Shown one piece after another: positions 1-64,000 of a DNA stretch of 64,000 nt; positions within the stretch are counted from its first letter, which is position 1; every line of letters begins with the position of its first letter. Made by a program: the position numbers and the translations under genes. The stretch lies in NCBI RefSeq assembly GCF_000484535.1, contig NC_022600.1, positions 682,001 through 746,000 on the forward strand, given 5' to 3'. This stretch comes from Gloeobacter kilaueensis JS1. GTDB taxonomy: Bacteria > Cyanobacteriota > Cyanobacteriia > Gloeobacterales > Gloeobacteraceae. A model generated the notes under the pieces. That model saw only the letters and a program-made list of their open reading frames with translations. It searched no databases and had not been told where the DNA came from.

Positions 1-653
1 AAGCGCAGATCGGAGCGGCGCTTGCCCAGCGCTTCTGCCAGACCGAGGAACATCGGAATGCCGAGGGAGAGCTTGGCCGGTTTGGAACCGGGCAGCAGCG
101 CTATCGTCTGGGATTTTTCGCCCAGGGCCAGTTTCTGGCGGACCTGGGCCTGACCGGCTTCGCCCAGGGCGCGCACCGCGTCGATCATCAGATCGCCTGT
201 GACCTGAAACTGGCCTTTGAAGCGCTCCTTCGCCGAACGGGCGCGCACGGCCTCCTCGCGCAGGCCAAAGCGGTCGATCCAGCCCGGCCAGCGCACCTGC
301 CACTCGGCGTAGGCGACGATCGGATAACCGAGCCTGCGGGCAATCAGCGCCGAGAGCCCCTGATCGCCCCCTAAAAAAAGCACCACCCCCCGCTTTGCCC
401 AGTCCCAGTTGCCGCTGGTGCGCCCGGTAACCAGAAACTTGAGATAATCGCGGGCTGGTTGCACCCGCTCGATGCCAGCGATGGCCTGGGCCATCTGCTC
501 CTCGAAGCCGGAGGCGTTGCCGTCCGGGGCAAGCACCAGCGACAGCCGCGCCGTGGCAAACCGCCGCCGCAACTCCGCCACCACGGGCCGCACCCAGGTA
601 TTCACCTCGCCGGGGCCGTTGGACAAAAGCAGAATGTCGAGCCGCTCAGCCAT
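1..653 (-). CDS. lipid-A-disaccharide synthase-related (LpxB-like) glycosyltransferase, N-terminal part
   Basis: The gene runs off the left edge of the window, so only about 217 N-terminal residues are visible, all in one open frame. The protein starts MAERLDILLLSNGPGEVNTW. The NGPGE loop near the N-terminus, followed by alternating strands and helices and a later LLPGSKPAKL segment, fits the GT-B fold of the LpxB-related family common in cyanobacteria. That family would be expected to transfer a sugar to a lipid or a related acceptor; the substrate cannot be told here. Its ATG overlaps the end of the shikimate kinase gene by 8 bp, so the two are probably translationally coupled. Family assignment is from recognition only. 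Confidence 0.7.
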   Translation of the reverse strand, partial: MAERLDILLLSNGPGEVNTWVRPVVAELRRRFATARLSLVLAPDGNASGFEEQMAQAIAGIERVQPARDYLKFLVTGRTSGNWDWAKRGVVLFLGGDQGLSALIARRLGYPIVAYAEWQVRWPGWIDRFGLREEAVRARSAKERFKGQFQVTGDLMIDAVRALGEAGQAQVRQKLALGEKSQTIALLPGSKPAKLSLGIPMFLGLAEALGKRRSDLR

Positions 654-1179
654 CGGCGTCTTCTTTGAGCCGCAGGGCCAGTGCCGCGAGCGTCAGGTCC
701 ACGACTTCGGCGGGCGACGCCTCCGAGGGCACCCGCACATCCGCCTGGGCGTAGAAGGTGGCGCGCTGGGCAAGTAGACCCGCAAGCCGTTCGCCCGTAT
801 CACCGCCCGCTAGCAAAGGCCGCACCCCCGGCGCGCCTGCCACCCGGCTTTTGAGCGTTTCGATCTCAGCGTCGAGCCAGACGATGAGGCCGTGGTGCAG
901 GTAGCTCCAGTTGCGCCGCTCGGTAACGACGCCGCCGCCGGTGGCCACCACCAGTCGGGTGTAAGCACACACCTCCGCCAGCACCCGGCTTTCGAGGTCG
1001 CGAAAGGCCGCCTCGCCCTGTTGGGCAAAGATGTCGCTGATGCTGCTGCCGCCGATTTGTTCGATAAGTTCATCGAGGTCGAGAAACTGGTAGCCCAGCC
1101 GCTGGGCGAGCAGGCGGCCCACCGTCGATTTACCGGCACCCATCATGCCGACTAGAAAAACGCTGACACCGTTGAACAT
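646..1179 (-). CDS. aroK: shikimate kinase
   Basis: The 177-residue protein phosphorylates shikimate at the 3-hydroxyl with ATP, the fifth step of the chorismate (aromatic amino acid) pathway, in the cytoplasm. The Walker A loop GMMGAGKSTVG is at residues 11-21. The shikimate-binding Asp-Leu-Asp segment (FLDLDELIE) and the GGG of VATGGGVV follow in the usual order, and RVAGAPGVRPLL supplies the lid arginine. Length is normal for the family (170-190). The downstream LpxB-like gene starts inside its last codons, indicating an operon. The next gene upstream, a DNA methylase, ends about 10 bp before the aroK end region on the same strand, but no functional link is apparent. Confidence 0.95.
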   Translation of the reverse strand: MFNGVSVFLVGMMGAGKSTVGRLLAQRLGYQFLDLDELIEQIGGSSISDIFAQQGEAAFRDLESRVLAEVCAYTRLVVATGGGVVTERRNWSYLHHGLIVWLDAEIETLKSRVAGAPGVRPLLAGGDTGERLAGLLAQRATFYAQADVRVPSEASPAEVVDLTLAALALRLKEDADG

Positions 1180-1189
1180 AGGACCGATC

Positions 1190-2122
1190 CTACAACCCGT
1201 TCACACAATAGTTGGCGATGAGCAGCTCGCTGATCGCCCCCCGCCGGTTGGCGTTGCAGTTGACCATGCGGCTGGCGCTCACCCGCTCGATCGCAAAACC
1301 GGCGTAGGCGCGCTCAAAAAAATCGTCCTCCGGATCGCCGTTGCGCGGATCGGAGTTGCTGAGGAGCAGATAAGCGCCGGTGGTGTGCAGCTGGCGGTAA
1401 AATTCGGCGAGCCTCAACTGGGCTGCGTCGTCGAAGCGCTGGGCGGAGTAGGCAGTAAAGCGCGCCGTCTTGCTGATCGGTCGGTAGGGCGGGTCGAAGT
1501 AAAAAAAACTGTGCCGGTCCGCGAGCGGCGCGCTCGCAGTAAAGTCCCCAGACTCGATTCGGGCGCGGGCGAGCACAGCGGCTACCGCCTGCAGATTGTC
1601 GCCCATGCAGATCGTGGGTTGCCGGTAGCGGCCAAAGGGCACGTTGAACTGCGAGTGGGCGTTGGTGCGGAACAAACCGTTGTAGCAGGTGCGGTTGAGA
1701 AAAATTAGCTGTGCGGTGCGCTCTATCCAGCGATCGTCGAAGCGCTCGAAGTCGATCGCCTCGATTCCGGCGTTAAAGCGCGTCCGCACCCGGTAAAAAA
1801 AAGCGCGCCGCTCCTCGGGCGGCTCAGCGTAGTAGAGCCGTTCCAGTTCGCTCAACCGGACAATTAGCGCTTCTACGGCCCGTTGAATCGTCCGGTAAGC
1901 GAGTACGAGTTCGCGGTTGATGTCAAAGAGGACGAATTGCTCGATCGCATAGCGCTGGGCGACGTGTAAAAAGACAGCCCCACCGCCGATGAACGGTTCG
2001 ACGTAGCGGCGAATCTGGCCGCCAATCAGTTCCTCCGGCAGGCGCTGCTCGATTTGAGTAAGCAACTGGCCCTTGCCACCGGCCCACTTCAAAAAAGGTC
2101 TGGCCCTGACTGCTGCTGTCAC
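1190..2122 (-). CDS. DNA adenine methylase, Dam/D12 class
   Basis: This 310-residue protein is a D12-class N6-adenine methyltransferase, which transfers a methyl group from S-adenosylmethionine to adenine in DNA. Motif I is seen near the N-terminus as FLKWAGGKGQLL (residues 10-21). Motif IV is FYFDPPYRPIS near residue 215, containing the DPPY catalytic tetrapeptide. FIGGGAVF, which lines the cofactor site, lies at about residue 44. Length is slightly above E. coli Dam (278). No restriction endonuclease gene is adjacent, so it is likely an orphan methylase, or the methylase of a system whose nuclease is elsewhere. Target sequence cannot be read from the protein. Confidence 0.9.
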   Translation of the reverse strand: MTAAVRARPFLKWAGGKGQLLTQIEQRLPEELIGGQIRRYVEPFIGGGAVFLHVAQRYAIEQFVLFDINRELVLAYRTIQRAVEALIVRLSELERLYYAEPPEERRAFFYRVRTRFNAGIEAIDFERFDDRWIERTAQLIFLNRTCYNGLFRTNAHSQFNVPFGRYRQPTICMGDNLQAVAAVLARARIESGDFTASAPLADRHSFFYFDPPYRPISKTARFTAYSAQRFDDAAQLRLAEFYRQLHTTGAYLLLSNSDPRNGDPEDDFFERAYAGFAIERVSASRMVNCNANRRGAISELLIANYCVNGL

Positions 2123-2187
2123 ACCGCCCCTGGACGCCGCCGAAACCAGTCTAATCTGTACACCGGCTTAAGATAGAGGGCAGTTCT

Positions 2188-3051
2188 TTGCTGTCCTCGA
2201 TGCCTGCAACTGCTGACCGGCGCACGTTCGTGCTCTGGCTCGGAGGGGCACTGCTGTCCGGCTGCAGCAGCGCGATTCCGATCGCTTCTTCCGATACTGG
2301 CCCAGACTGGGTGCTGATCCGCCAGCGCGGGTCGCTGCGCGTCGCCGCCGATCCGCTGGTCGGAGCGCCCTACTTCTTTCGGCGCGCCGGTCAGTACGCC
2401 GGGTTTGAATGGGACATCCTGAGCGCCCTGGCTCAGCAGTTGCAACTGAGTGTGCAGCTCGTCGAGGTGCCCTGGCCGGAGCAGGTGGAGGCGCTGGTCG
2501 CTCAAAAAGTCGATCTGGTCCTCAATGGCCACGAAAAGCCGCCCCCCTCCGAGATAGCCGCGTCCAACCGTCCGCCCTTCGAGGCGACCCAGCCCTACTA
2601 CCTGAGCACACAGCAACTGCTCTTTGCCCCAAAAGCCGGCCCGGACTGGAACGATCTGGAGGATCTGGCCAGCCGCCGGGTGGGGGTGATTATCGACAGC
2701 GGCGGCTGGGCACTGCTCGCCGCCTACAACGCCCGGCACCGCCAGGCGGCAATTCGGCCCGCAGGCTTTCGCAGTCTGACGGACCTGATCGAGCGGCTGG
2801 AGACAGGGCAGATCGACGCTGCGATCATCGATGCGCCGGTGGCTGCCTGGCAGGTGAGCCAGCACCGCAACTGGCGGCGCAGCGGCAACTGGCTGCCGGT
2901 TGCCCTGACGGGGCTGGTGCGCGTCCAGGACCGCTCTACCCGCGAACAGATCGATCGCGCCCTCACAGAATTGATCGCCACTGCAAAGCTCAAGGCGATT
3001 CTGCAGCGCTGGGGTCTGTGGAACGCGGTTCAAGAACAACAGCGCGTTTAG
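2188..3051 (+). CDS. extracellular solute-binding protein, family 3 (amino-acid-type ABC transporter)
   Basis: A 287-residue periplasmic binding protein. A TTG start at 2188 lies 7 bp after a GAGGG ribosome-binding site; an ATG at 2200 is the alternative. The N-terminus has DRRTFVLWLGG followed by the lipobox LLSGC, which suggests export, perhaps by the Tat route because of the paired arginines, and lipid anchoring. The mature part begins with RQRGSLRVAADPLVGAPYFF, typical of family 3 domains that bind amino acids or other small polar solutes. No permease or ATPase gene sits beside it, so it may be an orphan receptor. It is divergent from the DNA methylase, with 65 bp between them. Confidence 0.85.
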   Translation: MLSSMPATADRRTFVLWLGGALLSGCSSAIPIASSDTGPDWVLIRQRGSLRVAADPLVGAPYFFRRAGQYAGFEWDILSALAQQLQLSVQLVEVPWPEQVEALVAQKVDLVLNGHEKPPPSEIAASNRPPFEATQPYYLSTQQLLFAPKAGPDWNDLEDLASRRVGVIIDSGGWALLAAYNARHRQAAIRPAGFRSLTDLIERLETGQIDAAIIDAPVAAWQVSQHRNWRRSGNWLPVALTGLVRVQDRSTREQIDRALTELIATAKLKAILQRWGLWNAVQEQQRV

Positions 3052-3132
3052 CCGCCCAACAGGCTAGGGCATCTTTGAAGATGTACGCATCGAGGGCCGC
3101 AAACGGCAGTCAGGCTCTGCTCCAGACTGGTT

Positions 3133-4332
3133 CTAGGCAGGGAGCGGCAGGGTAAAAAAGAACGTACTGCCCAGGCTGGGTGCGCTGTGAACGGCGATCC
3201 TGCCGCCGTGGGCCTGGACAATCTGGTTGCACAGATAAAGGCTCAGGCCCGCTCCCCAGCCCCGGCCCCGGTTGGCAAGAAATTTTTTGAACAGTTGCTT
3301 TTGCAGGCTGGGTACGATTCCCTGGCCCTGGTCGGTGATGCTCACCCTGACCTGGTTCGGACGCACAAATTCTACTTTGACATCGACAAAGTCGCCGGGG
3401 CCGCTGGCGCGCAGGGCGTTGTCGAGCAGGCTCTGCAGGACGTAGATGATCTGCTGCGGGTCGCCCGTTGCCAGAACCGGCAGCGGCTCGATCTGAGAGC
3501 GGATGTGCCGCAGATCGCTTTGGAAGATGGCCTGCAAGGGCTTAACCGCCTTCGCTAAAAGCATCTCCCAGCTCAGAGCTTCGCGCAAAAGCACCTGCTT
3601 TCCCGCCTCGTAGCGGGCGATCTCAAGCAAGGTCTCGACGAGCCTGAGCAGTTCCTCGTTGGCCTCGGCTGATTCATTGAGCACCTGCTCCAACTTCTGG
3701 TCAACCGGACCAAAAGCCCCCCGAATCAGCGAGCCCAGGGTCAGCCGCGAGGCAATGAGCGGCGCGCGCAATTCGTGGGTAAGTGTGTGCAAAAGCCCTT
3801 CAAGTTGCGGTTTGCGCGCGCCGGAGCACCGGGACAGTTGGGCTGGCTTGTCTGCTGCGGGTTTTGACGGAAGTGGCGCTTCTTGCCCCGGCGGCATCGA
3901 CTCGTTCAGGCGGTTTAAGATCGCATTTAACTGTTGTTGTTGCGCCCGCAGCTGCTTTTCGATGCCGTGCTTATGGAGCGCAATCTGAATGGTCGCCTGC
4001 AGCTCTTTTTCGTTGTAGGGCTTGAGCAGATAGCCGTAGGGCAGAACCGTCTGCGCCTGCTGGAGAAACTGGGCATCGCTGAAGGCTGTCAAAAAGACGA
4101 TCGCAATATCGTTTTTCTGACAGATTCGCTGCGCAGCCTCGATACCGTTGAGTCGCCCTTTGAGACGGACATCCATCAAAGCCAGATCGGGCAGCAGTTG
4201 CCGGCAGCGTTCGATGGCCAACTCCCCTGTGCCCACGACATCACAGACGTTATAACCAAAAGCTTCGATGCTCAGGCGGATGTCCTCCGCCACCAGCCGC
4301 TCGTCCTCGACAATCAAGATTCTGGCACTCAT
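3133..4332 (-). CDS. hybrid response regulator-histidine kinase
   Basis: The 399-residue protein has a receiver domain first (residues 5-120) and a histidine kinase second. The receiver carries the acidic pair E10-D11, phosphoacceptor D54 in LMDVRL, T82 and K104 in LLKPY. After a Gln-rich helix comes a HisKA dimerisation helix with the H-box THELRAPL (H186). An ATPase domain follows with the N-box SLLDNALRAS, DQGQGI and GAGLSLYL. A kinase driven by an N-terminal receiver usually acts as a relay inside a multistep phosphorelay. The start at 4332 is chosen because of a GGGAG site just upstream; an in-frame start at 4374 lies inside the upstream kinase gene. The gene overlaps that kinase by 83 bp, so co-expression is likely. 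Confidence 0.9.
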   Translation of the reverse strand: MSARILIVEDERLVAEDIRLSIEAFGYNVCDVVGTGELAIERCRQLLPDLALMDVRLKGRLNGIEAAQRICQKNDIAIVFLTAFSDAQFLQQAQTVLPYGYLLKPYNEKELQATIQIALHKHGIEKQLRAQQQQLNAILNRLNESMPPGQEAPLPSKPAADKPAQLSRCSGARKPQLEGLLHTLTHELRAPLIASRLTLGSLIRGAFGPVDQKLEQVLNESAEANEELLRLVETLLEIARYEAGKQVLLREALSWEMLLAKAVKPLQAIFQSDLRHIRSQIEPLPVLATGDPQQIIYVLQSLLDNALRASGPGDFVDVKVEFVRPNQVRVSITDQGQGIVPSLQKQLFKKFLANRGRGWGAGLSLYLCNQIVQAHGGRIAVHSAPSLGSTFFFTLPLPA

Positions 4333-6541
4333 GCTGCTCTCCCCCCTTGACCAGTAACGAAAATGTGATCTCAAAGCGCGTGCCTCCCTCCCGGTAGACC
4401 GCCAGTTCTCCTTCTAACTGCTCTACTAAAAGGCGCACCAGCTGCAGCCCCAGCGAGGGCGTCGATCGCCAGTCCAGCGACTCCGGCAGACCAACGCCGT
4501 TGTCGCTGAAGATTAATCGGCAGATATTGTCACCGACGATGTGCAACTGGACCTGCAACTGTCCTTGTTGCTCTTCTGGAAAAGCATACTTCAAGGCGTT
4601 GCTCACCAGTTCGTTGAGAATCAAGCCGAGTGGTACAGCCACATCCAGGCTCACCGGCACCTGGGCAACGTCCTGCAACAGATGGATATGTCCAGGGCAG
4701 ACACTGTAGGCTCGAAAAAGACTACCCACCAGTTCGCTCAGGTACGAACGAAACTCTACCCTGGCGAGGCTAACTGACTGGTAGAGGTGCTGATGGATAA
4801 GTGCCATCGCCTGAATGCGCTGCTGGCATTCGGCAAAGGCGCTCACCAGCTGCCCATCGGTGAACTTGTACGACTGCAGTCTCAAAAGGCTTGCAATCAC
4901 CTGGAGATTGTTTTTGACCCGGTGATGAATTTCGCGCAGCAACAATTCTTTCTCTTGAAGCGACAGCAGCATCTGTCGCTCGACCTGCTTGCGCTCGGTG
5001 ATGTCACGTCCTTCGGGAATAAGCAACACGATCTGCCCCACTTCGTCCGCCAGGGGCTTCAATGAAAAGTCGATCGTCGCTATCGTCCCGGCCTTACCCA
5101 GCACGTCCACTTCGTAGCGGACGAACTCCCCGGTTGCGGCTTTGGTGATCGCTTCGCGCAACCGACAGCGGGTCTGCTCCGAAAGCGCCCACCAACCGGC
5201 TTCCCAGAACGGTCGCCCGAGCACCTCCTCGCGGGTCAGTCCGCCAAAGTCGAGAGCGGTCTGGTTGGCCTCCAGGAGCGTGCCCTCCGTGTCCAGCAGA
5301 CCGACGAACTGGTAGGTCTGGTTGAAGATGGCGGCGAAGCGCCGTTCGCTCTCGCGCAGTTGCCTCTGGGTGTGCTGGAGATCGGCAATCTTGTCCTGCA
5401 GGCGCTGGTTGAGGTGCTTTAACTGGACGGTTCGCTCGCGCACCTCGGTTTCGAGTGTGTCGTTCCAGGCTTGTAGCTGCTCTGCGGTTCGCTTGCGCTC
5501 GGTGATCTCGACGAAGGCTCCGACGACCCCGCATACTCTACCACTCGTGTCCAGCAAGGGAGCGGCGTTGCAGGACAGATGCACCCGGCTGCCATCCGGG
5601 CGCAGTACCTCACACTCCCAGTCCTCGATGCGGCGGTTCTGGGTGGCGGCCACCTGCATCGGCAACTCGTGGCCTTCTAGTTTCCGTCCCTCTCTAAAAA
5701 GCTGAAAAGGTGGCGGCGGAGAGCCTTCCGGGGGCGTGTAACTGGCGTTGGTCTGGGAAGTGATGCCGAGCAGGCGCTCGGTGGCCAGGTTGGTGCGCAT
5801 GCGGTGGCAGAAGGGATCTTCGGCCACGCACACGCCGATCGGAATGACGTTGAAGAGGGCTTCACTTTCTTCCAGTCTGCGCACCAGATCCTTGCTGATC
5901 CGCTCCAGCTGAGCCTCGGTCTGCTTGCGGCGGTCAATGTCTTCGACGGTGGCGATGAAGTAGGACAACCGCCCCTCTCCGTCGCGCGCCGCTGAGGCGG
6001 TCAGCCGAATCCACACCTGCGTGCCGTCCTTGCGCAGGTAGCGCTTCTCCAGGCTATAGGAGTCGATCTCCCCCGCCGCCAATCGCCCCGCCTGCTCTAG
6101 ATCCCCGTCGAGGTCGTCCGGGTGGGTGATCGCTTGAAAGGTGAGGGCAAGCAGTTCTTCAGGGCTGCGATCGACGATCTCGCAGAGCCTGCGGTTGACG
6201 CGCAACCAGGATCCGTCCGGCCCAACGTGGGCAATGCCTATCGCTGCCTGCTCAAAGGTGTCTCGAAAGCGCTGCTCACTCTCGCGCACCATCGCCTCGG
6301 CACAGGTACGCACGGTCAGGTCCATCCAGCTTGCAAATGCGGGTGCTTGCCTACCGGTGTTTTGGTGCGCCTCTTGCCCCAGGCTTTCTAAAAACTCCGA
6401 ACCGCTCACGTATCCTTGCTTGAGCGCCAGCGCTTCTAAGCCGGCTAGGGCGGTCGGCGTCAGGGTAAAGCTCACCCTGCGCTGCGCTTCTTTGTCGTGA
6501 CACCCGCCCGCTCCCGAGGGGCCGCGCTTGCGGTTCACCAT
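4250..6541 (-). CDS. multi-PAS sensor histidine kinase with N-terminal ribbon-helix-helix-like segment
   Basis: This 763-residue soluble kinase has no obvious membrane segment. An N-terminal stretch (about 20-56) beginning RRVSFTLTPTALAGLEAL resembles a ribbon-helix-helix domain. Three PAS domains follow at roughly 88-205, 225-345 and 400-520, with a coiled coil (350-400) before the third. The kinase core is of the HisKA_2/HWE type with REIHHRVKNNLQ (phosphoacceptor His about 539) and an ATPase domain with NELVSNALKYAF. The first PAS resembles those sensing small ligands or redox state; the ligand is unknown. The last 30 or so residues extend past the ATPase fold and overlap the next gene, which is unusual. 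With its hybrid partner it forms a two-gene phosphorelay operon. Confidence 0.9.
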   Translation of the reverse strand: MVNRKRGPSGAGGCHDKEAQRRVSFTLTPTALAGLEALALKQGYVSGSEFLESLGQEAHQNTGRQAPAFASWMDLTVRTCAEAMVRESEQRFRDTFEQAAIGIAHVGPDGSWLRVNRRLCEIVDRSPEELLALTFQAITHPDDLDGDLEQAGRLAAGEIDSYSLEKRYLRKDGTQVWIRLTASAARDGEGRLSYFIATVEDIDRRKQTEAQLERISKDLVRRLEESEALFNVIPIGVCVAEDPFCHRMRTNLATERLLGITSQTNASYTPPEGSPPPPFQLFREGRKLEGHELPMQVAATQNRRIEDWECEVLRPDGSRVHLSCNAAPLLDTSGRVCGVVGAFVEITERKRTAEQLQAWNDTLETEVRERTVQLKHLNQRLQDKIADLQHTQRQLRESERRFAAIFNQTYQFVGLLDTEGTLLEANQTALDFGGLTREEVLGRPFWEAGWWALSEQTRCRLREAITKAATGEFVRYEVDVLGKAGTIATIDFSLKPLADEVGQIVLLIPEGRDITERKQVERQMLLSLQEKELLLREIHHRVKNNLQVIASLLRLQSYKFTDGQLVSAFAECQQRIQAMALIHQHLYQSVSLARVEFRSYLSELVGSLFRAYSVCPGHIHLLQDVAQVPVSLDVAVPLGLILNELVSNALKYAFPEEQQGQLQVQLHIVGDNICRLIFSDNGVGLPESLDWRSTPSLGLQLVRLLVEQLEGELAVYREGGTRFEITFSLLVKGGEQHECQNLDCRGRAAGGGGHPPEHRSFWL

Positions 6542-6811
6542 CGGATACTAGAAATACTGTGTATGTACAAGATCGCCGCTTAAGTCCAGCGCTGTCTCAC
6601 ATCTTATCATCTCTTAATAAAAGCGCCAAGCCACATCGGGATGAATATTTTGTATTTCGCTCCGGCGATTTGAGCTTTCGATCAACCTGCAGACACGCCG
6701 AGAAGTCATAGAAGACTCCTGAAAGCATCCTGAGAAATCATCAGCACTGACCTGGCAAGCTATTCAAATAGCAAGTGCAAAGTCGAGGAAATGGAACCTG
6801 CTCCAGCCCTT
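6542..6811. other. intergenic region between the sensor kinase and the site-2 protease
   Basis: About 270 bp without a convincing gene. It should contain the promoter of the minus-strand kinase operon near its left edge, in an AT-rich stretch around 6545-6660. The remainder is downstream of the protease gene. I see no tRNA, repeat or strong hairpin. Confidence 0.5.
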
Positions 6812-7870
6812 TCAACCACCCAGCAGGCTGAGGGAGTCTTTGAAGATGAGCACCAGCCCCAGTCCCAGCAGCACCACCAGCCCCGTCTGGGTGACGATGC
6901 GCTGGATGCGCTCGTCGAGCGGCTTGCCGCGCACCGCTTCCACGCCCACGAACACCAGCTGTCCGCCGTCGAGGGCCGGAAAGGGCAGCAGGTTGAGGAT
7001 AGCCAGGTTGAAGGAGATGAGCGCTCCGACAAAGAACAGATTGAGCCAGTCGCTCTGGGCTGCCTGGGCGGTGACAGCGACGATCCCCACCGGGCCGGAG
7101 AGCTGATCGATTCCGGCTCTGCCGCTAAATAGCTGGGCGAAGCCGCTGAAGGTCGTGCTTGCGATCCGCCCGTAGGTATTCCAGCTGCTGGTAAATATTT
7201 CGACCGGGTTTTGGGGCGGGCGGTGTTCGACCGTCGCGTTCGGCGTAAGCGAGACGCCGACTTTGCCCTCGCTGCTGGGGGTTACGGCGATGGGCACCTG
7301 TTGCCTGTCGCGGCGCACCACTAGGCGCAGGGGCCGACCGGGACTTGCCTTGAAGGCGCGGCTCGTCGCTTCCAGGGCGTTCTCGCCGCTGCCGACGGAC
7401 TTGCCATCGACCGTCAGCAGCACGTCCCCCGCCTTGAGACCAGCCTGGGAGGCGGGCGATGCACCGGGGCTCACCTGCTGGATGAGCACGCCCGGCTTTT
7501 GTTCGCTCACAGGCACCCCGCCAATCGCCACCATCAGCACCAGCACCAGATAACCAAAGATCAAGTTGGCGACGATTCCGGCGGAGAGCACGATTGTCCG
7601 ATCGAGCACCGGGCGGTTTTTGAGCAGATTCGGGTCGTCCTTGGCGATGTTGCTTTCTGGATCTTCGTCGGGAAAGCCGACGTAGCCGCCCAGGGGCAGG
7701 GCGCGCAGGGCGTACTCCACCTCCGGTCCCTGGTAGCGGGCGAGCACCGGCCCAAAACCGATCGAAAAGCGGCTCACCCGGATGCCGAGCAGGCGTGCGG
7801 CCATAAAGTGGCCCAACTCGTGGACGACGATGAGCAGCCCCAACAGCAAAATCGACAGCAACACGAACAT
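6812..7870 (-). CDS. rseP: site-2 zinc metalloprotease, RseP family
   Basis: A 352-residue intramembrane protease. It cuts transmembrane segments of substrates such as anti-sigma factors after an earlier site-1 cleavage. The first membrane helix contains the zinc-binding HELGH (residues 18-22) and the last third contains the second metal-site motif NLLPFPALDGG. A PDZ domain lies between them, seen as VSPGASPASQAGLKAGDVLLTVDGK. Four membrane spans are expected. Length is usual for the cyanobacterial members. It is followed downstream by a noncoding gap, and upstream on the same strand, 41 bp away, is an oxidoreductase gene that may be co-transcribed. No anti-sigma factor gene is nearby, so its substrate is unknown. 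Confidence 0.92.
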   Translation of the reverse strand: MFVLLSILLLGLLIVVHELGHFMAARLLGIRVSRFSIGFGPVLARYQGPEVEYALRALPLGGYVGFPDEDPESNIAKDDPNLLKNRPVLDRTIVLSAGIVANLIFGYLVLVLMVAIGGVPVSEQKPGVLIQQVSPGASPASQAGLKAGDVLLTVDGKSVGSGENALEATSRAFKASPGRPLRLVVRRDRQQVPIAVTPSSEGKVGVSLTPNATVEHRPPQNPVEIFTSSWNTYGRIASTTFSGFAQLFSGRAGIDQLSGPVGIVAVTAQAAQSDWLNLFFVGALISFNLAILNLLPFPALDGGQLVFVGVEAVRGKPLDERIQRIVTQTGLVVLLGLGLVLIFKDSLSLLGG

Positions 7871-7911
7871 CGGCGGTCCTCGGCGATCCCATTACTCCGA
7901 TAGTGCGCCTT

Positions 7912-8841
7912 TTAGTCCGGATCGGCCAACGTCAAAACGATCTTTCCCCGGACATGGCCAGTTTCGCTGAGCCGGTGGGCCTGCTGCACCTCGCTCAAGG
8001 GCAGAACCGTGCCGACGATGGGCCTGATTTTGCCCGAGTCGATCAACTCTGTGATCTGGGCGAGTTGCCCGGCATCGGGGACGACGGCCATACTTGTGGC
8101 CTGGACATCTTCGCGGGGTGCAACAGGTCTGGGAAAAACCGTCGATACCAGCGTGCCGCCGGGGCGCAGAAGCTGCCAGGAACGCTGTTGGGTGGCACCA
8201 CCCAGCAGATCCAGCACCAGATCGACGCCTGAGACGACTTGTTCAAACGGCACAGCCTTGTAGTCGATCACCTCGTCCGCCCCCAGGCTGCGCACAAATT
8301 CGACGTTGCCCGCCGAAGTGGTGCCGATCACCCGCGCCCCCCTGACCTTTGCAAGCTGAACAGCGAGCGAACCGACGCCGCCCGCCGCCGCGTGGATGAG
8401 CACGCTCTGGCCCGCCTCCAGCCCGCCTGCGCTGAACAGTCCCTGCCAGGCGGTGAGGGCAACCGCCGGCAGCGAGGCCGCCTGTACAAAATCGAGCGAT
8501 CGCGGTTTGGGAGCGATGTCGGTGGCATCGACCGCCGCGTACCGGGCGTAGGTGCCGTTCTCCTGGCGGGGCATACCGTAGACCGCATCGCCCACAGCGA
8601 ACCCACTCGTTTTTGGACCGACCTGCACCACCGTGCCCGCCAGGTCGCAGCCCAGGATGAGCGGAAAAGAAAAGCTCATCATTTCGCGCAGCAGACCGGC
8701 ACGGATCTTCCAGTCGATCGGGTTGACCGCCGTCGCTTCAAGCTGGACCAGCACCTGGCCCTCCGCTGCTGTCGGTTGGGGCACATCCTCGTACTGCAGC
8801 ACCTCCGGTCCACCGTAGGCATAGATACGAACTGCTTTCAT
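7912..8841 (-). CDS. NADP-dependent zinc-free alcohol dehydrogenase / quinone oxidoreductase family
   Basis: The 309-residue protein belongs to the medium-chain dehydrogenase/reductase superfamily. The N-terminal GroES-like domain starts MKAVRIYAYGGPEVLQYED and contains AVNPIDWKIRAG, typical of the quinone reductase branch. The nucleotide-binding site is HAAAGGVGSLAVQLAK, whose AxxGxxG pattern indicates NADPH. The structural-zinc cysteines of classical alcohol dehydrogenases are absent. It probably reduces quinones or conjugated carbonyls in the cytoplasm; substrate unknown. A very good ribosome-binding site, GAGGAGGTG, precedes the ATG at 8841. It could share a transcript with the protease gene 41 bp downstream. 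Confidence 0.88.
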   Translation of the reverse strand: MKAVRIYAYGGPEVLQYEDVPQPTAAEGQVLVQLEATAVNPIDWKIRAGLLREMMSFSFPLILGCDLAGTVVQVGPKTSGFAVGDAVYGMPRQENGTYARYAAVDATDIAPKPRSLDFVQAASLPAVALTAWQGLFSAGGLEAGQSVLIHAAAGGVGSLAVQLAKVRGARVIGTTSAGNVEFVRSLGADEVIDYKAVPFEQVVSGVDLVLDLLGGATQQRSWQLLRPGGTLVSTVFPRPVAPREDVQATSMAVVPDAGQLAQITELIDSGKIRPIVGTVLPLSEVQQAHRLSETGHVRGKIVLTLADPD

Positions 8842-8920
8842 CGCGTCACCTCCTCAAGTTGAGATCAATCGTTGCGGGTTCACTTCAGCGGGCAGTGCGC
8901 CTGCAATCCGGCCTGGCCGC

Positions 8921-9298
8921 CTAGGCCACCGGCGTCGGTGGCGTAAGAGTTGCCCAGCGCTCCGCCAGCTTGCCGTCCGCCAGCCGCCACATCACAAAAC
9001 CTCTAAAGAGCATCGGCTGCCGGGTCTCCGCGTCCGTGCCCCGCCAGACGTTGCGCACCACCACCCGGTCCCCTTCTGCGAGGATGTCCTCGACCGTTAC
9101 CTGCAAGTCGGGGTACTTCAGGTAGGTCCGCTCCATCATCTGCTTCGCCGGTTCAGGACCAACCGCTTCCCCATAGGGCTCGTCGTGGTCGAGAAAATCC
9201 GGGGCAAAGTTCCGGTAAGCGATCGCGGCGTTCTTGCGGTTGACGAACTCCTCGAAGTGGGCCCGGACGAACGCCTTGTTTTCTTCCTGGATGGACAT
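8921..9298 (-). CDS. SnoaL-like / ester cyclase family protein
   Basis: The 125-residue protein has the small cone-shaped alpha+beta fold of the NTF2/SnoaL superfamily. It opens with MSIQEENKAFVRAHFEEFVN, and continues with APDFLDHDEP and VEDILAEGDRVVVRNVWRGT, the standard pattern of predicted ester cyclases. Substrate and reaction are not known for this branch; some members cyclise polyketides, others simply bind ligands. The start at 9298 is chosen because AGGAG lies 8 bp upstream; an in-frame start at 9337 has no comparable site. The gene is divergent from proS, with 155 bp between them. Confidence 0.8.
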   Translation of the reverse strand: MSIQEENKAFVRAHFEEFVNRKNAAIAYRNFAPDFLDHDEPYGEAVGPEPAKQMMERTYLKYPDLQVTVEDILAEGDRVVVRNVWRGTDAETRQPMLFRGFVMWRLADGKLAERWATLTPPTPVA

Positions 9299-9453
9299 CG
9301 GGTTGCTCCTGACTTGAAAGGTCGATGTGCTGGGCAAGCAAAGGGCGTCTTCCGGCAGTTTGCCCAGAAATCCCGCTCAAGTTGAGGGCGTCCTCGCCGC
9401 CGTTTGCAGGGAGAGCCAGCCTAAGATAAAAAAGTTCTCCGTCGCCACTCGCC

Positions 9454-11223
9454 ATGACCCGCCTTGCCACCGGTTTTTTCTTTACCCTGCGCGAAGTGCC
9501 TGCCGAAGCGGTGGCGGTAAGCCACCAGCTGCTGCTGCGCGGCGGCTTCATCCGGCCCCTCGCGGGCACCGCCGGGCTCTACGCCTACGGCCCCCTGATG
9601 CAGCGGGTACTCCAGAAAGTAAGCCGGATCGTGCGCGAGGAGATGGACGCCATCGGTGCCCAGGAGGGGCTCTTTTGCCAGTTGCAACCGGCGGATATCT
9701 GGAGGGAATCCGGGCGCTGGGCGGTCTATACCCAGGACGGCACGATGTTCACCCTCAAGGACGGCGAGGGCGAGCACGCCCGCGAGTACGGCCTCGGCCC
9801 CACCCACGAGGAGGCGGTCTGCGACTTCGTGCGCCCCTACCTCAACTCCTATAAACAGTTGCCCTTCAGCCTCTACCAGGTGCAGACCAAGTTCCGCAAC
9901 GAGAAGCGGCCCCGCTTCGGGCTGATGCGCGGGCGCGAGTTCATCATGAAGGACGCCTACTCCTTTCACGCCACCCCCGAGAGCCTGGAGGAAACCTACC
10001 GGGCGATGTACGGCGCGTATACGCGCATCTTTCAGCGGGCGGGCCTCGATTTTCGGGCGGTGGAGGCCGATTCGGGGGCGATCGGCGGCTCCGGCTCCCA
10101 CGAATTTATGGCCCTCTGCGACATCGGCGAGGACACGATCCTCTACTGCGATCCGGCGGGTTACGCAGCCAACGTCGAGAAGGCCGTCTCGCTCATCGAA
10201 CCGCCGGAACCGGTGGCTTCCGGCAGCTACGCTCTCAAGCCCACCCCCGGCATCCGCAGCGTCGAGGAGCAGGCCAGGATGCTCGGGGTGCCCGTAAGCC
10301 GGATCGTCAAAAATATCGTCTACATTGCCCTCTGGGCCGACGGGCGCGAGCAGCCGGTGCTCGCCTCGATTCGAGGCGACCGGCAAATCAACGAGACCAA
10401 GCTTAAAAATCACACGGGTGCTCTGGATCTCAGGCTGGCTACCGAAGCGGAACTGGCGGCCTGGACAGGACTCAAGCCCGGCTTTGTCGGTCCCAACGCC
10501 CCGATCGAGGGCGCAATCCGGATCGCAGATCGCTCAGTGGCAGAACTGACGGACTTTTCTACCGGCTGCAACCAGAACGATGTGCAGTGCGTGGGTGCCA
10601 ACTGGGGCGAAGACGGTCTGGTGTTGCCGGAGGTCGTCGATATCGACACAGCCCAGGCCGGAGACCGCTGCCACCTGGCTCCCGAGTACCGGCTTGAAAG
10701 TGCGCGGGGCATCGAACTGGGCCACGTCTTCAAGCTCGGTGCCCAGTACTCCGCACCGATGCAGGTGCTCTTTACCGCCGAAAACGGCGAGCAGAAGCCC
10801 GTGCTGATGGGCTGCTACGGCATCGGCGTCTCGCGGCTACCGGCGGCGGTGGTCGAGCAGTCCCACGACGCCGACGGGATCATCTGGCCTATCGCGATTG
10901 CCCCGTACTCGGTGATTCTCGTCCCCGCGAACGTGCAATTGGAGGCCCAGAAGCAGGCGGCGGAGGAGCTGTACGCTGAATTGCAAGGTGCCGGTATCGA
11001 TGTGCTGCTCGACGACCGGCTGGAGCGGGCCGGGGTCAAGTTCAAAGACGCCGACCTGCTGGGGATTCCGATCCGCGTCACCCTCGGTCGCGACCTGGAG
11101 CAGGGCGCAGTCGAGGTCAAGATCCGCAGGAGCGGCGCGGTCCAAAAAGTTCCGCTTACCGGGGTCGTCGCCTACCTGAAAGAACAGATCGCCCAATTGT
11201 CCGGTGCGGTCGAGTCGCGCTAG
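9454..11223 (+). CDS. proS: prolyl-tRNA synthetase, bacterial type
   Basis: A 589-residue class II aminoacyl-tRNA synthetase that charges tRNA-Pro. Motif 1 lies near AYGPLMQRVLQKVSRIVREEMD. Motif 2 is seen as TKFRNEKRPRFGLMRGREF (about 149-167), and motif 3 toward residue 450 as MGCYGIGVSRLPAAVVEQ. A YbaK-like editing insert (about 235-385), which removes mischarged alanine, sits between motifs 2 and 3, as in the long bacterial form. The C-terminal anticodon-binding domain follows (about 485-580). A tRNA-Pro(GGG) gene is encoded 2.7 kb downstream. The next gene, a small membrane protein, begins 18 bp after the stop. Confidence 0.96.
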   Translation: MTRLATGFFFTLREVPAEAVAVSHQLLLRGGFIRPLAGTAGLYAYGPLMQRVLQKVSRIVREEMDAIGAQEGLFCQLQPADIWRESGRWAVYTQDGTMFTLKDGEGEHAREYGLGPTHEEAVCDFVRPYLNSYKQLPFSLYQVQTKFRNEKRPRFGLMRGREFIMKDAYSFHATPESLEETYRAMYGAYTRIFQRAGLDFRAVEADSGAIGGSGSHEFMALCDIGEDTILYCDPAGYAANVEKAVSLIEPPEPVASGSYALKPTPGIRSVEEQARMLGVPVSRIVKNIVYIALWADGREQPVLASIRGDRQINETKLKNHTGALDLRLATEAELAAWTGLKPGFVGPNAPIEGAIRIADRSVAELTDFSTGCNQNDVQCVGANWGEDGLVLPEVVDIDTAQAGDRCHLAPEYRLESARGIELGHVFKLGAQYSAPMQVLFTAENGEQKPVLMGCYGIGVSRLPAAVVEQSHDADGIIWPIAIAPYSVILVPANVQLEAQKQAAEELYAELQGAGIDVLLDDRLERAGVKFKDADLLGIPIRVTLGRDLEQGAVEVKIRRSGAVQKVPLTGVVAYLKEQIAQLSGAVESR

Positions 11224-11241
11224 CGTGGAGGCGACACACTG

Positions 11242-11565
11242 GTGGGAAGTGCCATGCGGGAACCTTCGTACTTGCTCATCCTGGCGGGAATTTTTGCTTT
11301 GATCACCGCCGGGGCGGCGCTGCAGGAGATGATCAAACAAGCCTGGCTCAGGGAGGAGAAGCCCGATTTTGGCCGGTTGCTGGTGCCCTACCTCACCATG
11401 GGTGCGGGACTGGTGGCTCTTATGGCAAGTGGGCTCGAAATCTTTGGCATTCCCCCAGCCGGTGCCTACGGCGTCTCGATCGTCCTGGTGCTCACCGTCG
11501 CCGGGTTCGTCTGGTGGCGGTTGACGGCGGAGCTGACGGGCAAGGGCAGCAATTTCTTCTGGTAA
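11242..11565 (+). CDS. small membrane protein of unknown function
   Basis: A 107-residue protein with three predicted membrane helices (about residues 9-27, 46-66 and 74-94). The GTG at 11242 is preferred because GGAG lies 11 bp upstream; an in-frame ATG at 11254 is possible. The first helix is interrupted by a soluble stretch EMIKQAWLREEKPDFGR. I do not recognise the family. It follows proS by 18 bp and could be read from the same transcript. No catalytic motif is visible. Confidence 0.6.
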   Translation: MGSAMREPSYLLILAGIFALITAGAALQEMIKQAWLREEKPDFGRLLVPYLTMGAGLVALMASGLEIFGIPPAGAYGVSIVLVLTVAGFVWWRLTAELTGKGSNFFW

Positions 11566-11571
11566 AACGCT

Positions 11572-11814
11572 TTAGCTCTCGGGAGTGGGCGGGCTGTCGA
11601 GCAAATTCTCTTTCGACTCCTTGAGCTTCTTCCAGAGCCCCCGGATCTCGCGGTAAGCTTCCTGAGCGCTCAACTGGCCGCCGGTCTCAAGGGCGCAGAT
11701 GAGCGAGACGCGGTTTGCGAACTCCTGCAGATTCGCGTTGAAAATAATATTACCAAGGGTTGGCTCCCCATGATAAGAAGCGCGAGGATTAAAAAATTCG
11801 TCCTTGCTGGTCAT
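11572..11814 (-). CDS. DUF7219 family cyanobacterial protein
   Basis: The 80-residue soluble protein has the sequence pattern I associate with cyanobacterial DUF7219: FFNPRASYHGE, then NIIFNANLQEFANRVSLIC, LETGGQLSAQEAY and a lysine-rich helix WKKLKESKENLL. Function is unknown; members are small, helical and widely conserved in cyanobacteria. The gene converges with the small membrane protein gene, 6 bp separating their stops, and is divergent from the gene at 11903. No partner is suggested by the neighbourhood. Confidence 0.75.
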   Translation of the reverse strand: MTSKDEFFNPRASYHGEPTLGNIIFNANLQEFANRVSLICALETGGQLSAQEAYREIRGLWKKLKESKENLLDSPPTPES

Positions 11815-11902
11815 GGCAACCCCTCCGCATGGTTCTTCCTTTCAGATTATCGTCGGTGGATCGTGCGCGCCGAAACTACCGCTTTAGACGGAGAAAGCTA
11901 AG

Positions 11903-12244
11903 ATGGGGGCGGTGCGAATCAAAGAGTCTTTCGTGTACACCTACTTTAAGTGCGGCGATCTCAAATTTCGCACGCTCGAAGAAGCTCTCGCTTACTCGGT
12001 GGCGACGGGCGAAGATATTCAGGAACTCACTGCCAAGAGTGATCCCTTCAGCGAACGGCCACCGCGCTCGAGCCGTCCGGTCTCCTGGATGCTCTCAGAG
12101 ACCTGGAACAACCCCTCGGGCTATCTTTCCACACCCCAGGACAAGCTGCGGGTAGTCGAGTTCGACCGCGACAACTACGGCAAGACCCGCTCGCGCCCCC
12201 AGCGCCCTCCCCGCAAACCGACGGGCGAAGAAAAGAGTTCTTGA
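11903..12244 (+). CDS. hypothetical protein
   Basis: A 113-residue protein that I do not recognise. The N-terminal half is compact and mixed in composition (IKESFVYTYFKCGDLKFRTLEEALAYS), consistent with a small folded domain. The C-terminal third is rich in Arg, Pro and Ser and probably disordered. There is no signal peptide or membrane helix. It is divergent from the DUF7219 gene with 88 bp between starts and ends 5 bp before the end of the convergent DUF2808 gene. Confidence 0.55.
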   Translation: MGAVRIKESFVYTYFKCGDLKFRTLEEALAYSVATGEDIQELTAKSDPFSERPPRSSRPVSWMLSETWNNPSGYLSTPQDKLRVVEFDRDNYGKTRSRPQRPPRKPTGEEKSS

Positions 12245-12249
12245 GCACT

Positions 12250-12762
12250 TCAGTTAAACGAGATGTACCAGCTACCGGCGTAGCGGTAGATCGGGTTGGG
12301 CTCGGTTCCCAAGTAGCGCGCCTGGATCTTGAAGGTGCCCGCCGAGCGGGGATTGGTGAAGTTCTGAAAGCGGATCTTGAGGGGCGTCTCCGCCGGTACC
12401 GGCTTTTTGAGGACAATGTTCATCACCCGCAGGACATCGTCGATCTTGTCGGTTTCTATCTTTTCGACCTCGACCGCCTGCCGGGTGCTCTCGTCGATCA
12501 CCTGGACGTTGGAGGTGTCGAAGCTGTTGTCATAAAAGTACGAGTAGTCGAGCCGGATCTCGGCGATGGCGACATTTTTTGGTTTTAATTGCAGGTCGAG
12601 CAGGTTGAGACGGGCCTTGGAGCGGTTGTTGATCATCGAGTAGGTGAGGTTGTTGTCGGCGTCCTTCTCGCCGCCAAACAACACAAAACCCGACTGGGCC
12701 AGAACCGGCGCACTTCCACATGCCAGGATAAGGGCACAGACAGCCAACCACTTCGCTTTCAT
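12250..12762 (-). CDS. DUF2808 family exported protein
   Basis: The 170-residue protein has a clear Sec signal peptide (MKAKWLAVCALILACGSAPVLAQ). The DUF2808 domain follows, recognised by VAIAEIRLDYSYFYDNSFDT, a central VMNIVLKKPVPAETPLKIRF and a C-terminal segment with NPIYRYAGSWYISFN. DUF2808 proteins are secreted or periplasmic and largely cyanobacterial; their role is unknown. The start at 12762 gives the cleanest signal peptide; a GTG four codons upstream (12774) is possible. It is divergent from the ketoacyl synthase gene, the 63 bp between them holding both promoters. Confidence 0.8.
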   Translation of the reverse strand: MKAKWLAVCALILACGSAPVLAQSGFVLFGGEKDADNNLTYSMINNRSKARLNLLDLQLKPKNVAIAEIRLDYSYFYDNSFDTSNVQVIDESTRQAVEVEKIETDKIDDVLRVMNIVLKKPVPAETPLKIRFQNFTNPRSAGTFKIQARYLGTEPNPIYRYAGSWYISFN

Positions 12763-12825
12763 GGATCCGTTCACTCCGAACGCTTATTTCAGTATTCTGC
12801 CACGCCAGTTTGCGTGCCGGGTGCG

Positions 12826-13920
12826 ATGCGTCCGGTCGTAATCACAGGCATCGGCGTCGCAAGCTGCCTGGGCCTGGATGCTGCGACCACCTGGAAGCGG
12901 TTGCTGACAGGCGAGCGCGGCTACTCTGCCGCTCAGCCCCTGGGCCAGGCAGGGGATCTGGCCCTAGAGAGCAGCCGGGCCATCGCCCTTATCGAGCGCG
13001 CTGCCTGTGAGGCGCTTGCGGACGCTGCCCTTTCTACAGGAGGTGCGGATCTCGCTGTGGCCATCGGTTCCAGCCGGGGTCTGCAGGCCGACTGGGAAAG
13101 CAGTGGGGGCCGACAGAATCTGGGTCTCGATGCCCCGGCCCGCGCCATTGCCCGGTTGATCGAAAGCCCAGGACCGGTAAGTGCCCTCTCCTGCGCCTGC
13201 ACCTCCGGAGCCTGGGCGATCGGCACAGGCTACCGCTGGATTCGCTGGGGATTGTGCGATCGGGTCCTGGTCGGTGCCACCGACGCCGCGATCACCCCCC
13301 TCAACCTGGCGGGCTTCCGTCAGGCCGGTGCCCTCGCCAGAACGGCCTGCAGACCCTTCGAGCGCGAGCGCGAAGGCTTTGTCCTCTCCGAGGGAGCCGC
13401 CGCCCTGGTTCTGGAAGCAGAATCTGTCGCCCAGGGCCGCCCCTACGCCCGCCTCCTCGCCTTTGCTGCCACCGACGACGCCTATCACCTGAGCGCTCCC
13501 CACCCCGAAGCACTTGGCCTGGAGCGGGCCGTCCGCCGCTGCCTTCAAGACGCCGGGCTCCTGTCAGCAGATGTCATCCACGCCCACGGCACCGGCACGA
13601 CGCTGGGCGACGCTGCCGAGGCAAAACTCATCGCCCGCCTTTACGGTGCCACCACACCCGTCATCGCCTTCAAAGCCAGCCTCGGCCACAGCCTGGGAGC
13701 GAGCAGCGCCATCGAAGCGGCCCTCTGCTGCCTGGCGCTGCGCGACGGCTTGCTGCCGCCGATCGTGGGTCTGGAACATCCGATTGCTCCCCTCGCCTTC
13801 GTGCGGGAGCCTACGAATCGCTCCCCCGCGACCGTGCTCCTCCACAGCCTGGGCTTTGGCGGCCAGAACGCTGCCCTGTTGCTTGAGGCTTGTCCTTCCC
13901 GGCAGGGCGCGCTAGGCTAG
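12826..13920 (+). CDS. beta-ketoacyl-ACP synthase (KAS I/II type)
   Basis: The 364-residue thiolase-fold enzyme condenses malonyl-ACP with an acyl-ACP in fatty acid or polyketide synthesis. The catalytic Cys is in SALSCACTSGAWAIGTG. The two active-site His residues are in HAHGTGTTLGD and KASLGHSLGASS, so the Cys-His-His triad is complete. It starts MRPVVITGIGVASCLGLD, the family's usual N-terminus; an open frame extends upstream to 12589 but is antisense to the DUF2808 gene, so it is not used. At 364 residues it is 40-50 shorter than FabF, and no ACP or other fatty-acid gene is adjacent. It may be a specialised synthase rather than the housekeeping FabF. Confidence 0.88.
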   Translation: MRPVVITGIGVASCLGLDAATTWKRLLTGERGYSAAQPLGQAGDLALESSRAIALIERAACEALADAALSTGGADLAVAIGSSRGLQADWESSGGRQNLGLDAPARAIARLIESPGPVSALSCACTSGAWAIGTGYRWIRWGLCDRVLVGATDAAITPLNLAGFRQAGALARTACRPFEREREGFVLSEGAAALVLEAESVAQGRPYARLLAFAATDDAYHLSAPHPEALGLERAVRRCLQDAGLLSADVIHAHGTGTTLGDAAEAKLIARLYGATTPVIAFKASLGHSLGASSAIEAALCCLALRDGLLPPIVGLEHPIAPLAFVREPTNRSPATVLLHSLGFGGQNAALLLEACPSRQGALG

Positions 13921-13933
13921 GTAAGCGAAATCA

Positions 13934-14007
13934 CGGGACGTAGCGCAGCTTGGTAGCGCACTACTTTGGGGTAGTAGGGGTCGTGGGTTCAAATCCCGCC
14001 GTCCCGA
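13934..14007 (+). tRNA. tRNA-Pro (anticodon GGG)
   Basis: A 74-nt cloverleaf. The acceptor stem CGGGACG pairs with CGTCCCG, with discriminator A. The anticodon stem CTACT/AGTAG encloses loop TTGGGGT, so positions 34-36 read GGG and position 37 is G, as normal for proline tRNAs. The T arm is GTGGG-TTCAAAT-CCCGC. CCA is not encoded. A rho-independent terminator follows directly. tRNA genes are common integration sites, and accessory DNA begins immediately downstream here. Confidence 0.95.
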
Positions 14008-14014
14008 TAACAAA

Positions 14015-14045
14015 GAAACCCGCTGCTAGAGCGGGTTTCTTCTTT
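14015..14045 (+). terminator. rho-independent terminator after tRNA-Pro
   Basis: A 10-bp stem GAAACCCGCT / AGCGGGTTTC with loop GCTAG is followed by a T-rich tail (TTCTTTT). It lies 8 nt after the tRNA 3' end. Confidence 0.85.
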
Positions 14046-14388
14046 TGAGATTAGCATATATATTCAATCTCAAGCGTGAGAGCCAAGGCTAGTCGCTCAG
14101 GCTCGATCAGGAACTCATTACTCCTGAAAATTGCCTTAAACTTCTCCCGAGCTAGTAGGGGTCGTCAATTGCCAGGGCTATTGGGCCGATTTAGCCATAG
14201 CCATGTGCTTGCCCTCGAAGAAACCTTCAGAGCTTCAGGGTTGATTGACAATAACCCACTGTCCCGAGGGGCGGTATAGCGGTTTCTAATGCATTGCCCT
14301 CATTGAGATCAATGCCTACTGGAGATGTGCCTGCAGGTTCAGGAGTAGAAACCGACTAAAGCAGTTCTGTGATGCCCACAGCCTAACT
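14046..14388. other. noncoding accessory stretch with possible tRNA-Pro-derived fragments
   Basis: About 340 bp that are more AT-rich than the flanks and carry no convincing gene. A 13-bp sequence TAGTAGGGGTCGT at 14153-14165 is identical to tRNA-Pro positions 13972-13984. CCCACTGTCCCGA at 14255-14267 resembles the tRNA 3' end (CCCGCCGTCCCGA, 13995-14007) with two or three mismatches. These could be degraded remnants of an integration event, or coincidence. No integrase gene is visible. Confidence 0.35.
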
Positions 14389-14434
14389 AGCCAGACGGCT
14401 CGTCATTCTCCCCTCATTGGCTAGCCGGGCGGCT
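14389..14434. promoter_or_regulatory. paired inverted repeats, putative toxin-antitoxin operator
   Basis: Two copies of the dyad AGCC-RGRC-GGCT occur at 14389-14400 (AGCCAGACGGCT) and 14423-14434 (AGCCGGGCGGCT). They are 34 bp apart, about three helical turns, and about 70-110 bp upstream of the antitoxin start. Autoregulatory operators of toxin-antitoxin operons often look like this. The role is inferred from position and symmetry only. Confidence 0.45.
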
Positions 14435-14500
14435 AGTTATGCGTTACGATGTTGATCCAAAGGGATGTTTCGGGTTATATATCCCATAAAAGGGATGAAC

Positions 14501-14785
14501 ATGAGCGACAGCGGCAGGGACAAGGTGCAAAAGATTAAATCTTTTCTAGAGGAAAAGACGGACAGGCAATGGCTGCCTCATGGTGCAACCAGAGAGCAGA
14601 TAGGGTACCGTCTAGCTTCCCCAGGTTCTCAAAGCTGCGAGACACAGCACCCAGTCTGCAAAGAGATCCTCTTATCTAAGAGAGACTGGGATATTCTCCA
14701 GGTAGAACTGCAGGATACAACTCCATTGCCTGCAGAGCTTAGAGAGGAGGCTTTGCGCTTCATGGCTGAGCATGACTTGGATTGA
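14501..14785 (+). CDS. putative antitoxin of the GNAT toxin (DUF1778/TacA-like C-terminal region)
   Basis: The 94-residue protein lies 9 bp upstream of a GNAT toxin-like gene. Its C-terminal part, EILLSKRDWDILQVEL followed by PLPAELREEALRF, resembles the toxin-neutralising tail of DUF1778 (TacA-type) antitoxins. The N-terminal part lacks the expected ribbon-helix-helix pattern, so DNA binding is uncertain. The ATG at 14501 has AAAGGG 6-7 bp upstream; in-frame starts at 14495 and 14465 exist. The gene is AT-richer than chromosomal neighbours, consistent with transfer. It would neutralise the acetyltransferase by direct binding. Confidence rests mainly on the pairing. Confidence 0.6.
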   Translation: MSDSGRDKVQKIKSFLEEKTDRQWLPHGATREQIGYRLASPGSQSCETQHPVCKEILLSKRDWDILQVELQDTTPLPAELREEALRFMAEHDLD

Positions 14786-14794
14786 AGCAGGCAG

Positions 14795-15325
14795 GTGTCA
14801 TGGCAGTTTTTAGACATAGTAGAAGAAGGGGTCTTGATAGACCCCTCTTTTAAGTGCGGAAACAAATCAATAGACAGATATTTAACAAAGTACGCGGTCA
14901 AGAACCATAGAAACGATATATCGAGAGCTGTGGTTCTCGTGCCAGTGCTTGGCCCTAAATACGTTGTTGGTTTCTACACCCTTAGTAGTTACCACATTAG
15001 ATGGGACACTCTTCTTCCAGAGGACCAAGAGGAGATTCCCAAGTATGGCTGTCCCGCAACTTTAATTGGACAATTTGCTGTACATTTAGACAAGCAGGGG
15101 GAGGGCTTGGGAAGGAAGCTGTTAATGCACGCGTTCTATGAGTGCGTAAAGGGTTCAAAAGTTATTGGAAGCAAAGCAGTAGTAGTTGAAGTGCATCCAG
15201 AGGATCCGAGAAAGGACAAAAACCTCGCGGCCTATCAGGATAAGTGGAAATTCAGACCTCTCAAGGATAAGCCTTTAACACTCATTCTTAAGATGGATAA
15301 GGTTAGAAAGCTGTTCGAGCCGTAG
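14795..15325 (+). CDS. GNAT-family acetyltransferase, TacT/AtaT-like toxin
   Basis: The 176-residue protein has a GNAT fold. The N-terminus contains FKCGNKSIDRYLTKYAVKN, a close match to the FDCG-LDxFLxxYA opening of TacT/AtaT toxins. Then come VVGFYTLSSYH, the strand LIGQFAVHLDKQG and the acetyl-CoA loop GEGLGRKLL. Known relatives acetylate the amino group of aminoacyl-tRNAs and block translation. The GTG start at 14795 is 9 bp after the antitoxin stop. The later LAAYQDKWKFRPL replaces the usual YxxxGF segment and is somewhat divergent, so activity is not certain. Low GC and the neighbouring HicAB pair mark this patch as accessory. Confidence 0.8.
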   Translation: MSWQFLDIVEEGVLIDPSFKCGNKSIDRYLTKYAVKNHRNDISRAVVLVPVLGPKYVVGFYTLSSYHIRWDTLLPEDQEEIPKYGCPATLIGQFAVHLDKQGEGLGRKLLMHAFYECVKGSKVIGSKAVVVEVHPEDPRKDKNLAAYQDKWKFRPLKDKPLTLILKMDKVRKLFEP

Positions 15326-15518
15326 CAGTATAGCTAAGACCCATGGTACCGCCTGCACTTCTTGTGCTGTCCACTGTCCACAGACAAGCAGCCCTTCCTC
15401 GCCATCCATCCTCGCGGCGGTCAGTGCTGCTTGCAGCCAGAGGGTAGGATCGGCGCGCTCCAAGATGGAGAATGCGAGTAGGATAGCTTCGTACTTCCAC
15501 CTGCCTAAGTTGGTGTCT
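15326..15518. other. noncoding or decayed stretch after the GNAT toxin
   Basis: About 190 bp without a gene I can support. A short minus-strand open frame across it looks like a possible fragment (VCGQWTAQEVQAVPWVLAIL) but matches nothing I recognise. Confidence 0.3.
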
Positions 15519-15821
15519 ATGTCTCGCGCTCTTTTTCCTTGTGCAACTGTTCTAACTACTCTCCTCGTTTCTACAGCTACCCTGTATGCTCAGGAGACTA
15601 CTAAGTTTACAATCCCCAAGGCAGATGTCACTCTTGTGCCAGTCAGAACAGTCGCAGATGCGATGGGCTCTTATGTACCTTCGTTTCTGTTTTGGCCTGC
15701 TCCCGTGAGCACTCCGTCGTCCAGCCCTGCTGCTACCACTTCCCACGAGCCGACAGCAACTCCTACGCAGTCTTCAAATAGCAATGTAGGGGGTTGCTCA
15801 CCGCATAGCCAATCGCCTTGA
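15519..15821 (+). CDS. small putative exported protein, uncertain
   Basis: A 100-residue frame that opens with a plausible signal peptide (MSRALFPCATVLTTLLVSTATLYAQ), followed by a short folded-looking segment and a Ser/Thr/Pro-rich tail. An in-frame ATG at 15465 gives a longer version. There is no clear ribosome-binding site, no recognised family and no close neighbour to support it. It lies in the accessory patch between the two toxin-antitoxin modules. It may be spurious. Confidence 0.35.
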   Translation: MSRALFPCATVLTTLLVSTATLYAQETTKFTIPKADVTLVPVRTVADAMGSYVPSFLFWPAPVSTPSSSPAATTSHEPTATPTQSSNSNVGGCSPHSQSP

Positions 15822-15866
15822 TATAAGTACATTCTATGTTCAGCTTTGTATTGCCTGGGATGAAGC

Positions 15867-16112
15867 GTGCCGAAAAAGATTCGCGAGCTGAAGGCGATGT
15901 TATTGAAAGCAGGATTTCTTTGGGAGCCAGGCAAAGGCTCCCATACCAAATGGACTCATCCAGAACTACCTCAATTCACCATCATCCTTTCAGGTAATGA
16001 TGGAGATGACGCTCGACGCTACCAGGAAAAAAGTGTTGCCTCCGCTCTACAAGCTTTGCAGCAGGACGAGGAGTCATTATTGAATGAGGAGTCCAACAAT
16101 GGAGAATCTTAA
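15867..16112 (+). CDS. hicA: HicA-type mRNA interferase toxin
   Basis: An 81-residue protein with the HicA double-stranded-RNA-binding-like fold. The diagnostic catalytic segment is GKGSHTKWTHP, which contains the active His. The preceding KIRELKAMLLKAGFLWEP matches the usual first helix and strand. HicA toxins cleave mRNA and tmRNA to stop growth. The GTG start at 15867 gives the canonical N-terminus. A Glu-rich tail of about 15 residues extends past the domain and overlaps the hicB start by 14 bp, so the pair is translationally coupled. Confidence 0.85.
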   Translation: MPKKIRELKAMLLKAGFLWEPGKGSHTKWTHPELPQFTIILSGNDGDDARRYQEKSVASALQALQQDEESLLNEESNNGES

Positions 16113-16332
16113 ATACACTATTATCATCCGTTGGTCGGATGAGGACGAAGCCTTTTTGGTAGAATTGCCGGAATTTTTTGACGGTTTGCAACGGTATCGT
16201 ACCCACGGCAGCACCTATCAGGAGGCTTTCACCAATGCCCTGCAGGCGCTAGAGATGCTGGTAGAGCACCACCAGCAACAGGGGCGTCCTTTGCCGCCAG
16301 TTCCGATGTCGGAAGTTTGCGCGGGGATTTGA
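16099..16332 (+). CDS. hicB: HicB-type antitoxin
   Basis: The 77-residue protein is a short HicB with the partial RNase-H-like fold. Typical features are YTIIIRWSDEDEAFLVELPEF, then a Gly-Ser turn and AFTNALQALEMLVEHHQQQG. It lacks the C-terminal helix-turn-helix or ribbon-helix-helix that some HicB proteins use for autoregulation, so repression may be weak or need another factor. The ATG at 16099 is preceded by GAGGAG inside the end of hicA. It would bind and block HicA directly. Confidence 0.85.
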   Translation: MENLKYTIIIRWSDEDEAFLVELPEFFDGLQRYRTHGSTYQEAFTNALQALEMLVEHHQQQGRPLPPVPMSEVCAGI

Positions 16333-16342
16333 TGTAATTATC

Positions 16343-17359
16343 TTAGCCCCCAGTGTGCGCCTCAGCGCTCCCGAGCCGTTCGCGGTCGTGGGGAGTCGAT
16401 AATTCCTGCAGGTCGGGACCAGGGGGGATGATGCCGCCAGGGTTGAGGGGGAAGAGGTTGCCGTAGTAGTCGCAGCGGATCGTATCGAAGTCGCAGGTAT
16501 CGGCAATGCCTGGTAATTGATAGAGATCGCGCAGGTAACCCCAGAGATGAGCGTAGTCGCGCACACGGCGGCGGTTGCACTTGAAGAGGCCGTGATAGAC
16601 CAGATCGAAGCGGATGAGGGTCGTAAAGAGGCGCACATCGGCGAGGCTCAGCTTTTCACCACAGAGGTAGCGGCGGGTTTCAAGGGCCGCATCGATGTCA
16701 TCGAGGGCTGCAAAGAGGCGATTCACCGCCTGCTCGTAGGCAGATTGGCTCTGGGCAAAACCCGTGCGATAGACGCCGTCGTTGATAGCAGCGTAGATCC
16801 GGCTGTTCCACTCATCGATCTGGGCCTTTAATCCTTCAGGATAGAGATTCTGCCCAGGCCGGGCGGCGAAGCGCTCGAAGGCAGCATCGAGCAGGACGAT
16901 AATCTCAGCACTCTCGTTGTTCACGATCGTGCGCGTCTGGCTGTCCCAGAGCACCGGTACCGTGCTGCGGCCCGTGTAACCGGCCTGGGAGAGCCGATAA
17001 AATTCTGCCAGGCTGCGGCAGCCTTCGTGCGCCCGCTCGAAGACCCAGCCCCCTTCGAGCGGATCGGGAACGACGACGACAACGGGAATGGCCGCCTCCA
17101 GCCCCTTGATCGCCCGGACGACCAGGGTGCGGTGCGCCCAGGGACAGCCCATGCCGACGATCAGTCGGTAGCGCCCGGCCTGGGGCTGGTACGGGTTGTC
17201 CGGTGCGTCGCTTATCTGGTGGCGAAACTGGCTTTCAGGCCGGACGTAGGCTCCGGCGCGGTCGCGGGGAGCGAGCCTTGCCATCATCGTGTGCCAGAGA
17301 GCCGTCCAGGTAAAGCGGACGGCGGCGATCAAAAATTTGGAAGGTAACGCTTTTGGCAT
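16343..17359 (-). CDS. glutathionyl-hydroquinone reductase (Xi-class GST)
   Basis: The 338-residue protein reduces glutathionyl-hydroquinones to hydroquinones with glutathione (Xi-class, PcpF/YqjG/Ecm4 family). The catalytic Cys is in GMGCPWAHRTLVVRAI. The glutathione-binding stretch VPVLWDSQTRTIVNNESAEI and the C-terminal helical domain with LSLADVRLFTTLIRFD and YAHLWGYLRDLYQ are as expected. The start at 17359 is supported by AGGAGG 10 bp upstream; the frame opens earlier (17425) without a better site. It is divergent from the gene at 17437 and converges with hicB, whose stop is 10 bp away. It marks the return to chromosomal base composition. Confidence 0.93.
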   Translation of the reverse strand: MPKALPSKFLIAAVRFTWTALWHTMMARLAPRDRAGAYVRPESQFRHQISDAPDNPYQPQAGRYRLIVGMGCPWAHRTLVVRAIKGLEAAIPVVVVVPDPLEGGWVFERAHEGCRSLAEFYRLSQAGYTGRSTVPVLWDSQTRTIVNNESAEIIVLLDAAFERFAARPGQNLYPEGLKAQIDEWNSRIYAAINDGVYRTGFAQSQSAYEQAVNRLFAALDDIDAALETRRYLCGEKLSLADVRLFTTLIRFDLVYHGLFKCNRRRVRDYAHLWGYLRDLYQLPGIADTCDFDTIRCDYYGNLFPLNPGGIIPPGPDLQELSTPHDRERLGSAEAHTGG

Positions 17360-17436
17360 GGTGCGCCCGCCTCCTGACTGTGCCCAGCCTAACTGAAGCT
17401 TCCGGCAGCGTTTCTCGCCTTGCAAGTGTCAGTAAC

Positions 17437-18237
17437 ATGGAAGTACCTGAACGCGGTGCATCGATGGCGGAACCCCAGCGCTCCAAGCTCGAACTGGCCG
17501 GTTTGCCGATCGGCAACGCTACGCTCACCCGCGCCGTCCTGCAGGAAGTGTTCCAGATCCTCAAGCCCATCGCTCCAGACGGGAGCTGGACAATGCTCGA
17601 AGGCAACAAGGATATGCGGATCACCGAGCAGAAGCGCCAACTTGCCCTCGAGAACACCAAAGAAGAAATTACTGTCTGGGTGGACGCCTCGGTGCTCAAC
17701 CGTGGCCTGCAGCGCTGGATTGCCCTCGACTTTCAGCAGCCCAACCTTGAGGAGGTGCCGACAGCGGAGGCGGGCAACTGGCGGGTCTTTCTGCGCGGCC
17801 AGAGTGGTTCGATCGAGCTGGGCGACGGCGAGGCGACGGTCGGACTCGGGGTGGTGCTGCTGCTTAAATATGCGACGGCGGTGGGGGAGCTGGTCTCCTC
17901 GACGATCGCGGCCCAGGTGGAGGTACGGGGCATAGCGATTCCGGACATCAACGCCGATCGGGTGCTCATCCAGCTCAACGCCGCCCGGGTGCGCTGGGAG
18001 GACCGGGTGATCGAACCGCGCCTCACCGGGATTATTCTTAAAGCCGTGCTCAACCAGATTCCGTTTTTTCCGAGCCTGCCGGTGATGACGAGCTTTCTTT
18101 TGCCGTGGTTCGACTTTCGCCGCCAGGTGGGCCAGTTCGTACTCAGCTCGGTCGAAGTCCATCCTGGCAGGTTAAAGCTGGGCATGAAGTTCTTCGAGGC
18201 GGATCTGGTGAGAAGGCCGGAACTGGGCCGGACTTAG
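17437..18237 (+). CDS. conserved hypothetical protein
   Basis: A 266-residue soluble protein of mainly beta composition that I do not firmly recognise. An in-frame ATG at 17464 (MAEPQRSKLELAGLPIGN) is a possible alternative start; neither has a strong ribosome-binding site. Features are LENTKEEITVWVDASVLNRGLQ, a hydrophobic stretch VGLGVVLLLKYATAVGELV and a C-terminus with SSVEVHPGRLKLGMKFFEAD. The last element is reminiscent of the DUF2993/LmeA lipid-binding family, but the match is weak. Its stop overlaps the end of the convergent TPR gene by 4 bp. Confidence 0.6.
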   Translation: MEVPERGASMAEPQRSKLELAGLPIGNATLTRAVLQEVFQILKPIAPDGSWTMLEGNKDMRITEQKRQLALENTKEEITVWVDASVLNRGLQRWIALDFQQPNLEEVPTAEAGNWRVFLRGQSGSIELGDGEATVGLGVVLLLKYATAVGELVSSTIAAQVEVRGIAIPDINADRVLIQLNAARVRWEDRVIEPRLTGIILKAVLNQIPFFPSLPVMTSFLLPWFDFRRQVGQFVLSSVEVHPGRLKLGMKFFEADLVRRPELGRT

Positions 18238-19133
18238 GGGGTGACGGTCACGGTTGGCAGGGTGGCTGCCGCCTGCTCCGCCTGGACGCCGCGCTCGCGC
18301 TCGATCTGCTTGCGCGTCCCTTCGGGGAGCTGATCGCCTGCGGCCAGGGCGCGGTCGAACTGATCGACCGCCTCGGCGGCCCGTCCTTTAAGCGCAAGGA
18401 TCTGGCCCTTGAGGTAGTAGAGATCGGGGTTACTCGGGGCAGCGGCAAGCGCCTGATCGACCATGCCCAGGGCGTCGTCGTAGAGTTTTTTGTCCCGAAA
18501 GGCAAGGGCCTGGCCACGCATCGAAAGATAATTTGGGGCGGCCTTGCGAAATTCGCGGATTGCCTCGTCGTGTTTGGTGAGCAGGGTGTCGATGTAGCCT
18601 ACGAACAGGTTGATCTCCGGATCGTCCGGGGCAGTTTCGCGGGCCGCCTTAAATTCAAGAAACATCGACGGCACAAAGGTCAGCATCTTGGGCAGGGCGA
18701 TAAATCCGTCTTTGAGGTAATAGCTCGACGCTTCCAGACCCTGGGCCAGACCGGTGTAGAGGTGCGAGCGGCTCGGATCTTTAGAAGCCATCGCCTGGGC
18801 AACATCGCGGGTCTTTTTGGCAAGGGTCAAAAGCCGATCGACCTGGCCGTTCTGGTAGGCGAGGGCCGCCTGCAGGGTAAAGACCAGCGGCTCATCAGGA
18901 TTTTGCCGCTGGGCCAGCTCCAGCTTTTGAGCCGCATTTTGATAGTCGCCCCGCTTGAAGAAGTCCTCAAAAGCGCCCTGCAGCGCCGGGCCGATGGGCC
19001 GGGCAGCACCGCCTGTCCGAAAAGGATCCGCCGCCTGCGCCGGAAGTGTTCTCCAACTGCCACTGAGCATCAAGGCGGCGAGGCCCGCTAAAAAGAGCTG
19101 CTTTGCTTGTTTGCGCTTGGCTGTTTGCACCAT
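18234..19133 (-). CDS. exported TPR protein, Sll0314/Alr1548 type
   Basis: The 299-residue protein has a signal peptide (AKQLFLAGLAALMLSGSW through AQAAD). The mature start ADPFRTGGAARPIGPALQGAF resembles the cyanobacterial Sll0314/Alr1548 TPR family. At least four tetratricopeptide repeats follow, for example DYQNAAQKLELAQRQNPDEP and YDDALGMVDQALAAAPSNPD. TPRs mediate protein-protein contact, so it is probably a periplasmic scaffold. The start at 19133 gives a standard signal peptide; the frame opens earlier (19262). It is divergent from cysH. Confidence 0.8.
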   Translation of the reverse strand: MVQTAKRKQAKQLFLAGLAALMLSGSWRTLPAQAADPFRTGGAARPIGPALQGAFEDFFKRGDYQNAAQKLELAQRQNPDEPLVFTLQAALAYQNGQVDRLLTLAKKTRDVAQAMASKDPSRSHLYTGLAQGLEASSYYLKDGFIALPKMLTFVPSMFLEFKAARETAPDDPEINLFVGYIDTLLTKHDEAIREFRKAAPNYLSMRGQALAFRDKKLYDDALGMVDQALAAAPSNPDLYYLKGQILALKGRAAEAVDQFDRALAAGDQLPEGTRKQIERERGVQAEQAAATLPTVTVTP

Positions 19134-19296
19134 CGTCGTTGCCGTTCGCGACACTTTGACCAATTTATCTTCAAGGGCCGCCCCGCTGTTATCCCGGCCA
19201 CGGGCCGACGGGCAACCACTTTTAGCTAAGTCGTTGGAACGGCCCGATTTGTTCTCTGTCATCTTGATTACGGATTTCGCCCCATGTCAGTCGGAT

Positions 19297-19337
19297 TACA
19301 GTACAAATTCTCTCCTTTCTCTAGCGGTCTACAGTAC
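19297..19337. promoter_or_regulatory. direct repeat upstream of cysH, possible operator
   Basis: The octamer TACAGTAC occurs twice, at 19297-19304 and 19330-19337, 33 bp apart, in the cysH upstream region. The three-turn spacing is compatible with a dimeric regulator. No known regulator consensus is matched; this is a positional inference. Confidence 0.25.
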
Positions 19338-19361
19338 TATTAAGGAGATTAACTGCAAGAG

Positions 19362-20099
19362 ATGGTACGGATGTCAGTTCTGGGTGAGCGTGAGCAGACG
19401 GCGGGGGCTTCCCGAGCAAGCTTGGAGCAATTGGCCCGGCAGTGGGAGGGTCTGGCACCCCAGGCGATTCTAGTCGAAGCGGTGCGAGCCTTCGGTCAGC
19501 AACTGGTGCTTGCGACGGCTCTCGGTCCTGAATCGATCGTGCTCGTCGATATGCTCGTGCGCATCTGGCCCCAGCCCCAGGCGTTTTTTCTGGATACCGG
19601 CCTGCATTTTCCTGAGACCCTGGCCCTCAAGGACCGGTTGCTGGAGCGCTATCCGCAGTTGCAGTTGCAGGTAGTCAAACCGCTACTGAGCGTCGAGGAG
19701 CAGCAGGTGCGCTACGGCGAGCGGCTTTTTGAGCACCGGCCCGATCAATGCTGTGCGATGCGCAAGGTCGAACCCCTCAACCGCGTACTCGCCCCCTACA
19801 AAGCCTGGATTACCGGGATGCGCCGCGAGCAGTCCCCGAGTCGAGCCGAGGCTGGCGTCGTGCAGTGGGACTCCAGCCGGGGCATGGTCAAATTCAATCC
19901 CCTTGCCTTCTGGAGCCACAAGCAGGTCTGGAGCTACATCGCCGAGCACGATCTGCCCTACAATCCCCTGCACGATCAGGGATATCCGTCGATCGGTTGC
20001 TCGCCCGCCTGCTGCACCGCCCCGGTCGCTGTGGGGGCGGACCCGCGCTCCGGTCGCTGGCAGGGCAAGAGCAAGACCGAGTGCGGCCTGCATCTATAA
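19362..20099 (+). CDS. cysH: phosphoadenylyl/adenylyl-sulfate reductase, [4Fe-4S] type
   Basis: The 245-residue enzyme reduces activated sulfate (APS or PAPS) to sulfite in assimilatory sulfate reduction. The fold is seen as LATALGPESIVLVDMLVR, then FLDTGLHFPET. Cys pairs CCAMRK (about 128) and GCSPACC (about 214) provide the iron-sulfur ligands, which argues for the cluster-bearing class that commonly uses APS. The catalytic Cys is in the C-terminal ECGLHL. The ATG at 19362 has GGAG 14 bp upstream; an ATG three codons later is possible. No sulfate transporter or sulfite reductase gene is adjacent. Confidence 0.93.
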   Translation: MVRMSVLGEREQTAGASRASLEQLARQWEGLAPQAILVEAVRAFGQQLVLATALGPESIVLVDMLVRIWPQPQAFFLDTGLHFPETLALKDRLLERYPQLQLQVVKPLLSVEEQQVRYGERLFEHRPDQCCAMRKVEPLNRVLAPYKAWITGMRREQSPSRAEAGVVQWDSSRGMVKFNPLAFWSHKQVWSYIAEHDLPYNPLHDQGYPSIGCSPACCTAPVAVGADPRSGRWQGKSKTECGLHL

Positions 20100-20169
20100 G
20101 AACTTTTTTGAAGGTGGCCTGTACCGCGCCGTGGACCTAGGGGACCGCCATCTGGCGAAAAGAGAAAAA

Positions 20170-21399
20170 TTACTTGATCGTCACGACGAACGAGTAGGTG
20201 ATGAGCTGATCGCTGGCCAGAGATTTCGCGCTCAAGACGACCGGCACCGACCGCCCGGTGGAACCGGTGACGGTGACTGCGACGGAGGTGGAGCCTTTGT
20301 TGATCAGATCGTTCCACTGGCTGCTACTGGCAGGAGCGGGGGTCAGTTCAGCCCCGTTACCGACTTTGAGGCGCAGTGAACCCGGATCGACGCCGCTGGT
20401 GGTAACGGCGACGTTGAGCGTCGAGCCGCTCACCACCGAAGAAGCCGAGGGCGTCGCGCTCAGGGTGGCCGGTTTGGGGTAGGGGATGAGGTAGCCCGAA
20501 AGCCAGCTCACCTGCTGCAGATTTAAGGCCGAAAGGTTAATCGGGTTGCCGTAGACGCCGGGGTAGGTGACGGTACCGTTGAAGGCTGTTCCCTGAACGA
20601 CCAGCTTTGGCTCGGAGGACGGGCTGCTGCTCTGGAAGTACTGGAGGGTGCTCTGGTAGAGGCTATTTTCTGGCAGGTAGAAGCTGAGCTGGCGGCCCGG
20701 TGTGGTAGAGGCGAGCAGATTGCCCTGCAAGTAACCGCTGCTGTTGATCGTTGCCTGGTAGCGCTGGTTGTCGATGTTGATGTAGTAGTGGTTGCTAAAA
20801 AGGGTGACAGCCGTTGCCGGATAAAGCACGAGGCCACCAAATGCCCAGGGGACTATCTGCACGGGCAGCGTCCCGACACCTACGGGGTTATAGCTGTAGA
20901 AGTTGAGTCTGAGGGTGCGCACGTTCACGCCACTTGCAGAAGGATTGGTGCCGCCATAATAGGCTTGAATCTGCAGGGGCAGGCTCGTCATGTCGCTGGG
21001 GAGATCGCGGGTGACCGAGGCGAGGGTGTAGGCGCGCTGATCGACGGGGTTGCCGCCGTCTTGATTGCAATCGACATCGAGCCCACCAGGTGCGCCGGTG
21101 AAGGGCAAATACTGATAGTTGACATAGGCAAAAAGGCCAGTGCAACTGTTAGATACAGAGATCTGGGCCTCCGCCGTCACAATCACATAGTCGGGATGGG
21201 TAGGCAGGTTACTGATATCGACGGTACCGCCAGAAGGGGACCAGTACTGTCCGTTGTTGAGGTAGCCAATGCCAGTGATCTCCCGCGTGCCGACGAGATA
21301 GCCCGTGCGCTGAGCTTCGGCCAGAGCCTGCCCCGGCAGGGCAACCCAGAGTGGGCAAAGAAGAAGACTGGCTGTCAAAAATGTGAGCAGTGACTTCAT
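20170..21399 (-). CDS. large exported protein of unknown function
   Basis: The 409-residue protein has a signal peptide (MKSLLTFLTASLLLCPLWVALPGQALA). It is rich in Ser, Thr, Gly, Tyr and Asn with a beta-strand periodicity, as in surface or adhesin-like proteins. The last 90 residues, from ATLSATPSASSVVSGSTLNV, look like an immunoglobulin-like domain. There are two Cys residues in the mature part, at SCTG and VDCNQ, possibly a disulfide. Its ATG overlaps the end of a pseudopilin gene by 4 bp, so both are made together. It may be a substrate or tip component of a type IV pilus or type II-like machine. Family not recognised. Confidence 0.7.
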   Translation of the reverse strand: MKSLLTFLTASLLLCPLWVALPGQALAEAQRTGYLVGTREITGIGYLNNGQYWSPSGGTVDISNLPTHPDYVIVTAEAQISVSNSCTGLFAYVNYQYLPFTGAPGGLDVDCNQDGGNPVDQRAYTLASVTRDLPSDMTSLPLQIQAYYGGTNPSASGVNVRTLRLNFYSYNPVGVGTLPVQIVPWAFGGLVLYPATAVTLFSNHYYINIDNQRYQATINSSGYLQGNLLASTTPGRQLSFYLPENSLYQSTLQYFQSSSPSSEPKLVVQGTAFNGTVTYPGVYGNPINLSALNLQQVSWLSGYLIPYPKPATLSATPSASSVVSGSTLNVAVTTSGVDPGSLRLKVGNGAELTPAPASSSQWNDLINKGSTSVAVTVTGSTGRSVPVVLSAKSLASDQLITYSFVVTIK

Positions 21400-21854
21400 G
21401 GAACGATCGCAAGGCTACAGGAGATGGCAGGGTCGGCGGGTGTGCAACCGGTGCCCGTGAGCGTTATTCGGCCCGGTTGCTCGGTGCGTTCGAGGCTGGA
21501 GGGCAGATAGTTTTGCGCCCGCTCGTAGTCCATCCCTTCGGGCAGGGTGCGCCGTGAACCGTCGGGGAGGGTGGGCGATCCCGGTGGGGTGTAGAGGGCA
21601 AGCCAGCGCTCAGCGTCGGCGCTGTCGCTCAACTGCGGCAGGCTGCCGTAGAGGCGGGCGTACTGCCTGAGGGCCTGCTCGATGAGAGCGACGGAGGTGC
21701 TATCCAGTCTGTGGTTCGCCGCTTTGCGCCACTGCAAGGCTGTAGCAGTACTGCCGACGACGAGAATCGTCGTGACCGCCAGGGCAGTCGTCCACTCGAT
21801 AAAGGTCAGACCACGGGCCGAGCGCAGTGTGCGGGAGGCAAACGGCACAGACAT
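21396..21854 (-). CDS. prepilin-like protein (type IV pilin / pseudopilin N-terminus)
   Basis: The 152-residue protein has a prepilin leader followed by RGLTFIEWTTALAVTTILVV, where a prepilin peptidase would cut after Gly and methylate the new N-terminus. Glu at position +5 of the mature protein is present. The rest is a short soluble headgroup with two Cys near the C-terminus (GCTPADPAISC). Length is typical of minor pseudopilins. The following gene encodes a large exported protein and overlaps by 4 bp. Together they suggest a small surface-structure operon whose machinery is elsewhere. Confidence 0.8.
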   Translation of the reverse strand: MSVPFASRTLRSARGLTFIEWTTALAVTTILVVGSTATALQWRKAANHRLDSTSVALIEQALRQYARLYGSLPQLSDSADAERWLALYTPPGSPTLPDGSRRTLPEGMDYERAQNYLPSSLERTEQPGRITLTGTGCTPADPAISCSLAIVP

Positions 21855-21917
21855 GGTAATTTTGCCGAAAGCGACGACGCCTCAGTATAAGCGCAGGCAT
21901 GGGAAATTTACAAGCGA

Positions 21918-22820
21918 TCAGTCTTTTTCGAGTCGAACGCCGGTGGGCTGGGTGGTACAGACGAACGTTTCGAGGTGCGGATCGGCGGCGAGAGCGGCGT
22001 GGATCGCCCCGGCATGGTCAAGGTCGCGGGCCAGGCCAAAGACACTCGGCCCGGAGCCCGACATCATCGCTGCCAGTGCCCCTGCTTCGATGAGCCGTTC
22101 CCGCAGATGGGCGACCTCCGGATGGGCCGGCAGCACGGCCCGTTCGAGGTCGTTGTGCAGCGAGGCGGCGATGCGAGCGGGATCTTGACTGGCGACGGCG
22201 GCGAGGAGGGCGTTGGTGCGGCTGCGTTCCACCACGGTGCCTGGGGCCAGATGGTCCTGCCGGTAGGTGCGGTAGGCCCAGGCGGTGGACACCTGCAGAT
22301 CGGCGGGCTTGGCCAGCACCAGATGCAAATTTTCTAAGGGCGGCTGGGGGGTGAGCACTTCTCCCCGGCCAGTGGCGAGGGCAGTGCCGCCCATGACACA
22401 AAAAGGGACGTCGGAGCCGAGGCTCGCTCCCAGGGTGCGCAGTTCTTTTTGCGTTAGTCCCAGATCCCAGAGCACGTTGAGGCCGGCCAGCACCGCCGCC
22501 GCGTCGGTCGAACCCCCTGCAAGGCCGGCGGCGACCGGGATGCGCTTTTTGAGGGCGATCTCGACGCCTCTGTCGATGCCCATGCTCTGCTGCAACAGTT
22601 CGGCGGCCCGGACCGCGAGGTTCGTGCGGTCAACGGGCACAAGCGGGTGCGGGCAGATGAGGCGAATCTGGTGCCCCGGAATACTGGTGAGGGTGAGCGT
22701 GTCAGAAAGATCGATGCTCTGGAGGACCATCACCAGCTCGTGATAGTCGTCGGGCCTGACACCGAGAATTTCGAGGTACAGGTTGATCTTGGCGGCGGCC
22801 CGCAGGCGGATCTGTTTCAT
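21918..22820 (-). CDS. ispE: 4-diphosphocytidyl-2-C-methyl-D-erythritol kinase
   Basis: The 300-residue GHMP kinase phosphorylates the 2-hydroxyl of CDP-methylerythritol in the MEP isoprenoid pathway, which supplies carotenoids, quinones and the phytyl chain of chlorophyll. The N-terminus [22 protein letters not shown] carries the catalytic Lys. The ATP loop is [17 protein letters not shown], and the C-terminal GHMP motif is [13 protein letters not shown]. Length is normal. Its start overlaps the pdxJ stop by 4 bp (ATGA), so pdxJ and ispE form an operon. Confidence 0.95.
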
Positions 22821-23536
22821 CCGGCTTCGATCGCCTGTTTCATCTCGCGCACGGCCCGCTCAAGGCCAACGAGCACCGCCCGAGCGATGATCGAATGGCC
22901 GATATTCAGTTCTTCGATGCCGCTCAGCCGGGCAACCGGCCCGACGTTCCAGTAGGTGAGGCCGTGCCCGGCGTTGACCCTGAGGCCCAGCGCCTGTGCC
23001 TCCTCGCAGGCGGCAGCAAGCTGACGCAGTTGGGCAGCCCGGCCCGCCTCCCCTTGGGACTCGGCGTAGCGCCCGGTGTGCAGCTCGACGAACTTGGCAC
23101 CGCTTCTGGCACTCGCCTGCAACTGGGCCGGCTGGGGATCGACGAACAGACTCACGGGAATGCCCGCCCCCTGCAACTGCTCGACGACAAGGCCGATGGC
23201 CACAAGCTGCCCCTCGACGTCGAGGCCGCCCTCGGTGGTCACCTCCTCGCGCCGCTCAGGGACGAGGGTCACGTAGTCGGGCCGGACAGCGAGGGCAATC
23301 TTGACCATCTCGGCGGTGGCAGCCATCTCGAGGTTGAGGTGGGTGCGCACGGTCCGCCGCAAAATTTCGACGTCGCGGTCTTGAATATGGCGGCGGTCCT
23401 CCCGCAGGTGGGCGGTGATGCCGTCGGCTCCCGCCAGCTCGACCAGCACCGCCGCTGCCACCGGGTCGGGTTCGACGGTGCGGCGGGCCTGCCGGACAGT
23501 GGCGATGTGATCGATGTTGACCCCGAGTGTGGGCAC
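22817..23536 (-). CDS. pdxJ: pyridoxine 5'-phosphate synthase
   Basis: The 239-residue TIM-barrel enzyme condenses 1-deoxyxylulose 5-phosphate with aminoacetone 3-phosphate to give pyridoxine 5'-phosphate. The start [19 protein letters not shown] is diagnostic. Also typical are [35 protein letters not shown] and [12 protein letters not shown]. Length matches the family (about 240). It is the first gene of the pdxJ-ispE pair. The pairing is metabolically sensible because both pathways draw on deoxyxylulose phosphate. Confidence 0.96.
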
Positions 23537-23625
23537 CGGTTATTCCCCCAAATTTCCCTCATTTTATCGTCCGCCCCCGCCGCCTGAGATGCCCAGACCA
23601 ATAGGTAGTTATTCCTGCGGGCCGG

Positions 23626-24060
23626 GTGTACTCTGGGTATCAAAGTGTCTTTTTATTGCAGAGTGTGATCGATTTTTTCTTAGACAGGCTCGGTCTTACC
23701 CCGGCGGTGTGTGCCGGGTTCAGTCTGTGGGCGCTGGCTCTTTATCTGGTTTTCATTCGTTTTAACCAGCGGCTGGTGGACCTGCTCTGCAGCTGGCTCA
23801 ACGACGCGGACCGCTCACTGTTTAGTGAGCAGACCCTCAACCGCAGACCCAAAGGCTGGGAGGAGCGCAACCAGCTTTTTGCCTCGATCTTGAGTGTGCT
23901 GCCCTCGCTGGGATTGGGGCTGGGGCTGTTTCTGGTGCTCAACACCACCCTAGGCAGCAGTTGGGCCATCGCCAGCGGTCTGCTCATCGCGATCGGAGCC
24001 GGGGTCTATCAGCTTGGCCGCCAGGATGCGGAGAACTCCCGCCGCGATCGCCGTCCTTGA
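23626..24060 (+). CDS. membrane protein of unknown function
   Basis: A 144-residue protein with three predicted membrane helices (about 26-44, 87-107 and 110-130). A charged cytoplasmic loop of 40 residues (SWLNDADRSLFSEQTLNRRPKGWEE) lies between the first two. The GTG at 23626 is the longest start; GTG at 23665 is an alternative, and neither has a good ribosome-binding site. I do not recognise the family. It is divergent from pdxJ, with 90 bp between them. Confidence 0.55.
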   Translation: MYSGYQSVFLLQSVIDFFLDRLGLTPAVCAGFSLWALALYLVFIRFNQRLVDLLCSWLNDADRSLFSEQTLNRRPKGWEERNQLFASILSVLPSLGLGLGLFLVLNTTLGSSWAIASGLLIAIGAGVYQLGRQDAENSRRDRRP

Positions 24061-24178
24061 GACAGGCTTGTATCACGAAATCCCCTACCCAAAGAGATAC
24101 TTACCAGTTCAATCTTGTGGCTGACGTGCCGAGAGTTCAGGCTCTTTATCTTAGAACTATCGGTTCAAGGAGGTTCAA

Positions 24179-24439
24179 GTGAGTATTCTCAGTTTTCTGC
24201 TGTTCCTGGTTGTAGCTGCCGTCTGCGCCTTCATCGCCGAGGCGATCGTCCCTGGTCGCGTACCCGGCGGCTGGCTGGTCGCTGCCATCTTCGGCATCAT
24301 CGGTGCCTGGCTCGGTGCGGCTCTGTTCGGCAACTTCGGTCCCGTGCTGGCCGGTGTCGCCCTGCTTCCGACGATCATCGGTTCTGCCATTCTCGTGTTC
24401 GTCGTGTCGCTGTTTTCCGGCTACGTCGTGCGCCGCTGA
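24179..24439 (+). CDS. GlsB/YeaQ/YmgE family stress-response membrane protein
   Basis: The 86-residue protein has three membrane helices with abundant Gly and Ala. ARIVPG-like EAIVPGRVPGGWLVAAIFGIIGAWLG is the typical core. It begins with GTG at 24179, preceded by AAGGAGG. The family (often called transglycosylase-associated, although no such activity is shown) is induced by stress in many bacteria. No partner gene is adjacent. Confidence 0.85.
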   Translation: MSILSFLLFLVVAAVCAFIAEAIVPGRVPGGWLVAAIFGIIGAWLGAALFGNFGPVLAGVALLPTIIGSAILVFVVSLFSGYVVRR

Positions 24440-24503
24440 TGGTTGTCAGGTCGCTGTCAGGGGGGCAGCAGGCTCGCAACTGCGGCATTCACCCATTGAT
24501 TTT

Positions 24504-24932
24504 TCAGGCTTCGGACTGCACCAGGACCATCGTGGTCGAGCTGTTGCGTCCGAAGCCTAATTTTTCGTAGAAGCCCTGCTGAAAAGTCGTCATCAAATAG
24601 ACGCGCTCGACTTCCTTTAGCTGCGGCTGCTCCAATAATATCTGCAACAATTGCCGTCCTATGCCAAAAGCCTGGTGCTGGGGATGAACGACGACATCCC
24701 AGATTGTCGCTCGAAAGACACCGTCACTGGTGGCACGGGCGAATCCGACCAGCTTACCGTCCGCGTGAGCTGCGACAACCGGATTGCTACAGGCGAGCAT
24801 CTGCTCCAGCTTCTGGATCGATCGGTTCTGTGCCCAGAAAGCCCCTTCGTCGAACAGTTGCTGGAGCTGAAGCGGATCGACGGCCTCTCTACGGACCGAA
24901 AACGTGATCGAAAGCGTTGCAGAATTACCCAC
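24504..24932 (-). CDS. GNAT N-acetyltransferase, Ycf52-like
   Basis: A 142-residue single-domain GNAT protein. The acetyl-CoA loop is HPQHQAFGIGRQLL. The central strand TIWDVVVHP and the C-terminal FQQGFYEKLGFGRNSSTTM complete the fold. Its pattern resembles the cyanobacterial and plastid Ycf52/NSI branch, relatives of which in plastids acetylate proteins and melatonin precursors. Substrate here is unknown. It converges with the stress membrane protein gene. Confidence 0.8.
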   Translation of the reverse strand: MGNSATLSITFSVRREAVDPLQLQQLFDEGAFWAQNRSIQKLEQMLACSNPVVAAHADGKLVGFARATSDGVFRATIWDVVVHPQHQAFGIGRQLLQILLEQPQLKEVERVYLMTTFQQGFYEKLGFGRNSSTTMVLVQSEA

Positions 24933-25037
24933 CGGCAGATGCCCACAGTCACTTTATCCACCGTAACATTTGTCGAGGTCCGATCCGGCTTTTAGATTTT
25001 AGGATAAAAAAGAATCTCTGCTGGAGCGTCGCCTGTC

Positions 25038-25304
25038 GTGGCTGCCCAACGTCCGCCTCAGACCGAAGTGACCATGCGCGTCAGCGCTCGCTCGCTGGCG
25101 GTGGGCTGGCTCGAAGGCAGCGTCGAGGGTGGACAGTACCAGTGGACTTTTTGCTGGCACTTCCGCGCTGGTGGCCGGCTGGACATCTACCCCTCCCTGG
25201 GCCGAGCGCTCATCAAAGAACCGCTCCAGCGCTTTCTCGAAAAGCACGACTTTCAGCTTGAGACCGGCGAGACCTACGCCTTTACCGTCCGCGCCCGCAT
25301 CTAA
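25038..25304 (+). CDS. DUF3146 family cyanobacterial protein
   Basis: The 88-residue protein matches the pattern I associate with cyanobacterial DUF3146: WLEGSVEGGQYQWTFCWHFR, then YPSLGRALIKEPLQRFLEK and a final TYAFTVRARI. It is soluble, basic and probably an alpha+beta fold. Function is unknown. The start is GTG at 25038. It is divergent from the GNAT gene and converges with the carboxysome cluster; no functional connection with the latter is evident. Confidence 0.75.
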   Translation: MAAQRPPQTEVTMRVSARSLAVGWLEGSVEGGQYQWTFCWHFRAGGRLDIYPSLGRALIKEPLQRFLEKHDFQLETGETYAFTVRARI

Positions 25305-25420
25305 CTTTCTCCTGTACTTTCAAAAATTGCTGCTGGGCTTGAGCAGGCCGTTGAACTTCAATGCCTGGCAGGTCCTGGTCTCGCTTTGGGGAGCAAATCG
25401 GTAGGAATGGAGCATGACTT

Positions 25421-26143
25421 CTAGTTCGAATTGCGCTCCGGCAAGATGAGTGGTTCCTGCACCGGCTGTTTGACTTCGAGCGGGATCTGCAGCGGCTGTT
25501 TTTGCTGGATGAGCGCCTGGGCCAGGGGCAGCGTCCGCTCCAGATCGCTGAGGGGCCTCGGGATGACCATGATTGCACTCAGTTCGCCTATCTGCTCAGC
25601 AACGCTCATCCCGACATCGATAGCGGCGATCACCTCGCCCACCTTGCCCCGGATCACCGCCGTGCAGAGGGCAGCGCCGGTCTTTTCGTAGCCCACCAGG
25701 TGTACGTCCGCTGCCTTCACCATGCTGTCGCAGGAGCCGACCAGAGCCGGAAAGCCCCGCGTCTCCAACAGTCCCACCGCCTGGTCGTGGTAGGGGATGT
25801 CGTCGTAGTCGGGTTCGTCGGCGAATAGCCCGAGCCTGCTACCGATGGGCAAGATCGCCTCAAGATTGGCGAGGGGATTGGAGATGAGCGAGGAGGAGAT
25901 GAGTTGTCCAAATTCTTCGGCGGTTTCTCTGCCGGTCTGCATCGCAATGCGCACATCCGCCAGGCCACCGCGAATCACCGCCGTGCAATAGCCGCTGCCG
26001 ATTTTTTCGTAGCCCAAAAGATAAACCCGCGCCGCCTTGAGCATCATGTCCGCCGTGCCGACGATCGCCGGGAAACTGCGGCAGGTGATGAGTCCCAGGG
26101 CACCTCCACGGCTACGGGCAGAGGACCGGACAGTGTTTTGCAT
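25421..26143 (-). CDS. ccmO: carboxysome shell protein CcmO (tandem BMC domains)
   Basis: The 240-residue protein contains two BMC domains in tandem, at about 12-100 and 117-205. The first begins GALGLITCRSFPAIVGTADM, the second AVGLLETRGFPALVGSCDSM. Both retain the YEKxG strand ([20 protein letters not shown]). Tandem BMC proteins form pseudohexameric trimers in the shell. A Pro/Gln-rich tail follows. It is the last gene of the ccmKKLMNO cluster, 9 bp after ccmN. In model beta-cyanobacteria CcmO is needed to close the shell around the Rubisco-CcmM core. Confidence 0.93.
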   Translation of the reverse strand: MQNTVRSSARSRGGALGLITCRSFPAIVGTADMMLKAARVYLLGYEKIGSGYCTAVIRGGLADVRIAMQTGRETAEEFGQLISSSLISNPLANLEAILPIGSRLGLFADEPDYDDIPYHDQAVGLLETRGFPALVGSCDSMVKAADVHLVGYEKTGAALCTAVIRGKVGEVIAAIDVGMSVAEQIGELSAIMVIPRPLSDLERTLPLAQALIQQKQPLQIPLEVKQPVQEPLILPERNSN

Positions 26144-26152
26144 GGCGGTCTT

Positions 26153-26665
26153 TTAATCGTCGTCTGGGTCGGGATGAACGGGGCTGAGGGCTGTCTGGCC
26201 GTTGGAGGGAAAGAGGTTCTGGCGCAGGCGGTTGAGTTGAGCGAGGCCAGGAATGGGTCCAGTGGGGGCAGCGGGCACGATCGCTCCAGGTGAACTGGTA
26301 GAAGGAGCCCTGGCCGGTGTGGAGCCGGTAATCAGCGATCCCGGCGGCACCATCTCCCCATCGCCGACAGCCGGGTTGAGAATGGTGGTCGCCGCGCCGA
26401 TGCAGGCGTTACTTCCTATTCTACCCGTCCCGACAATCAGCACCCCTGCCCCGAGATTGGCACCGGCAGCGACGACGATTTCGCCCCCGACGGCGTGGAG
26501 CACAGCGCCCATACCGATGCAGGCACCGGCGGCGATCGCCACCCGGCTGTCGGCCTCTGCGAGAATCAGCGCACCGGCAGCCACTACCGCGCTCGGATGC
26601 AGGGTGACATCGCCCCCGCTGCGGGCCTGCGATTCACTGGGTGGCTGCAGCGGTATCAGGTGCAT
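26153..26665 (-). CDS. ccmN: carboxysome assembly protein CcmN
   Basis: The 170-residue protein has an N-terminal left-handed beta-helix made of hexapeptide repeats (about 20-105: VVAAGALILAEADSRVAIAA and onward). A flexible Ala/Pro/Ser linker follows. A short amphipathic segment near the C-terminus (GLAQLNRLRQNLFPSN) is consistent with the encapsulation peptide that ties the CcmM-Rubisco core to CcmK shell proteins. An acidic tail follows it. The gene lies 2 bp after ccmM and 9 bp before ccmO, a tight operon. Confidence 0.9.
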   Translation of the reverse strand: MHLIPLQPPSESQARSGGDVTLHPSAVVAAGALILAEADSRVAIAAGACIGMGAVLHAVGGEIVVAAGANLGAGVLIVGTGRIGSNACIGAATTILNPAVGDGEMVPPGSLITGSTPARAPSTSSPGAIVPAAPTGPIPGLAQLNRLRQNLFPSNGQTALSPVHPDPDDD

Positions 26666-26667
26666 CG

Positions 26668-28665
26668 TCAGCCCCGCTGGATAATCGTCTCAAGGACGCG
26701 GCGCTTGGCCTTGGGGTCGATACCAATCAGGCGCACGTACTCGCCGGTGTGCTCTGCTAGAAAGGCCGAGAGAGCAGCCAATACCTCCGGCTCGCGGCTG
26801 CCCTGCAGTGTCGTGCCGCTCAGCCAGGAGTTGGAGCGGAATCGGCGCACATCGGCGTACTCGGTGGTGATCCGGCTACCTTGAGCCAGTAACTGCCGCA
26901 CCTGATCGACGACCTCCGGCTTGATCTGACTGGAACCGCCGCTCGTAGCCGGGGGAGAATAGCTGCTGCTGGAAGTGAAGGTTCCTGCTGGAGTTGCGGC
27001 ACTGGGGCCGGCTGCCGGTTTGCCGCCGTCGGGCCTTTGAATGATCGTCTCAAGGACGCGGCGCTTGGCCTTGGGGTCGATACCAATCAGGCGCACGTAC
27101 TCGCCGGTGTGCTCTGCTAGAAAGGCCGAGAGAGCAGCCAATACCTCCGGCTCGCGGCTGCCCTGCAGTGTCGTGCCGCTCAGCCAGGAGTTGGAGCGGA
27201 ATCGGCGCACATCGGCGTACTCGGTGGTGATCCGATAGCCCTGGGACAAAAGGTGCCGCACCTGATCGAGGCTGCTGGTGTCGAGAGAAGAACTGGAATA
27301 GCCAGCGGCGCTGCTACTGGAGGAGGTGTAGGCTGCTGGGGCTGTGCCGCCTGCCGTTGGTTTGTCGTCGGGCCTTTGAATAATCGTCTCAAGGACGCGG
27401 CGCTTGGCCTTGGGGTCGATGCCAATCAGGCGCACGTACTCGCCCGCGTGCTCTGCCAGGATCGCCCCGAGGGCAGCTAGAGCCTCCGGCTCACGGGTAG
27501 CCTGAATCGAAGGACCGCCCTGCCAGGCGTTAGAGCGGAACCGGCGGGCATCGGCGTGCTCGGTGGTGATCCGATAGCCCTGGGACAAAAGTTGCCGCAC
27601 CTGGTCGCTCAGGTCGGCTTTGAGGTTCGAGCTACCGCCTGTCCGTGCTCCTCCGGCAGCCGGAGCACCGTCAGTAGAGAGCACCCGGTTGATGGGTGGC
27701 GCGGTCACGGGTTTTCCGTCGGGCCTTTGAATAATCGTCTCAAGGACGCGGCGCTTGGCCTTGGGGTCGATGCCAATCAGGCGCACGTACTCGCCGGTGT
27801 GCTCCGCCAGACAGGCTTCCAATCCAGAAATCACTTCCGATTCGCGGGTCGATTGAATCGGCGCACAGCTTTGCCAGGCATTGGAGCGGAATCGGCGGGC
27901 GTCGGCGTGTTCGGTGCCGATCCGGTAGCCCTGGGACAAAAGGTGCCGCACCTGATCGAGGCTGGTGGCATCGAGATGATTGTTCCCCATAGATTTGCCG
28001 TTGGTAGGATGGACTGCTGCCGTGGGGGTGTCCTCCCCGGCAAATTCTTCGCGAATCGGCGCGATGCAGGCGATATTTTCAGCGCACTGGTAACCGGCCC
28101 GCAGGGCATCGTTGATGCCGATGATATGGCTTGCAAACTGCAGATCGATCGACAGAGCGTCGGGCAATCGATCGGCCTGCTGCTGGGTGGTGATGATGCT
28201 TCCGGCAGCGATGTACTTGCCGTCTGGAATCTCGACATCTTGAATCAGGACGTGCATCATCACAACACAGCCCTTGCCCAGGCGCGCATTGAAGACGGTC
28301 GAGCGAAAACCGATGAAGCAGTCGTCGCCGACGTAGGCCGGGCCGTGGATGAGGGCCATGTGGGTGATCGAGACGTTGTTGCCGATCCAGACCGAATAAA
28401 GAGACTTGTCGTCTCCGGCTACCCGGCCCTTTTCAAGACCGTGGATCACCACCGCGTCTTGAACGTTGCTGTTGTCGCCGATAAAAAACGGACTGCCCTC
28501 ATCCGCCCGAATTGAGACGCCGGGGGCAATGTGGACGTTTTTGCCGATGCGCACGTCGCCGATGATGTCGGAGGAGGCATGGACGTAAGTGGACGGGTCA
28601 ATCTGGGGTGTGGCTAACTCCTTCGACCAGGGAGTCGGGGGAGCAGCGAGGCCACGCACAGCCAT
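26668..28665 (-). CDS. ccmM: carboxysome scaffold CcmM, gamma-carbonic anhydrase domain plus four SSUL modules
   Basis: The 665-residue protein aggregates Rubisco in the carboxysome core. The gamma-carbonic anhydrase domain occupies about 1-210. Candidate zinc ligands are H75 (VVIHGL), H102 and H107 (ITHMALIHG). C194 and C200 correspond to the disulfide known from thermophilic CcmM. Four Rubisco small-subunit-like (SSUL) modules follow at about 235-315, 352-432, 465-545 and 585-665. Module 1 keeps a Cys pair (C267, C285) used for redox control in Synechococcus; modules 2-4 lack it. The start at 28665 has GGAGG upstream. An internal GTG/ATG start giving a short SSUL-only form, known in relatives, is likely; I cannot place it with certainty. 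Confidence 0.95.
26684..27234 (-). repeat. 191-bp identical repeat inside ccmM (SSUL modules 3 and 4)
   Basis: Positions 26684-26874 and 27044-27234 are identical base for base, offset by 360 bp (120 codons). They encode most of SSUL modules 4 and 3. The flanking linkers differ. Identity at silent sites points to recent duplication or gene conversion. Confidence 0.95.
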
Positions 28666-28689
28666 GGACGGATCCTCCGCGAGTAGCAA

Positions 28690-28992
28690 TTAGCGAGACT
28701 GGGCACTCTTGCTGTAGAGGCGGCGATTATCGACGGTGACTGTATCGATAATCGCCACCACCACAGCATCGAGGGGCCGCTTTTCGCTGCCGGATGGTTG
28801 CCTGGCAGCACTGCCACGGCTGACGAGCACCCACTCGTCTACCCCGGCCCCAATCCCGTCGGCGGCAACTTCATATCCCGGCAGCAGTTGACCTTCTTGA
28901 TCGACAAACTGCAACAGGAGAAATTTGACGCCCGTAAGGCTCGGCTCCTTCTGGGTACTGACGACGGTGCCGCAAACCCTGGCAATTTGCAT
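28690..28992 (-). CDS. ccmL: carboxysome vertex protein CcmL
   Basis: The 100-residue protein belongs to the CcmL/EutN family, whose pentamers cap the vertices of the icosahedral shell. It starts MQIARVCGTVVSTQKEPSL and contains LLLQFVDQEG, AADGIGAGVDEWVLVSRGSAAR and VVAIIDTVTVDN, all standard. The ATG at 28992 gives the canonical N-terminus although the frame is open further upstream. It sits 4 bp after the second ccmK and 24 bp before ccmM. Confidence 0.95.
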   Translation of the reverse strand: MQIARVCGTVVSTQKEPSLTGVKFLLLQFVDQEGQLLPGYEVAADGIGAGVDEWVLVSRGSAARQPSGSEKRPLDAVVVAIIDTVTVDNRRLYSKSAQSR

Positions 28993-28996
28993 CCTG

Positions 28997-29338
28997 CTAG
29001 GGCCTGCCGTAGGGACGGATGGCGTTGACGCTATCGCGGAACTGTTCGACTTCTTCGGTGTAGCGAATCGGCAGCACGTACTCGAGGTTTTCGTGGGGCC
29101 GGGCGATGATGTGGTGCGACAACAACTGCCCACCGCTCACCCGCTTGATCGAGTCGATGCCCGCCGCCACCGAAGCCTGCACCTCGGAGACATCGCCGCG
29201 CACGATCACCGTGACGCGACCGCTGCTAATTTTTTCGTAGCCGACCAGCGTGACGCGGGCCGCCTTGACCATCGCATCTGCCGCTTCGACGACCGCAGGA
29301 AAACCCAGGGTTTCAATCATTCCAACTGCAACAGCCAT
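28997..29338 (-). CDS. ccmK: carboxysome shell hexamer CcmK (second copy)
   Basis: A 113-residue single BMC domain protein ([23 protein letters not shown]). It forms hexamers that tile the shell facets and whose pore passes bicarbonate and sugar phosphates. The C-terminal extension IRPYGRP makes it 11 residues longer than its upstream neighbour. The two copies agree at most residues. It is separated by 40 bp from the first ccmK and 4 bp from ccmL. Confidence 0.95.
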
Positions 29339-29378
29339 GTTTCGTAGCTCCGTGTTTTTAAGGGATTCTAGTCAGGGT

Positions 29379-29687
29379 TCAAGTCCGGAATTGCTCGACT
29401 TCTTCGGTGTAGCGAATCGGCAACACGTACTCGAGGTTTTCGTGGGGCCGGGCGATGATGTGGGTGGACAACAATTCACCGCCATTTACACGTCTTATCG
29501 ATTCGACACCAGCCGAAACAGAAGCCTGCACCTCGGAGACATCGCCTCGGACAATCACCGTTACACGGCCACTACCGATCTTCTCGTAACCGACTAGCGT
29601 GACGCGGGCCGCCTTGACCATCGCATCCGCCGCTTCGACGACCGCAGGAAAACCCTTGGTCTCGATCATTCCAACCGCTATGGGCAT
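29379..29687 (-). CDS. ccmK: carboxysome shell hexamer CcmK (first copy)
   Basis: A 102-residue BMC domain protein ([23 protein letters not shown]), the major shell type of CcmK1/K2 character. It is first in the ccmKKLMNO cluster. The start at 29687 is taken because it matches the family N-terminus; an earlier in-frame start (29705) adds six residues. The upstream AT-rich region is probably the promoter of the whole ccm operon. Confidence 0.95.
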
Positions 29688-29705
29688 AGTGATACCTCTG
29701 TGCAA

Positions 29706-29900
29706 TCCGCACGAACAAGCAAAAAGTTTGTGGCAACGCTGACGAAATATCGGGCATTTTCGGTACGAGGAAGCTCACGATATTTCCTTGACTTCAAGAT
29801 TAGGACAACTCACCTCCGATTGCAATATTAGCCAGGGTTATAATTTTAGATTTAATCTATAAATCTTTCTTATATATTTGGCACTGTCCACCCGCGCCTC
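29706..29900 (-). promoter_or_regulatory. AT-rich upstream region of the ccm operon
   Basis: About 195 bp between raf1 and ccmK. The part from 29825 to 29880 is strikingly AT-rich (TTATAATTTTAGATTTAATC and TTATATATTTGG) compared with the GC-rich surroundings. It probably holds the ccm promoter, separate from the rbc operon promoter. No specific operator is identified. Confidence 0.5.
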
Positions 29901-30965
29901 CTACTCATCGATTTGCCAGGGATCTTTGGCGATTTCTTCGTCGAAGATGTGTCTTGGAAGCAGAACCAGGATGATCTGGCCCAAAAGCGGTACCTGGGGT
30001 GGGCTTTCAAACCAGTCGATTACAAGCTGTCCTTCCTGCTCGAAACCAACGTAGCGCGAGGCATCCCATTGTTGCACAGCGCGGTCAATCACAACCAGAA
30101 CCTGCGGTAGCCGCTCAAGGGAAGCGTCTCCCAGCTGATTGCCGCGACAGAGCACGGCCACCGGATCTGTGGCCTGCTCGATCACCTGCCAGCCGGGGAC
30201 TGCCGCCCAACCGCCTGTTCCAGCCGGGGCAATCACGCCAAACGGCCCCTCCGGGCGGGCCTGGGGGGCGTCTTTGAGGGCTTCAGCAGCAAGGGGCAGC
30301 GCGCCTGCAACCGGCAGAATACGCGGCTGCAGCTCCTCGGCCTCCGGACGGTAGACTGGCAGGCGCGGCCCTGGCCGCGAGCGCTGGACGGTAAAATCAG
30401 TCAGCAACAGCTCCAGTTGCTCGCGGGCCGTCCCGCTCTGGGCGTAGCGCAGGCCACGGGCAATCAGGCCCGATCGCTCGCGCAGATCCGTGCTCTGGCG
30501 GGCCAACTTCCAGCAGCGATAGGCCACTGCGTCTCCAGCGGAGCGGGTAAAACCTTCTGGCAGCCGATTCAGGTAGCCGAGATCTTTAAGGGCGCGAGCC
30601 AGCTCGCGCACCTCCTCGATCGGCGGATTTTTAAGCGCAATGAGTTCTGCGGCTGCGAGCCGCTCCGGCTGGGTGAGGATGCGCAGTTCGTAGAGTGCCT
30701 CGCTGCCTCTGGCGGTGAACTGTTCGAGCACCGAAGCCGGGGCACCGTTGTGCGCCAGTCCCCGATACACCTGGGCAGCGGCGATCAGCTGATTTTGAAT
30801 CGGTGGCTCAAAGCCCGTCTGCTCAAAGAGTGTCTGGGGGCTATAGCCCGAGCGCTGCAACTTTTGGCAGGCTTCTCCCCACTGTACCCAACCACCTTCC
30901 TTGCGCTGCAGCAAGGTGATCAACGCCTGATTGTCGGCGGCGAGATCCGCAGGTGTCTCCGTCAT
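29901..30965 (-). CDS. raf1: Rubisco accumulation factor 1
   Basis: The 354-residue chaperone acts after chaperonin folding to assemble RbcL dimers into the octameric core. The N-terminal alpha-helical domain has GWVQWGEACQKLQRSGYSP and IQNQLIAAAQVYRGL. A Pro-rich linker (about 190-210) follows. The C-terminal beta domain includes PLLGQIILVLLPRHIFDEE, with the family's acidic terminus. It lies downstream of rbcS on the same strand, an informative context. Raf1 next to rbcLXS and ccm genes puts Rubisco synthesis, assembly and packaging in one cluster. Confidence 0.93.
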   Translation of the reverse strand: MTETPADLAADNQALITLLQRKEGGWVQWGEACQKLQRSGYSPQTLFEQTGFEPPIQNQLIAAAQVYRGLAHNGAPASVLEQFTARGSEALYELRILTQPERLAAAELIALKNPPIEEVRELARALKDLGYLNRLPEGFTRSAGDAVAYRCWKLARQSTDLRERSGLIARGLRYAQSGTAREQLELLLTDFTVQRSRPGPRLPVYRPEAEELQPRILPVAGALPLAAEALKDAPQARPEGPFGVIAPAGTGGWAAVPGWQVIEQATDPVAVLCRGNQLGDASLERLPQVLVVIDRAVQQWDASRYVGFEQEGQLVIDWFESPPQVPLLGQIILVLLPRHIFDEEIAKDPWQIDE

Positions 30966-30986
30966 CTGATGCTCCTACACAAAGCA

Positions 30987-31013
30987 AGGGCAACCCCCTG
31001 CGGGGGCCGCCCT
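30987..31013 (-). promoter_or_regulatory. stem-loop between rbcS and raf1
   Basis: AGGGC..CCCCC-TGC-GGGGG..GCCCT can form a two-part hairpin with a GC-rich stem. No T tract follows on the minus strand, so it is more likely an RNA-processing or stabilising element than a full terminator. It may lower raf1 expression relative to rbcS. Confidence 0.45.
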
Positions 31014-31041
31014 CGTCCACACATTTAAGGACGGCCCGGCC

Positions 31042-31362
31042 TCAAGGCTTGTAGACAATAAAGCTCACCGTCTGGCACTGCCGGACATTGTCGAAGCCGA
31101 CGACGCGGATGAAGTTCTTCGGATAGGAATCGCGGCAGGCGCGGACCTCGGTAAGAACATCCTGCACGCTCTGGGCACCAAAAAGCGGCAACTTCCAGAG
31201 CGTCCAGTAGTACTCGGTCGGGTCGCTGGTTTCGTTGAACTCGATAGCAGGGATATAGCCCTTGTCGAGCATGTACTGGATCTGGCGACCGATCTGCGCG
31301 TCTGAGAGGGGCGGCAGATAGGACAGTGTCTCGTAGCGCCTTTGTTTGGGAAGCGTTTGCAT
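31042..31362 (-). CDS. rbcS: Rubisco small subunit
   Basis: The 106-residue small subunit of form I Rubisco caps the RbcL octamer. Diagnostic pieces are [13 protein letters not shown]-like [33 protein letters not shown] and [20 protein letters not shown]. The start at 31362 gives the family N-terminus. It is third in rbcL-rbcX-rbcS. The SSUL modules of CcmM encoded in this cluster are related to this protein and bind Rubisco between small subunits. Confidence 0.96.
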
Positions 31363-31396
31363 GAGCTTGGATACTCCGTTGGATGAAAGAGGTCTT

Positions 31397-31765
31397 TTAG
31401 GGGTTTTCACCCCGCGACTCGGGCGACGGCAACTGCAGCATCTGTTCGATGTAACGGCCACGCCGCTGCTGGTTGGCCCGGCGGATGCCATCGCGCGTCA
31501 ACTCTGGCAAAGAATCGACCACCTGCTCGGCAAGATGTTCGCGGACGGTCATCACCCGGAAAGCCAGATCCGGATTTTGAGTGGTCAGTTGTTCGAGGTA
31601 CGCTTCGCCGTCCTGCAGCGTTGCCTGAGTGGAGAACTGGCTGAACCAGACCGCTCGGGGCGGGTCGGTCTCCCGCAGTTGGGCGGCAACCACACGAATC
31701 GCCTGGTAGGTGAGATAGCTCATCAGAACCTGAGCAGTGGCGTTGGTGATCGCTTTGATATCCAT
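31397..31765 (-). CDS. rbcX: Rubisco assembly chaperone RbcX
   Basis: The 122-residue helical chaperone binds the C-terminal tail of RbcL and stabilises L8 core assembly. Typical features are the N-terminal [20 protein letters not shown], the arginine-rich [14 protein letters not shown] and [19 protein letters not shown]. It lies between rbcL and rbcS, the standard place in many cyanobacteria. A 55-bp gap with a hairpin separates it from rbcL. Confidence 0.95.
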
Positions 31766-31793
31766 GCGCTGCCGGTTTCAGGCGATGGGGAAA

Positions 31794-31812
31794 GGGGCAG
31801 AATGCCTGCCCC
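31794..31812 (-). promoter_or_regulatory. stem-loop downstream of rbcL
   Basis: GGGGCAG-AATGC-CTGCCCC forms a perfect 7-bp stem with a 5-nt loop, 9 bp after the rbcL stop. On the minus strand it is followed by only a short T run, so partial termination or transcript protection is likely. This would help keep rbcL mRNA above rbcX. Confidence 0.55.
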
Positions 31813-31820
31813 TACCTCGA

Positions 31821-33245
31821 CTAGAGGGTATCGACCGTCTCGTACTCGAACTTGATTTCCTTCCACAGCTCGCAAGCTGCCGCCAGTTCAGGGCTCCAGC
31901 GGGCTGCTTCGCGGATGATGTCGCCACCTTCGCGCATCAGGTTGCGTCCCTCGTTGCGCGCCTGCACGCAGGCTTCGAGGGCAACGCGGTTGGCCGTGGC
32001 ACCAGGAGCGTTGCCCCAGGGGTGGCCAAGGGTACCGCCGCCAAACTGCAGTATCGAGTCGTCGCCGAAAATTTCGACGAGGGCCGGCATGTGCCAGACG
32101 TGAATACCGCCGGAAGCGACGGCCATTACCCCGCCCATCGAGGCGTAGTCCTGGGTAAAGTAGATGCCCCGGGACAGATCGCGCTCGATGTGATCCTCGC
32201 GCAATAGATCGACGAAGCCCAACGTCGCTGCTCGATCGCCTTCGAGTTTGCCTACGACAGTACCGGTGTGGATGTGATCGCCGCCCGACAGGCGCAGGCA
32301 CTTGGCAAGCACCCGGAAATGAATGCCGTGGTTTTTTTGGCGGTCGATGACGGCGTGCATGGCCCGGTGGATGTGCAGCAACATGCCGTTGCGGCGGCAC
32401 CACTTGGAGAGGGTGGTGTTGGCGGTAAAGCCACCGGTAAGGTAGTCGTGCATGACGACGGGCGAACCGATTTCTTTGGCAAACTCGGCGCGCTCCATCA
32501 TGTCTTCGCAGGTACCGGCGGTGACGTTGAGGTAGTGGCCCTTGATTTCACCGGTTTCAGCCTGAGCTTTGTTGATTGCCTCTTGAACGAACAGGAAGCG
32601 GTCGCGCCAGCGCATAAAAGGCTGCGAGTTAATGTTCTCGTCGTCCTTGGTCAGATCGAGGCCACCGCGCAGGCACTCGTAGACCGCCCGGCCATAGTTT
32701 TTGGCCGATAGGCCGAGTTTGGGTTTGATTGTGCAGCCGAGCAGGGGTCTGCCGTACTTGTTGAGCTTGTCGCGCTCGACGACGATGCCGTGGGGCGGTC
32801 CGGGGTAGGTCTTGACCAGGGCGATCGGAAAGCGAATGTCTTCGAGGCGCAGCGCCTTGAGCGCCTTGAAGCCGAAGACGTTGCCCACCAGTGAAGTGAG
32901 CAGGTTGGTGATCGAACCTTCTTCGAAGAGATCGAGCGGGTAGGCCACGTAGCAGATGAACTGGTTGCTCTCGCCGGGTACCGGCTCGATGTCGTAGGCG
33001 CGCCCCTTGTAGCGGTCTAGATCGGTGAGATTGTCAGTCCAGACCGTCGTCCAGGTACCAGTCGAGGATTCGGCTGCCACCGCTGCCGCCGCTTCTTCGA
33101 TCGGAACGCCCGGCTGTGGGGTGACGCGAAAAGCCGCTAAAACGTCTGTGTCCCGTGGAATGTAATCCGGCATGTAATAGGTGAGGCGGTAATCCTTCAC
33201 ACCTGCCTGATAACCTGTCTTGGGCTTCGTCTGCGTGTACGTCAC
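31821..33245 (-). CDS. rbcL: Rubisco large subunit, form IB
   Basis: The 474-residue catalytic subunit carboxylates or oxygenates ribulose 1,5-bisphosphate in the carboxysome. Catalytic segments are [20 protein letters not shown] (the proton-abstracting Lys), [11 protein letters not shown] (the Lys that is carbamylated, plus metal-binding Asp and Glu) and the mobile loop 6 region, [11 protein letters not shown]. The GTG start at 33245 has AAGGAGG 8 bp upstream; a frame extends 7 codons further but lacks a site. It is first of the rbcL-rbcX-rbcS-raf1 run. Confidence 0.97.
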
Positions 33246-33765
33246 TTCTTCCTCCTTATCAATCACTCACGGCAACCCGACGCTCGCGCGACGGCTCTCT
33301 ATCCAGGCAGCAATGCGAAAAACCCCATCCTGGCCTGTAAAGCGCGACAGAAGTCTCCCAAGAGAACTCCAGCCGCCAGCCTTGAACTGCATCAGGCTGA
33401 ACGCGCCCAGGTCGCCTTCCTGAGATTGAAAATGACTTCTGTGGATGCGAAAGAGGAAAGCAAACCCAACTCAAACCTGGCGACGGAAAGGGCCAGTTTC
33501 AAGTGCGCGATTGGCTTACCAAAAATTCTTTCGCCGTCTTGTTACCCAACACTCTACCACCGCACATCAATAAGCTCAACATATTGTTACTAATGTTGTT
33601 TATCAGTAAAATTTATATGAAAAAGGTAGGAAAAGCTGAGAGTCCTGTCCGGCAGGACTGAACGTTTTGTAATAGGAACGCTCGTGGATTGGCCACCGAA
33701 CCCCGGCAGGTGTGCAACCATATGGTGTATTCGGCGCAGGGACTGCACCTGGAGGAGCGAGCGGC
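33246..33765. promoter_or_regulatory. intergenic control region between rbcL and the ParA gene, with a 22-bp dyad
   Basis: About 520 bp without a gene. It must hold the rbcL promoter and leader on the minus strand and the promoter of the ParA-like gene on the plus strand. A dyad CAACAT-N10-ATGTTG lies at 33577-33598 in an AT-rich stretch. It resembles sites used by LysR-type regulators such as CbbR/RbcR/CmpR, which control Rubisco genes. The regulator is inferred only. The rest of the region shows no repeats. Confidence 0.45.
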
Positions 33766-34416
33766 GTGGGCCCATCGAGCAGTTATCCAAGAGTCGTCGC
33801 CGTCCTCAACGGCAAAGGCGGGGTGGGCAAGACGACCACCGCCGTCAACCTTGCGGCGGCACTGGCGGCAAAAGAGCGGGTGCTCCTGGTCGATGCCGAC
33901 CCCCAGGGTTCGGCGAGCTGGTGGGCAGAGCGGGGCACGGCGGCCCTCGGCTTCGACCTGGCCCAGGAGACCAACCCGCGCCTGCTCGAAAGTCTGCGGG
34001 AGGTGGGCGGCTACAGTCTGGTCGTCGTAGACACGCCCCCGGCCCTTGATTCGGCGGCGCTGGCGGCAGTTGTCCAGGCGGCGGATCAGCTGGTGCTGCC
34101 GACGCCTCCGGCCCCCCTCGATCTGGCGGTGCTCATCGAGACGGTCCACCGGGCGGTGTTGCCCAGCGGCACCAGCCACCGGGTGCTCCTTACCCGCGTC
34201 GATCCGCGCAGTCTGGGCGAAGCGGTCGAAGCGCAAAGAACCCTCAGAGAACGGGGCATCCCCGCCTTCGAGGCGTTCATCCGCGCCTACAAGGCCCACG
34301 AGCGGGCAGCGCTTGAGGGGTTGAGCATTCTGCAATGGCGGGGCAAAAATGCCCGCGAGGCTGAGGCGGACTATCGCCGGGTGGCCGAAGAACTCGATCG
34401 TGATTGGAGAAAATAA
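33766..34416 (+). CDS. ParA-type ATPase, candidate McdA (type 2)
   Basis: The 216-residue protein is a ParA/MinD-superfamily ATPase. The deviant Walker [12 protein letters not shown] includes the signature lysine. Also present are [12 protein letters not shown] (Walker A') and [11 protein letters not shown] (Walker B). The GTG at 33766 has GGAGGAG 8 bp upstream; an earlier GTG (33712) lacks one. Such ATPases bind DNA non-specifically and position cargo. Because it is divergent from rbcL, 0.5 kb from it, and is followed directly by a coiled-coil partner, the likeliest cargo is the carboxysome, as for McdA. Type 2 McdA proteins keep the signature lysine, as here. A plasmid or chromosome role cannot be excluded. 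Confidence 0.75.
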
Positions 34417-34868
34417 TGGCAAGAAAACGTTTGACCGATCTATTGCGCGAGGGCCAGGATCCAGCCGAGGCCGAGGCTGAAGCCGAACCCTCGCCAGCTC
34501 CTGCCTCCCGGACTGGGCGCTCGCCCCTGACGGCTCTCAAAGCATCGCTAGCCGAAGCTGAGCGGCGCGTCGCGGATCTGCAGGGGCAGCTGCAGGAGCG
34601 CGACGCGGCCCACCGCGCCGAGGTGGAGCGGCTGCACACTGAGCTGGAGAAGGTGCAAAAAGAAGCGCTGCAACTGGCACTCGCCAACACTGCCTTGATC
34701 GAGGAGGTCAACGGCCTGCGCCAGTCGCCTCCGGCCAAAGAGCCAAATGCAAAGTTCCAGCCGCCCCAAAAACAACCGCTGCTGCCCACCTACAAGGTGG
34801 TGCCGCGCCCCATCCAGCGCGCCGGTGAGCCGCGCAACAACAACGACATCCCCTCCTGGTTGCTCTAG
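34416..34868 (+). CDS. coiled-coil partner of the ParA ATPase, candidate McdB
   Basis: A 150-residue protein whose start overlaps the ParA stop by 1 bp (TAATG). The N-terminus [14 protein letters not shown] is basic and is followed by an Ala/Glu/Pro-rich disordered stretch. A long coiled coil (about 45-105) rich in Ala, Glu, Leu and Gln follows, then a Pro/Gln-rich segment. The tail is [10 protein letters not shown] with a Trp three residues from the end. Charged N-terminus, coiled coil, low complexity and a C-terminal Trp are the features reported for McdB, the adaptor that links McdA to carboxysomes and phase-separates. The assignment is inferred from order, architecture and location. Confidence 0.65.
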
Positions 34869-35446
34869 CCCATATAAGGAAGTCTGGCCGCCGTCGCCCG
34901 AATCGCTTCGATATTGGCGAGCAACTGGCCCGTCGCATCCCAGTGGCCACTTAAAAACATCTGGCGCGGAGCGGCGGCCAGCGCCAGCGGCAGGCTCTGC
35001 TGGGGCAGGCGGACCTGGAGCGCTTCGAGGTCGATAGTCAGAATCGTCTCCGGGCTCTGGACGATCGTGCGCTGCAGTTGCTCGACGGTGTCCGCGTCGG
35101 CTGTGAGGCAGGGGATACCGATGGCCAGGCAGTTGCCAAAAAAGATCTCAGCAAAGCTTTCACCTACGATCGCTTGTATACCCCAGCGCGATAGAGCCTG
35201 GGGGGCATGCTCGCGGCTGGAGCCGCAGCCGAAGTTGCGGTTGACTACCAGAATGCGCGCCCCCTGAAAGTGAGGCGCGTCGAAGGGATGGTCCGCCTGC
35301 TGGGTGCGGTCGTCGGCAAAGACCGCCTCCCCCAGGCCATCGAAGCTGATCGAGCGCAGGTAGCGCGCCGGGATGATCCGGTCGGTGTCGATGTCGTTGC
35401 CTGCCAGGGCGATGCCCCGGCCTTCGACAGTCAAGATTTTGCTCAT
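34865..35446 (-). CDS. leuD: 3-isopropylmalate dehydratase small subunit
   Basis: The 193-residue small (swivel) subunit, with LeuC, converts 2-isopropylmalate to 3-isopropylmalate in leucine synthesis. Diagnostic segments are [17 protein letters not shown] and [15 protein letters not shown]. The start at 35446 overlaps the leuC stop by 4 bp (ATGA), so the two subunits are made together. Its stop overlaps by 3 bp the end of the convergent McdB-like gene. Length is typical. Confidence 0.96.
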
Positions 35447-36858
35447 CGCTGGGGCTCCAGCAGGGTGCGCACGTCGGTCACAGCCCCCCGGATGGCCGCC
35501 GCCGCCACCATCGCCGGGCTCATCAGCAGGGTACGACCGGTGGCGGAGCCCTGGCGGCCTTTGAAGTTGCGGTTGGAGGAGGAGGCGCTCAACTGCCGCC
35601 CCACCAGCCGGTCCGGGTTCATCGCCAGGCACATCGAGCAGCCCGGCTCGCGCCACTCAAAACCAGCGGCCAAAAAGATCTCGTGCAGGCCCTCGGCTTC
35701 GGCCTGGCGCTTGACCGCCTCGGATCCGGGCACGACGAAGGCTTTAATACCCGGTGCGACGTGGCGGCCAGAGGCGAGCTTTGCCGCTTCGCGCAGATCC
35801 GACAGGCGGCCATTGGTGCAGCTGCCGATAAAGCAGACATCGACTTTTGTGCCGGCAATCGGCGTGCCCGGCAAAAGATCCATGTAGCGGTAGGCTTCTT
35901 CGGCCAGAGGCCGCTCTTCTTCGGCCAGTTCCTCTGCCCTCGGTACCGCCTCGTCCACGGCAATGCCCTGGCCTGGCGTGATGCCCCAGGTAACGGTCGG
36001 TGCCACCTGCCGGGCGTCGAAGACGACGACATCGTCGTAGCTGGCGTCCGGATCTGATCGCAGGCTTTCCCACCAACTGGTCGCCCGCTCCCAGTCAGAA
36101 TCTTTTGGGGCGAAGGGCCGGTCCTTGAGGTAGGCGTAGGTCGTCGCGTCCGGGTTGACGTAGCCGCAGCGGGCTCCGCCCTCGATCGCCATGTTGCAGA
36201 CGGTCATCCGCTCCTCCATGTTCATCGCCTCGAAGGTGCTGCCCGCAAATTCGTAGGCGTAGCCGACTCCCCCCTTGACCCCGAGCTTGCGGATGATGTG
36301 CAAGATTGCATCCTTGGCGAACACACCGGCGGGCAGGCTGCCGTTCATCTCGACGCGGCGGACCTTGAGCTTGCCCAGGGCAAGAGTCTGGCTTGCGAGC
36401 ACGTCGCGCACCTGGCTGGTGCCGATACCGAAGGCGATCGCCCCAAAGGCACCGTGGGTCGAAGTGTGGCTGTCGCCGCAGGCGATCGTCATCCCCGGCT
36501 GGGTCCATCCCTGCTCTGGGGCGATTACATGTACGATGCCCTGGGAGCCGGAGCCGATGTTGTAAAAGCGAATGCCGTACTCGGCGCAGTTGGTCTCAAG
36601 GGCGCGGATCATCTGCTCGGCCATCGCGTCGGCGAAGGGCCGCTCCTGACCCGCAGTCGGCACAATATGATCGACTGTCGCCACGGTTCTTTGGGGATAG
36701 CGCACCGGCAGACCGCGCTCGCGCAGCATGGCGAACGCCTGGGGACTGGTGACCTCGTGGATCAGGTGCAACCCGATAAATAGCTGCGTCTGCCCCGAGG
36801 GCAAGGTGCCCACCGTGTGCAACTGCCAGACTTTGTCAAATAACGTTCCCCGGCTCAA
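35443..36858 (-). CDS. leuC: 3-isopropylmalate dehydratase large subunit
   Basis: The 471-residue aconitase-family subunit carries the [4Fe-4S] cluster. Cluster cysteines are in FIGSCTNGR and [11 protein letters not shown]. Also typical are [21 protein letters not shown] and [12 protein letters not shown]. The start is TTG ([16 protein letters not shown]), which matches the family N-terminus; no ATG fits. It is followed by leuD with a 4-bp overlap. The 177 bp upstream, shared with recA, contain its promoter. Confidence 0.96.
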
Positions 36859-37035
36859 GGCGCTGGACTCTCAATACTGCAAGCGCCATTGTAGCCGGGA
36901 GAAACCGAAGAAAATCCAAAACTCTCTACCGGCACCGCACAGACTCGTGCTATACTTGTGAACATTGGTCCACTTCTCAACCGCGCCGAAGCCGGACTCT
37001 TTTAGCATCGGTGCTAGAATCTGGGAGCTATTTCA

Positions 37036-38220
<1,185 letters not shown>

Positions 38221-38238
38221 CAAACTCCACCTCAGTAG

Positions 38239-38261
38239 ACCCCGGCTCTGCCGGGGTTTTT
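38239..38261 (+). terminator. rho-independent terminator after recA
   Basis: CCCCGG-CTCTG-CCGGGG forms a 6-bp GC stem followed by TTTTT, 20 bp after the recA stop. Confidence 0.88.
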
Positions 38262-38410
38262 GCGTTCCAGCCGATCCCTAGGAAAATCTATCGTTCTGGC
38301 GGGGCGAGCCGTCAGGCCCCTTAGGATCGAGACGCGACACAAAGTGGCCTGGGATACCGTTCGATCGCCCCCAGAAGTGGGTAACTTAGAAGAAGTAGAG
38401 TGGTTGCGCA

Positions 38411-38707
38411 ATGAACCTCAAATTTGTCAGACACCTCGCGGAATCCTTCAACTCTGTCCAGCTCGAAGCGCAGATCCACCGGATCGAAGAACAGTACTTT
38501 CAAAGCCCGCTCGATAGCCAGACCCAGCTTCTCGACACGGTGGGCGACTATCTCAAGGCGCTCGATGTGCGCATCCAGATGGAGCGCGACGGCGTCGATG
38601 AGGCGGCTGCCCTGCGGGATCTGGCGCGCCGGATGCGCCAGCTGAGTGCCAACAAGCCCTACAGCGAGTGGCTGGACGAAGCACCGACCCTCACCCAGCG
38701 CGCTTAA
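38411..38707 (+). CDS. hypothetical protein
   Basis: A 98-residue, mostly helical soluble protein that I do not recognise. It begins MNLKFVRHLAESFNSVQLEA and is rich in charged residues and Leu, with DYLKALDVRIQMERDGVDEA in the middle. There is no membrane segment or Cys. It follows recA by 190 bp, beyond a terminator, and converges with the ComEA-like gene. Confidence 0.6.
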   Translation: MNLKFVRHLAESFNSVQLEAQIHRIEEQYFQSPLDSQTQLLDTVGDYLKALDVRIQMERDGVDEAAALRDLARRMRQLSANKPYSEWLDEAPTLTQRA

Positions 38708-38722
38708 AACCGAGCAGCCGTC

Positions 38723-39079
38723 CTAGAGCGCCAGTTGTGGCTTGAGCCTGTCGAACTGCTTGGAGCTGAGCACTTTTTTGCTCACCAGTTCATCGAGGCT
38801 CTTATAGGGCCGGGCGGCGATGATCTTTTTGGCTGTCGCTGCGCCGATGCCCTTGACCTGCTGCAGTTCTTTGCTGGTGGCGGTGTTGACGTTGACGACG
38901 ACGGTGGTAGATTTGGTGGATTTTTTTGACCCAGGGGTCGTTGTCGTCGTTGTCGTGCTGGTGGTCGCAGGGGTGCTGGTCTGGGCCAGCACAGGCAGAG
39001 GAGCAAGGGACACCAGCGCGAGCAGGAGTGCTGCCAAACGATGCTTCTTAAACACGGCCAACTTCTCCCAAAAAAGCAT
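38723..39079 (-). CDS. ComEA-like exported helix-hairpin-helix protein
   Basis: The 118-residue protein has a signal peptide (KHRLAALLLALVSLAPLPVLAQ). A Thr-rich linker (TSTPATTSTTTTTTTPGSKK) follows, then a ComEA-type HhH DNA-binding domain (VNVNTATSKELQQVKGIGAA). In competence systems ComEA holds incoming double-stranded DNA on the outside of the inner membrane. No ComEC gene is nearby, so a role in natural transformation is inferred from the domain only. Confidence 0.82.
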   Translation of the reverse strand: MLFWEKLAVFKKHRLAALLLALVSLAPLPVLAQTSTPATTSTTTTTTTPGSKKSTKSTTVVVNVNTATSKELQQVKGIGAATAKKIIAARPYKSLDELVSKKVLSSKQFDRLKPQLAL

Positions 39080-39228
39080 GATCTCTATAGATGCCTGAGC
39101 GATAGGAAGCGAGCGTGACAGTGCGATGAAGCTGGTTTGTCGATGCGTGTCCAGCCCCTTGCCGGAGAGCAGCCGGTTCTGTGGCAGAATAGATCGTAAT
39201 CCCGATTGGGTTGGGGTGGGATTCGGCG

Positions 39229-39690
39229 ATGACTCTCGATGTCTCGGGCGCGCAGCTTGCTGCCATCCGCGCCCACGGTGAGCGCACGTACCCGCGCGAG
39301 TGCTGCGGCCTGCTATTAGGCAGTTTTGAGAAGGGCGATAAAAAGCGTCTCGTCGAGGCGTATGCCGTCGAGAACACCTGGCAAGGAGCGGGAGAATTTG
39401 GCTTGGGCGACGGTCAGGGCGAGGAGCGGCGCTTTTTGATTACGCCGGAGGATTACCGGGCTGGTGAGCGCTACGCCCGCGAGCGGGGGCTCGAAGTGAT
39501 CGGCACCTATCACTCCCACCCCGACCATCCGGCCCGCCCGTCGGAGTTTGACCGGGGAAACGCCTGGCCGGTCTACTCTTACATCATCGTCTCGGTGCAG
39601 AATGGTCGGGCGGCTGATCTGACTAGCTGGACGCTCGACGACGAGCGGCAATTTCAATCTGAAACAATTTGTCGGACCACGGAGGTCTAA
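39229..39690 (+). CDS. JAMM/MPN+ metallopeptidase, M67 family (Mec+-like)
   Basis: The 153-residue zinc protease has the complete JAMM signature: Glu in YPRECCGLLLGS and HSHPDHPARPSEFD, giving the His-His-Asp zinc ligands and catalytic Ser. M67/Mec+ proteins act on ubiquitin-like sulfur carriers; in mycobacteria Mec cleaves cysteine from CysO. The start at 39229 is preferred to an in-frame TTG at 39211. The sulfur-carrier gene starts 2 bp after the stop and an E1-like gene follows that, so the three form one operon. Confidence 0.88.
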   Translation: MTLDVSGAQLAAIRAHGERTYPRECCGLLLGSFEKGDKKRLVEAYAVENTWQGAGEFGLGDGQGEERRFLITPEDYRAGERYARERGLEVIGTYHSHPDHPARPSEFDRGNAWPVYSYIIVSVQNGRAADLTSWTLDDERQFQSETICRTTEV

Positions 39691-39692
39691 GC

Positions 39693-39971
39693 ATGGGTGT
39701 AAAAGTTTTGATTCCTGCGCCGTTGCGCCGCTACGCAGGCGATCAAGAGAGTCTGGAACTGGAGGGGGCAAGCGTCGGCGAGGTACTCGACGATCTGACG
39801 GGCCGTTACGGCGAACTCAAAAAGCACCTCTACAGCGAAGACGGCAAACTGCGCAACTTCGTCAACGTCTACGTCAACGACGAGGACATCCGGCACCTGC
39901 AGCAGCAGGGCACCGCTGTCCAATCCACCGACATCATCAGTATCGTGCCTTCGATCGCAGGAGGCGATTAG
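39693..39971 (+). CDS. MoaD/ThiS/CysO-like sulfur carrier with a Gly-Gly-Asp end
   Basis: The 92-residue beta-grasp protein resembles MoaD, ThiS and CysO (VLIPAPLRRYAGDQESLEL, FVNVYVNDEDIRHL, IISIVPSIAGGD). Carriers normally end in a free Gly-Gly, which is adenylated and thiocarboxylated. Here one Asp follows, so the active end is masked and may need removal, probably by the M67 protease encoded just upstream. It lies between the protease and the E1-like activating enzyme, with gaps of 2 and 3 bp. The product pathway may be cysteine, thiamine or molybdopterin synthesis. Confidence 0.85.
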   Translation: MGVKVLIPAPLRRYAGDQESLELEGASVGEVLDDLTGRYGELKKHLYSEDGKLRNFVNVYVNDEDIRHLQQQGTAVQSTDIISIVPSIAGGD

Positions 39972-39974
39972 GCC

Positions 39975-41162
39975 ATGCTCAATCCGGATACGACGACCAT
40001 CGAACTTTCTAAAGACGAAATCGAGCGCTACTCGCGCCATCTCATCCTGCCGGAGGTGGGGCTGGAGGGTCAAAAAAAGCTCAAGGCCGCCTCGGTGCTC
40101 TGCGTCGGCACCGGTGGTCTTGGCGCACCGCTCACGATGTATCTGGCTGCCGCCGGCATCGGTCGCATCGGTCTGGTCGATTTTGACGTGGTCGATGCGA
40201 GCAACCTCCAGCGCCAGATCATCCACGGCACCTCCTGGATCGGCAGGCCAAAGATCGACTCGGCCACCGACCGGCTCAAGGAGATCAACCCGTACCTGCT
40301 CGTCGATCGCTGGCCAGTGCGCCTTTCAAGCGAGAACGCCCTCGACATCGGCCAGCACTACGATCTGATCATCGACGGCACCGACAACTTTCCGACCCGC
40401 TATCTGGTCAACGACGCCTGCGTGCTTTTGGGTAAACCCAACGTCTACGGCTCGATCTTCCGCTTCGAGGGCCAGGCGACGGTCTTTCACTACGAGGACG
40501 GTCCCTGCTACCGCTGCCTCTATCCGGAGCCGCCGCCGCCGGGCCTGGTTCCCAGCTGCGCCGAGGGTGGCGTGCTGGGCATTTTGCCTGGCATCATCGG
40601 CGTCATCCAGGCGACCGAGGCGGTCAAGATCATCCTGGGCATCGGCACGACGCTCAAGGGCCGACTGATGCTCTACGATGCGTTAAATATGAAGTTCCGC
40701 GAGCTAAAGCTGCGGCGGAACCCCGAGTGCCCGGTGTGCGGCGACCATCCGACCGTCACCGCCCTCATCGACTACGAAGAATTCTGCGGCATCCCGCAGG
40801 CCCGCGCCGAAGAAGAGAAAACCCAATCTGCCATGCAAGAAATCACCGCCGCCGAACTTAAAGATCTCCTCGATCACAGGGTCGATGTGGTCGTCGTCGA
40901 TGTGCGCAACCCCGACGAATTTGCCGCCGCCCGCATTCCCGGCACCACCTTGATTCCGCTACCTGAGATCGAGAACGGTCCTGGCGTCGAGAAGGTGCGC
41001 GCACTGGTCAACGGCTCGCAACTGATCGTCCACTGCCGCAGCGGGATGCGTTCGGCCAAAGCCCTGCAGATTTTAGAGCGCTCCGGCATCGAGGGCAAGA
41101 ACCTCAAAGGCGGCATCCACGCCTGGTCCGACGAAGTCGATCCGAGCGTGCCCAAGGTGTAA
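39975..41162 (+). CDS. moeB: E1-like sulfur-carrier adenylyltransferase with rhodanese domain (MoeB/MoeZ type)
   Basis: The 395-residue enzyme activates a sulfur-carrier protein by adenylating its C-terminal Gly. The ThiF/MoeB domain (about 12-270) has VGTGGLGAPLTMYLAAAGIG and DGTDNFPTRYLVNDA, and Cys pairs CYRC and CPVCG bind zinc. A C-terminal rhodanese domain (about 290-392) has the active Cys in VHCRSGMRSAKAL and would deliver sulfur. It is third in the protease-carrier-E1 operon. MoeZ in mycobacteria has this same two-domain form and serves CysO as well as MoaD. Confidence 0.93.
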   Translation: MLNPDTTTIELSKDEIERYSRHLILPEVGLEGQKKLKAASVLCVGTGGLGAPLTMYLAAAGIGRIGLVDFDVVDASNLQRQIIHGTSWIGRPKIDSATDRLKEINPYLLVDRWPVRLSSENALDIGQHYDLIIDGTDNFPTRYLVNDACVLLGKPNVYGSIFRFEGQATVFHYEDGPCYRCLYPEPPPPGLVPSCAEGGVLGILPGIIGVIQATEAVKIILGIGTTLKGRLMLYDALNMKFRELKLRRNPECPVCGDHPTVTALIDYEEFCGIPQARAEEEKTQSAMQEITAAELKDLLDHRVDVVVVDVRNPDEFAAARIPGTTLIPLPEIENGPGVEKVRALVNGSQLIVHCRSGMRSAKALQILERSGIEGKNLKGGIHAWSDEVDPSVPKV

Positions 41163-41180
41163 AAACCCACGCGGGTTTCG
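41160..41180 (-). terminator. hairpin between convergent genes
   Basis: AAACCC-ACGC-GGGTTT (41163-41178) lies right after the moeB stop. Read on the minus strand it is followed by a T run, so it can terminate the repeat-protein gene at 41221. In the plus direction a T tract is lacking. Confidence 0.5.
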
Positions 41181-41220
41181 CAGTTCCCTGGGCTGTGAAA
41201 CTTTCTGTCGCGGCAGGGCT

Positions 41221-41946
41221 CTATTCGTCGCCGCCAAAGAAGTCGGTGACGCTGTCCCAGGCGTCGCTCGCCGCATCCGATACGGTGTCGTAAGCGTCTG
41301 AAGCCGTTTCACTGACCGTGTCATAGGCGTCAGAAGCAGCGTCGCTGACCGTGTCATAGGCATCGGAAGCAGCATCACTGGCCGTGTCGTAGGCGTCCGA
41401 GGCTGTGCCACTGACGGTATCCCAGACGTCGGAAGCCGCGTCGCTGACGGTGTCGTAGGTGTCGGAAGCAGCACCACTCGCTGTATCCCAGACGTCGGAG
41501 GCGGCATCGCTGACGGTATCGTAGGTGTCAGAAGCGTAATCCTTGGCCGTATCCCAGGCGTCGGAGGCCGTGTCACTCACGCTGTCCCAGGCGTTGCTGG
41601 CTGTGTCCGAAATCGTTTCCCAGGCTCCTTTGCCCATTTCGCCCACGCCACTCAGGTAGTTGCCGTCGTCGAAGTCTTTTGCTGCCTCGTAGGAGTGTTC
41701 CTCGCCCACCAGACCCATCAATCCGTCGGAGATTGTATCGCTTATTGCTCCACCGGTTGCGTGCTCAAGGCCAACCCCGATCGCTGCCCCCGCCGCTCCT
41801 GCCACTAAGACTGCGCCACCTACCACCCCTGCAGTCGCAGCGGCGGCACCTGCAGCACCGGCTCCCATCAGGCCGGCACCCAGCGCTCCAACACCGGTGA
41901 GCGTTTCCATGACGCCCTGCTCGGTCTTGTCGTTTTGCTCAGACAT
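41221..41946 (-). CDS. acidic protein of eleven 11-residue repeats
   Basis: The 241-residue protein starts with a short polar segment. A Gly/Ala-rich hydrophobic stretch (about 15-65) could insert in a membrane. The region from 113 to 233 consists of exactly eleven 11-residue repeats with consensus SDAASDAYDTV; position 8 is always Trp or Tyr. The tail is TDFFGGDE. Eleven-residue periodicity gives extended amphipathic helices, as in LEA group 3 proteins and alpha-synuclein, so lipid binding or desiccation protection is possible. The repeat is strongly acidic, unlike the Lys-rich LEA repeat. Family not recognised. Convergent with moeB. Confidence 0.85.
   Translation of the reverse strand: MSEQNDKTEQGVMETLTGVGALGAGLMGAGAAGAAAATAGVVGGAVLVAGAAGAAIGVGLEHATGGAISDTISDGLMGLVGEEHSYEAAKDFDDGNYLSGVGEMGKGAWETISDTASNAWDSVSDTASDAWDTAKDYASDTYDTVSDAASDVWDTASGAASDTYDTVSDAASDVWDTVSGTASDAYDTASDAASDAYDTVSDAASDAYDTVSETASDAYDTVSDAASDAWDSVTDFFGGDE
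41248..41610 (-). repeat. eleven tandem 33-bp coding repeats
   Basis: The region codes for the eleven 11-residue units of the protein at 41221-41946. DNA copies are imperfect, several pairs differing at a few bases. It is a coding tandem array, not a CRISPR. Confidence 0.9.
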
Positions 41947-42291
41947 TTCTTGACTCCCTGTGAGGACTGTTTGTGGATATTCAATAGTCCGCGCCCGGCC
42001 CCGCGTTTTGAAAGTGCAAGGATCTGTAATTTTTCTTCAGCAATCATCTGGCCAGGGCAACGTGGCGCTCCTGTTCGTTTGGTAGGTCGTCGCCAAACGG
42101 TTTATGCAGCGGCTGGATATTTCTAAGATCGAAGTAGTTCTCCCGTGCATCGATCGTTGCGATTGGCTGGAGACACCCGCAGCGGTCGGCACCGACGCAG
42201 ACTGTTGCATTGTGTAAACAGGCAATGATGCCGGTCGGGCTTCGATGTAATGTGAACACGGCGCTCACCTGAATCAAGAAAGGTTAACTGC
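41947..42291. other. intergenic region upstream of psaE
   Basis: About 345 bp between two divergent genes. It holds the promoters of psaE and the repeat-protein gene. A hairpin CGTTTGG-N10-CCAAACG lies at 42076-42099; role unknown. No gene is supported. Confidence 0.45.
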
Positions 42292-42489
42292 ATGGCGATT
42301 GAGAGAGGGGCCAAGGTCCGCATCCTGCGCAAGGAATCCTACTGGTATCGCGATGTCGGTACGGTTGCATCGATCGACAAAAACGAGAAGACGATCTACC
42401 CGGTGACGGTGCGCTTCGAGAAGGTCAACTACTCGGGGCTCAACACCAACAACTTCGGCGTCAGCGAACTGGAAGAAGTCGAAGCTTAG
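42292..42489 (+). CDS. psaE: photosystem I subunit IV
   Basis: The 65-residue SH3-like stromal subunit helps ferredoxin dock on photosystem I and supports cyclic electron flow. Diagnostic segments are [40 protein letters not shown] and [13 protein letters not shown] lies 8 bp upstream. Length is normal. The stop codon overlaps the mutM GTG by 1 bp (TAGTG), which makes photosynthesis and DNA repair genes co-transcribed. psaE next to mutM is also seen in other cyanobacteria as far as I recall. Confidence 0.96.
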
Positions 42490-43331
42490 TGCCCGAACTG
42501 CCCGAAGTCGAGACGCTCAGGCGCGATCTACTCATCTATTTACCTGGCGAGCAGATAAAAGATGTGGAGGTGTTGCGCGCCGCCTCTGTGGGCTACCCGC
42601 CGGACCCGGTGGCTTTTGCGGCTGCTCTTGTCGGTCAGATCTTTGGCGAGCGGATGGTCCGGCGCGGCAAGTACCTGCTGCTATTTTTTGAAAGTGGCGA
42701 CGCGCTCGGGGTGCATCTGCGCATGTCTGGCCGGTTGCTCTGGCGCTCTGCGGACGCACCGCTTGAGGTACACACGCGGGTGCGCCTGTTCTTAAATAGC
42801 GGCCACGAGTTGCGCTTTGAAGATCTGCGCGTCTTTGGCAGGCTGTGGTTCGTTCCGGCAGCTGTAGCTTCAGAGCAGGTGGTGACAGGATTGACGCGCC
42901 TCGGGCCGGAGCCATTCTCGGCGGAATTTAGTGGCGATTATCTGATCGAACGTCTGCGCCGCCGCAAGCAGCCAATCAAGACGGCCCTGCTCGATCAGAG
43001 CCTGGTGGCGGGGGTGGGGAACATCTACGCCGACGAAGCGCTCTTTATCAGTGGCATCGACCCGACGATCTCGGCGCACAAACTGACCGGAGCGGCGATC
43101 GAGCGCCTGCGGCAGGCGGTCATCCGGGTTCTGGAGCAGGGGATTGCCCAGCGGGGCACCACCCTGCGCAACTACACCGACGCCCAGGGGGTCAACGGCA
43201 ACTACGCCGGCGGTGCCTGGGTCTACGGGCGGCGGGGTGAACCCTGCCGCAACTGTGGAACACCGATCGAGCGCGTGCGCCTGGCAGGCCGCTCGACGCA
43301 CTTCTGTCCAGCCTGCCAGCGCGTACAATAA
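42489..43331 (+). CDS. mutM: formamidopyrimidine-DNA glycosylase
   Basis: The 280-residue bifunctional glycosylase removes 8-oxoguanine and formamidopyrimidines and cuts the abasic site. The N-terminal PELPEVET (catalytic Pro and Glu), Lys in RRGKYLLL, LHLRMSGR-like GVHLRMSGRLLW and the H2TH segment GVGNIYADEALF are present. The C-terminal zinc finger is CRNCGTPIERVR...CPACQ. The GTG start overlaps the psaE stop. Length is normal (270-280). Confidence 0.96.
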   Translation: MPELPEVETLRRDLLIYLPGEQIKDVEVLRAASVGYPPDPVAFAAALVGQIFGERMVRRGKYLLLFFESGDALGVHLRMSGRLLWRSADAPLEVHTRVRLFLNSGHELRFEDLRVFGRLWFVPAAVASEQVVTGLTRLGPEPFSAEFSGDYLIERLRRRKQPIKTALLDQSLVAGVGNIYADEALFISGIDPTISAHKLTGAAIERLRQAVIRVLEQGIAQRGTTLRNYTDAQGVNGNYAGGAWVYGRRGEPCRNCGTPIERVRLAGRSTHFCPACQRVQ

Positions 43332-43358
43332 AGCATCTCAGCGGCAAAGTTTCTGGCA

Positions 43359-44861
43359 ATGACTGCGAATCTTCTGACTCGAACCCGCTCCAGCACCCGG
43401 CTGCAGATTGTCAGACCCCTGGCAAGCCTCTGGTTTCGCTTCTGTGCGGCACTGCTTGAGCAGGCGATTTTGCTTTTGGCCGCCTTTGCGATCGTGCAGT
43501 CGGTGGGTGCCTTGCTGTCGCTTCTGGGTGCAACGGTTGCAAGCCCGCTGCTCGCCTGGATCACCGTCGGCCTCTACGGCCTGCTGGTGCTCTTTAACTA
43601 TCTGGTGTTGCCGCTGCGCAACAAGGGCCAGACCCTCGGAATGCAACTGGTGGGCATCCGGATCGTGCGGATGGACGACGAGAAGCTCACCGCCGGAACG
43701 CTACTTTTGCGTCACCTGTTGGGTTATCCCCTCAGTTTGCTGCCCCTGGCTCTGGGATTTATCACCGCCGCCCTCGACAGCGACAAGCAGGGCTGGCACG
43801 ACAAGATCGCCGACACCAAAGTGATCGCCGACCCGCGCCGCACGGTAGCCAACCTCTATCCGGCGATCGTCTCCTCATTTTTTATCCACGTCCTGGTGAT
43901 CCTCTCGGCGATCGTGCTTGCGATCATCATTCCGCTGCTGCTGCAGGCGCTGCACATCCAGTTTCCGGACCTCAAGCCCGAGGAGCCGCCGCCACCGCCG
44001 GTGGTGATCGACATCGACCAGACCGACCCGAACCTCAAGCCCCGGCCCAACGCGGTGCGGGCCAACCACAACTCGGTGGCCAAAAAGCGCAATCGTGAGC
44101 TACCCACCGACACCGGCGTGCGCGGTGCCCAGCAAAGTAAACCCACACCCCGCCCCCGCGTCGCCCAGCAACCGCCCGCCCCCGCGCCGGAGCCCGAGCC
44201 CAAGCCCGAAGTCGAGCCGCCCAAACCCAAACCGGTGCCGGTGCCAAAGCTAAAAGCCGCCCCGCCCCCATCGCCGGACCCAATCCTGCCCAAGCCGGTC
44301 GAGCCGCCGAAAGTCACCAGTCCTGAACTGTCGGCCCTCAAACCGGAACCTGCTCCCGACAATACTCCGCCCGCCCCCGCGCCCCCGACGCGCAGGAGGC
44401 GTACTAGCTCGTCGAGCGGCTCCGGTCTCGGCACGGCCAGCGCCCTCGGTGGACCGCTCTCCGCCAGCAGTCGCGGTGGTGGCAACGGTGGCCTGGGGAG
44501 CAGCGGTGCCCTCAACCCCGGCAGCGATGGTCCCGGTTCGGGCGTCGATGCGCAAGAAGACATCGACTGGGGTCCGTACATGGCTGCCCTCCAGCGCAAG
44601 GTCAAGCGCAACTGGATCACCCCGGAGGCAGGCAATTCCCGGCGCACGGTGCTGGTCTTCTCGGTGAGCAAGAGCGGCGATGTGACCAACCTGCGCGTCG
44701 CCCGCTCCTCCGGCTCGCGCTCCTCCGACGATGCGGCAATCGATGCGGTGCAGCGCGCTGCCCCCTTTGCCCGGCTGCCGGTGGGCTATAAAAACGACCG
44801 CATCGACATCCAGTTCACCTTCGACATCAACGTCTTCGGGGCGACCCAGGGAGACTTTTAA
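43359..44861 (+). CDS. RDD membrane domain fused to TonB C-terminal domain
   Basis: The 500-residue protein joins two domains that I know as separate families. The N-terminal part (about 20-150) is an RDD domain with three membrane helices and GQTLGMQLVGIRIVRMDDE, followed by GWHDKIADTKVI. A further membrane helix (about 165-190) comes next. A long Pro/Lys/Glu-rich stretch (about 205-345) could span the periplasm as in TonB. The C-terminal domain (about 410-495) has RKVKRNWITPEAGNSRRTVL and SRSSDDAAIDAVQRAAPF, typical of TonB. It may energise an outer-membrane receptor, but no ExbB/ExbD genes are adjacent. Next gene starts 2 bp later. Confidence 0.85.
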   Translation: MTANLLTRTRSSTRLQIVRPLASLWFRFCAALLEQAILLLAAFAIVQSVGALLSLLGATVASPLLAWITVGLYGLLVLFNYLVLPLRNKGQTLGMQLVGIRIVRMDDEKLTAGTLLLRHLLGYPLSLLPLALGFITAALDSDKQGWHDKIADTKVIADPRRTVANLYPAIVSSFFIHVLVILSAIVLAIIIPLLLQALHIQFPDLKPEEPPPPPVVIDIDQTDPNLKPRPNAVRANHNSVAKKRNRELPTDTGVRGAQQSKPTPRPRVAQQPPAPAPEPEPKPEVEPPKPKPVPVPKLKAAPPPSPDPILPKPVEPPKVTSPELSALKPEPAPDNTPPAPAPPTRRRRTSSSSGSGLGTASALGGPLSASSRGGGNGGLGSSGALNPGSDGPGSGVDAQEDIDWGPYMAALQRKVKRNWITPEAGNSRRTVLVFSVSKSGDVTNLRVARSSGSRSSDDAAIDAVQRAAPFARLPVGYKNDRIDIQFTFDINVFGATQGDF

Positions 44862-44863
44862 CG

Positions 44864-45280
44864 GTGGACTACCGCTTCTACGTGGCGGGACCGCTCTTTA
44901 ACGCCTACGAGCAGAGCTACCAGGCTGAAATTGCGACTAGACTCGCCCCCCTCGGGCGGGTCTTTTTGCCGCAGGCCGAGATTGCAGCCAGTGCCAGTGC
45001 TGCCGAGGTCTTCGAGCGCTGCTGCCGGGGCATCGATGAGAGTGCGATCGTCGTTGCCAACCTCTCCGGTCCCGACGCCGACTCGGGAACTGCCTTCGAG
45101 GTGGGCTACGCCTACGCCACAAACCGGCCCATCTACGCGATTCGCAGCGAACTGGCCTACGGCTATCCTGACCGGGCGCTCTATCCGAATCTGATGCTGC
45201 GCGGCGCGGCCAGGGGCGTGTTTGCCGGCATCGATGGGCTGGTGGAGCAGCTGTTGAAAGATCTGGCGGAGCGGACCTAG
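44864..45280 (+). CDS. nucleoside 2-deoxyribosyltransferase family protein
   Basis: The 138-residue protein has the Rossmann-like fold of nucleoside deoxyribosyltransferases. Features are the N-terminal YVAGPLFNAYEQ, CCRGIDESAIVVANLSGPDADSG and the active Glu in GTAFEVGYAYA. Such enzymes exchange bases between deoxynucleosides in salvage, or hydrolyse deoxynucleotides. The start is GTG at 44864, 2 bp after the RDD-TonB stop. The downstream DUF2227 gene starts 2 bp after its stop, so all three are probably one transcript. Confidence 0.88.
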   Translation: MDYRFYVAGPLFNAYEQSYQAEIATRLAPLGRVFLPQAEIAASASAAEVFERCCRGIDESAIVVANLSGPDADSGTAFEVGYAYATNRPIYAIRSELAYGYPDRALYPNLMLRGAARGVFAGIDGLVEQLLKDLAERT

Positions 45281-45282
45281 CC

Positions 45283-45846
45283 GTGCCCTCCGGACGCACC
45301 CACGACCGGATCACCTGGGCGACTGCTCCCGCCGCCGTGGTAGCTGCCTGGGCGCTTACGGGCAGCCTCCGGATCGCTGCCACCGTGGGGGTGAGCTATG
45401 TCTTTGCCGGATTGATGTTTGGCGGCGATCTCGATATCCACTCGATCCAGTACCGGCGCTGGGGACCATTGCGCTGGCTGTGGCTGCCGTACCGGCGGCT
45501 GGGCACCCACCGCTCCTGGTTCACCCACGGCCCGATCGCAGGCACGCTGGGCAGGCTCGTTTATCTTGGTATCGCCCTTGCCTGCCTCGGTCTGCCGCTC
45601 GCTTTTGTCCTCGAAGACTGGGGGGACGTTCCCCTGCACTGGCGCGCCCACCTGCTTGCTGCTTTTAGCTGGGGGAGCGCCCACTGGCCTGTTCTTGTCT
45701 GGGGGCTGTTGGGCCTGGAGTTGGGGGCGATGAGCCACAGCCTGAGCGACTGGATGGGCAGCGCCTGCCGGCGGCTTCTGCGGGCCCGCCGCCGGCGACG
45801 GCAGGGTGCATCCCCTTATCGCATCAGCGCGGCCAGAGGTAGATAG
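45283..45846 (+). CDS. DUF2227 family putative metal-binding membrane protein
   Basis: The 187-residue protein opens with MPSGRTHDRITW and has the His/Asp-rich segments GGDLDIHSIQYRRWGPLRW, GTHRSWFTHGPI and SHSLSDW, the pattern of DUF2227 (putative metal-binding) proteins. Three or four membrane helices are expected. The distribution of His and Asp resembles membrane-bound metal-dependent hydrolases of the YdjM type. The GTG start is 2 bp after the deoxyribosyltransferase stop. Its 3' end overlaps the convergent pgsA gene by 23 bp. Confidence 0.8.
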   Translation: MPSGRTHDRITWATAPAAVVAAWALTGSLRIAATVGVSYVFAGLMFGGDLDIHSIQYRRWGPLRWLWLPYRRLGTHRSWFTHGPIAGTLGRLVYLGIALACLGLPLAFVLEDWGDVPLHWRAHLLAAFSWGSAHWPVLVWGLLGLELGAMSHSLSDWMGSACRRLLRARRRRRQGASPYRISAARGR

Positions 45847-46312
45847 CGCCCGAAATCCAGGTGAGGGCCACCGCCAGCCAGAAAAGCGGCACCGCGTAGG
45901 GCCACTGCAAGATCAAAAAGACCACCGCCACGATCTGAACGACGGTCTTGGCCTTGCCCCAGAGGTTCGCGCCCGAGATCTGCGTCTGGTTGACGCGCCA
46001 GCCCGCCACCGCCAGTTCCCTGGCCAGGATCAAGAACACGCCCCAGCCAGGAATCTGGCCCAGCTCCACCAGCATCAGCAGCGGAGCGAGGACCAGGAGC
46101 TTATCGACGAGCGGATCGAGAAATTTGCCCAGGTCGGTGACCTGGCCCAGGCGGCGGGCCAGGTAGCCGTCCAGCCAGTCGGTGGCCGCCGCCACCAAAA
46201 AAAGCACCGCCGCCCACAGCCGCTGCTCAGGCGTCGGCACCGGCACCAGCAGCACCAGCAGCGCCGGTACGGCGAGCAGACGACTGAACGTGATCCAGGT
46301 GGGGAGATTCAC
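45824..46312 (-). CDS. pgsA: CDP-diacylglycerol-glycerol-3-phosphate 3-phosphatidyltransferase
   Basis: The 162-residue membrane enzyme makes phosphatidylglycerol phosphate, precursor of phosphatidylglycerol, an essential photosystem lipid in cyanobacteria. The CDP-alcohol phosphotransferase motif is seen as TDWLDGYLARRLGQVTDLGKFLDPLVDK. Several membrane helices flank it. The GTG at 46312 (VNLPTWITFSRLLAVP) gives the usual start; the frame is open to 46429 but that would overlap the divergent gene. The size is a little short but normal for cyanobacterial PgsA. Confidence 0.92.
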   Translation of the reverse strand: MNLPTWITFSRLLAVPALLVLLVPVPTPEQRLWAAVLFLVAAATDWLDGYLARRLGQVTDLGKFLDPLVDKLLVLAPLLMLVELGQIPGWGVFLILARELAVAGWRVNQTQISGANLWGKAKTVVQIVAVVFLILQWPYAVPLFWLAVALTWISGAIYLWPR

Positions 46313-46357
46313 CGACAAACCAGCGGCATCTTCCCGTAGGATAATCTGGGCAGGGGG

Positions 46358-47230
46358 GTGCGTGCTCTGCTGCAAGACAGGTTCGAGCCAGTGGAAAAGT
46401 CTTTTTTGCAAAGTCCTGCCTACAAGCAATTCCAGAACCAGCTTTCTCAGGTGCGGGGTGAACTGTCTTCACCCCTTTATCGGGGGGTGGCGCAGGCGGT
46501 GGGAGCGATTGCCGGGCTGGCACTCCTGACGGTCTGGTTGATCCAGCCGCCGCCGTCGCCAGTGGCCTCCAGCCCGCTGCCTGTGGCTTCACCGGCCCCT
46601 GTGCGTCCCGACAATGCAGCGGCTTCCCGGCAACTGCAGTCGGAGGTGAGCGAAGCACCGGAGGAAGCAGCGAGCGACGAGAACATCGCTGCTCCAGCCC
46701 GCCCGTCAACCGCCTTCGAGCAACCTGATACAACTGCCCCGACTGCCCCGCCGCCCCAGGCCGCTCCCGTTCCCCAGCCGGCCCCCGCTGCTGCCCTGCC
46801 CACCGTGCCCGTGCTCAAGCCCGTGCCTCCGGCACCGCAACTGGTGAGTATCGCCGCCGCCGATCAATCTCGCTTTGCGGTGATTCGTCTGGGCAGCCAG
46901 AGTCAGACCGTAAGCGTCGCCGACCGCGTCGGCACCTGGCAGGTGGTCCAGATTCTTGCCGACCGCGTCATCCTGGCCCAGGGCACCAAAAAACTGGTGC
47001 TCAGTTTCAGCCGCACCGGCAACCCGCCGGTAGACAACCCGGCGCTTGCCAATCCTGGCGGTGGCCGGGGACCAATCACACCGCGCGCTTTTCCGCCGGG
47101 GGTGCCGCCCCCGCCCAATCCGAACGAAGAGTTGCAGAACCAGCCGGTTATCCCGCCCCAGCAGCCCCAGGACGCCGAGCAGCCCCAGGATGTCGATCAG
47201 CCCGATGCGGTGCGGCCCAACGACCGCTAG
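46358..47230 (+). CDS. proline-rich membrane-anchored protein with a GspC/PilP-like segment
   Basis: The 290-residue protein has one membrane helix (about 43-62: VAQAVGAIAGLALLTVWLI). A long Pro/Ala-rich linker follows (about 64-165). A small folded segment at about 165-215 (FAVIRLGSQSQTVSVADRVG, then WQVVQILADRVILAQG) resembles the HR/PilP domain of GspC and PilP, which link inner-membrane secretion parts to the secretin. The tail is Pro/Gln/Asp-rich. The start is GTG at 46358. No secretin gene is close, so the role is tentative. It is followed by ftsQ after 65 bp. Confidence 0.6.
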   Translation: MRALLQDRFEPVEKSFLQSPAYKQFQNQLSQVRGELSSPLYRGVAQAVGAIAGLALLTVWLIQPPPSPVASSPLPVASPAPVRPDNAAASRQLQSEVSEAPEEAASDENIAAPARPSTAFEQPDTTAPTAPPPQAAPVPQPAPAAALPTVPVLKPVPPAPQLVSIAAADQSRFAVIRLGSQSQTVSVADRVGTWQVVQILADRVILAQGTKKLVLSFSRTGNPPVDNPALANPGGGRGPITPRAFPPGVPPPPNPNEELQNQPVIPPQQPQDAEQPQDVDQPDAVRPNDR

Positions 47231-47295
47231 CGGTAGTGTCATAGCCGGCGAAATGGCCCTAATATAAGCATGTCGAGCCGCTCGGGTCCGCCGCT

Positions 47296-48066
47296 GTGAC
47301 CACTGTTCTCTCGAAGTCCGTCCTGGTTGCCCGCCGCCAGCAATTTCGCCGCCGCCGCTGGCTGTGGCGATTGTTGGGCCTGTGGCGCGTGCTGCTGGCC
47401 GCCGGTATCGCTGCCGGTCTGGTCTGGCTGGCGCGCACCCCCCTGTGGCAGGTACGCTCCGCCGAAGCGATCAAGATTACCGGTGCCCAGCGGCTGGAGG
47501 CTGAGCAGATCCAGCAGGTGCTTGCCCTGCGCTACCCTCTGCCAGTGCTTGCCATTCGGCCCGAACAACTCGAAGCGCGGTTGCTCACCGAGCTACCGGT
47601 GGTGAGCGCACGGGTGCAGCGGCAGCTCTGGCCACCCTCCCTCAGCATCGACCTCGAAGAGCGCGAGCCGGTGGCAGGTGCGCCCTTACCTGGCAAGCCC
47701 GGCGCGATCGATGCCACTGGAGTCTGGATCGACCTCAAGCGCTTTGGCCGCTTTCGTCATCCCCAATTAACTGTTTGGGGATATACCGCCGATAAAGCTG
47801 GTAGCTGGAAAACGCTCTACCCACAAGTAGCCCGTTCGCCCCTGACAATCCGGGTGATCGACTTGCGCGATCCGAGTGATATCGTCCTGCGCACCGAGTT
47901 AGGGGAAGTCCATCTCGGTGCCTTCAGCGCTCAATTTTCAACACAATTGCAGCAGCTCGATCGAATGCGCGATCTGATCCGCCGCTATCCGCCTGCCCAG
48001 GTTGCCTTCATCGACCTGCGCAGTTCGCAACTGCCGGTGCTGCGTTTGCGCGCTCCTGTTCCTTAA
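47296..48066 (+). CDS. ftsQ: cell division protein FtsQ (POTRA domain)
   Basis: The 256-residue bitopic protein links early and late divisome components. It has a basic N-terminus, one membrane helix (about 28-46), a POTRA domain starting [20 protein letters not shown] and a beta domain with [20 protein letters not shown]. It starts at GTG 47296. Cyanobacterial ftsQ upstream of ftsZ is a conserved arrangement; here ftsZ starts 82 bp later. Sequence conservation in FtsQ is low, but order and domain pattern support it. Confidence 0.9.
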
Positions 48067-48148
48067 GGAAAGCACTACCCTTTTTGCTACGGGCAGTTTA
48101 GGATGGGGCCAATTATTTTGGCCGCCACTACCTGCAGGACAACAAAGC

Positions 48149-49402
48149 ATGGCGATATTCGACAGCAATCCCGATGAAAAAATTCAGGCATCCGCCTACT
48201 TCCAATCGAAAAGTCATGTAAGATTAAACGAAACTTCCGTGGGTTCCTACCGGACGATGGCACCACAACCAGGCATGGGTATGCGAATGGATGAAATTGT
48301 GCCCAGTAGCGTTGCACTCATCAAAGTCGTCGGTGTCGGTGGCGGCGGTGGCAACGCCGTCAATCGCATGATCGCAAGCAACGTCGTCGGCGTCGAATTC
48401 TGGGCGATCAACACCGATGCCCAGTCGCTGACCCAGTCCAGTGCTCCCCAGAGGTTGCAGATCGGTCAAAAGCTGACGCGCGGTCTGGGAGCGGGGGGCA
48501 ACCCGTCGATTGGCCAGAAGGCCGCCGAGGAGTCGCGAGAAGAGATCATGGCTGCCCTCGAAGGGGCCGACCTTGTCTTTATCACCGCCGGTATGGGCGG
48601 CGGCACCGGCACAGGGGCGGCGGCAATCGTCGCCGAGGCGGCCAAAGAAGTGGGGGCGCTCACGGTGGCGGTGGTCACCCGGCCCTTCACCTTTGAAGGG
48701 CGGCGGCGGATGCAGCAGGCCGAATCGGGCATCGAGGCGCTGCAGGGCCGGGTCGATACGCTGATCGTCATTCCCAACGACAAGTTGCTCACGGTCATCT
48801 CCGAGCAGACGCCGGTTCAAGAGGCGTTCCGGATCGCCGACGACATCCTGCGCCAGGGCGTGCAGGGCATCTCCGACATCATCACCATTCCTGGGCTCAT
48901 CAACGTCGATTTTGCCGACGTGCGGGCGATCATGGCCGATGCCGGTTCGGCTTTGATGGGCATCGGCATGGGCTCGGGCAAATCCCGCGCCCGCGAGGCG
49001 GCGATGACCGCTATTTCTTCGCCCTTGCTCGAATCGTCGATCGAAGGGGCCAACGGCGTCGTGCTCAACGTCACCGGCGGCCACGACCTGACGCTGCACG
49101 AGGTCAACGAGGCGGCGGCGGTGATCTACGAAGTCGTCGATCCCAACGCCAACATCATCTTTGGAGCGGTGATCGACGAAAAGCTGCAGGGTGAGCTGCG
49201 GATCACCGTGATCGCCACCGGCTTCAACGGCGTTCTGCCCGCCGTCAAAGCGGGCAAAGTCCGCCTCACAGAGCCGGGCGACGTACCCACCGCCAAGCCG
49301 ACCATCGGGCCCCCTCCCACTGCCGCCAACCCGGCGCGGGCGACCGGCGACGAGGTGCTCGACATTCCCGAATTTTTGCGCCGCCGCCGCCCCCTGGTTT
49401 AG
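48149..49402 (+). CDS. ftsZ: cell division GTPase FtsZ
   Basis: The 417-residue tubulin homologue polymerises into the Z ring. Signature pieces are [16 protein letters not shown], the tubulin motif [11 protein letters not shown] and [20 protein letters not shown]. The C-terminal tail [14 protein letters not shown] is the conserved peptide that binds other divisome proteins. An N-terminal extension of about 50 residues before the core is usual in cyanobacteria. The ATG at 48149 has AGGA upstream; a longer open frame overlaps ftsQ and is not used. ddl follows after 44 bp. Confidence 0.97.
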
Positions 49403-49446
49403 TCGTCGGGTCGCGCCCAGGACGTTTGTTGTGAGGAGGAATCTAG

Positions 49447-50355
49447 ATGCGCATCGCGGTGCTCTCGGGGGGCGACTCGCCCGAGCGCGAGGTTTCCCTC
49501 GCCAGTGGCCGGGCAGTCCAGGCGGCCCTTGAGAAACTGGGCCACACCGTCCGTCCCATCGATCCAGGCCCGGATCTGCCGCTACGCCTGGCCGAAGAAG
49601 CGCCCGATTTTGTCTGGATTGCCCTGCACGGCGACAAGGGCGAGAACGGCTCGCTGCAGGGGTTGCTCGACTGGATGGGCCTGCCCTACAACGGTTCGGG
49701 GGTGACGGCGAGTGCGCTCGCGATGGACAAGGTGGCAGCCAAGCGGCTATTCGTCTCAGAAAACATTCCCACCCCCGCTTACCGGGTGGCGACCGCCGTT
49801 CCTGACCTGGCATTAAGTGAAGCCTGGAGCCGCGATCTGGGTCTGCCCCTGGTCATCAAGCCGGCGGACGGTGGCTCGACTGTCGGTGTGACGATCGCCC
49901 GTTCGATCGAAGGGATTCCCGAGGCGGTGCGGCTGGCGCTCGAGTACTGTCGGCAGGTGCTCATCGAGCAGTACATTCCGGGGCAGGAGATTACCGTCGC
50001 CCTGCTGGACGGACTGGTGTTGCCGGCGATCGAGATTGTCCCCCAGGGGCGCGAATTTTATGATTACGAAGCGAAGTACGCCCCCGGCGGTTCCCGCCAC
50101 CTCATCCCGCCCAGACTCGACGCCGACGTGCTCAAAGCGAGCATCGACGCTGCCTACCGCGCCTGCCAGGTCGTGGGCAGCACCGGATTGGTCCGCGCCG
50201 ACGTGCGCGTCGATCCGCAGGGACGGCCCTGGGTGCTGGAGGTCAACACCCTGCCCGGCATGACCAGCACCTCCCTCGCCCCCGAAGCGGCCCAGGCGGC
50301 AGGCATCGATTTCGAGCACCTCGTTCAGCGCATCATCGATCGATCCCTCGATTAG
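49447..50355 (+). CDS. ddl: D-alanine-D-alanine ligase
   Basis: The 302-residue ATP-grasp enzyme makes the D-Ala-D-Ala dipeptide for peptidoglycan. The N-terminus has VLSGGDSPEREVSLASGRAV, the ATP-grasp segments are LGLPLVIKPADGGSTVGVT and LIEQYIPGQEITVALLDG, and VLEVNTLPGMTSTSLAPEAA is the metal-binding end. GAGGAGG is 6-7 bp upstream of the ATG. It ends the ftsQ-ftsZ-ddl cluster. DISARM genes start 44 bp after the stop. Confidence 0.96.
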   Translation: MRIAVLSGGDSPEREVSLASGRAVQAALEKLGHTVRPIDPGPDLPLRLAEEAPDFVWIALHGDKGENGSLQGLLDWMGLPYNGSGVTASALAMDKVAAKRLFVSENIPTPAYRVATAVPDLALSEAWSRDLGLPLVIKPADGGSTVGVTIARSIEGIPEAVRLALEYCRQVLIEQYIPGQEITVALLDGLVLPAIEIVPQGREFYDYEAKYAPGGSRHLIPPRLDADVLKASIDAAYRACQVVGSTGLVRADVRVDPQGRPWVLEVNTLPGMTSTSLAPEAAQAAGIDFEHLVQRIIDRSLD

Positions 50356-50399
50356 CCTTTTTCATATTCAATGGTTTTTATGCATCTGAAAGGCTACTT

Positions 50400-53300
50400 G
50401 TGACTCTTGCTCCGGGGCAGGTCGTGCGCGTCAGGTCGAGGCAGTATCTGGTGGAGAATATCCAACAGGGACGCTCAGCAGCAGAAGCTACGCTTGTTGC
50501 CCTCTCCTGCCTGGAAGACGACGCTTTGGGAGAGCGCCTGGAGGTGCTCTGGGAGCGGGAGGCCGACGCTCAGGAGGTAAGTGGGACGGCGTGGGGGACC
50601 GTAGCCGGGTCCGGATTCGACCAGCCACAAAAATTTTCTGCCTACCTGCACACGTTGCGCTGGCACTGTGTCACCGCTACTGACCCAAAACTCTTCCAGG
50701 CTCCTTACCGGGCAGGTATCGAGGTCAAAGCTTACCAGCTTGCGCCGCTGCGCAAAGCTCTGCTGTTGCCTCGGGTAAATTTGTTTATCGCCGACGATGT
50801 GGGACTCGGCAAGACGATCGAGGCCGGATTGATCCTCCGCGAGATGCTGATGCGCCAGAAGGTGCGCCGGGTGGTGATCGGCTGCCCGCCGTCGGTGGTG
50901 CGCCAGTGGGCGGAGGAGATGGAAAGTCGCTTTGGCCTGCTCTTTCAGATCTTCGATCGCCAGTTCGTCTCCCAGTGCCGTCAGGAGCGCGGCTGGGGAA
51001 TCAACCCCTGGACAACCCACAGCCGCTTTATCATCTCTCAGGCTCTACTGAGAGACGAAGCGTATGCCGAGCCGTTGCGCGCCTGGCTGGGAGACTTTGC
51101 TCCAGGGGCGATGCTCATCCTCGACGAAGCCCACAACGCTGCCCCTGCCAGCGGTACGAAGTACGCCATCGATTCGCAGCTCACGCGGGTCGTGCGCGAC
51201 CTCGCCCCGCGCTTCGAGCACAAGCTCTTTCTCTCGGCCACTCCGCACAACGGGCATTCCAACAGTTTCGCCGCCCTGCTGGAGATGCTCGATCCCCAGC
51301 GCTTCTGTCGGGGAGTGCCGATCAAGAATGCGAAGCAACTGGACGCAGTAATGGTCAGGCGGCTCAAAAGCGACCTCCGCGAAGTGGGCGAAGAGTTTCC
51401 GAGGCGCGAGGTGATCGCCCTGCGCCTGGCGGGGCTGGACGAGGATGCGCCGGAGTTGCTCCTTTCGCGCCTATTGGCCGATTATCGCAGGCTACGAGAA
51501 ACCAAACTCAAAGATGCCCCCCGCGCCCAGGCAACGGCGGCAATGCTGGTGCTCACCTCTCTCCAGAAGCGACTGCTCTCATCGATCGAAGCGTTCTACC
51601 GCACGCTCGGTGTGCATAAAAAAGCGCTCGGGCGGCAGGCCGAACGGCGTCCGTTTATCACCCGGAACCTGTCGCTTCTAGTGACAGGGGTTGGCCCCGA
51701 CGATGAGCGGGCCGATCTTAGCGAGGAGGATGTCGTCCTGGAAGAAGAAGCGCAGATCGAGCGGGCAAGCGCTGCCGGTGCTGCCGAAGATCTAAGCGAA
51801 GAAATCGCCCTCGTAGAGCGGATGCTGCAGGTGGCAGGCAGTGTCCGCTACGACCCCGACGTTAAAGTGCTGGCACTGGCGGACTGGCTGCGGGAGAACC
51901 TCTGCCCGGATCTGGGCCAGCCCGGTGCGCGCTGGTTAGATCGGCGAGTACTGATCTTTACAGAGTACATCGACACCAAGCGCTACTTGGTGGAGCAGTT
52001 AGAGAGCCTCATCGTCCGTTCTGACCGGGCCGAAGAGCGAATCGCTGCTTTTCATGGCGGCATGAGCGACGAGCGGCGCGAAGAGCTGAAAAGCGCCTTC
52101 AATGCGGCTCCAGCCGATTCTCCCCTGCGGATTCTGGTCGCCACCGACGCTGCCCGCGAAGGGGTCAACCTCCAAAATCACTGCGCCGACCTGTTCCACT
52201 TCGATATTCCCTGGAACCCAGGCCGGATGGAGCAGCGCAATGGCCGCATCGATCGCAAGTTGCAGCGTTCAGCGGCGATCCGCTGCTACTACTTCGTGTT
52301 GCCCCAGCGCAGCGAGGACCGCGTGCTGGATGTGCTGGTGCGCAAGACCCAGACGATTCAACAGGAACTGGGCAGTCTCTCGCCGGTACTGGAACAGCGG
52401 GTCGAGCGGCTGCTCGAAGCGGGCATTCGCCCGGAGCAAGTGGCCCAGATCGAAGCGGCAATCGAGGGAGCCGACGAGGCGGGAGACGATGGGCCGGGCC
52501 TCGCCGCAGTGCGCGAAGAATTAGAAAGTTCGCGGGTGCGCCTTGAGCCGCTGCAAAAGGAACTGGCCGATCTGCAGGAATTGCTCAAGATCTCCCGCGA
52601 CTGGTTGGGTCTGAGCGACAATCACTTTCGCGAGGCGCTGAATGCGTCGCTTGCCATCCTCGGTGCCGGTGACCTGGTGCCCGTGAGTGAAGCGGAGGCC
52701 CGCCACGATCCGGCGCGGGCACGGTGGGTATTTCCAGCCATAGACGAGCGCTTTGGAGCGGACCCGAGTTGGGCTGCGACCCTCGATACCCTGCGCGGAG
52801 CGCGGCAACCCGGTCAGAAGCCCTGGCAGTGGCGCAAGGAATCACCGATCCGGCCCGTGATCTTTCGCGATCCGGGCAACCTCGATGGCAAAGTCGTCCA
52901 CCTGCACCTGGAGCAGCGGGTGGTCAAGCGCCTGTTGGGCCGCTTTCTCTCCCAGGGCTTTGTCCACGACGAACTCAGCCGCGCCTGCGTCGTTCTCACC
53001 GATGATCCCAGGCCAAAGGTCGTCGTCCTCGGGCGGCTGTCGCTCTACGGCGAACTGGCGGCCCGCCTGCACGACGAGGTGATTGCGGTGGCAGCCGAAT
53101 GGATACCGCCTGAAAGGCGCGGACGCAGCAGGCTCCAGCCCCTCACCCTTGCCGGGCAGGGGGACGTGCTCGCTCTGGTCGAAGCGTCCCTGGCAACCCC
53201 GCGCCTCTGGGAGGTGGGTGAGAGTGCAAGGGCACTGCTCAAAAATGCCGCCGCCCAGGATGTCGAGGAACTGGAACCGCACCTGAAACGGCGCTCCGAC

Positions 53301-53621
53301 ATTTTGGCGGAACGGGCAACGAAGAAGTTGAGTGAGCGCGGCCTCAAGGAAGCAGCCGAGATGCGCAAGTTGCTCGAAGAGCAGCGCAGGCTCATCGAAA
53401 AGCGCTTTCAAGACACCGGGGGCGACCGACAACTCGAACTGCGCTTCGCTGCGGACGAGCGGCGGCAATTAGAGGCGGATCGGCGGCACTGGCAACGGCG
53501 GCTCACCGACCTCGAAGCGGAGCTGACAACTGAACCCGCCCGCATCGAAGCCAACTACCAGATCAAGGCGGTGCGGATCGAACCGGTGGGCATCGTCTAC
53601 CTCTGGCCTGTTTCGGGGTGA
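50400..53621 (+). CDS. drmD: DISARM SNF2-like helicase DrmD
   Basis: The 1073-residue superfamily 2 translocase has an N-terminal DrmD-type opening (LAPGQVVRVRSRQYLVENIQ). Motif I is ADDVGLGKTIEAGLI (about 132), motif II LILDEAHNA, motif III LSATPHNGHSN, and motifs V/VI VATDAAREGVNLQ and RMEQRNGRIDRKLQ. The C-terminal part is rich in charged helices (about 940-1040). In class 1 DISARM, DrmD accompanies the adenine methylase and helps restrict phage DNA. It starts with GTG at 50400, and drmMI follows 18 bp after its stop. The base composition is similar to the host, so the system is not a very recent arrival. Confidence 0.88.
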   Translation: MTLAPGQVVRVRSRQYLVENIQQGRSAAEATLVALSCLEDDALGERLEVLWEREADAQEVSGTAWGTVAGSGFDQPQKFSAYLHTLRWHCVTATDPKLFQAPYRAGIEVKAYQLAPLRKALLLPRVNLFIADDVGLGKTIEAGLILREMLMRQKVRRVVIGCPPSVVRQWAEEMESRFGLLFQIFDRQFVSQCRQERGWGINPWTTHSRFIISQALLRDEAYAEPLRAWLGDFAPGAMLILDEAHNAAPASGTKYAIDSQLTRVVRDLAPRFEHKLFLSATPHNGHSNSFAALLEMLDPQRFCRGVPIKNAKQLDAVMVRRLKSDLREVGEEFPRREVIALRLAGLDEDAPELLLSRLLADYRRLRETKLKDAPRAQATAAMLVLTSLQKRLLSSIEAFYRTLGVHKKALGRQAERRPFITRNLSLLVTGVGPDDERADLSEEDVVLEEEAQIERASAAGAAEDLSEEIALVERMLQVAGSVRYDPDVKVLALADWLRENLCPDLGQPGARWLDRRVLIFTEYIDTKRYLVEQLESLIVRSDRAEERIAAFHGGMSDERREELKSAFNAAPADSPLRILVATDAAREGVNLQNHCADLFHFDIPWNPGRMEQRNGRIDRKLQRSAAIRCYYFVLPQRSEDRVLDVLVRKTQTIQQELGSLSPVLEQRVERLLEAGIRPEQVAQIEAAIEGADEAGDDGPGLAAVREELESSRVRLEPLQKELADLQELLKISRDWLGLSDNHFREALNASLAILGAGDLVPVSEAEARHDPARARWVFPAIDERFGADPSWAATLDTLRGARQPGQKPWQWRKESPIRPVIFRDPGNLDGKVVHLHLEQRVVKRLLGRFLSQGFVHDELSRACVVLTDDPRPKVVVLGRLSLYGELAARLHDEVIAVAAEWIPPERRGRSRLQPLTLAGQGDVLALVEASLATPRLWEVGESARALLKNAAAQDVEELEPHLKRRSDILAERATKKLSERGLKEAAEMRKLLEEQRRLIEKRFQDTGGDRQLELRFAADERRQLEADRRHWQRRLTDLEAELTTEPARIEANYQIKAVRIEPVGIVYLWPVSG

Positions 53622-53639
53622 GATCGTAAAGAGCAGAAC

Positions 53640-56600
53640 ATGGCGGACAACACGGTACTACAAGCGCACAGGCAATGGCTGGGACTCCTGCAGCCGGTTG
53701 GTCTGGTTGTCTCGCCTCTGGCCCTTGTGCGCGCCGGGGCGATCGTCAATCACAACGTCTTTGCCCTGCAACAGGAATTACAGGATCTGCTCGCCGAAGC
53801 CAGAGAAACAGCGGACGGAATCGACAATTATCCTATCGACTTCGAGCGCTTCGCCGGACGCCTTTTGGGCTGGGAAGCTGACGATCTGGCCGGTAGCGCG
53901 GACGGGCCAGAATTGCCGGAAGATCTGAGCGTCGCCCTGCCGGATCTAGGAGAACTGCTCACCCCCCGCTACGCAGTCTTTGATCTTGACGCAGAGCGCA
54001 AGGGGCTGCTTCTGGTCCAGGTTCTCCCACCGGGAGCGGACCTCGACGCCGCCACCCACGACAGCGCCTGGACGGCCAGTGCCCAGGCCCGGATGGAGCG
54101 CTTGCTGCGCGAGAACGAGATCTCCATCGGCATTCTCTGGAATTCTCGAACGCTGCGCCTCATCTACTATCCAAAGGGCGAATCGTCGGGGCACCTCGAT
54201 TTTCCGGTAGAGACGATGGCCACCGTGGGCGGACGGCCCATTCTCGGTGCGCTACAGATGCTTCTCGGAGCCGATCGCCTCTTTAACCTGCCCGCCGACC
54301 GCCGACTGGAAGCACTGCTGGCCGCCAGCCGCAAGTACCAGAACGAAGTCTCAAACCGGCTGGCAGACCAGGTTCTCGACGCTCTATGGGAGTTATTGCG
54401 CGGTTTTCAGATGGCCGACGAGGCTGCCGATGGGCGGCTATTGGGCGAGGTGGCCCGGAGCGCGCCCAGCCACATCTACGGCGGGCTGATTGCGGTCCTG
54501 ATGCGGCTGGTGTTTTTGCTCTACGCCGAGGACCGGGGCTTGATGCCCCAAGATCCGATTTACGAGCGCGGTTACTCGCTCACCGGCCTCTTCGAGCGGT
54601 TGCGCATCGACTGGGGCAACTACCCCGATACGATGGACCAGCGCTTCGGAGCCTGGGCCGCACTGCTGAGTTTGTTTCGCCTGGCCTTCGAGGGGGCGGC
54701 CCACGGCGAATTTTCGCTACCGGCCCGCCAGGGCCAGTTGTTCAACCCCGACGAGTACCCCTTTTTAGAGGGCCGCCCCTGGCAGACGAACCGGGTAATG
54801 GGCGAGCGCATCCAGCCGCCCCGCGTGCCGGACGGAGTGATCTACCGGGTGCTCGACAAGCTGCTCGTACTGGGGGGCGAACGGCTCTCCTACCGTTCCC
54901 TCGATGTCGAGCAAATTGGTTCAGTTTACGAGGCGGTGATGGGTTTTGCCGTCGAGCGGGCCGGTGGTCGGTCCATTGGCCTGACGAGCAAGCCCAAAGG
55001 CTCGAAGGTCTCGGTGACGGTCGTCGTCGATCTCGATCGCTTGCTTGCGACGAAGCCGGGCGAGCGGGCGAAGTGGCTCAAGGACAACGCCGGGTGCGAA
55101 GTGACGGGCAACGCCCTGAACGAACTCAAAAAAGCGACCACCCCCGAGCAACTGAATGCCGCCCTCGAAAAGCGGATCTCGAAGCGCACCGCCGGGCTTT
55201 TACCGGCGGGTTCTCTCTACCTGCAGCCAGGCGAAGAGCGGCGGCGAACCGGTTCGCACTACACCCCGCGCACCCTGACCGAACCTATCGTCCGCCACAC
55301 CCTGGAGCCGGTGATCGCCAACCTGGGAGCCCAGCCCACCGCCGACCAGATTCTAAATCTCAAAATCTGCGACCCGGCGATGGGTTCCGGAGCCTTTCTG
55401 GTCGAAGCCTGCCGCCAGTTGGCCGAGCATCTGGTGGAAGCCTGGAACGTGCATCGATCCCAGCCTGCCATCCCCGCCGACGAAGATCCCCTGCTGCACG
55501 CCCGCCGCCTGGTCGCCCAGCGCTGCCTCTACGGCGTGGACAAAAACCCCTTCGCCGTCAACCTGGCCAAACTCTCACTGTGGCTGGTCACCCTCGCCAA
55601 AGAACATCCTTTTACTTTCCTCGACCACGCCCTCAAACACGGCGACTCGCTGGTGGGCCTGGGCCGCGAAAACATCGGTGCCTTCAGTTGGATACCCCAA
55701 GCTCCCCACTACGGGCCGCTCTTCCAGAACATCAGCCGCCAGATCGATGATGCCCGCCACTACCGCGAACAGATTGCCGACCTGGGCGACGACGGTGACA
55801 CCCAAAAGCGACAACTGCACAAAGAAACCGAGGACGCCCTCGCCGAAGCCCGTCTGGCCGGAGATCTGATCGTCGCCGCCTACTTTTCATCTGAGAAAGA
55901 CGCAGCGCGAGAAGCCTATCGTAAGGCGGTGCGCCAAAAATTCGAGGACTGGCAAAGTGGCAGCGATTATATCAATGACTTGTTGTCCATTGCCCAAAGT
56001 TTGCGCGAACAGGAAAAACCGCTCCCGCCCTTCCACTGGGAGATTGAATTTCCAGAAGTCTTTGGACGCACCAATCCAGGCTTCGACTGTTTCATCGGCA
56101 ACCCACCGTTCGCCGGGAAGAACACAACGATCAACTCTAATCCAGAGGGTTATCTCGACTGGCTGAAAGTGCTGCATCCAGGCTCCCACGGCAACGCCGA
56201 TATCGTTGCCCACTTCTTCCGTCGCACTTTCAACCTCCTGAACCAGGGAGGAACCATAGGTTTAATCGCCACCAACACGATTGCTCAGGGTGACACGCGC
56301 AGTACCGGCCTGCGCTGGATCTGCTTGAACGAGGGAACGATCTACCGCACTCAAAAGCGCCTGAAGTGGCCTGGCCTGGCTGCGGTCGTCGTCAGCGTGG
56401 TCAACATCCATAAGGGAATGTACAGCGGACAGAAAACTCTAGATGGAATTGCAGTTCCAGAAATTACAGCGTTCTTGTTCCATACAGGTGGCAGCGATGA
56501 TCCTGTTACTTTAGAAGCGAATGCGGGCAAAAGCTTTCAAGGCAGTATCCTTCTTGGCATGGGCTTCACCTTTGACGACACCAATGCTGAAGCCAGCCCG

Positions 56601-57698
56601 GTTGCCGAGATGGAACGCCTGATCCAAAAAGATCCTCGCAACGCCGAGAGAATCTTTCCCTACATCGGCGGTGATGAGGTCAATAACAGCCCGACCCATG
56701 CGCACCGCCGCTACGTGATCAACTTCGCTGACTTTCCTTTGCAAAGAGAAAATTTAGGCAAATCCTGGTTCGTAGCGACAGAACGAGAGCAGGAAACGTG
56801 GTTGCGCTCGGGCATCGTACCGGCTGATTATCCTGGGCCAGTTGCAGTTGATTGGCCGGATCTATTGCATATTGTGGAAGAGAAGGTGAAGCCAAGACGA
56901 TTGCTTGATAATCGAGCTTCATATAGGAAGTTTTGGTGGCAGTTCGCCGAGAAGAGGACCGACTTGTTTCAGGCGATTCAAAGTTTGACACGGGTGTTAG
57001 TGATTAATTGCGGGGCATCAAAATTCATATCCTTTACTTGGCTTCAGTCCAACACGATATATGCAAATACGCTCGATATAATTGTTGTAGAAACCGATAA
57101 CGGTTTTGGTATTCTTCAATCTCGCATACACGAAATCTGGGCTCGCTTCTTTGGATCATCAATGAAGGACGATCTCCGTTACACGCCCTCCGACTGCTTC
57201 GAGACGTTTCCGTTCCCAGAAAGTTGGGGGTCGAATCTCATGCTCGAAGCAGCAGGCCAGGAATATTACGGGTTTCGGGCTGCTCTGATGATCCGCAACA
57301 ATCAGGGCTTGACCGATACCTATAACCGCTTTCACGATCCTAATGAGTTCAATCCCGATATTCTCGAACTGCGGGAGCTGCACGCTGCGATGGACCGGGC
57401 CGTGCTCAATGCTTACGGTTGGACGGATATTCCAACAGGTTGTGAGTTTTTGCTCGATTACGAGGACGAGGAATCCGAGGAGGAGAGTAGCAGTCGGCAG
57501 AAGAAGAAGCCCTGGCGATATCGGTGGCCCGATGAGGTGCGCGACGAGGTGCTGGCACGGTTGCTGGAGCTGAATCGGCAACGGGCGGAGGAGGAGCAGT
57601 TTGCGGGGCTGGCTGCGCAACAGGCACCGGCTAAGCGCAAGGGCGGGCCAAGAGCCAGGAAGCCGGAACAGGAACCACCTGCACTGCCAGGCTTGTAG
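53640..57698 (+). CDS. drmMI: DISARM class 1 adenine methyltransferase DrmMI
   Basis: The 1352-residue protein is a large N6-adenine methyltransferase of the Eco57I type. Motif I is ICDPAMGSGAFLVEACRQL (about 580) and motif IV is GNPPFAGKN (about 820). A long N-terminal region (about 1-550) resembles the helical part of combined restriction-modification proteins. A specificity region follows the catalytic domain and is AT-rich at 56,880-57,150. It would mark host DNA so DISARM spares it. It lies between drmD and the nested accessory genes. No nuclease motif is evident at the N-terminus, which separates it from type IIG enzymes, though this cannot be excluded. Confidence 0.87.
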   Translation: MADNTVLQAHRQWLGLLQPVGLVVSPLALVRAGAIVNHNVFALQQELQDLLAEARETADGIDNYPIDFERFAGRLLGWEADDLAGSADGPELPEDLSVALPDLGELLTPRYAVFDLDAERKGLLLVQVLPPGADLDAATHDSAWTASAQARMERLLRENEISIGILWNSRTLRLIYYPKGESSGHLDFPVETMATVGGRPILGALQMLLGADRLFNLPADRRLEALLAASRKYQNEVSNRLADQVLDALWELLRGFQMADEAADGRLLGEVARSAPSHIYGGLIAVLMRLVFLLYAEDRGLMPQDPIYERGYSLTGLFERLRIDWGNYPDTMDQRFGAWAALLSLFRLAFEGAAHGEFSLPARQGQLFNPDEYPFLEGRPWQTNRVMGERIQPPRVPDGVIYRVLDKLLVLGGERLSYRSLDVEQIGSVYEAVMGFAVERAGGRSIGLTSKPKGSKVSVTVVVDLDRLLATKPGERAKWLKDNAGCEVTGNALNELKKATTPEQLNAALEKRISKRTAGLLPAGSLYLQPGEERRRTGSHYTPRTLTEPIVRHTLEPVIANLGAQPTADQILNLKICDPAMGSGAFLVEACRQLAEHLVEAWNVHRSQPAIPADEDPLLHARRLVAQRCLYGVDKNPFAVNLAKLSLWLVTLAKEHPFTFLDHALKHGDSLVGLGRENIGAFSWIPQAPHYGPLFQNISRQIDDARHYREQIADLGDDGDTQKRQLHKETEDALAEARLAGDLIVAAYFSSEKDAAREAYRKAVRQKFEDWQSGSDYINDLLSIAQSLREQEKPLPPFHWEIEFPEVFGRTNPGFDCFIGNPPFAGKNTTINSNPEGYLDWLKVLHPGSHGNADIVAHFFRRTFNLLNQGGTIGLIATNTIAQGDTRSTGLRWICLNEGTIYRTQKRLKWPGLAAVVVSVVNIHKGMYSGQKTLDGIAVPEITAFLFHTGGSDDPVTLEANAGKSFQGSILLGMGFTFDDTNAEASPVAEMERLIQKDPRNAERIFPYIGGDEVNNSPTHAHRRYVINFADFPLQRENLGKSWFVATEREQETWLRSGIVPADYPGPVAVDWPDLLHIVEEKVKPRRLLDNRASYRKFWWQFAEKRTDLFQAIQSLTRVLVINCGASKFISFTWLQSNTIYANTLDIIVVETDNGFGILQSRIHEIWARFFGSSMKDDLRYTPSDCFETFPFPESWGSNLMLEAAGQEYYGFRAALMIRNNQGLTDTYNRFHDPNEFNPDILELRELHAAMDRAVLNAYGWTDIPTGCEFLLDYEDEESEEESSSRQKKKPWRYRWPDEVRDEVLARLLELNRQRAEEEQFAGLAAQQAPAKRKGGPRARKPEQEPPALPGL

Positions 57699-57775
57699 GC
57701 ACCTGGGTAGCGGTCGAATAGAGCCAGTGGTTGCCAACTATTGAAGCAGTGTTGATCCGTCTACGAGTGCGTACT

Positions 57776-58345
57776 CTACCTTGCTTTTGATCTTTGCCTG
57801 GGTGCAACGGATTTCAAGAAAGAGACTACTTCCTGGAACAAGCGATGCTGCGACATTTTGGTGATGTCATCATCGGTTAGTTCGCTTAGCAGCACTGTAA
57901 CGTCGGGTAAAAGCCGTTCTCTAGCCAGGCTTTGAAGAAGCTGCTTGGGAGCTGATTGGGTCAAATTTTGCTCTACGGCTGTTAACTTTCGCCCATCTTT
58001 CAATTTCGATTCGACAATCGAGGGATCTGCGAAAAAAACAATCTCCAGTTCAGGAAGTGCGACCAGTATTCGATAAGGCTGCGCTGGTGTAACCCAGTTC
58101 AAGTAGCTCTCAAGCTCTTGTTTTCTTATTCTTGCCAGCTCTGGGTCGTTTGTGTCTGCATCCATCACGACAAGCAATGGATGGGGCACTCCAACAATAA
58201 TGGTTCGGGCAACGATAGAAAGCCGATTTCTGCTGTTAGCGACGAAGTAACGAAATTCAAATTCTTGAGCTTCAGGAATAGCTTTCAAAATTGTCTCAAG
58301 CAGAAGTTTATCAAGTTCCGTTTCGACAACTACTTCTATCTTCAT
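57776..58345 (-). CDS. TOPRIM-like protein of a nested nuclease operon
   Basis: The 189-residue protein has a TOPRIM-like pattern: Glu in VVVETELDKLLLETIL and the DxD in LLVVMDADTNDPE, then VALPELEIVFFADPS. These resemble DUF4276/OLD-type TOPRIM proteins that need an ATPase or nuclease partner. The ATG overlaps the stop of the nuclease-like gene by 4 bp (ATGA), so both are made together. The gene is on the strand opposite to the DISARM genes and AT-richer. Function is not established; homology is from motifs only. Confidence 0.6.
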   Translation of the reverse strand: MKIEVVVETELDKLLLETILKAIPEAQEFEFRYFVANSRNRLSIVARTIIVGVPHPLLVVMDADTNDPELARIRKQELESYLNWVTPAQPYRILVALPELEIVFFADPSIVESKLKDGRKLTAVEQNLTQSAPKQLLQSLARERLLPDVTVLLSELTDDDITKMSQHRLFQEVVSFLKSVAPRQRSKAR

Positions 58346-58923
58346 GGGTTGCTCTCGTAGTCAGCTTTTAGATCCAGCAATGCCTCTTTTCGCTCAACTG
58401 CTTGTCGCAGCTTTCGTCTCACACCATCCATCATACGCTGCTGTGGAAGGGTAGCGTCGATGTCTTCAGCAGTCCACAGCAGTACGTTGAGAGGAGTCGC
58501 AAAGGAGGCGTAGAGCTTTGCGACCTGCGTAAAACCAGATGCACTGACCAAAATACCCATCGTGAGTGGCGGTCTCCCTTCAAGCCGAAAACGGAGTTTA
58601 GCCAGCGGTTCTACATCAACTTCTTTACTCAGACACTTTGATTCGACCAGGAAAGTGCCAAGTCGAGTATAGATGGCTCCATCAATTTGTTCGAGGGTGC
58701 CGAGTCTGAGTTGTTCGGAGGTGAAACCGTAAGGCCATCGAACTTCCTCGTATCGTGTACTTTCCAGCTCAAGGTCGAAACCACGCAAAAATATGTATTC
58801 GAGGGCGTAGCCCCTTCCTCCCCAGGCTCCCATAGGTTTGCCCTCGCGCAAGCGTCGCCAGTGCCTCATGAGCTGGCGATGGGTCAAAGATTTTGCTCTG
58901 CTCAACCGCTCGGCATCTGTCAT
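58342..58923 (-). CDS. PD-(D/E)XK restriction-endonuclease-like protein
   Basis: The 193-residue protein shows a nuclease core. Asp in EQIDGAIYTRLG and the strand FLVESKCLS give D-X(n)-E-X-K. GILVSASGFTQVAKLYA resembles the core of Mrr-like endonucleases (a strand and helix after the catalytic Lys). The N-terminus is basic and helical (LTHRQLMRHWRRLREGK), suitable for DNA contact. The ATG at 58923 is chosen for a GGAAG site; a GTG at 58935 is possible. It is first in a two-gene minus-strand operon with the TOPRIM-like gene. It may be a defence nuclease nested in the DISARM locus. Confidence 0.65.
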   Translation of the reverse strand: MTDAERLSRAKSLTHRQLMRHWRRLREGKPMGAWGGRGYALEYIFLRGFDLELESTRYEEVRWPYGFTSEQLRLGTLEQIDGAIYTRLGTFLVESKCLSKEVDVEPLAKLRFRLEGRPPLTMGILVSASGFTQVAKLYASFATPLNVLLWTAEDIDATLPQQRMMDGVRRKLRQAVERKEALLDLKADYESNP

Positions 58924-59009
58924 ACACGCTTCCACACAGTTTAGAAATTAGAGCAGGGCAAGTATGCACAGAGCAACAACTTACACCTGCCAGACAAAGT
59001 CCCTGACAA

Positions 59010-59327
59010 GTGGAACCGAACCGGCAGGCCGGTCATCTCCCGCCTGAGTTTGAATCTGCTGCCGGAGAAGTCCTCGTTCGCTTTCTGCCAACCGGATACG
59101 TACCTCCGTCTCGCATTGGTCACGACCTGAGTCCCTTGCAGCAGCGGTTGCTCGAAGTGCTGGCTGTTACTGGCTCAGCTTCCCTGAGCACGATCAGGAC
59201 TCACCTGGATCCACCCGTCCCCGAACGTACCGTTCAAGAGAACCTGCAGCTGCTTCGTCGGTTAGAACTGGTAGGTTCTTCAGGCAAGGGACGGGGTGCG
59301 CGCTGGTTATTGAATGCTACAACCTAG
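59010..59327 (+). pseudogene. C-terminal remnant of an AlbA_2/Schlafen-like ATP-binding protein
   Basis: A 105-residue frame starting at GTG 59010, with an in-frame stop two codons upstream. LPPEFESAAGEVLVRFLPTGY followed by a winged-helix section (SPLQQRLLEVLAVTG...RTVQENLQLLRRLELVGSS) matches the C-terminus of AlbA_2-type putative DNA-binding ATPases. The N-terminal AlbA_2 and ATP-binding parts are missing, so it is probably a truncated gene. It could instead survive as a small winged-helix regulator of the nested genes. Low confidence in expression. Confidence 0.5.
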
Positions 59328-59640
59328 CACATATAAGGACATTTGTTCCGCGCCATTCCGCGTCATTCCGCGCCATTCCGCGCCATTCCGCGTGATCGCC
59401 TCATGGATAAAATCTGCTACATCGCCTCTATCTAGTCGATTGGTTGCTCTAGAAACAGCCTCTAGAATCGTTCTCAGTTCGCGAGCGAGTTTAGTGTCTC
59501 CGAGTGCCCGGAAACGAAGTGCTCCAGGAAAGAAGGCTACTTTTCTTGTAATAGCTCGAAGGTTTCTTGTGAGGTACGAGGAGGAAAGCCTTGCAGTCTT
59601 CTTCGAGTAGACTGTCTTCGTACCCGTTTTGTAGAAATCC
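59328..59640. other. region with 10-bp tandem repeat; weak reading frames
   Basis: About 310 bp between the winged-helix remnant and the ATPase gene. A minus-strand open frame (59307-59642, 111 residues) and a plus-strand one are open, but the repeat lies in both and neither resembles a known protein. A decayed gene is possible. The promoter of the ATPase gene should lie toward the right edge. Confidence 0.35.
59346..59395. repeat. five tandem 10-bp repeats
   Basis: Units of TTCCGCGCCA repeat five times in a row with single-base changes (copies 1, 3 and 4 identical; copy 2 TTCCGCGTCA; copy 5 TTCCGCGTGA). The unit length is not a multiple of 3, so it is unlikely to be selected as protein. It may be a slippage-prone or regulatory element. 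Confidence 0.9.
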
Positions 59641-60939
59641 ATGATCCGGCGAGTAAAGATTACTGGCTATAAATCTCTAAGGGATGTGGAGATCAACCCT
59701 TTGCCCCAGATAACGCTGATATTTGGGCCTAACGCAGCGGGTAAGAGCAACCTCTTCGATGCGCTGGGCCTGCTTAGTCGCACAGCTGGAGCCAATGCAA
59801 CCCTGAAAGATGCGTTTCGAGCCCACAGAGGAACGCCCCTGGAGGCTTTTAGCTTCGATGAGACAGGATTGGAGGGTCTATTAAAAAAGAAAAGTGCCCA
59901 GTTTACGATCGAAGTGGATGTGTCCTTGTCTGACTCGGTTATATCGCTTGTCGAGGCAGAAATAAAGCAAATGCGTTCGGGTCTGACTGAAGAGCATAGC
60001 AAAGAGCGAAGAATTGTCGAAAAATTGCTGAGGTACAGGCTGACAGTCGAAATCTTGACAGATTCGGGCCATCTTAGAGTTTTAGACGAGTATCTGGCAG
60101 CCGTCAGCCGCACAGGCGAACGCAAGAAGAGCAGAAATCCATTTATCGAAAGTGTATACGAAAAAGAACCGGGCCGGATACGACTGCGAATGGAAGGACA
60201 GTCGCATCCAACGGATTATGAGATGGGATTGGATTATACTCTAGTCTCTCGACCCCTGTATGTTCCGCATTATCCGCATATTACCGCTTTTAGAGAAGAA
60301 CTCAAGCGATGGAGGTTCTACTACCTTTCTCCTGAGGCGATGAGAGCAGAAGCTCCTCTGAAGCAGGTTGAAGTTCTTGACTACATGGGCGAGGATCTAG
60401 CCCCCTACTTCAATTCGCTCAAAGCAACGAATGAAAAGCAGTTTAATACTTTAGTAAAAACTTTTAGAACCATACTTCCGCAAATAGAAAAGCTCGATAT
60501 TGAACGTTCAGCGGATGGGCTGCTGAGATTAACGGTGCAAGAAAATGGAATCCATTATTCGGCACGAGTCGTTTCTGAGGGAACACTGAGACTCCTTGGT
60601 TTACTTGCGATCACCAATCCGATGACACCGGCGAGCGTTGTCGGTTACGAAGAGCCGGAAAACGGGGTACATCCGCGACGTTTAGCGCTGATCGCCAGAC
60701 TTCTAATTGGTGCTGGCCAGCGGGACACCCAGTTCATCGTCAATAGCCACTCGCCTGTTCTGCCCGAATATTTTGATGATATAAACTTAATAATGTGCCG
60801 TCGCTTGAGCGGCCAAACAGTTTTTGAGCCTTTTGACAGCCTGGGCAATCTTTATAGAAAAGAAGACATCGAAAAAGCATTGGAAGATGAGCCGCTGCCT
60901 TTGAGTTCAAGGTTGGTCAGAGGCGATTATGGCGGATAA
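59641..60939 (+). CDS. SMC/OLD-like AAA ATPase (AAA_15/AAA_21)
   Basis: The 432-residue protein is an ABC-type ATPase related to OLD, RloA and AriA. Walker A is FGPNAAGKSNLFDALG (about 29-44). The signature motif is SEGTLRLLGLL, Walker B is VGYEEPENGVHP and the H-loop is VNSHSP. About 220 middle residues form the arm region. The ATPase lacks its own TOPRIM domain but overlaps by 11 bp a gene that may provide one. Such pairs commonly act as antiphage systems, sensing phage proteins and then degrading nucleic acid or tRNA. It lies between drmMI and drmA and is AT-richer than they are. Confidence 0.82.
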   Translation: MIRRVKITGYKSLRDVEINPLPQITLIFGPNAAGKSNLFDALGLLSRTAGANATLKDAFRAHRGTPLEAFSFDETGLEGLLKKKSAQFTIEVDVSLSDSVISLVEAEIKQMRSGLTEEHSKERRIVEKLLRYRLTVEILTDSGHLRVLDEYLAAVSRTGERKKSRNPFIESVYEKEPGRIRLRMEGQSHPTDYEMGLDYTLVSRPLYVPHYPHITAFREELKRWRFYYLSPEAMRAEAPLKQVEVLDYMGEDLAPYFNSLKATNEKQFNTLVKTFRTILPQIEKLDIERSADGLLRLTVQENGIHYSARVVSEGTLRLLGLLAITNPMTPASVVGYEEPENGVHPRRLALIARLLIGAGQRDTQFIVNSHSPVLPEYFDDINLIMCRRLSGQTVFEPFDSLGNLYRKEDIEKALEDEPLPLSSRLVRGDYGG

Positions 60940-61546
60940 GATAAGACTCGGTTATTTTCTGGAAGATAGTGGTCACGAAGAATTTATCCTGGGTCTTGTA
61001 GAGCATATAGCCGAAGAAGCAGGATACCACCGTCAGCAGCTCAGCAACGATGTTAGAAACTCTACCGGCGGCAAGGGCCGGGTCATCTCTGCTCTACAAA
61101 AGTTTTTGCAGGAGCTTAGAGTTGGAGACAACAATCCGTTCGACTTCCTGATAGTTGCAATAGATGGCAATTGCACTGGCTTTCTACAAAAACGTACAGA
61201 GGTCCAAGAGCTGGCTGAGCGCTCAAAATTTACTGGCAACATCATCTGTGCTATCCCCGATCCTCATATAGAGCACTGGTACATGGCAGATCCGCTATCT
61301 TTTAAAAAGGCTACAGATCTTGACTCTCAACCTGTTCCACCCAAATACAAGTGCGAAAAAGAGATTTATAAAAAGGCACTTATCGAAGCTTTTGCAAAAT
61401 GTGGTGTCATTCCACCTTTGGACGGCATAGAGTACGGAAGAAACTTTGCCCTGGAGATGAACCTCTACGACGCATGTCAGAGGTGTCCTTCCCTCGGTCA
61501 TTTCGTCGATGAGGTTAGAACGGCCCTTGCTTCGGTTCTCAGATAA
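60929..61546 (+). CDS. putative TOPRIM-like effector partner of the ATPase
   Basis: The 205-residue protein overlaps the ATPase gene by 11 bp. The N-terminus LGYFLEDSGHEEFILGLV has the Glu and Glu pair expected of a TOPRIM start. FDFLIVAIDGNCTGF may be the second acidic strand, and PDPHIEHWYMAD resembles the conserved Ile-Glu-x-Trp of DUF4276-like proteins. In related pairs (RloAB, AriAB of PARIS, split OLD systems) the partner is the nuclease. It does not clearly match DUF4435, so it may be a separate subtype. The function is inferred from pairing. Confidence 0.6.
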   Translation: MADKIRLGYFLEDSGHEEFILGLVEHIAEEAGYHRQQLSNDVRNSTGGKGRVISALQKFLQELRVGDNNPFDFLIVAIDGNCTGFLQKRTEVQELAERSKFTGNIICAIPDPHIEHWYMADPLSFKKATDLDSQPVPPKYKCEKEIYKKALIEAFAKCGVIPPLDGIEYGRNFALEMNLYDACQRCPSLGHFVDEVRTALASVLR

Positions 61547-61644
61547 ATACTTTCTCGAACGATTGCCATCGTGCAAAAACTACCAAAGAAGCTTTGGAGC
61601 CGGTAGGATAGGGTACATTTGTTTATCAGGCTGTGCTTCCAGAC

Positions 61645-64000
61645 ATGGCAGACTCTTCCAAACACGTCCGGCAAAGCCTCGTCGATGCTCTGCAACTTGA
61701 TCTAGTCGGCCCGCTACCAGAAGATCAACGGTACCAGGACGAGGTGTTGCCTCAGCCTCCTTCCCGCTGGTATCTGAGTGGGTTTCTCGTTCCCTACGAG
61801 GCGAAGATCGAGCAGCGCTCCGACGATGTGAGTGCCGACGATCTCGACCTGGTAGAAGGGTCAGGAGCGGGGGACGACGAGGCGGCTCCCGAGGCCGCTT
61901 CCGCCCGCAAGGCGTTTTTTCCGTCCTCGATGGGCGTGAGCTTTCTGGTCTCCTCCGAGGTTGAGAACTTGCGAGTCGTGATTGAGGGAGGTGACTACAC
62001 TCCGCTGCCCCAGGTGCAAGAGACGACGCAGACCGACGCAAAAGAGCAGGTAGATCAAGCTACCGACGCCCAGGGACAAGTCTGGAAGCGGACGGCCCGC
62101 AAGTGGTCGCTTACCGTACCGCTTCTTAAAGAAGAACAGGCGTCCTCGCGTTCGAGTCATTCGATGCAGTCGCTATCAGTGGCTGAAAGCGGCGGGTTAC
62201 AACTGGTTCTCTCCGTCCGCCCCGTGCAAAGTGGGGTGCCAGTACCGGCGGGCACGCGCTCGGTGTCGATTTTTCTGGTCAACAATCGGCGACCGGCAGG
62301 AGATGGTGAGCGCGACACTGCTTTTATCTTCCAGGCGGCCCTGAGCATCCACTGCGCAGCAGGGTTCGTGGCCCGCCCCGATCCCAGGGGCCAGGGCGGC
62401 GATGCGGATGAGCAGGTGGCGGATCTGCAGTTTCGAGACGCCTGCGAGTACGCGGTGGGCCACAACGTATCGGCGGTGGCCCGGCTAAATGCCGATGGCC
62501 GCTGCCGCTGCGTCAGCACTGCCTGGCTGCCCACAGCCGAAGTGGAGAAGGTGGTGCCCGTCTCGATCGCCGGTGTCGAGCTGGGTATGGAAAATCTGGC
62601 GGCGGCGAAGGATGCAGATGCGGTGGCGGCGATGCTGGCGGCCCTGCCCGATCGGTACGCGGACTGGATTGCTGAGCAGCGGGCGAAGCGGCCCGACGGA
62701 GAGCAGCGACGCCAGGTGGCCGACCGGCTGCTCCACCGCGCTTCGGTGGCCAGACAGCGCATCGAAGCGGGGATCGCGTGCCTTGCCGACCCTCAAGTGC
62801 TGGAGGCGTTCCGGATTGCCAACCGGGCGGTAGCGAGTGCGATTCGCCGGCGAGCGAGCTTCGATGGCACCTGTACGCCCGAAACCGCCAGGGCTCCTGC
62901 CTGGCGGCCTTTTCAGCTGGCTTTTATTTTGATGAACCTGCGGGGCATCGCCGAGCCGTCCCACCCGGATCGCGAGGTGGTGGATCTGTTGTTCTTCCCG
63001 ACGGGCGGCGGTAAGACCGAAGCCTATCTGGGCCTGGCGGCGATCACCCTCGTTCTGCGGCGGCTCAAGAACCCGAGCATCGCCTCGGCGGGCCTCAGCG
63101 TCCTGATGCGCTATACCCTGCGCCTTTTGACCCTCGACCAGTTGGGCCGCGCTGCCACTCTCATCTGTGCCCTCGAACTGGAGCGGCAGGCAAACGTTGC
63201 CAGACTCGGACCCTGGCCGTTCGAGATTGGCCTCTGGGTAGGCCAGTCCGCAACTCCCAACCGCATCGGCAAAAAAGGCGATAACGACCGCTACAGTGCT
63301 CGGGCCCGGACGATTGCCTTTCAAAACAACGATCGCAAACCCTCGCCCATCCCGCTGGAGAACTGCCCCTGGTGCAACGAAAAATTCAAGACGGCCTCCT
63401 TTCAACTTTTGCCCAACGCCGACAGCCCGACCCGGCTTTCGGTTGTCTGCCTTAACCGCAAGCGCACTGCCAGCGGCCAGTTTATCTGTCACTTCCGCTC
63501 GAATAATCCGTTGCCGGTGCTGGCGGTAGACGACGAGATTTATCGGCGACTGCCCTGCTTTGTGATCGCCACGGTCGATAAGTTTGCCAACCTGCCCTGG
63601 GTAGGCGAAACTGGGGCGCTCTTTGGCAAAGTCGAGCGCTACAGCGACCAAGGCTTCTTTGGACCGACAGATCCGGGCAAGGGCCAGCCGTTGGGCGGTT
63701 CCCTTGCCCCGCCGGATCTGGTCATTCAAGACGAGTTGCACCTGATCTCCGGTCCCCTGGGCACGATGGTCGGGCTGTACGAGACGGCGATCGACGCGCT
63801 GTCGAGCCGCTTCGACGCAGAAGGCCGGTCGATTCGGCCCAAGATTATCGCTTCGACGGCGACGGTGCGGCGGGCAGAAAAACAGATCCGCGCCCTGTTT
63901 GGCCGCACCCAGGTGGATGTCTTTCCACCGCCTGGCCCGGATCGGCGCGATGCCTTCTTCGCCCGAACCGTTCCGACCAGTGAGAAGAACGGGCGACTGT
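61645..64000 (+). CDS. drmA: DISARM helicase-related protein DrmA, N-terminal part
   Basis: The gene runs off the right edge after about 785 residues (the family is roughly 1,000-1,200). It begins MADSSKHVRQSLVDALQLDL. The helicase core is clear: VVDLLFFPTGGGKTEAYLGLAA (Walker A with the GGGKTE of DrmA), VLMRYTLRLLTLDQLGRAA and DLVIQDELHLISGPLG (DE-x-H type motif II), then SRSIRPKIIASTATVRRAEKQ-like IIASTATVRR (motif III). A Cys pair ENCPWCNEKF lies between. It is core to DISARM. The usual partners drmB and drmC should lie past the window edge. Confidence 0.88.
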   Translation, partial: MADSSKHVRQSLVDALQLDLVGPLPEDQRYQDEVLPQPPSRWYLSGFLVPYEAKIEQRSDDVSADDLDLVEGSGAGDDEAAPEAASARKAFFPSSMGVSFLVSSEVENLRVVIEGGDYTPLPQVQETTQTDAKEQVDQATDAQGQVWKRTARKWSLTVPLLKEEQASSRSSHSMQSLSVAESGGLQLVLSVRPVQSGVPVPAGTRSVSIFLVNNRRPAGDGERDTAFIFQAALSIHCAAGFVARPDPRGQGGDADEQVADLQFRDACEYAVGHNVSAVARLNADGRCRCVSTAWLPTAEVEKVVPVSIAGVELGMENLAAAKDADAVAAMLAALPDRYADWIAEQRAKRPDGEQRRQVADRLLHRASVARQRIEAGIACLADPQVLEAFRIANRAVASAIRRRASFDGTCTPETARAPAWRPFQLAFILMNLRGIAEPSHPDREVVDLLFFPTGGGKTEAYLGLAAITLVLRRLKNPSIASAGLSVLMRYTLRLLTLDQLGRAATLICALELERQANVARLGPWPFEIGLWVGQSATPNRIGKKGDNDRYSARARTIAFQNNDRKPSPIPLENCPWCNEKFKTASFQLLPNADSPTRLSVVCLNRKRTASGQFICHFRSNNPLPVLAVDDEIYRRLPCFVIATVDKFANLPWVGETGALFGKVERYSDQGFFGPTDPGKGQPLGGSLAPPDLVIQDELHLISGPLGTMVGLYETAIDALSSRFDAEGRSIRPKIIASTATVRRAEKQIRALFGRTQVDVFPPPGPDRRDAFFARTVPTSEKNGRL

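Follow-up and report, generated by a model that had tools for sequence, protein, structure and literature searches.

A class 1 DISARM operon of the cyanobacterium Gloeobacter kilaueensis JS1 is interrupted, between its methyltransferase gene drmMI and its helicase gene drmA, by 3.9 kb of further genes. Does this composite work as one integrated system, or does it mark a place within DISARM where other genes come to lodge? A sequence-only reading had offered both answers. We considered the question within a window of 64,000 nucleotides (the whole stretch of DNA that was analyzed), which corresponds to bases 682001-746000 of a single-contig genome of 4.72 Mb. Features are listed in Table 1 by window position.

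The host operon is a complete class 1 DISARM, drmD-drmMI-(3.9 kb)-drmA-drmB-drmC, with all frames open. The canonical class 1 order of drmD, drmMI and drmA, noticed from the sequence alone, is borne out by PADLOC matches and coordinates, and the drmA/drmB/drmC core is likewise recognized by PADLOC. Past the end of the window, drmA is followed by intact drmB (638 aa; DrmB, 2.2e-78) and drmC (268 aa; DrmC, 8.5e-117; PLD motif HAKCVVID), the two genes whose absence the sequence-only reading had named as evidence against itself. The helicase, methylase and PLD motifs are all in place in drmA, drmD, drmMI and drmC. Translation of drmA starts at 61633 (GTG) or, more likely, at 61645 (ATG). Judged by its genes, this DISARM would restrict unmethylated incoming DNA. 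Its named relatives, among the best 80 of at least 575 by drmA, are largely cyanobacterial.

Table 1. Features of the interrupted DISARM operon, in window positions.
Feature	Coordinates	Strand	Description
drmD	50400..53621	+	SNF2-type helicase, class 1 DISARM; 1073 aa; PADLOC DrmD E=0 over aa 3-1072; GLGKT/DEAH
drmMI	53640..57698	+	Adenine methyltransferase, class 1 DISARM; 1352 aa; PADLOC DrmMI E=0 over aa 5-1345; DPAMGSGAF/NPPF
Nest	57699..61644		Cargo from drmMI stop to likely drmA start; analyzed for ORFs and composition
TOPRIM-like gene	57776..58345	-	189 aa; second gene of cassette; E8, D62 and E101 invariant across 16 aligned sequences, D64 almost so
Mrr_cat gene	58342..58935	-	197 aa; PD-(D/E)XK nuclease-like; first gene of cassette; Pfam Mrr_cat PF04471, 1e-5
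HTH-like remnant	59010..59327	+	105 aa; HTH_20, 0.008, under curated cut-off
Tandem repeat, 10-bp period	59346..59396		Four copies in register, 3' of remnant; similar repeat in a G390 contig
OLD/AriA-like ATPase gene (HEC-01A-like)	59641..60939	+	432 aa; AAA_21, 1.6e-25; HEC-01A, 2.4e-59; AriA, 6e-25; GPNAAGKS, EEPE, HSP
DUF4276 gene	60929..61546	+	205 aa; ATPase partner, 11-bp overlap; Pfam DUF4276, 3.1e-18; HEC-01B, 0.0015
drmA	61633..64000, continues past window	+	YprA-type helicase; 1157 aa in genome; PADLOC DrmA, 1.4e-303; GGGKT/DELH

As had been proposed, the interval between drmMI and drmA holds one remnant and four open genes, two of which are encoded on the minus strand. The genes form two pairs, one on each strand, that stand back to back, with the remnant and a tandem repeat in the spacer. 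Their GC content at third codon positions (GC3) is 0.43-0.51, compared with 0.74 for drmD, 0.76 for aa 1-700 of drmMI and 0.73 for the part of drmA in the window. The claim that the patch is AT-richer than the DISARM genes thus holds, with the qualification that aa 701-1352 of drmMI are AT-rich as well. In this 3' half (55740-57698), GC3 is 0.54-0.65 versus 0.76 upstream and sliding-window GC is 0.48-0.57, so the composition break begins within drmMI; an exchange of the methylase's target-recognition half could account for it.

The HTH-like remnant probably represents the end of a gene that has been lost. A search of 291 genomes recovered its own copy and one contig, from genome G390, that bears a drmD fragment, and nothing else. 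We also tried the assumption, suggested by a motif, that the remnant is the tail of a Schlafen/AlbA_2-HATPase_c_4 protein, and rejected it: the sole intact AlbA_2 guest seen at a drmMI/drmA junction (locus L103) could not be aligned with it (E 0.37; no tblastn match). A minus-strand ORF of 111 aa (59307-59642), which has no Pfam or PADLOC match and meets the start of the ATPase gene head on, was not counted as a gene. Scans of the sequence for promoters (2 found, 3.1 expected) and terminators (4 found, 4.5 expected) remained at chance level.

Relatives within the genus do not allow the filling of the nest to be dated, because three congeners (G386, G387 and G388) gave no drmA match. In G386 and G388 the two flanks of the nest are widely separated, and in G387 they fall on separate contigs. 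G390, a fragmented assembly from the same family with 8% contamination, contains partly decayed DISARM pieces on contigs L242, L249 and L250. The first has a drmA tail 93% identical to the window's drmA together with drmB and drmC, and between the latter two a 208-aa gene of unknown kind (L242:539-1165, minus strand). On L250, fragments of drmD accompany drmC and the tail of drmB; L249 combines half of drmD with the HTH-like remnant and ATTCCGCG repeats.

Related operons from other taxa were collected by using an alignment of 12 drmA proteins as query and retaining, from at least 575 named relatives, the 80 best. Gaps of at least 500 bp, a threshold chosen after a first view of the gap sizes, were present at drmMI/drmA in 36 of 56 measurable cases, at drmD/drmMI in 5 of 35, at drmA/drmB in 1 of 80 and at drmB/drmC in 0 of 59; because the loci are related, these tallies are counts and not independent events. 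Pairs with a gene unseen or on the other strand, as well as gaps below -300 (drmMI downstream), are excluded from the counts. The 24 of 80 loci that lack a drmMI/drmA value comprise 22 in which drmMI was not seen (L098, L151 and L155 among them had 10 kb upstream) plus L134 and L140. In the last two, drmMI lies downstream of drmA-drmB-drmC, and in L140 drmD does so too.

The pattern is similar in the 27 named loci that have all five genes, where drmMI/drmA reaches the threshold in 15, drmD/drmMI in 5 and the other two junctions in none. A second cyanobacterial sample, which overlaps the named set (contig L068 is the same as L095), gave 10/11 for drmMI/drmA, 4/14 for drmD/drmMI, 1/12 for drmA/drmB and 0/6 for drmB/drmC. 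Unfilled drmMI/drmA gaps in 20 named loci span 29-303 bp; the extra DNA in measured loci amounts to 0.5-9 kb. Among the loci measured, this junction is by far the most commonly filled, but it is not the exclusive insertion site, since drmD/drmMI is sometimes filled in both samples. Filling was found in 20 of 25 cyanobacterial named loci and in 16 of 31 others, a group that includes Planctomycetota, Acidobacteria, Myxococcota and Proteobacteria. The downstream genes are tightly packed: drmB comes after drmA in all 80 named loci, at a distance of at most 100 bp in 73, and drmB and drmC are equally close in 57 of 59. The suggestion of a defense hotspot within DISARM is thus supported by the presence of drmB and drmC, by the frequency of filled junctions and by their varying cargo.

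To describe this cargo, we compared 120 ORFs from the 43 filled loci that have an ORF of at least 90 aa; pieces shared only as shorter ORFs, such as the IS200-type one of L067, escape this comparison. Left out were L095 (the L068 contig), L091 (a near-copy of L084) and L083 (no ORF of at least 90 aa). A protein of a PADLOC family was found at 1e-8 in 23 of the 43 loci, 18 seen directly and five by homology, a count that is partly circular because the HEC/PDC models of PADLOC derive from an embedding approach. It combines 18 of the 38 loci scanned singly, mostly with the longest ORF only, four GmrSD loci assigned by cluster, and L154 (92% identity to the L149 protein). The scanned protein had no PADLOC match at 1e-8 in the other 20 loci.

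GmrSD-type restriction enzymes occupy seven gaps (L093, L106, L112, L115, L117, L123 and L147) and form one seven-member cluster; those of L106 and L112 were also scanned singly. A Pycsar pair of cyclase and effector lies in the gap of L073 (L073:5901-7798, minus strand; PycC, 2.9e-120; PycTM, 5.5e-28). AriA/PtuA-like ATPases occur in L076, L082 and L084, a HEC-01A-like ATPase in L120, and SoFic in L080, besides several PADLOC candidates. The gap of L157 holds a DrmD-type helicase gene in antisense (L157:6713-9808, minus strand; DrmD model, 4.4e-297). Some gaps carry IS200-type transposases, toxin-antitoxin-like genes or unannotated ORFs.

These last gaps, like the remnant in the nest, are what would be expected if the guests were neutral passengers and the junction merely the least harmful landing place, and the share of defense families in the cargo was counted within the gaps alone. 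Nevertheless, the recurrence of GmrSD, Pycsar, SoFic, the ATPases and the PADLOC candidates, together with the open frames and catalytic motifs kept by the nested genes, makes this explanation rather improbable.

Closely related operons indicate that the cargo can change. The drmA genes of L087 and L090 are 98.2% identical, and their drmMI/drmA gaps measure 56 bp and 1340 bp, respectively; the difference is bounded by the final codons of drmMI and the initial codons of drmA. Among L067, L071, L072 and L097 (drmA 89-94% identical), all gaps are filled and the main genes differ. L071 and L072 nevertheless share an IS200-type transposase (66%), a transposase of this type is also present in L104, and a shorter, similar-looking ORF occurs in L067. 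Some operons show no such turnover: the cargo is the same within L082/L084/L091 and within L149/L154, whose drmA genes are 85-99% identical. In L117 and L123 the cargo is 95% alike versus 82% for drmA, a pattern that, from the sequences, may reflect transfer of cargo. Cargo GC is below that of drmA in 43 of 44 gaps, with one tie.

A change confined so precisely between L087 and L090, together with the IS200-type transposases, could suggest that the junction is a true integration site of a mobile element or recombinase. We regard this as quite unlikely, since Pfam and PADLOC scans detected no recombinase in the nest, a repeat search found no direct repeat of at least 14 bp framing both of its ends, and the 25 commonest of the 67 Pfam families in the cargo include no integrase. 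One repeat, D3, has a copy at the drmMI end, and its other copy lies within the TOPRIM-like gene.

Whether the nested genes belong to DISARM can be judged from where else they occur. For the minus-strand pair, the PD-(D/E)XK assignment made from the sequence alone agrees with the Mrr_cat match, and D85, E98 and K100 of this protein, the D and ExK residues, are invariant in 16 aligned sequences. It resembles Mrr type IV restriction enzymes in having a Mrr_cat PD-(D/E)XK domain with these residues; it differs from them in its length of 197 aa, in that Mrr_cat is the sole domain found, and in adjoining a TOPRIM-like gene. The TOPRIM-like label for the 189-aa partner is putative: conserved E8, D62/D64 and E101 and a weak match to HEC-01B (2.5e-6) favor it. 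Profile comparison with DUF4276 by hhalign gave a probability of 1.8%, which is not significant, a single-sequence AlphaFold model had a pLDDT of 41, and a PDB profile search returned one chance-like match.

The two genes overlap by 4 bp, as they do in 11 of 17 other pairs fetched. Across 368 cyanobacterial genomes, counting its own, a Mrr homologue is present in 35, a TOPRIM-like homologue in 35, and both in 33. They are adjacent in 30, which corresponds to 30 of the 35 genomes with a Mrr match and, in an unselected count, to 30 of 37 that carry at least one of the two. The genes are on separate contigs in G074, G460 and G540; G019 and G614 have only the Mrr gene, and G149 and G551 only the TOPRIM-like gene. 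The 17 fetched pairs were chosen from strong matches with both genes already listed, so adjacency among these is partly due to selection. Within the 3.7-19 kb read for them, nothing matched DISARM proteins or the ATPase pair of the nest at 1e-4. One genome with the pair, G048, has DISARM on a different contig.

Neighbors of the pair vary. A gene with a methylase-like motif directly follows it in L211, L212 and L216, and PADLOC family counts for neighboring ORFs, of which 92 of 94 were entered (two from L209 were left out), include type I methylases. In L210 (L210:6854-9898, minus strand), which gave no DISARM match, the Mrr copy contains an internal stop, and downstream of the pair, in the same orientation, come a Walker-A ATPase of 388 aa and a partner of 215 aa. 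The congeners G386-G388 have neither gene. No match to either protein was found in viral contigs, nor did a plasmid search with the TOPRIM-like and DUF4276 proteins only yield any.

For the plus-strand pair, the predicted OLD/AriA-like ATPase is supported by all three of its family matches. Like PARIS (AriA/AriB), the pair consists of an OLD-type ATPase and a small partner; unlike in PARIS, the ATPase scores higher with HEC-01A than with AriA, and the partner belongs to DUF4276 and not to DUF4435, the TOPRIM family of AriB, for which no match was seen up to E 0.1. We therefore rejected PARIS as a name for this pair. The HEC-01 pairing is strong for the ATPase and weak for the DUF4276 partner, and the host is DISARM, not Hma. 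Gabija was also rejected, as the 432-aa ATPase has no TOPRIM match and the other nested ORFs scanned gave no GajB helicase match. A paralogous pair (46%/36%) lies in the same genome at G000:C1:3856-5779, and relatives are found in G270; the 14 and 20 kb read at these places contain no DISARM match. Viral contigs hold 12 relatives of the ATPase, one near full length at 36%.

Because each cassette thus also occurs at places where the sequence read holds no DISARM gene, we reject the proposal of a single nine-gene system uniting nest and DISARM, with the nested nucleases as DISARM effectors. The ATPase and DUF4276 genes do run in the same direction into drmA across a gap of less than 100 bp, so co-transcription with drmA is possible. 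However, the other two nested genes are on the opposite strand, and a BLAST comparison of the nest proteins with ORFs of at least 90 aa from 46 other filled gaps yielded a single distant ATPase (L120, 23%), which leaves such a system very improbable. The nested genes were found mainly apart from DISARM, an outcome that the sequence-only reading had itself named as speaking against its proposal. An assembly or gene-calling artefact deserves practically no credence, given a single-contig genome with an estimated completeness of 100 and contamination of 0.69 and homologues for all four nested genes.

The reading that we prefer, with a probability of roughly 0.8, is a complete class 1 DISARM with two autonomous, defense-like guest cassettes at the boundary between the drmD-drmMI and drmA-drmB-drmC modules. 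Their defense-like functions are predicted from sequence. The boundary would tolerate insertion if the D-MI and A-B-C modules can be expressed separately, which would make the junction between them permissive and would fit the downstream position of drmMI in L134 and L140. Insertions within drmA-drmB-drmC should be costly because of its tight packing and because DrmA and DrmB form a complex, as described in PMC9142583. Guests would come and go by recombination across the flanking drmMI/drmA homology and not through a site-specific recombinase. By analogy with PARIS, the ATPase would sense a product of infection, possibly an anti-restriction protein, and would then release a TOPRIM-like nuclease. 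The Mrr_cat/TOPRIM-like pair would be a small nuclease cassette, perhaps one that attacks modified DNA missed by DISARM, and both cassettes would act as backup layers carried along with the DISARM operon.

Defenses embedded within defenses are a published kind. PMC12988326, PMC12111858 and PMC10855318 describe 'guilt by embedding' and the HEC/PDC candidates, including HEC-01 and HEC-06, which are embedded in Hma (Payne et al. 2024 preprint, cited through these sources). The ATPase of the nest best matches HEC-01A, and HEC-06 is matched by the GmrSD proteins found as cargo in other DISARM loci. Further examples come from BREX (PMC11341690 and PMC12839542): an embedded PARIS in Salmonella D23580 and the GmrSD-family enzyme BrxU in E. 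fergusonii pEFER (both PMC11341690). These share with the present locus a methylation-based operon accompanied either by a type IV enzyme or by a pair of the OLD-ATPase/TOPRIM kind. Here, by contrast with BREX-PARIS, the host is DISARM, the partner of the ATPase is DUF4276 and not AriB, and a second pair, Mrr_cat/TOPRIM-like, is present. PMC12839542 and PMC11341690 state that AriA of BREX-linked PARIS reacts to an anti-restriction protein. However, PMC11341690 also reports that no condition was found that activates the BREX-embedded PARIS of Salmonella, and the analogy of a benefit from guests is therefore to be drawn with caution.

The sequence-only reading knew of no described system with this composition. 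Compared with canonical class 1 DISARM, all five genes are present, open and in order, and the difference lies in the 3.9 kb of other genes, some of them antisense, that separate drmMI from drmA. A literature search that the original DISARM and Hma-embedding reports, which may mention the site, fell outside gave no account of the drmMI/drmA junction as a cargo site and no description of the Mrr_cat/TOPRIM-like pair; embedding as such, in Hma and BREX, is already published.

The locus is thus a further case of a known kind of embedding, and the pattern at the drmMI/drmA junction merits a proper survey. About two-thirds of the measured related operons hold varied extra DNA there, and the junction has the look of an exchange site within an immune system, not of a single new system. 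More tentatively, and at less than even odds, it might serve class 1 DISARM in several phyla as a general port for cargo, with guests that are kept because they act once a phage has disabled DISARM. Many of the cargo genes without annotation, including the Mrr_cat/TOPRIM-like pair, might represent undescribed defense systems. The near-identical unfilled and filled operons of L087 and L090 make the benefit of a guest to DISARM directly testable, and the Mrr_cat/TOPRIM-like pair, small and conserved, lends itself readily to cloning. Reading drmMI-drmA gaps would be a quick route to new phage defenses, provided that guests have a stable place at this junction.

Follow-up and report, generated by a model that had tools for sequence, protein, structure and literature searches.

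We analysed a stretch of 64,000 nucleotides (hereafter the window) from the genome of Gloeobacter kilaueensis JS1, a single contig of 4,724,791 bp, and followed up a pair of minus-strand genes located within a DISARM locus. Gene A (58342–58923, 193 aa, with its ATG at 58923) encodes a predicted PD-(D/E)XK nuclease of the Mrr_cat type, and gene B (57776–58345, 189 aa) encodes a predicted solo OLD-type TOPRIM protein. The two genes overlap by 4 bp on the minus strand in an ATGA sequence (58342–58345) that supplies both the stop codon of gene A and the start codon of gene B, an arrangement suggesting that their translation is likely coupled. Overlapping or abutting A–B junctions were seen again in relatives. 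The DISARM genes lie on the opposite strand to the pair, with DrmD (50400–53621) and DrmMI (53640–57698) upstream and DrmA (from 61633) downstream; DrmB and DrmC are located just past the window end, making the class 1 DISARM system complete.

Also located between DrmMI and DrmA is another module of two genes, encoded on the plus strand (59641–61546) and consisting, by profile match, of a HEC-01/MAD3-like ATPase (59641–60939) and its partner, a DUF4276 TOPRIM protein (60929–61546). At 59346–59396, ahead of the ATPase gene, lie roughly five tandem copies of a 10 bp unit, TTCCGCGYCA. Divergent from gene A is an ORF of 105 aa (59010–59327) that weakly matches a winged-helix domain and may be what is left of the C-terminus of a larger DNA-binding protein; no relatives of this ORF were found beside other pairs. 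Promoter-like and terminator-like sites flanking the pair did not exceed chance, and the search for an operator-like repeat around the pair yielded none that was convincing.

Gene A matched the Pfam Mrr_cat profile (PF04471) with 26.1 bits, above the gathering cut-off of 21, and the same profile matched 32 of its 33 relatives at E ≤ 0.1. Its putative catalytic core, E42-D81-E94xK96, was conserved at all four residues in every one of the 33 relatives. The AlphaFold model of gene A (pLDDT 89.7) was closest among solved structures to the nicking enzyme Nt.BspD6I (Z 13.3, 3.4 Å over 169 residues), followed by R.BspD6I2 (Z 12.3), Can1 and AF1548 (Z 11.4) and FokI (Z 11.0), with MspJI, AspBHI and EndoMS also among the solved fold matches. 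The prediction that gene A is a PD-(D/E)XK nuclease of the Mrr_cat type is thus well supported at the level of the modelled fold. The Mrr_cat family takes in modification-dependent enzymes. A separate DNA-recognition domain was seen in neither the gene A nor the gene B chain. Sequence searches of the PDB gave no meaningful match, no relative was detected in viral contigs scanned with the gene A alignment, and no match was obtained in phage records searched with gene A of one relative (L059) or among the PHROG models.

For gene B, the AlphaFold model (pLDDT 92.8) best matched the C-terminal TOPRIM region of OLD (Z 11.3, 3.8 Å, 170 of 204 residues), with further matches to GajA (Z 9.9) and AriB (Z 8.3). 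Non-TOPRIM folds came near in score, namely, the Argonaute MID domain (Z 10.6) and lumazine synthases (Z 9.5–9.8), but the OLD alignments spanned far more residues than these competing folds. The Foldseek E-value was weak when taken alone (0.0055). The fold comparison by itself is not decisive, and the TOPRIM assignment rests also on sequence matches: gene B alone weakly matched the HEC-01B (2.5e-6) and MAD4 (0.005) profiles, and its relatives matched OLD-like_TOPRIM (15/39) and DUF3226 (16/39), as well as Toprim_3 and DUF4276. Taking model and profiles together, the predicted OLD-type TOPRIM fold of gene B is well supported. The six OLD-type metal-site residues, E8, D12, D62, D64, E99 and E101, are all intact in the window copy. 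The metal ligands of BpOLD are E400, E404, D455, D457, T506 and E508 (PMC6755086). By motif alignment, made without superposition, the EGxxD, DxD and PxxE motifs of gene B appear to correspond to E400/E404, D455/D457 and T506/E508 of BpOLD, respectively (PMC6755086). Gene B consists of the TOPRIM part alone and has no ATPase match, unlike OLD and GajA, and the pair itself encodes neither an ATPase nor a methylase.

The initial annotation, made from the letters of the window, had described two overlapping minus-strand genes opposed to the DISARM genes, the first with a D-X(n)-E-X-K core and an Mrr-like strand, the second with an E/DxD TOPRIM-like pattern, and the pair with no methylase or ATPase of its own. 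The coordinates and the ATGA overlap confirmed this layout, the profile and structure predictions gave the two folds that it had named, and the pairing that it proposed to survey was found conserved in other genomes, as follows.

To survey the class, 390 genomes were searched for gene A relatives at E ≤ 1e-10. Relatives were found in 38 genomes, or 33 after the removal of five with distant Mrr proteins; the reciprocal search with gene B identified 35 genomes. Distant Mrr proteins that carry a long N-terminal part and have no gene B after them (L010 and L015–L018) were excluded. In cyanobacteria and Calditrichota, 32 loci combined an intact gene A with readable flanks, and every one of them had an intact gene B directly downstream; in one Caldithrix locus (L002), the two genes were fused into one ORF of 357 aa. 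Because the pairing is conserved in dozens of loci and one fused gene exists, chance pairing is excluded. The evolutionary distances of A and B were correlated (r 0.86), with none of 1000 permutations reaching as high a value. The neighbour survey (678 genes around 38 loci) revealed no conserved third gene recurring with the pair and no ATPase recurring beside it. These observations establish the pair as a conserved two-gene module.

The distribution of the pair was patchy: it was found in approximately 8% of the class genomes and in one of four genomes of this genus. Some genomes hold several copies, pseudogenes are frequent, and plasmid-borne pairs were found in Leptolyngbya NIES-3755 and Rhizobium beringeri. 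In the plasmid records, gene A is annotated as a restriction endonuclease or a hypothetical protein, and gene B as a hypothetical protein. The neighbours of the pair were mixed, with housekeeping genes common; some pairs lie near type I restriction–modification genes, MADS-like genes or integrases. The module is probably horizontally mobile.

The two genes were under unequal constraint. While the gene A core was kept in 33 of 33 relatives, the metal site of gene B was fully intact in only 24 of 39, the window copy among them, where an intact site was defined by the presence of E8, D12 (or E), D62, D64 and E101. The departures from this site require at least seven changes on the tree, three of which are forced by well-supported branches. 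Mean column identity was 43% for gene B versus 55% for gene A, and faster overall evolution of gene B may explain part of the metal-site drift. Since the site is degenerate in 15 of 39 relatives, gene B may not be a nuclease across the whole family. In one gene B clade (L008, L014, L019, L038 and L050), E101 is missing along with approximately 30 residues from the helical part; this natural deletion variant may be non-catalytic. A description of gene B as a dead enzyme was considered and dropped, since 24 of the 39 relatives, the window copy included, retain the complete site. The reading of gene B as a second nuclease is compatible with the intact site of the window copy but may not extend to the 15 relatives in which that site is degenerate.

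The two genes also decayed unequally. Excluding loci cut by contig ends, 14 loci had a broken or missing gene A and an open gene B frame, compared with a single reverse case (binomial p 0.001), a Rhizobium locus (L013) in which gene B is truncated C-terminally. Gene A was interrupted by stop codons in three of the 14 loci (L126, L131 and L134) and by frameshifts in four (L158, L150, L159 and L009), was reduced to fragments in three (L127, L146 and L149) and was absent from four (L138, L144, L038 and L152, with gene B shortened in L152). In Leptolyngbya NIES-3755, the reading frame of gene A is broken, each time separately, in three of the four pair copies (L158, L150 and L159), while gene B is open in them; without these three frameshift copies, the ratio is 11:1. 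The examined lesions differ in kind, indicating that they arose independently. Several of the breaks fall just past the ExK motif, for which programmed frameshifting or a mutational hot spot was considered and rejected; as the lesions comprised a stop, an insertion and deletions, independent decay is the simpler account. At loci without an intact gene A, the pairwise dN/dS of gene B against the nearest intact relative was approximately 0.1–0.35 where computable, near the values of intact pairs, although such pairwise figures include the intact lineage.

Taken together, these asymmetries, in active-site constraint and in decay, suggest that gene B may restrain gene A. We consider it about an even chance (approximately 50%) that the pair is a stand-alone two-gene module in which A is the effector and B its obligate partner, most likely one that restrains A. 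Under this model, the gene A product would be a PD-(D/E)XK endonuclease that is costly to the host, and the gene B product would bind it and hold it in check, either as an antitoxin-like inhibitor or as a licensing subunit, and could persist once A is lost. The target would presumably be foreign DNA, and the module would act in defence or as an addiction module. Based on the patchy spread, the plasmid copies and some of the neighbours (type I restriction–modification genes, MADS-like genes and integrases), the pair probably serves anti-phage or anti-plasmid defence. Such a pattern would resemble that of toxin–antitoxin modules, and that of restriction–modification systems, where restriction genes are lost before methylases. 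However, the loss of gene A could reflect the plain cost of A, without any inhibition by B, and the intact metal site of the window gene B fits an active nuclease equally well.

A less probable reading, though the strongest of the alternatives, is that both proteins are active and together form an ATP-independent restriction enzyme resembling type IV systems, in which each subunit cuts or nicks. Recognition, for example of modified or damaged DNA, would then take place within the complex, and the arrangement would resemble Gabija or PARIS with a PD-(D/E)XK nuclease replacing the ATPase. The six filled OLD-type positions of the window gene B and the suitable set in 24 of 39 relatives are in line with this reading, as are the nickases and modification-dependent enzymes among the fold neighbours of gene A (Nt.BspD6I, MspJI and AspBHI) and the inclusion of such modification-dependent enzymes in Mrr_cat. 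Against it, the metal site of B was lost several times while A stayed intact, neither chain shows a DNA-recognition domain, and B is kept without A. A cooperative two-nuclease complex is possible above all for copies with an intact B site, such as that of the window.

The pair departs from known systems in its combination of parts. As in PARIS (AriA–AriB) and the split OLD systems (HEC-01, MADS3/4 and AbiL), a small separate TOPRIM protein stands beside a partner, and the HEC-01B, AbiLii, AriB and MAD4 models give weak matches to gene B or to relatives of it, with the AriB fold at Z 8.3 as above; the partners in those systems are ABC or AAA ATPases, whereas the partner of gene B is a PD-(D/E)XK nuclease, with no ATPase linked. 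Solo OLD-type TOPRIM defence proteins with ATPase partners are known. GajA and the OLD nucleases share with gene B the same OLD-type TOPRIM with a helical extension, but gene B lacks their ATPase domain and the pair lacks the GajB helicase. Gene A resembles the Mrr-type (type IV) restriction endonucleases of PF04471 in its above-threshold match and full core, and differs from them in having no visible separate DNA-binding domain and in always having a TOPRIM protein as its partner. Type II toxin–antitoxin and restriction–modification pairs likewise consist of two overlapping genes of which the effector goes first and the partner stays; the pair shows no antitoxin or methylase fold, and only the 14:1 asymmetry of decay points towards a type II toxin–antitoxin module.

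None of the models in PADLOC (2023), NCBIfam, Pfam or PHROGs matched the pair, and no description of the pairing was found in the open-licence papers searched, a coverage from which a newly coined name may have escaped; to this extent, the view of the initial annotation that the combination is not a named system holds. The parts are known; what appears to be new is how they are combined and the asymmetry of that combination. We tentatively propose, at less than even odds, that an OLD-type TOPRIM protein shed its ATPase and, in several lineages, the metal site as well, and became specialised as the inhibitor, or as a licensing subunit, of a PD-(D/E)XK nuclease, constituting an unnamed class of conflict module. 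If true, the strict pairing with a nuclease and the dispensable TOPRIM site would mean that the TOPRIM fold is used as a regulator, a nuclease fold turned antitoxin, and the pair would offer a simple two-protein test case. The pair would also supply a model that is missing from defence-annotation tools.

Some TOPRIM proteins (e.g., RecR) and PD-(D/E)XK nucleases (e.g., EndoMS) function in DNA repair, and EndoMS is among the solved matches of gene A; nevertheless, we regard it as improbable that the pair forms a nuclease for repair or recombination instead of a conflict module, because a patchy (approximately 8%), plasmid-borne, multicopy gene pair that is often found as pseudogenes is unlike a repair gene.

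Finally, we analysed the relation of the pair to DISARM, on whose parts the initial annotation had suggested that it depends. With presence scored at E ≤ 1e-100, the DISARM methylase DrmMI was detected in 55 of the 390 genomes, including 9 of the 33 pair-bearing genomes, and was absent from the remaining 24; no DISARM parts were found near the pair in any other genome surveyed. That the pair is a DISARM accessory, drawing on the methylase or helicase of that system to tell self from non-self, is highly unlikely: its position between DrmMI and DrmA in the window and a weak co-occurrence (9 genomes versus approximately 4.7 expected; Fisher p 0.034, uncorrected for genome size) are outweighed by its transcription against the DISARM operon, by the 24 genomes without DrmMI, and by the lack of any other pair close to DISARM parts together with the different filling of the gap at other loci. 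On the latter three grounds, the last being the varying gap cargo, we conclude that the pair is cargo inside the DISARM locus and not a DISARM subunit, and the suggested dependence is left unsupported. At four further cyanobacterial DISARM loci, the genes inserted between DrmMI and DrmA are unrelated and differ from locus to locus, and this gap looks like a cargo hot spot of cyanobacterial DISARM. The cargo gap extends over 57698–61633 in the window and, at the other four loci, over 10377–18817 (L115), 9193–12886 (L116), 8340–13480 (L117) and 8777–13313 (L118). Some of the inserts in these gaps resemble toxin–antitoxin or DUF262-like proteins, as judged by eye.
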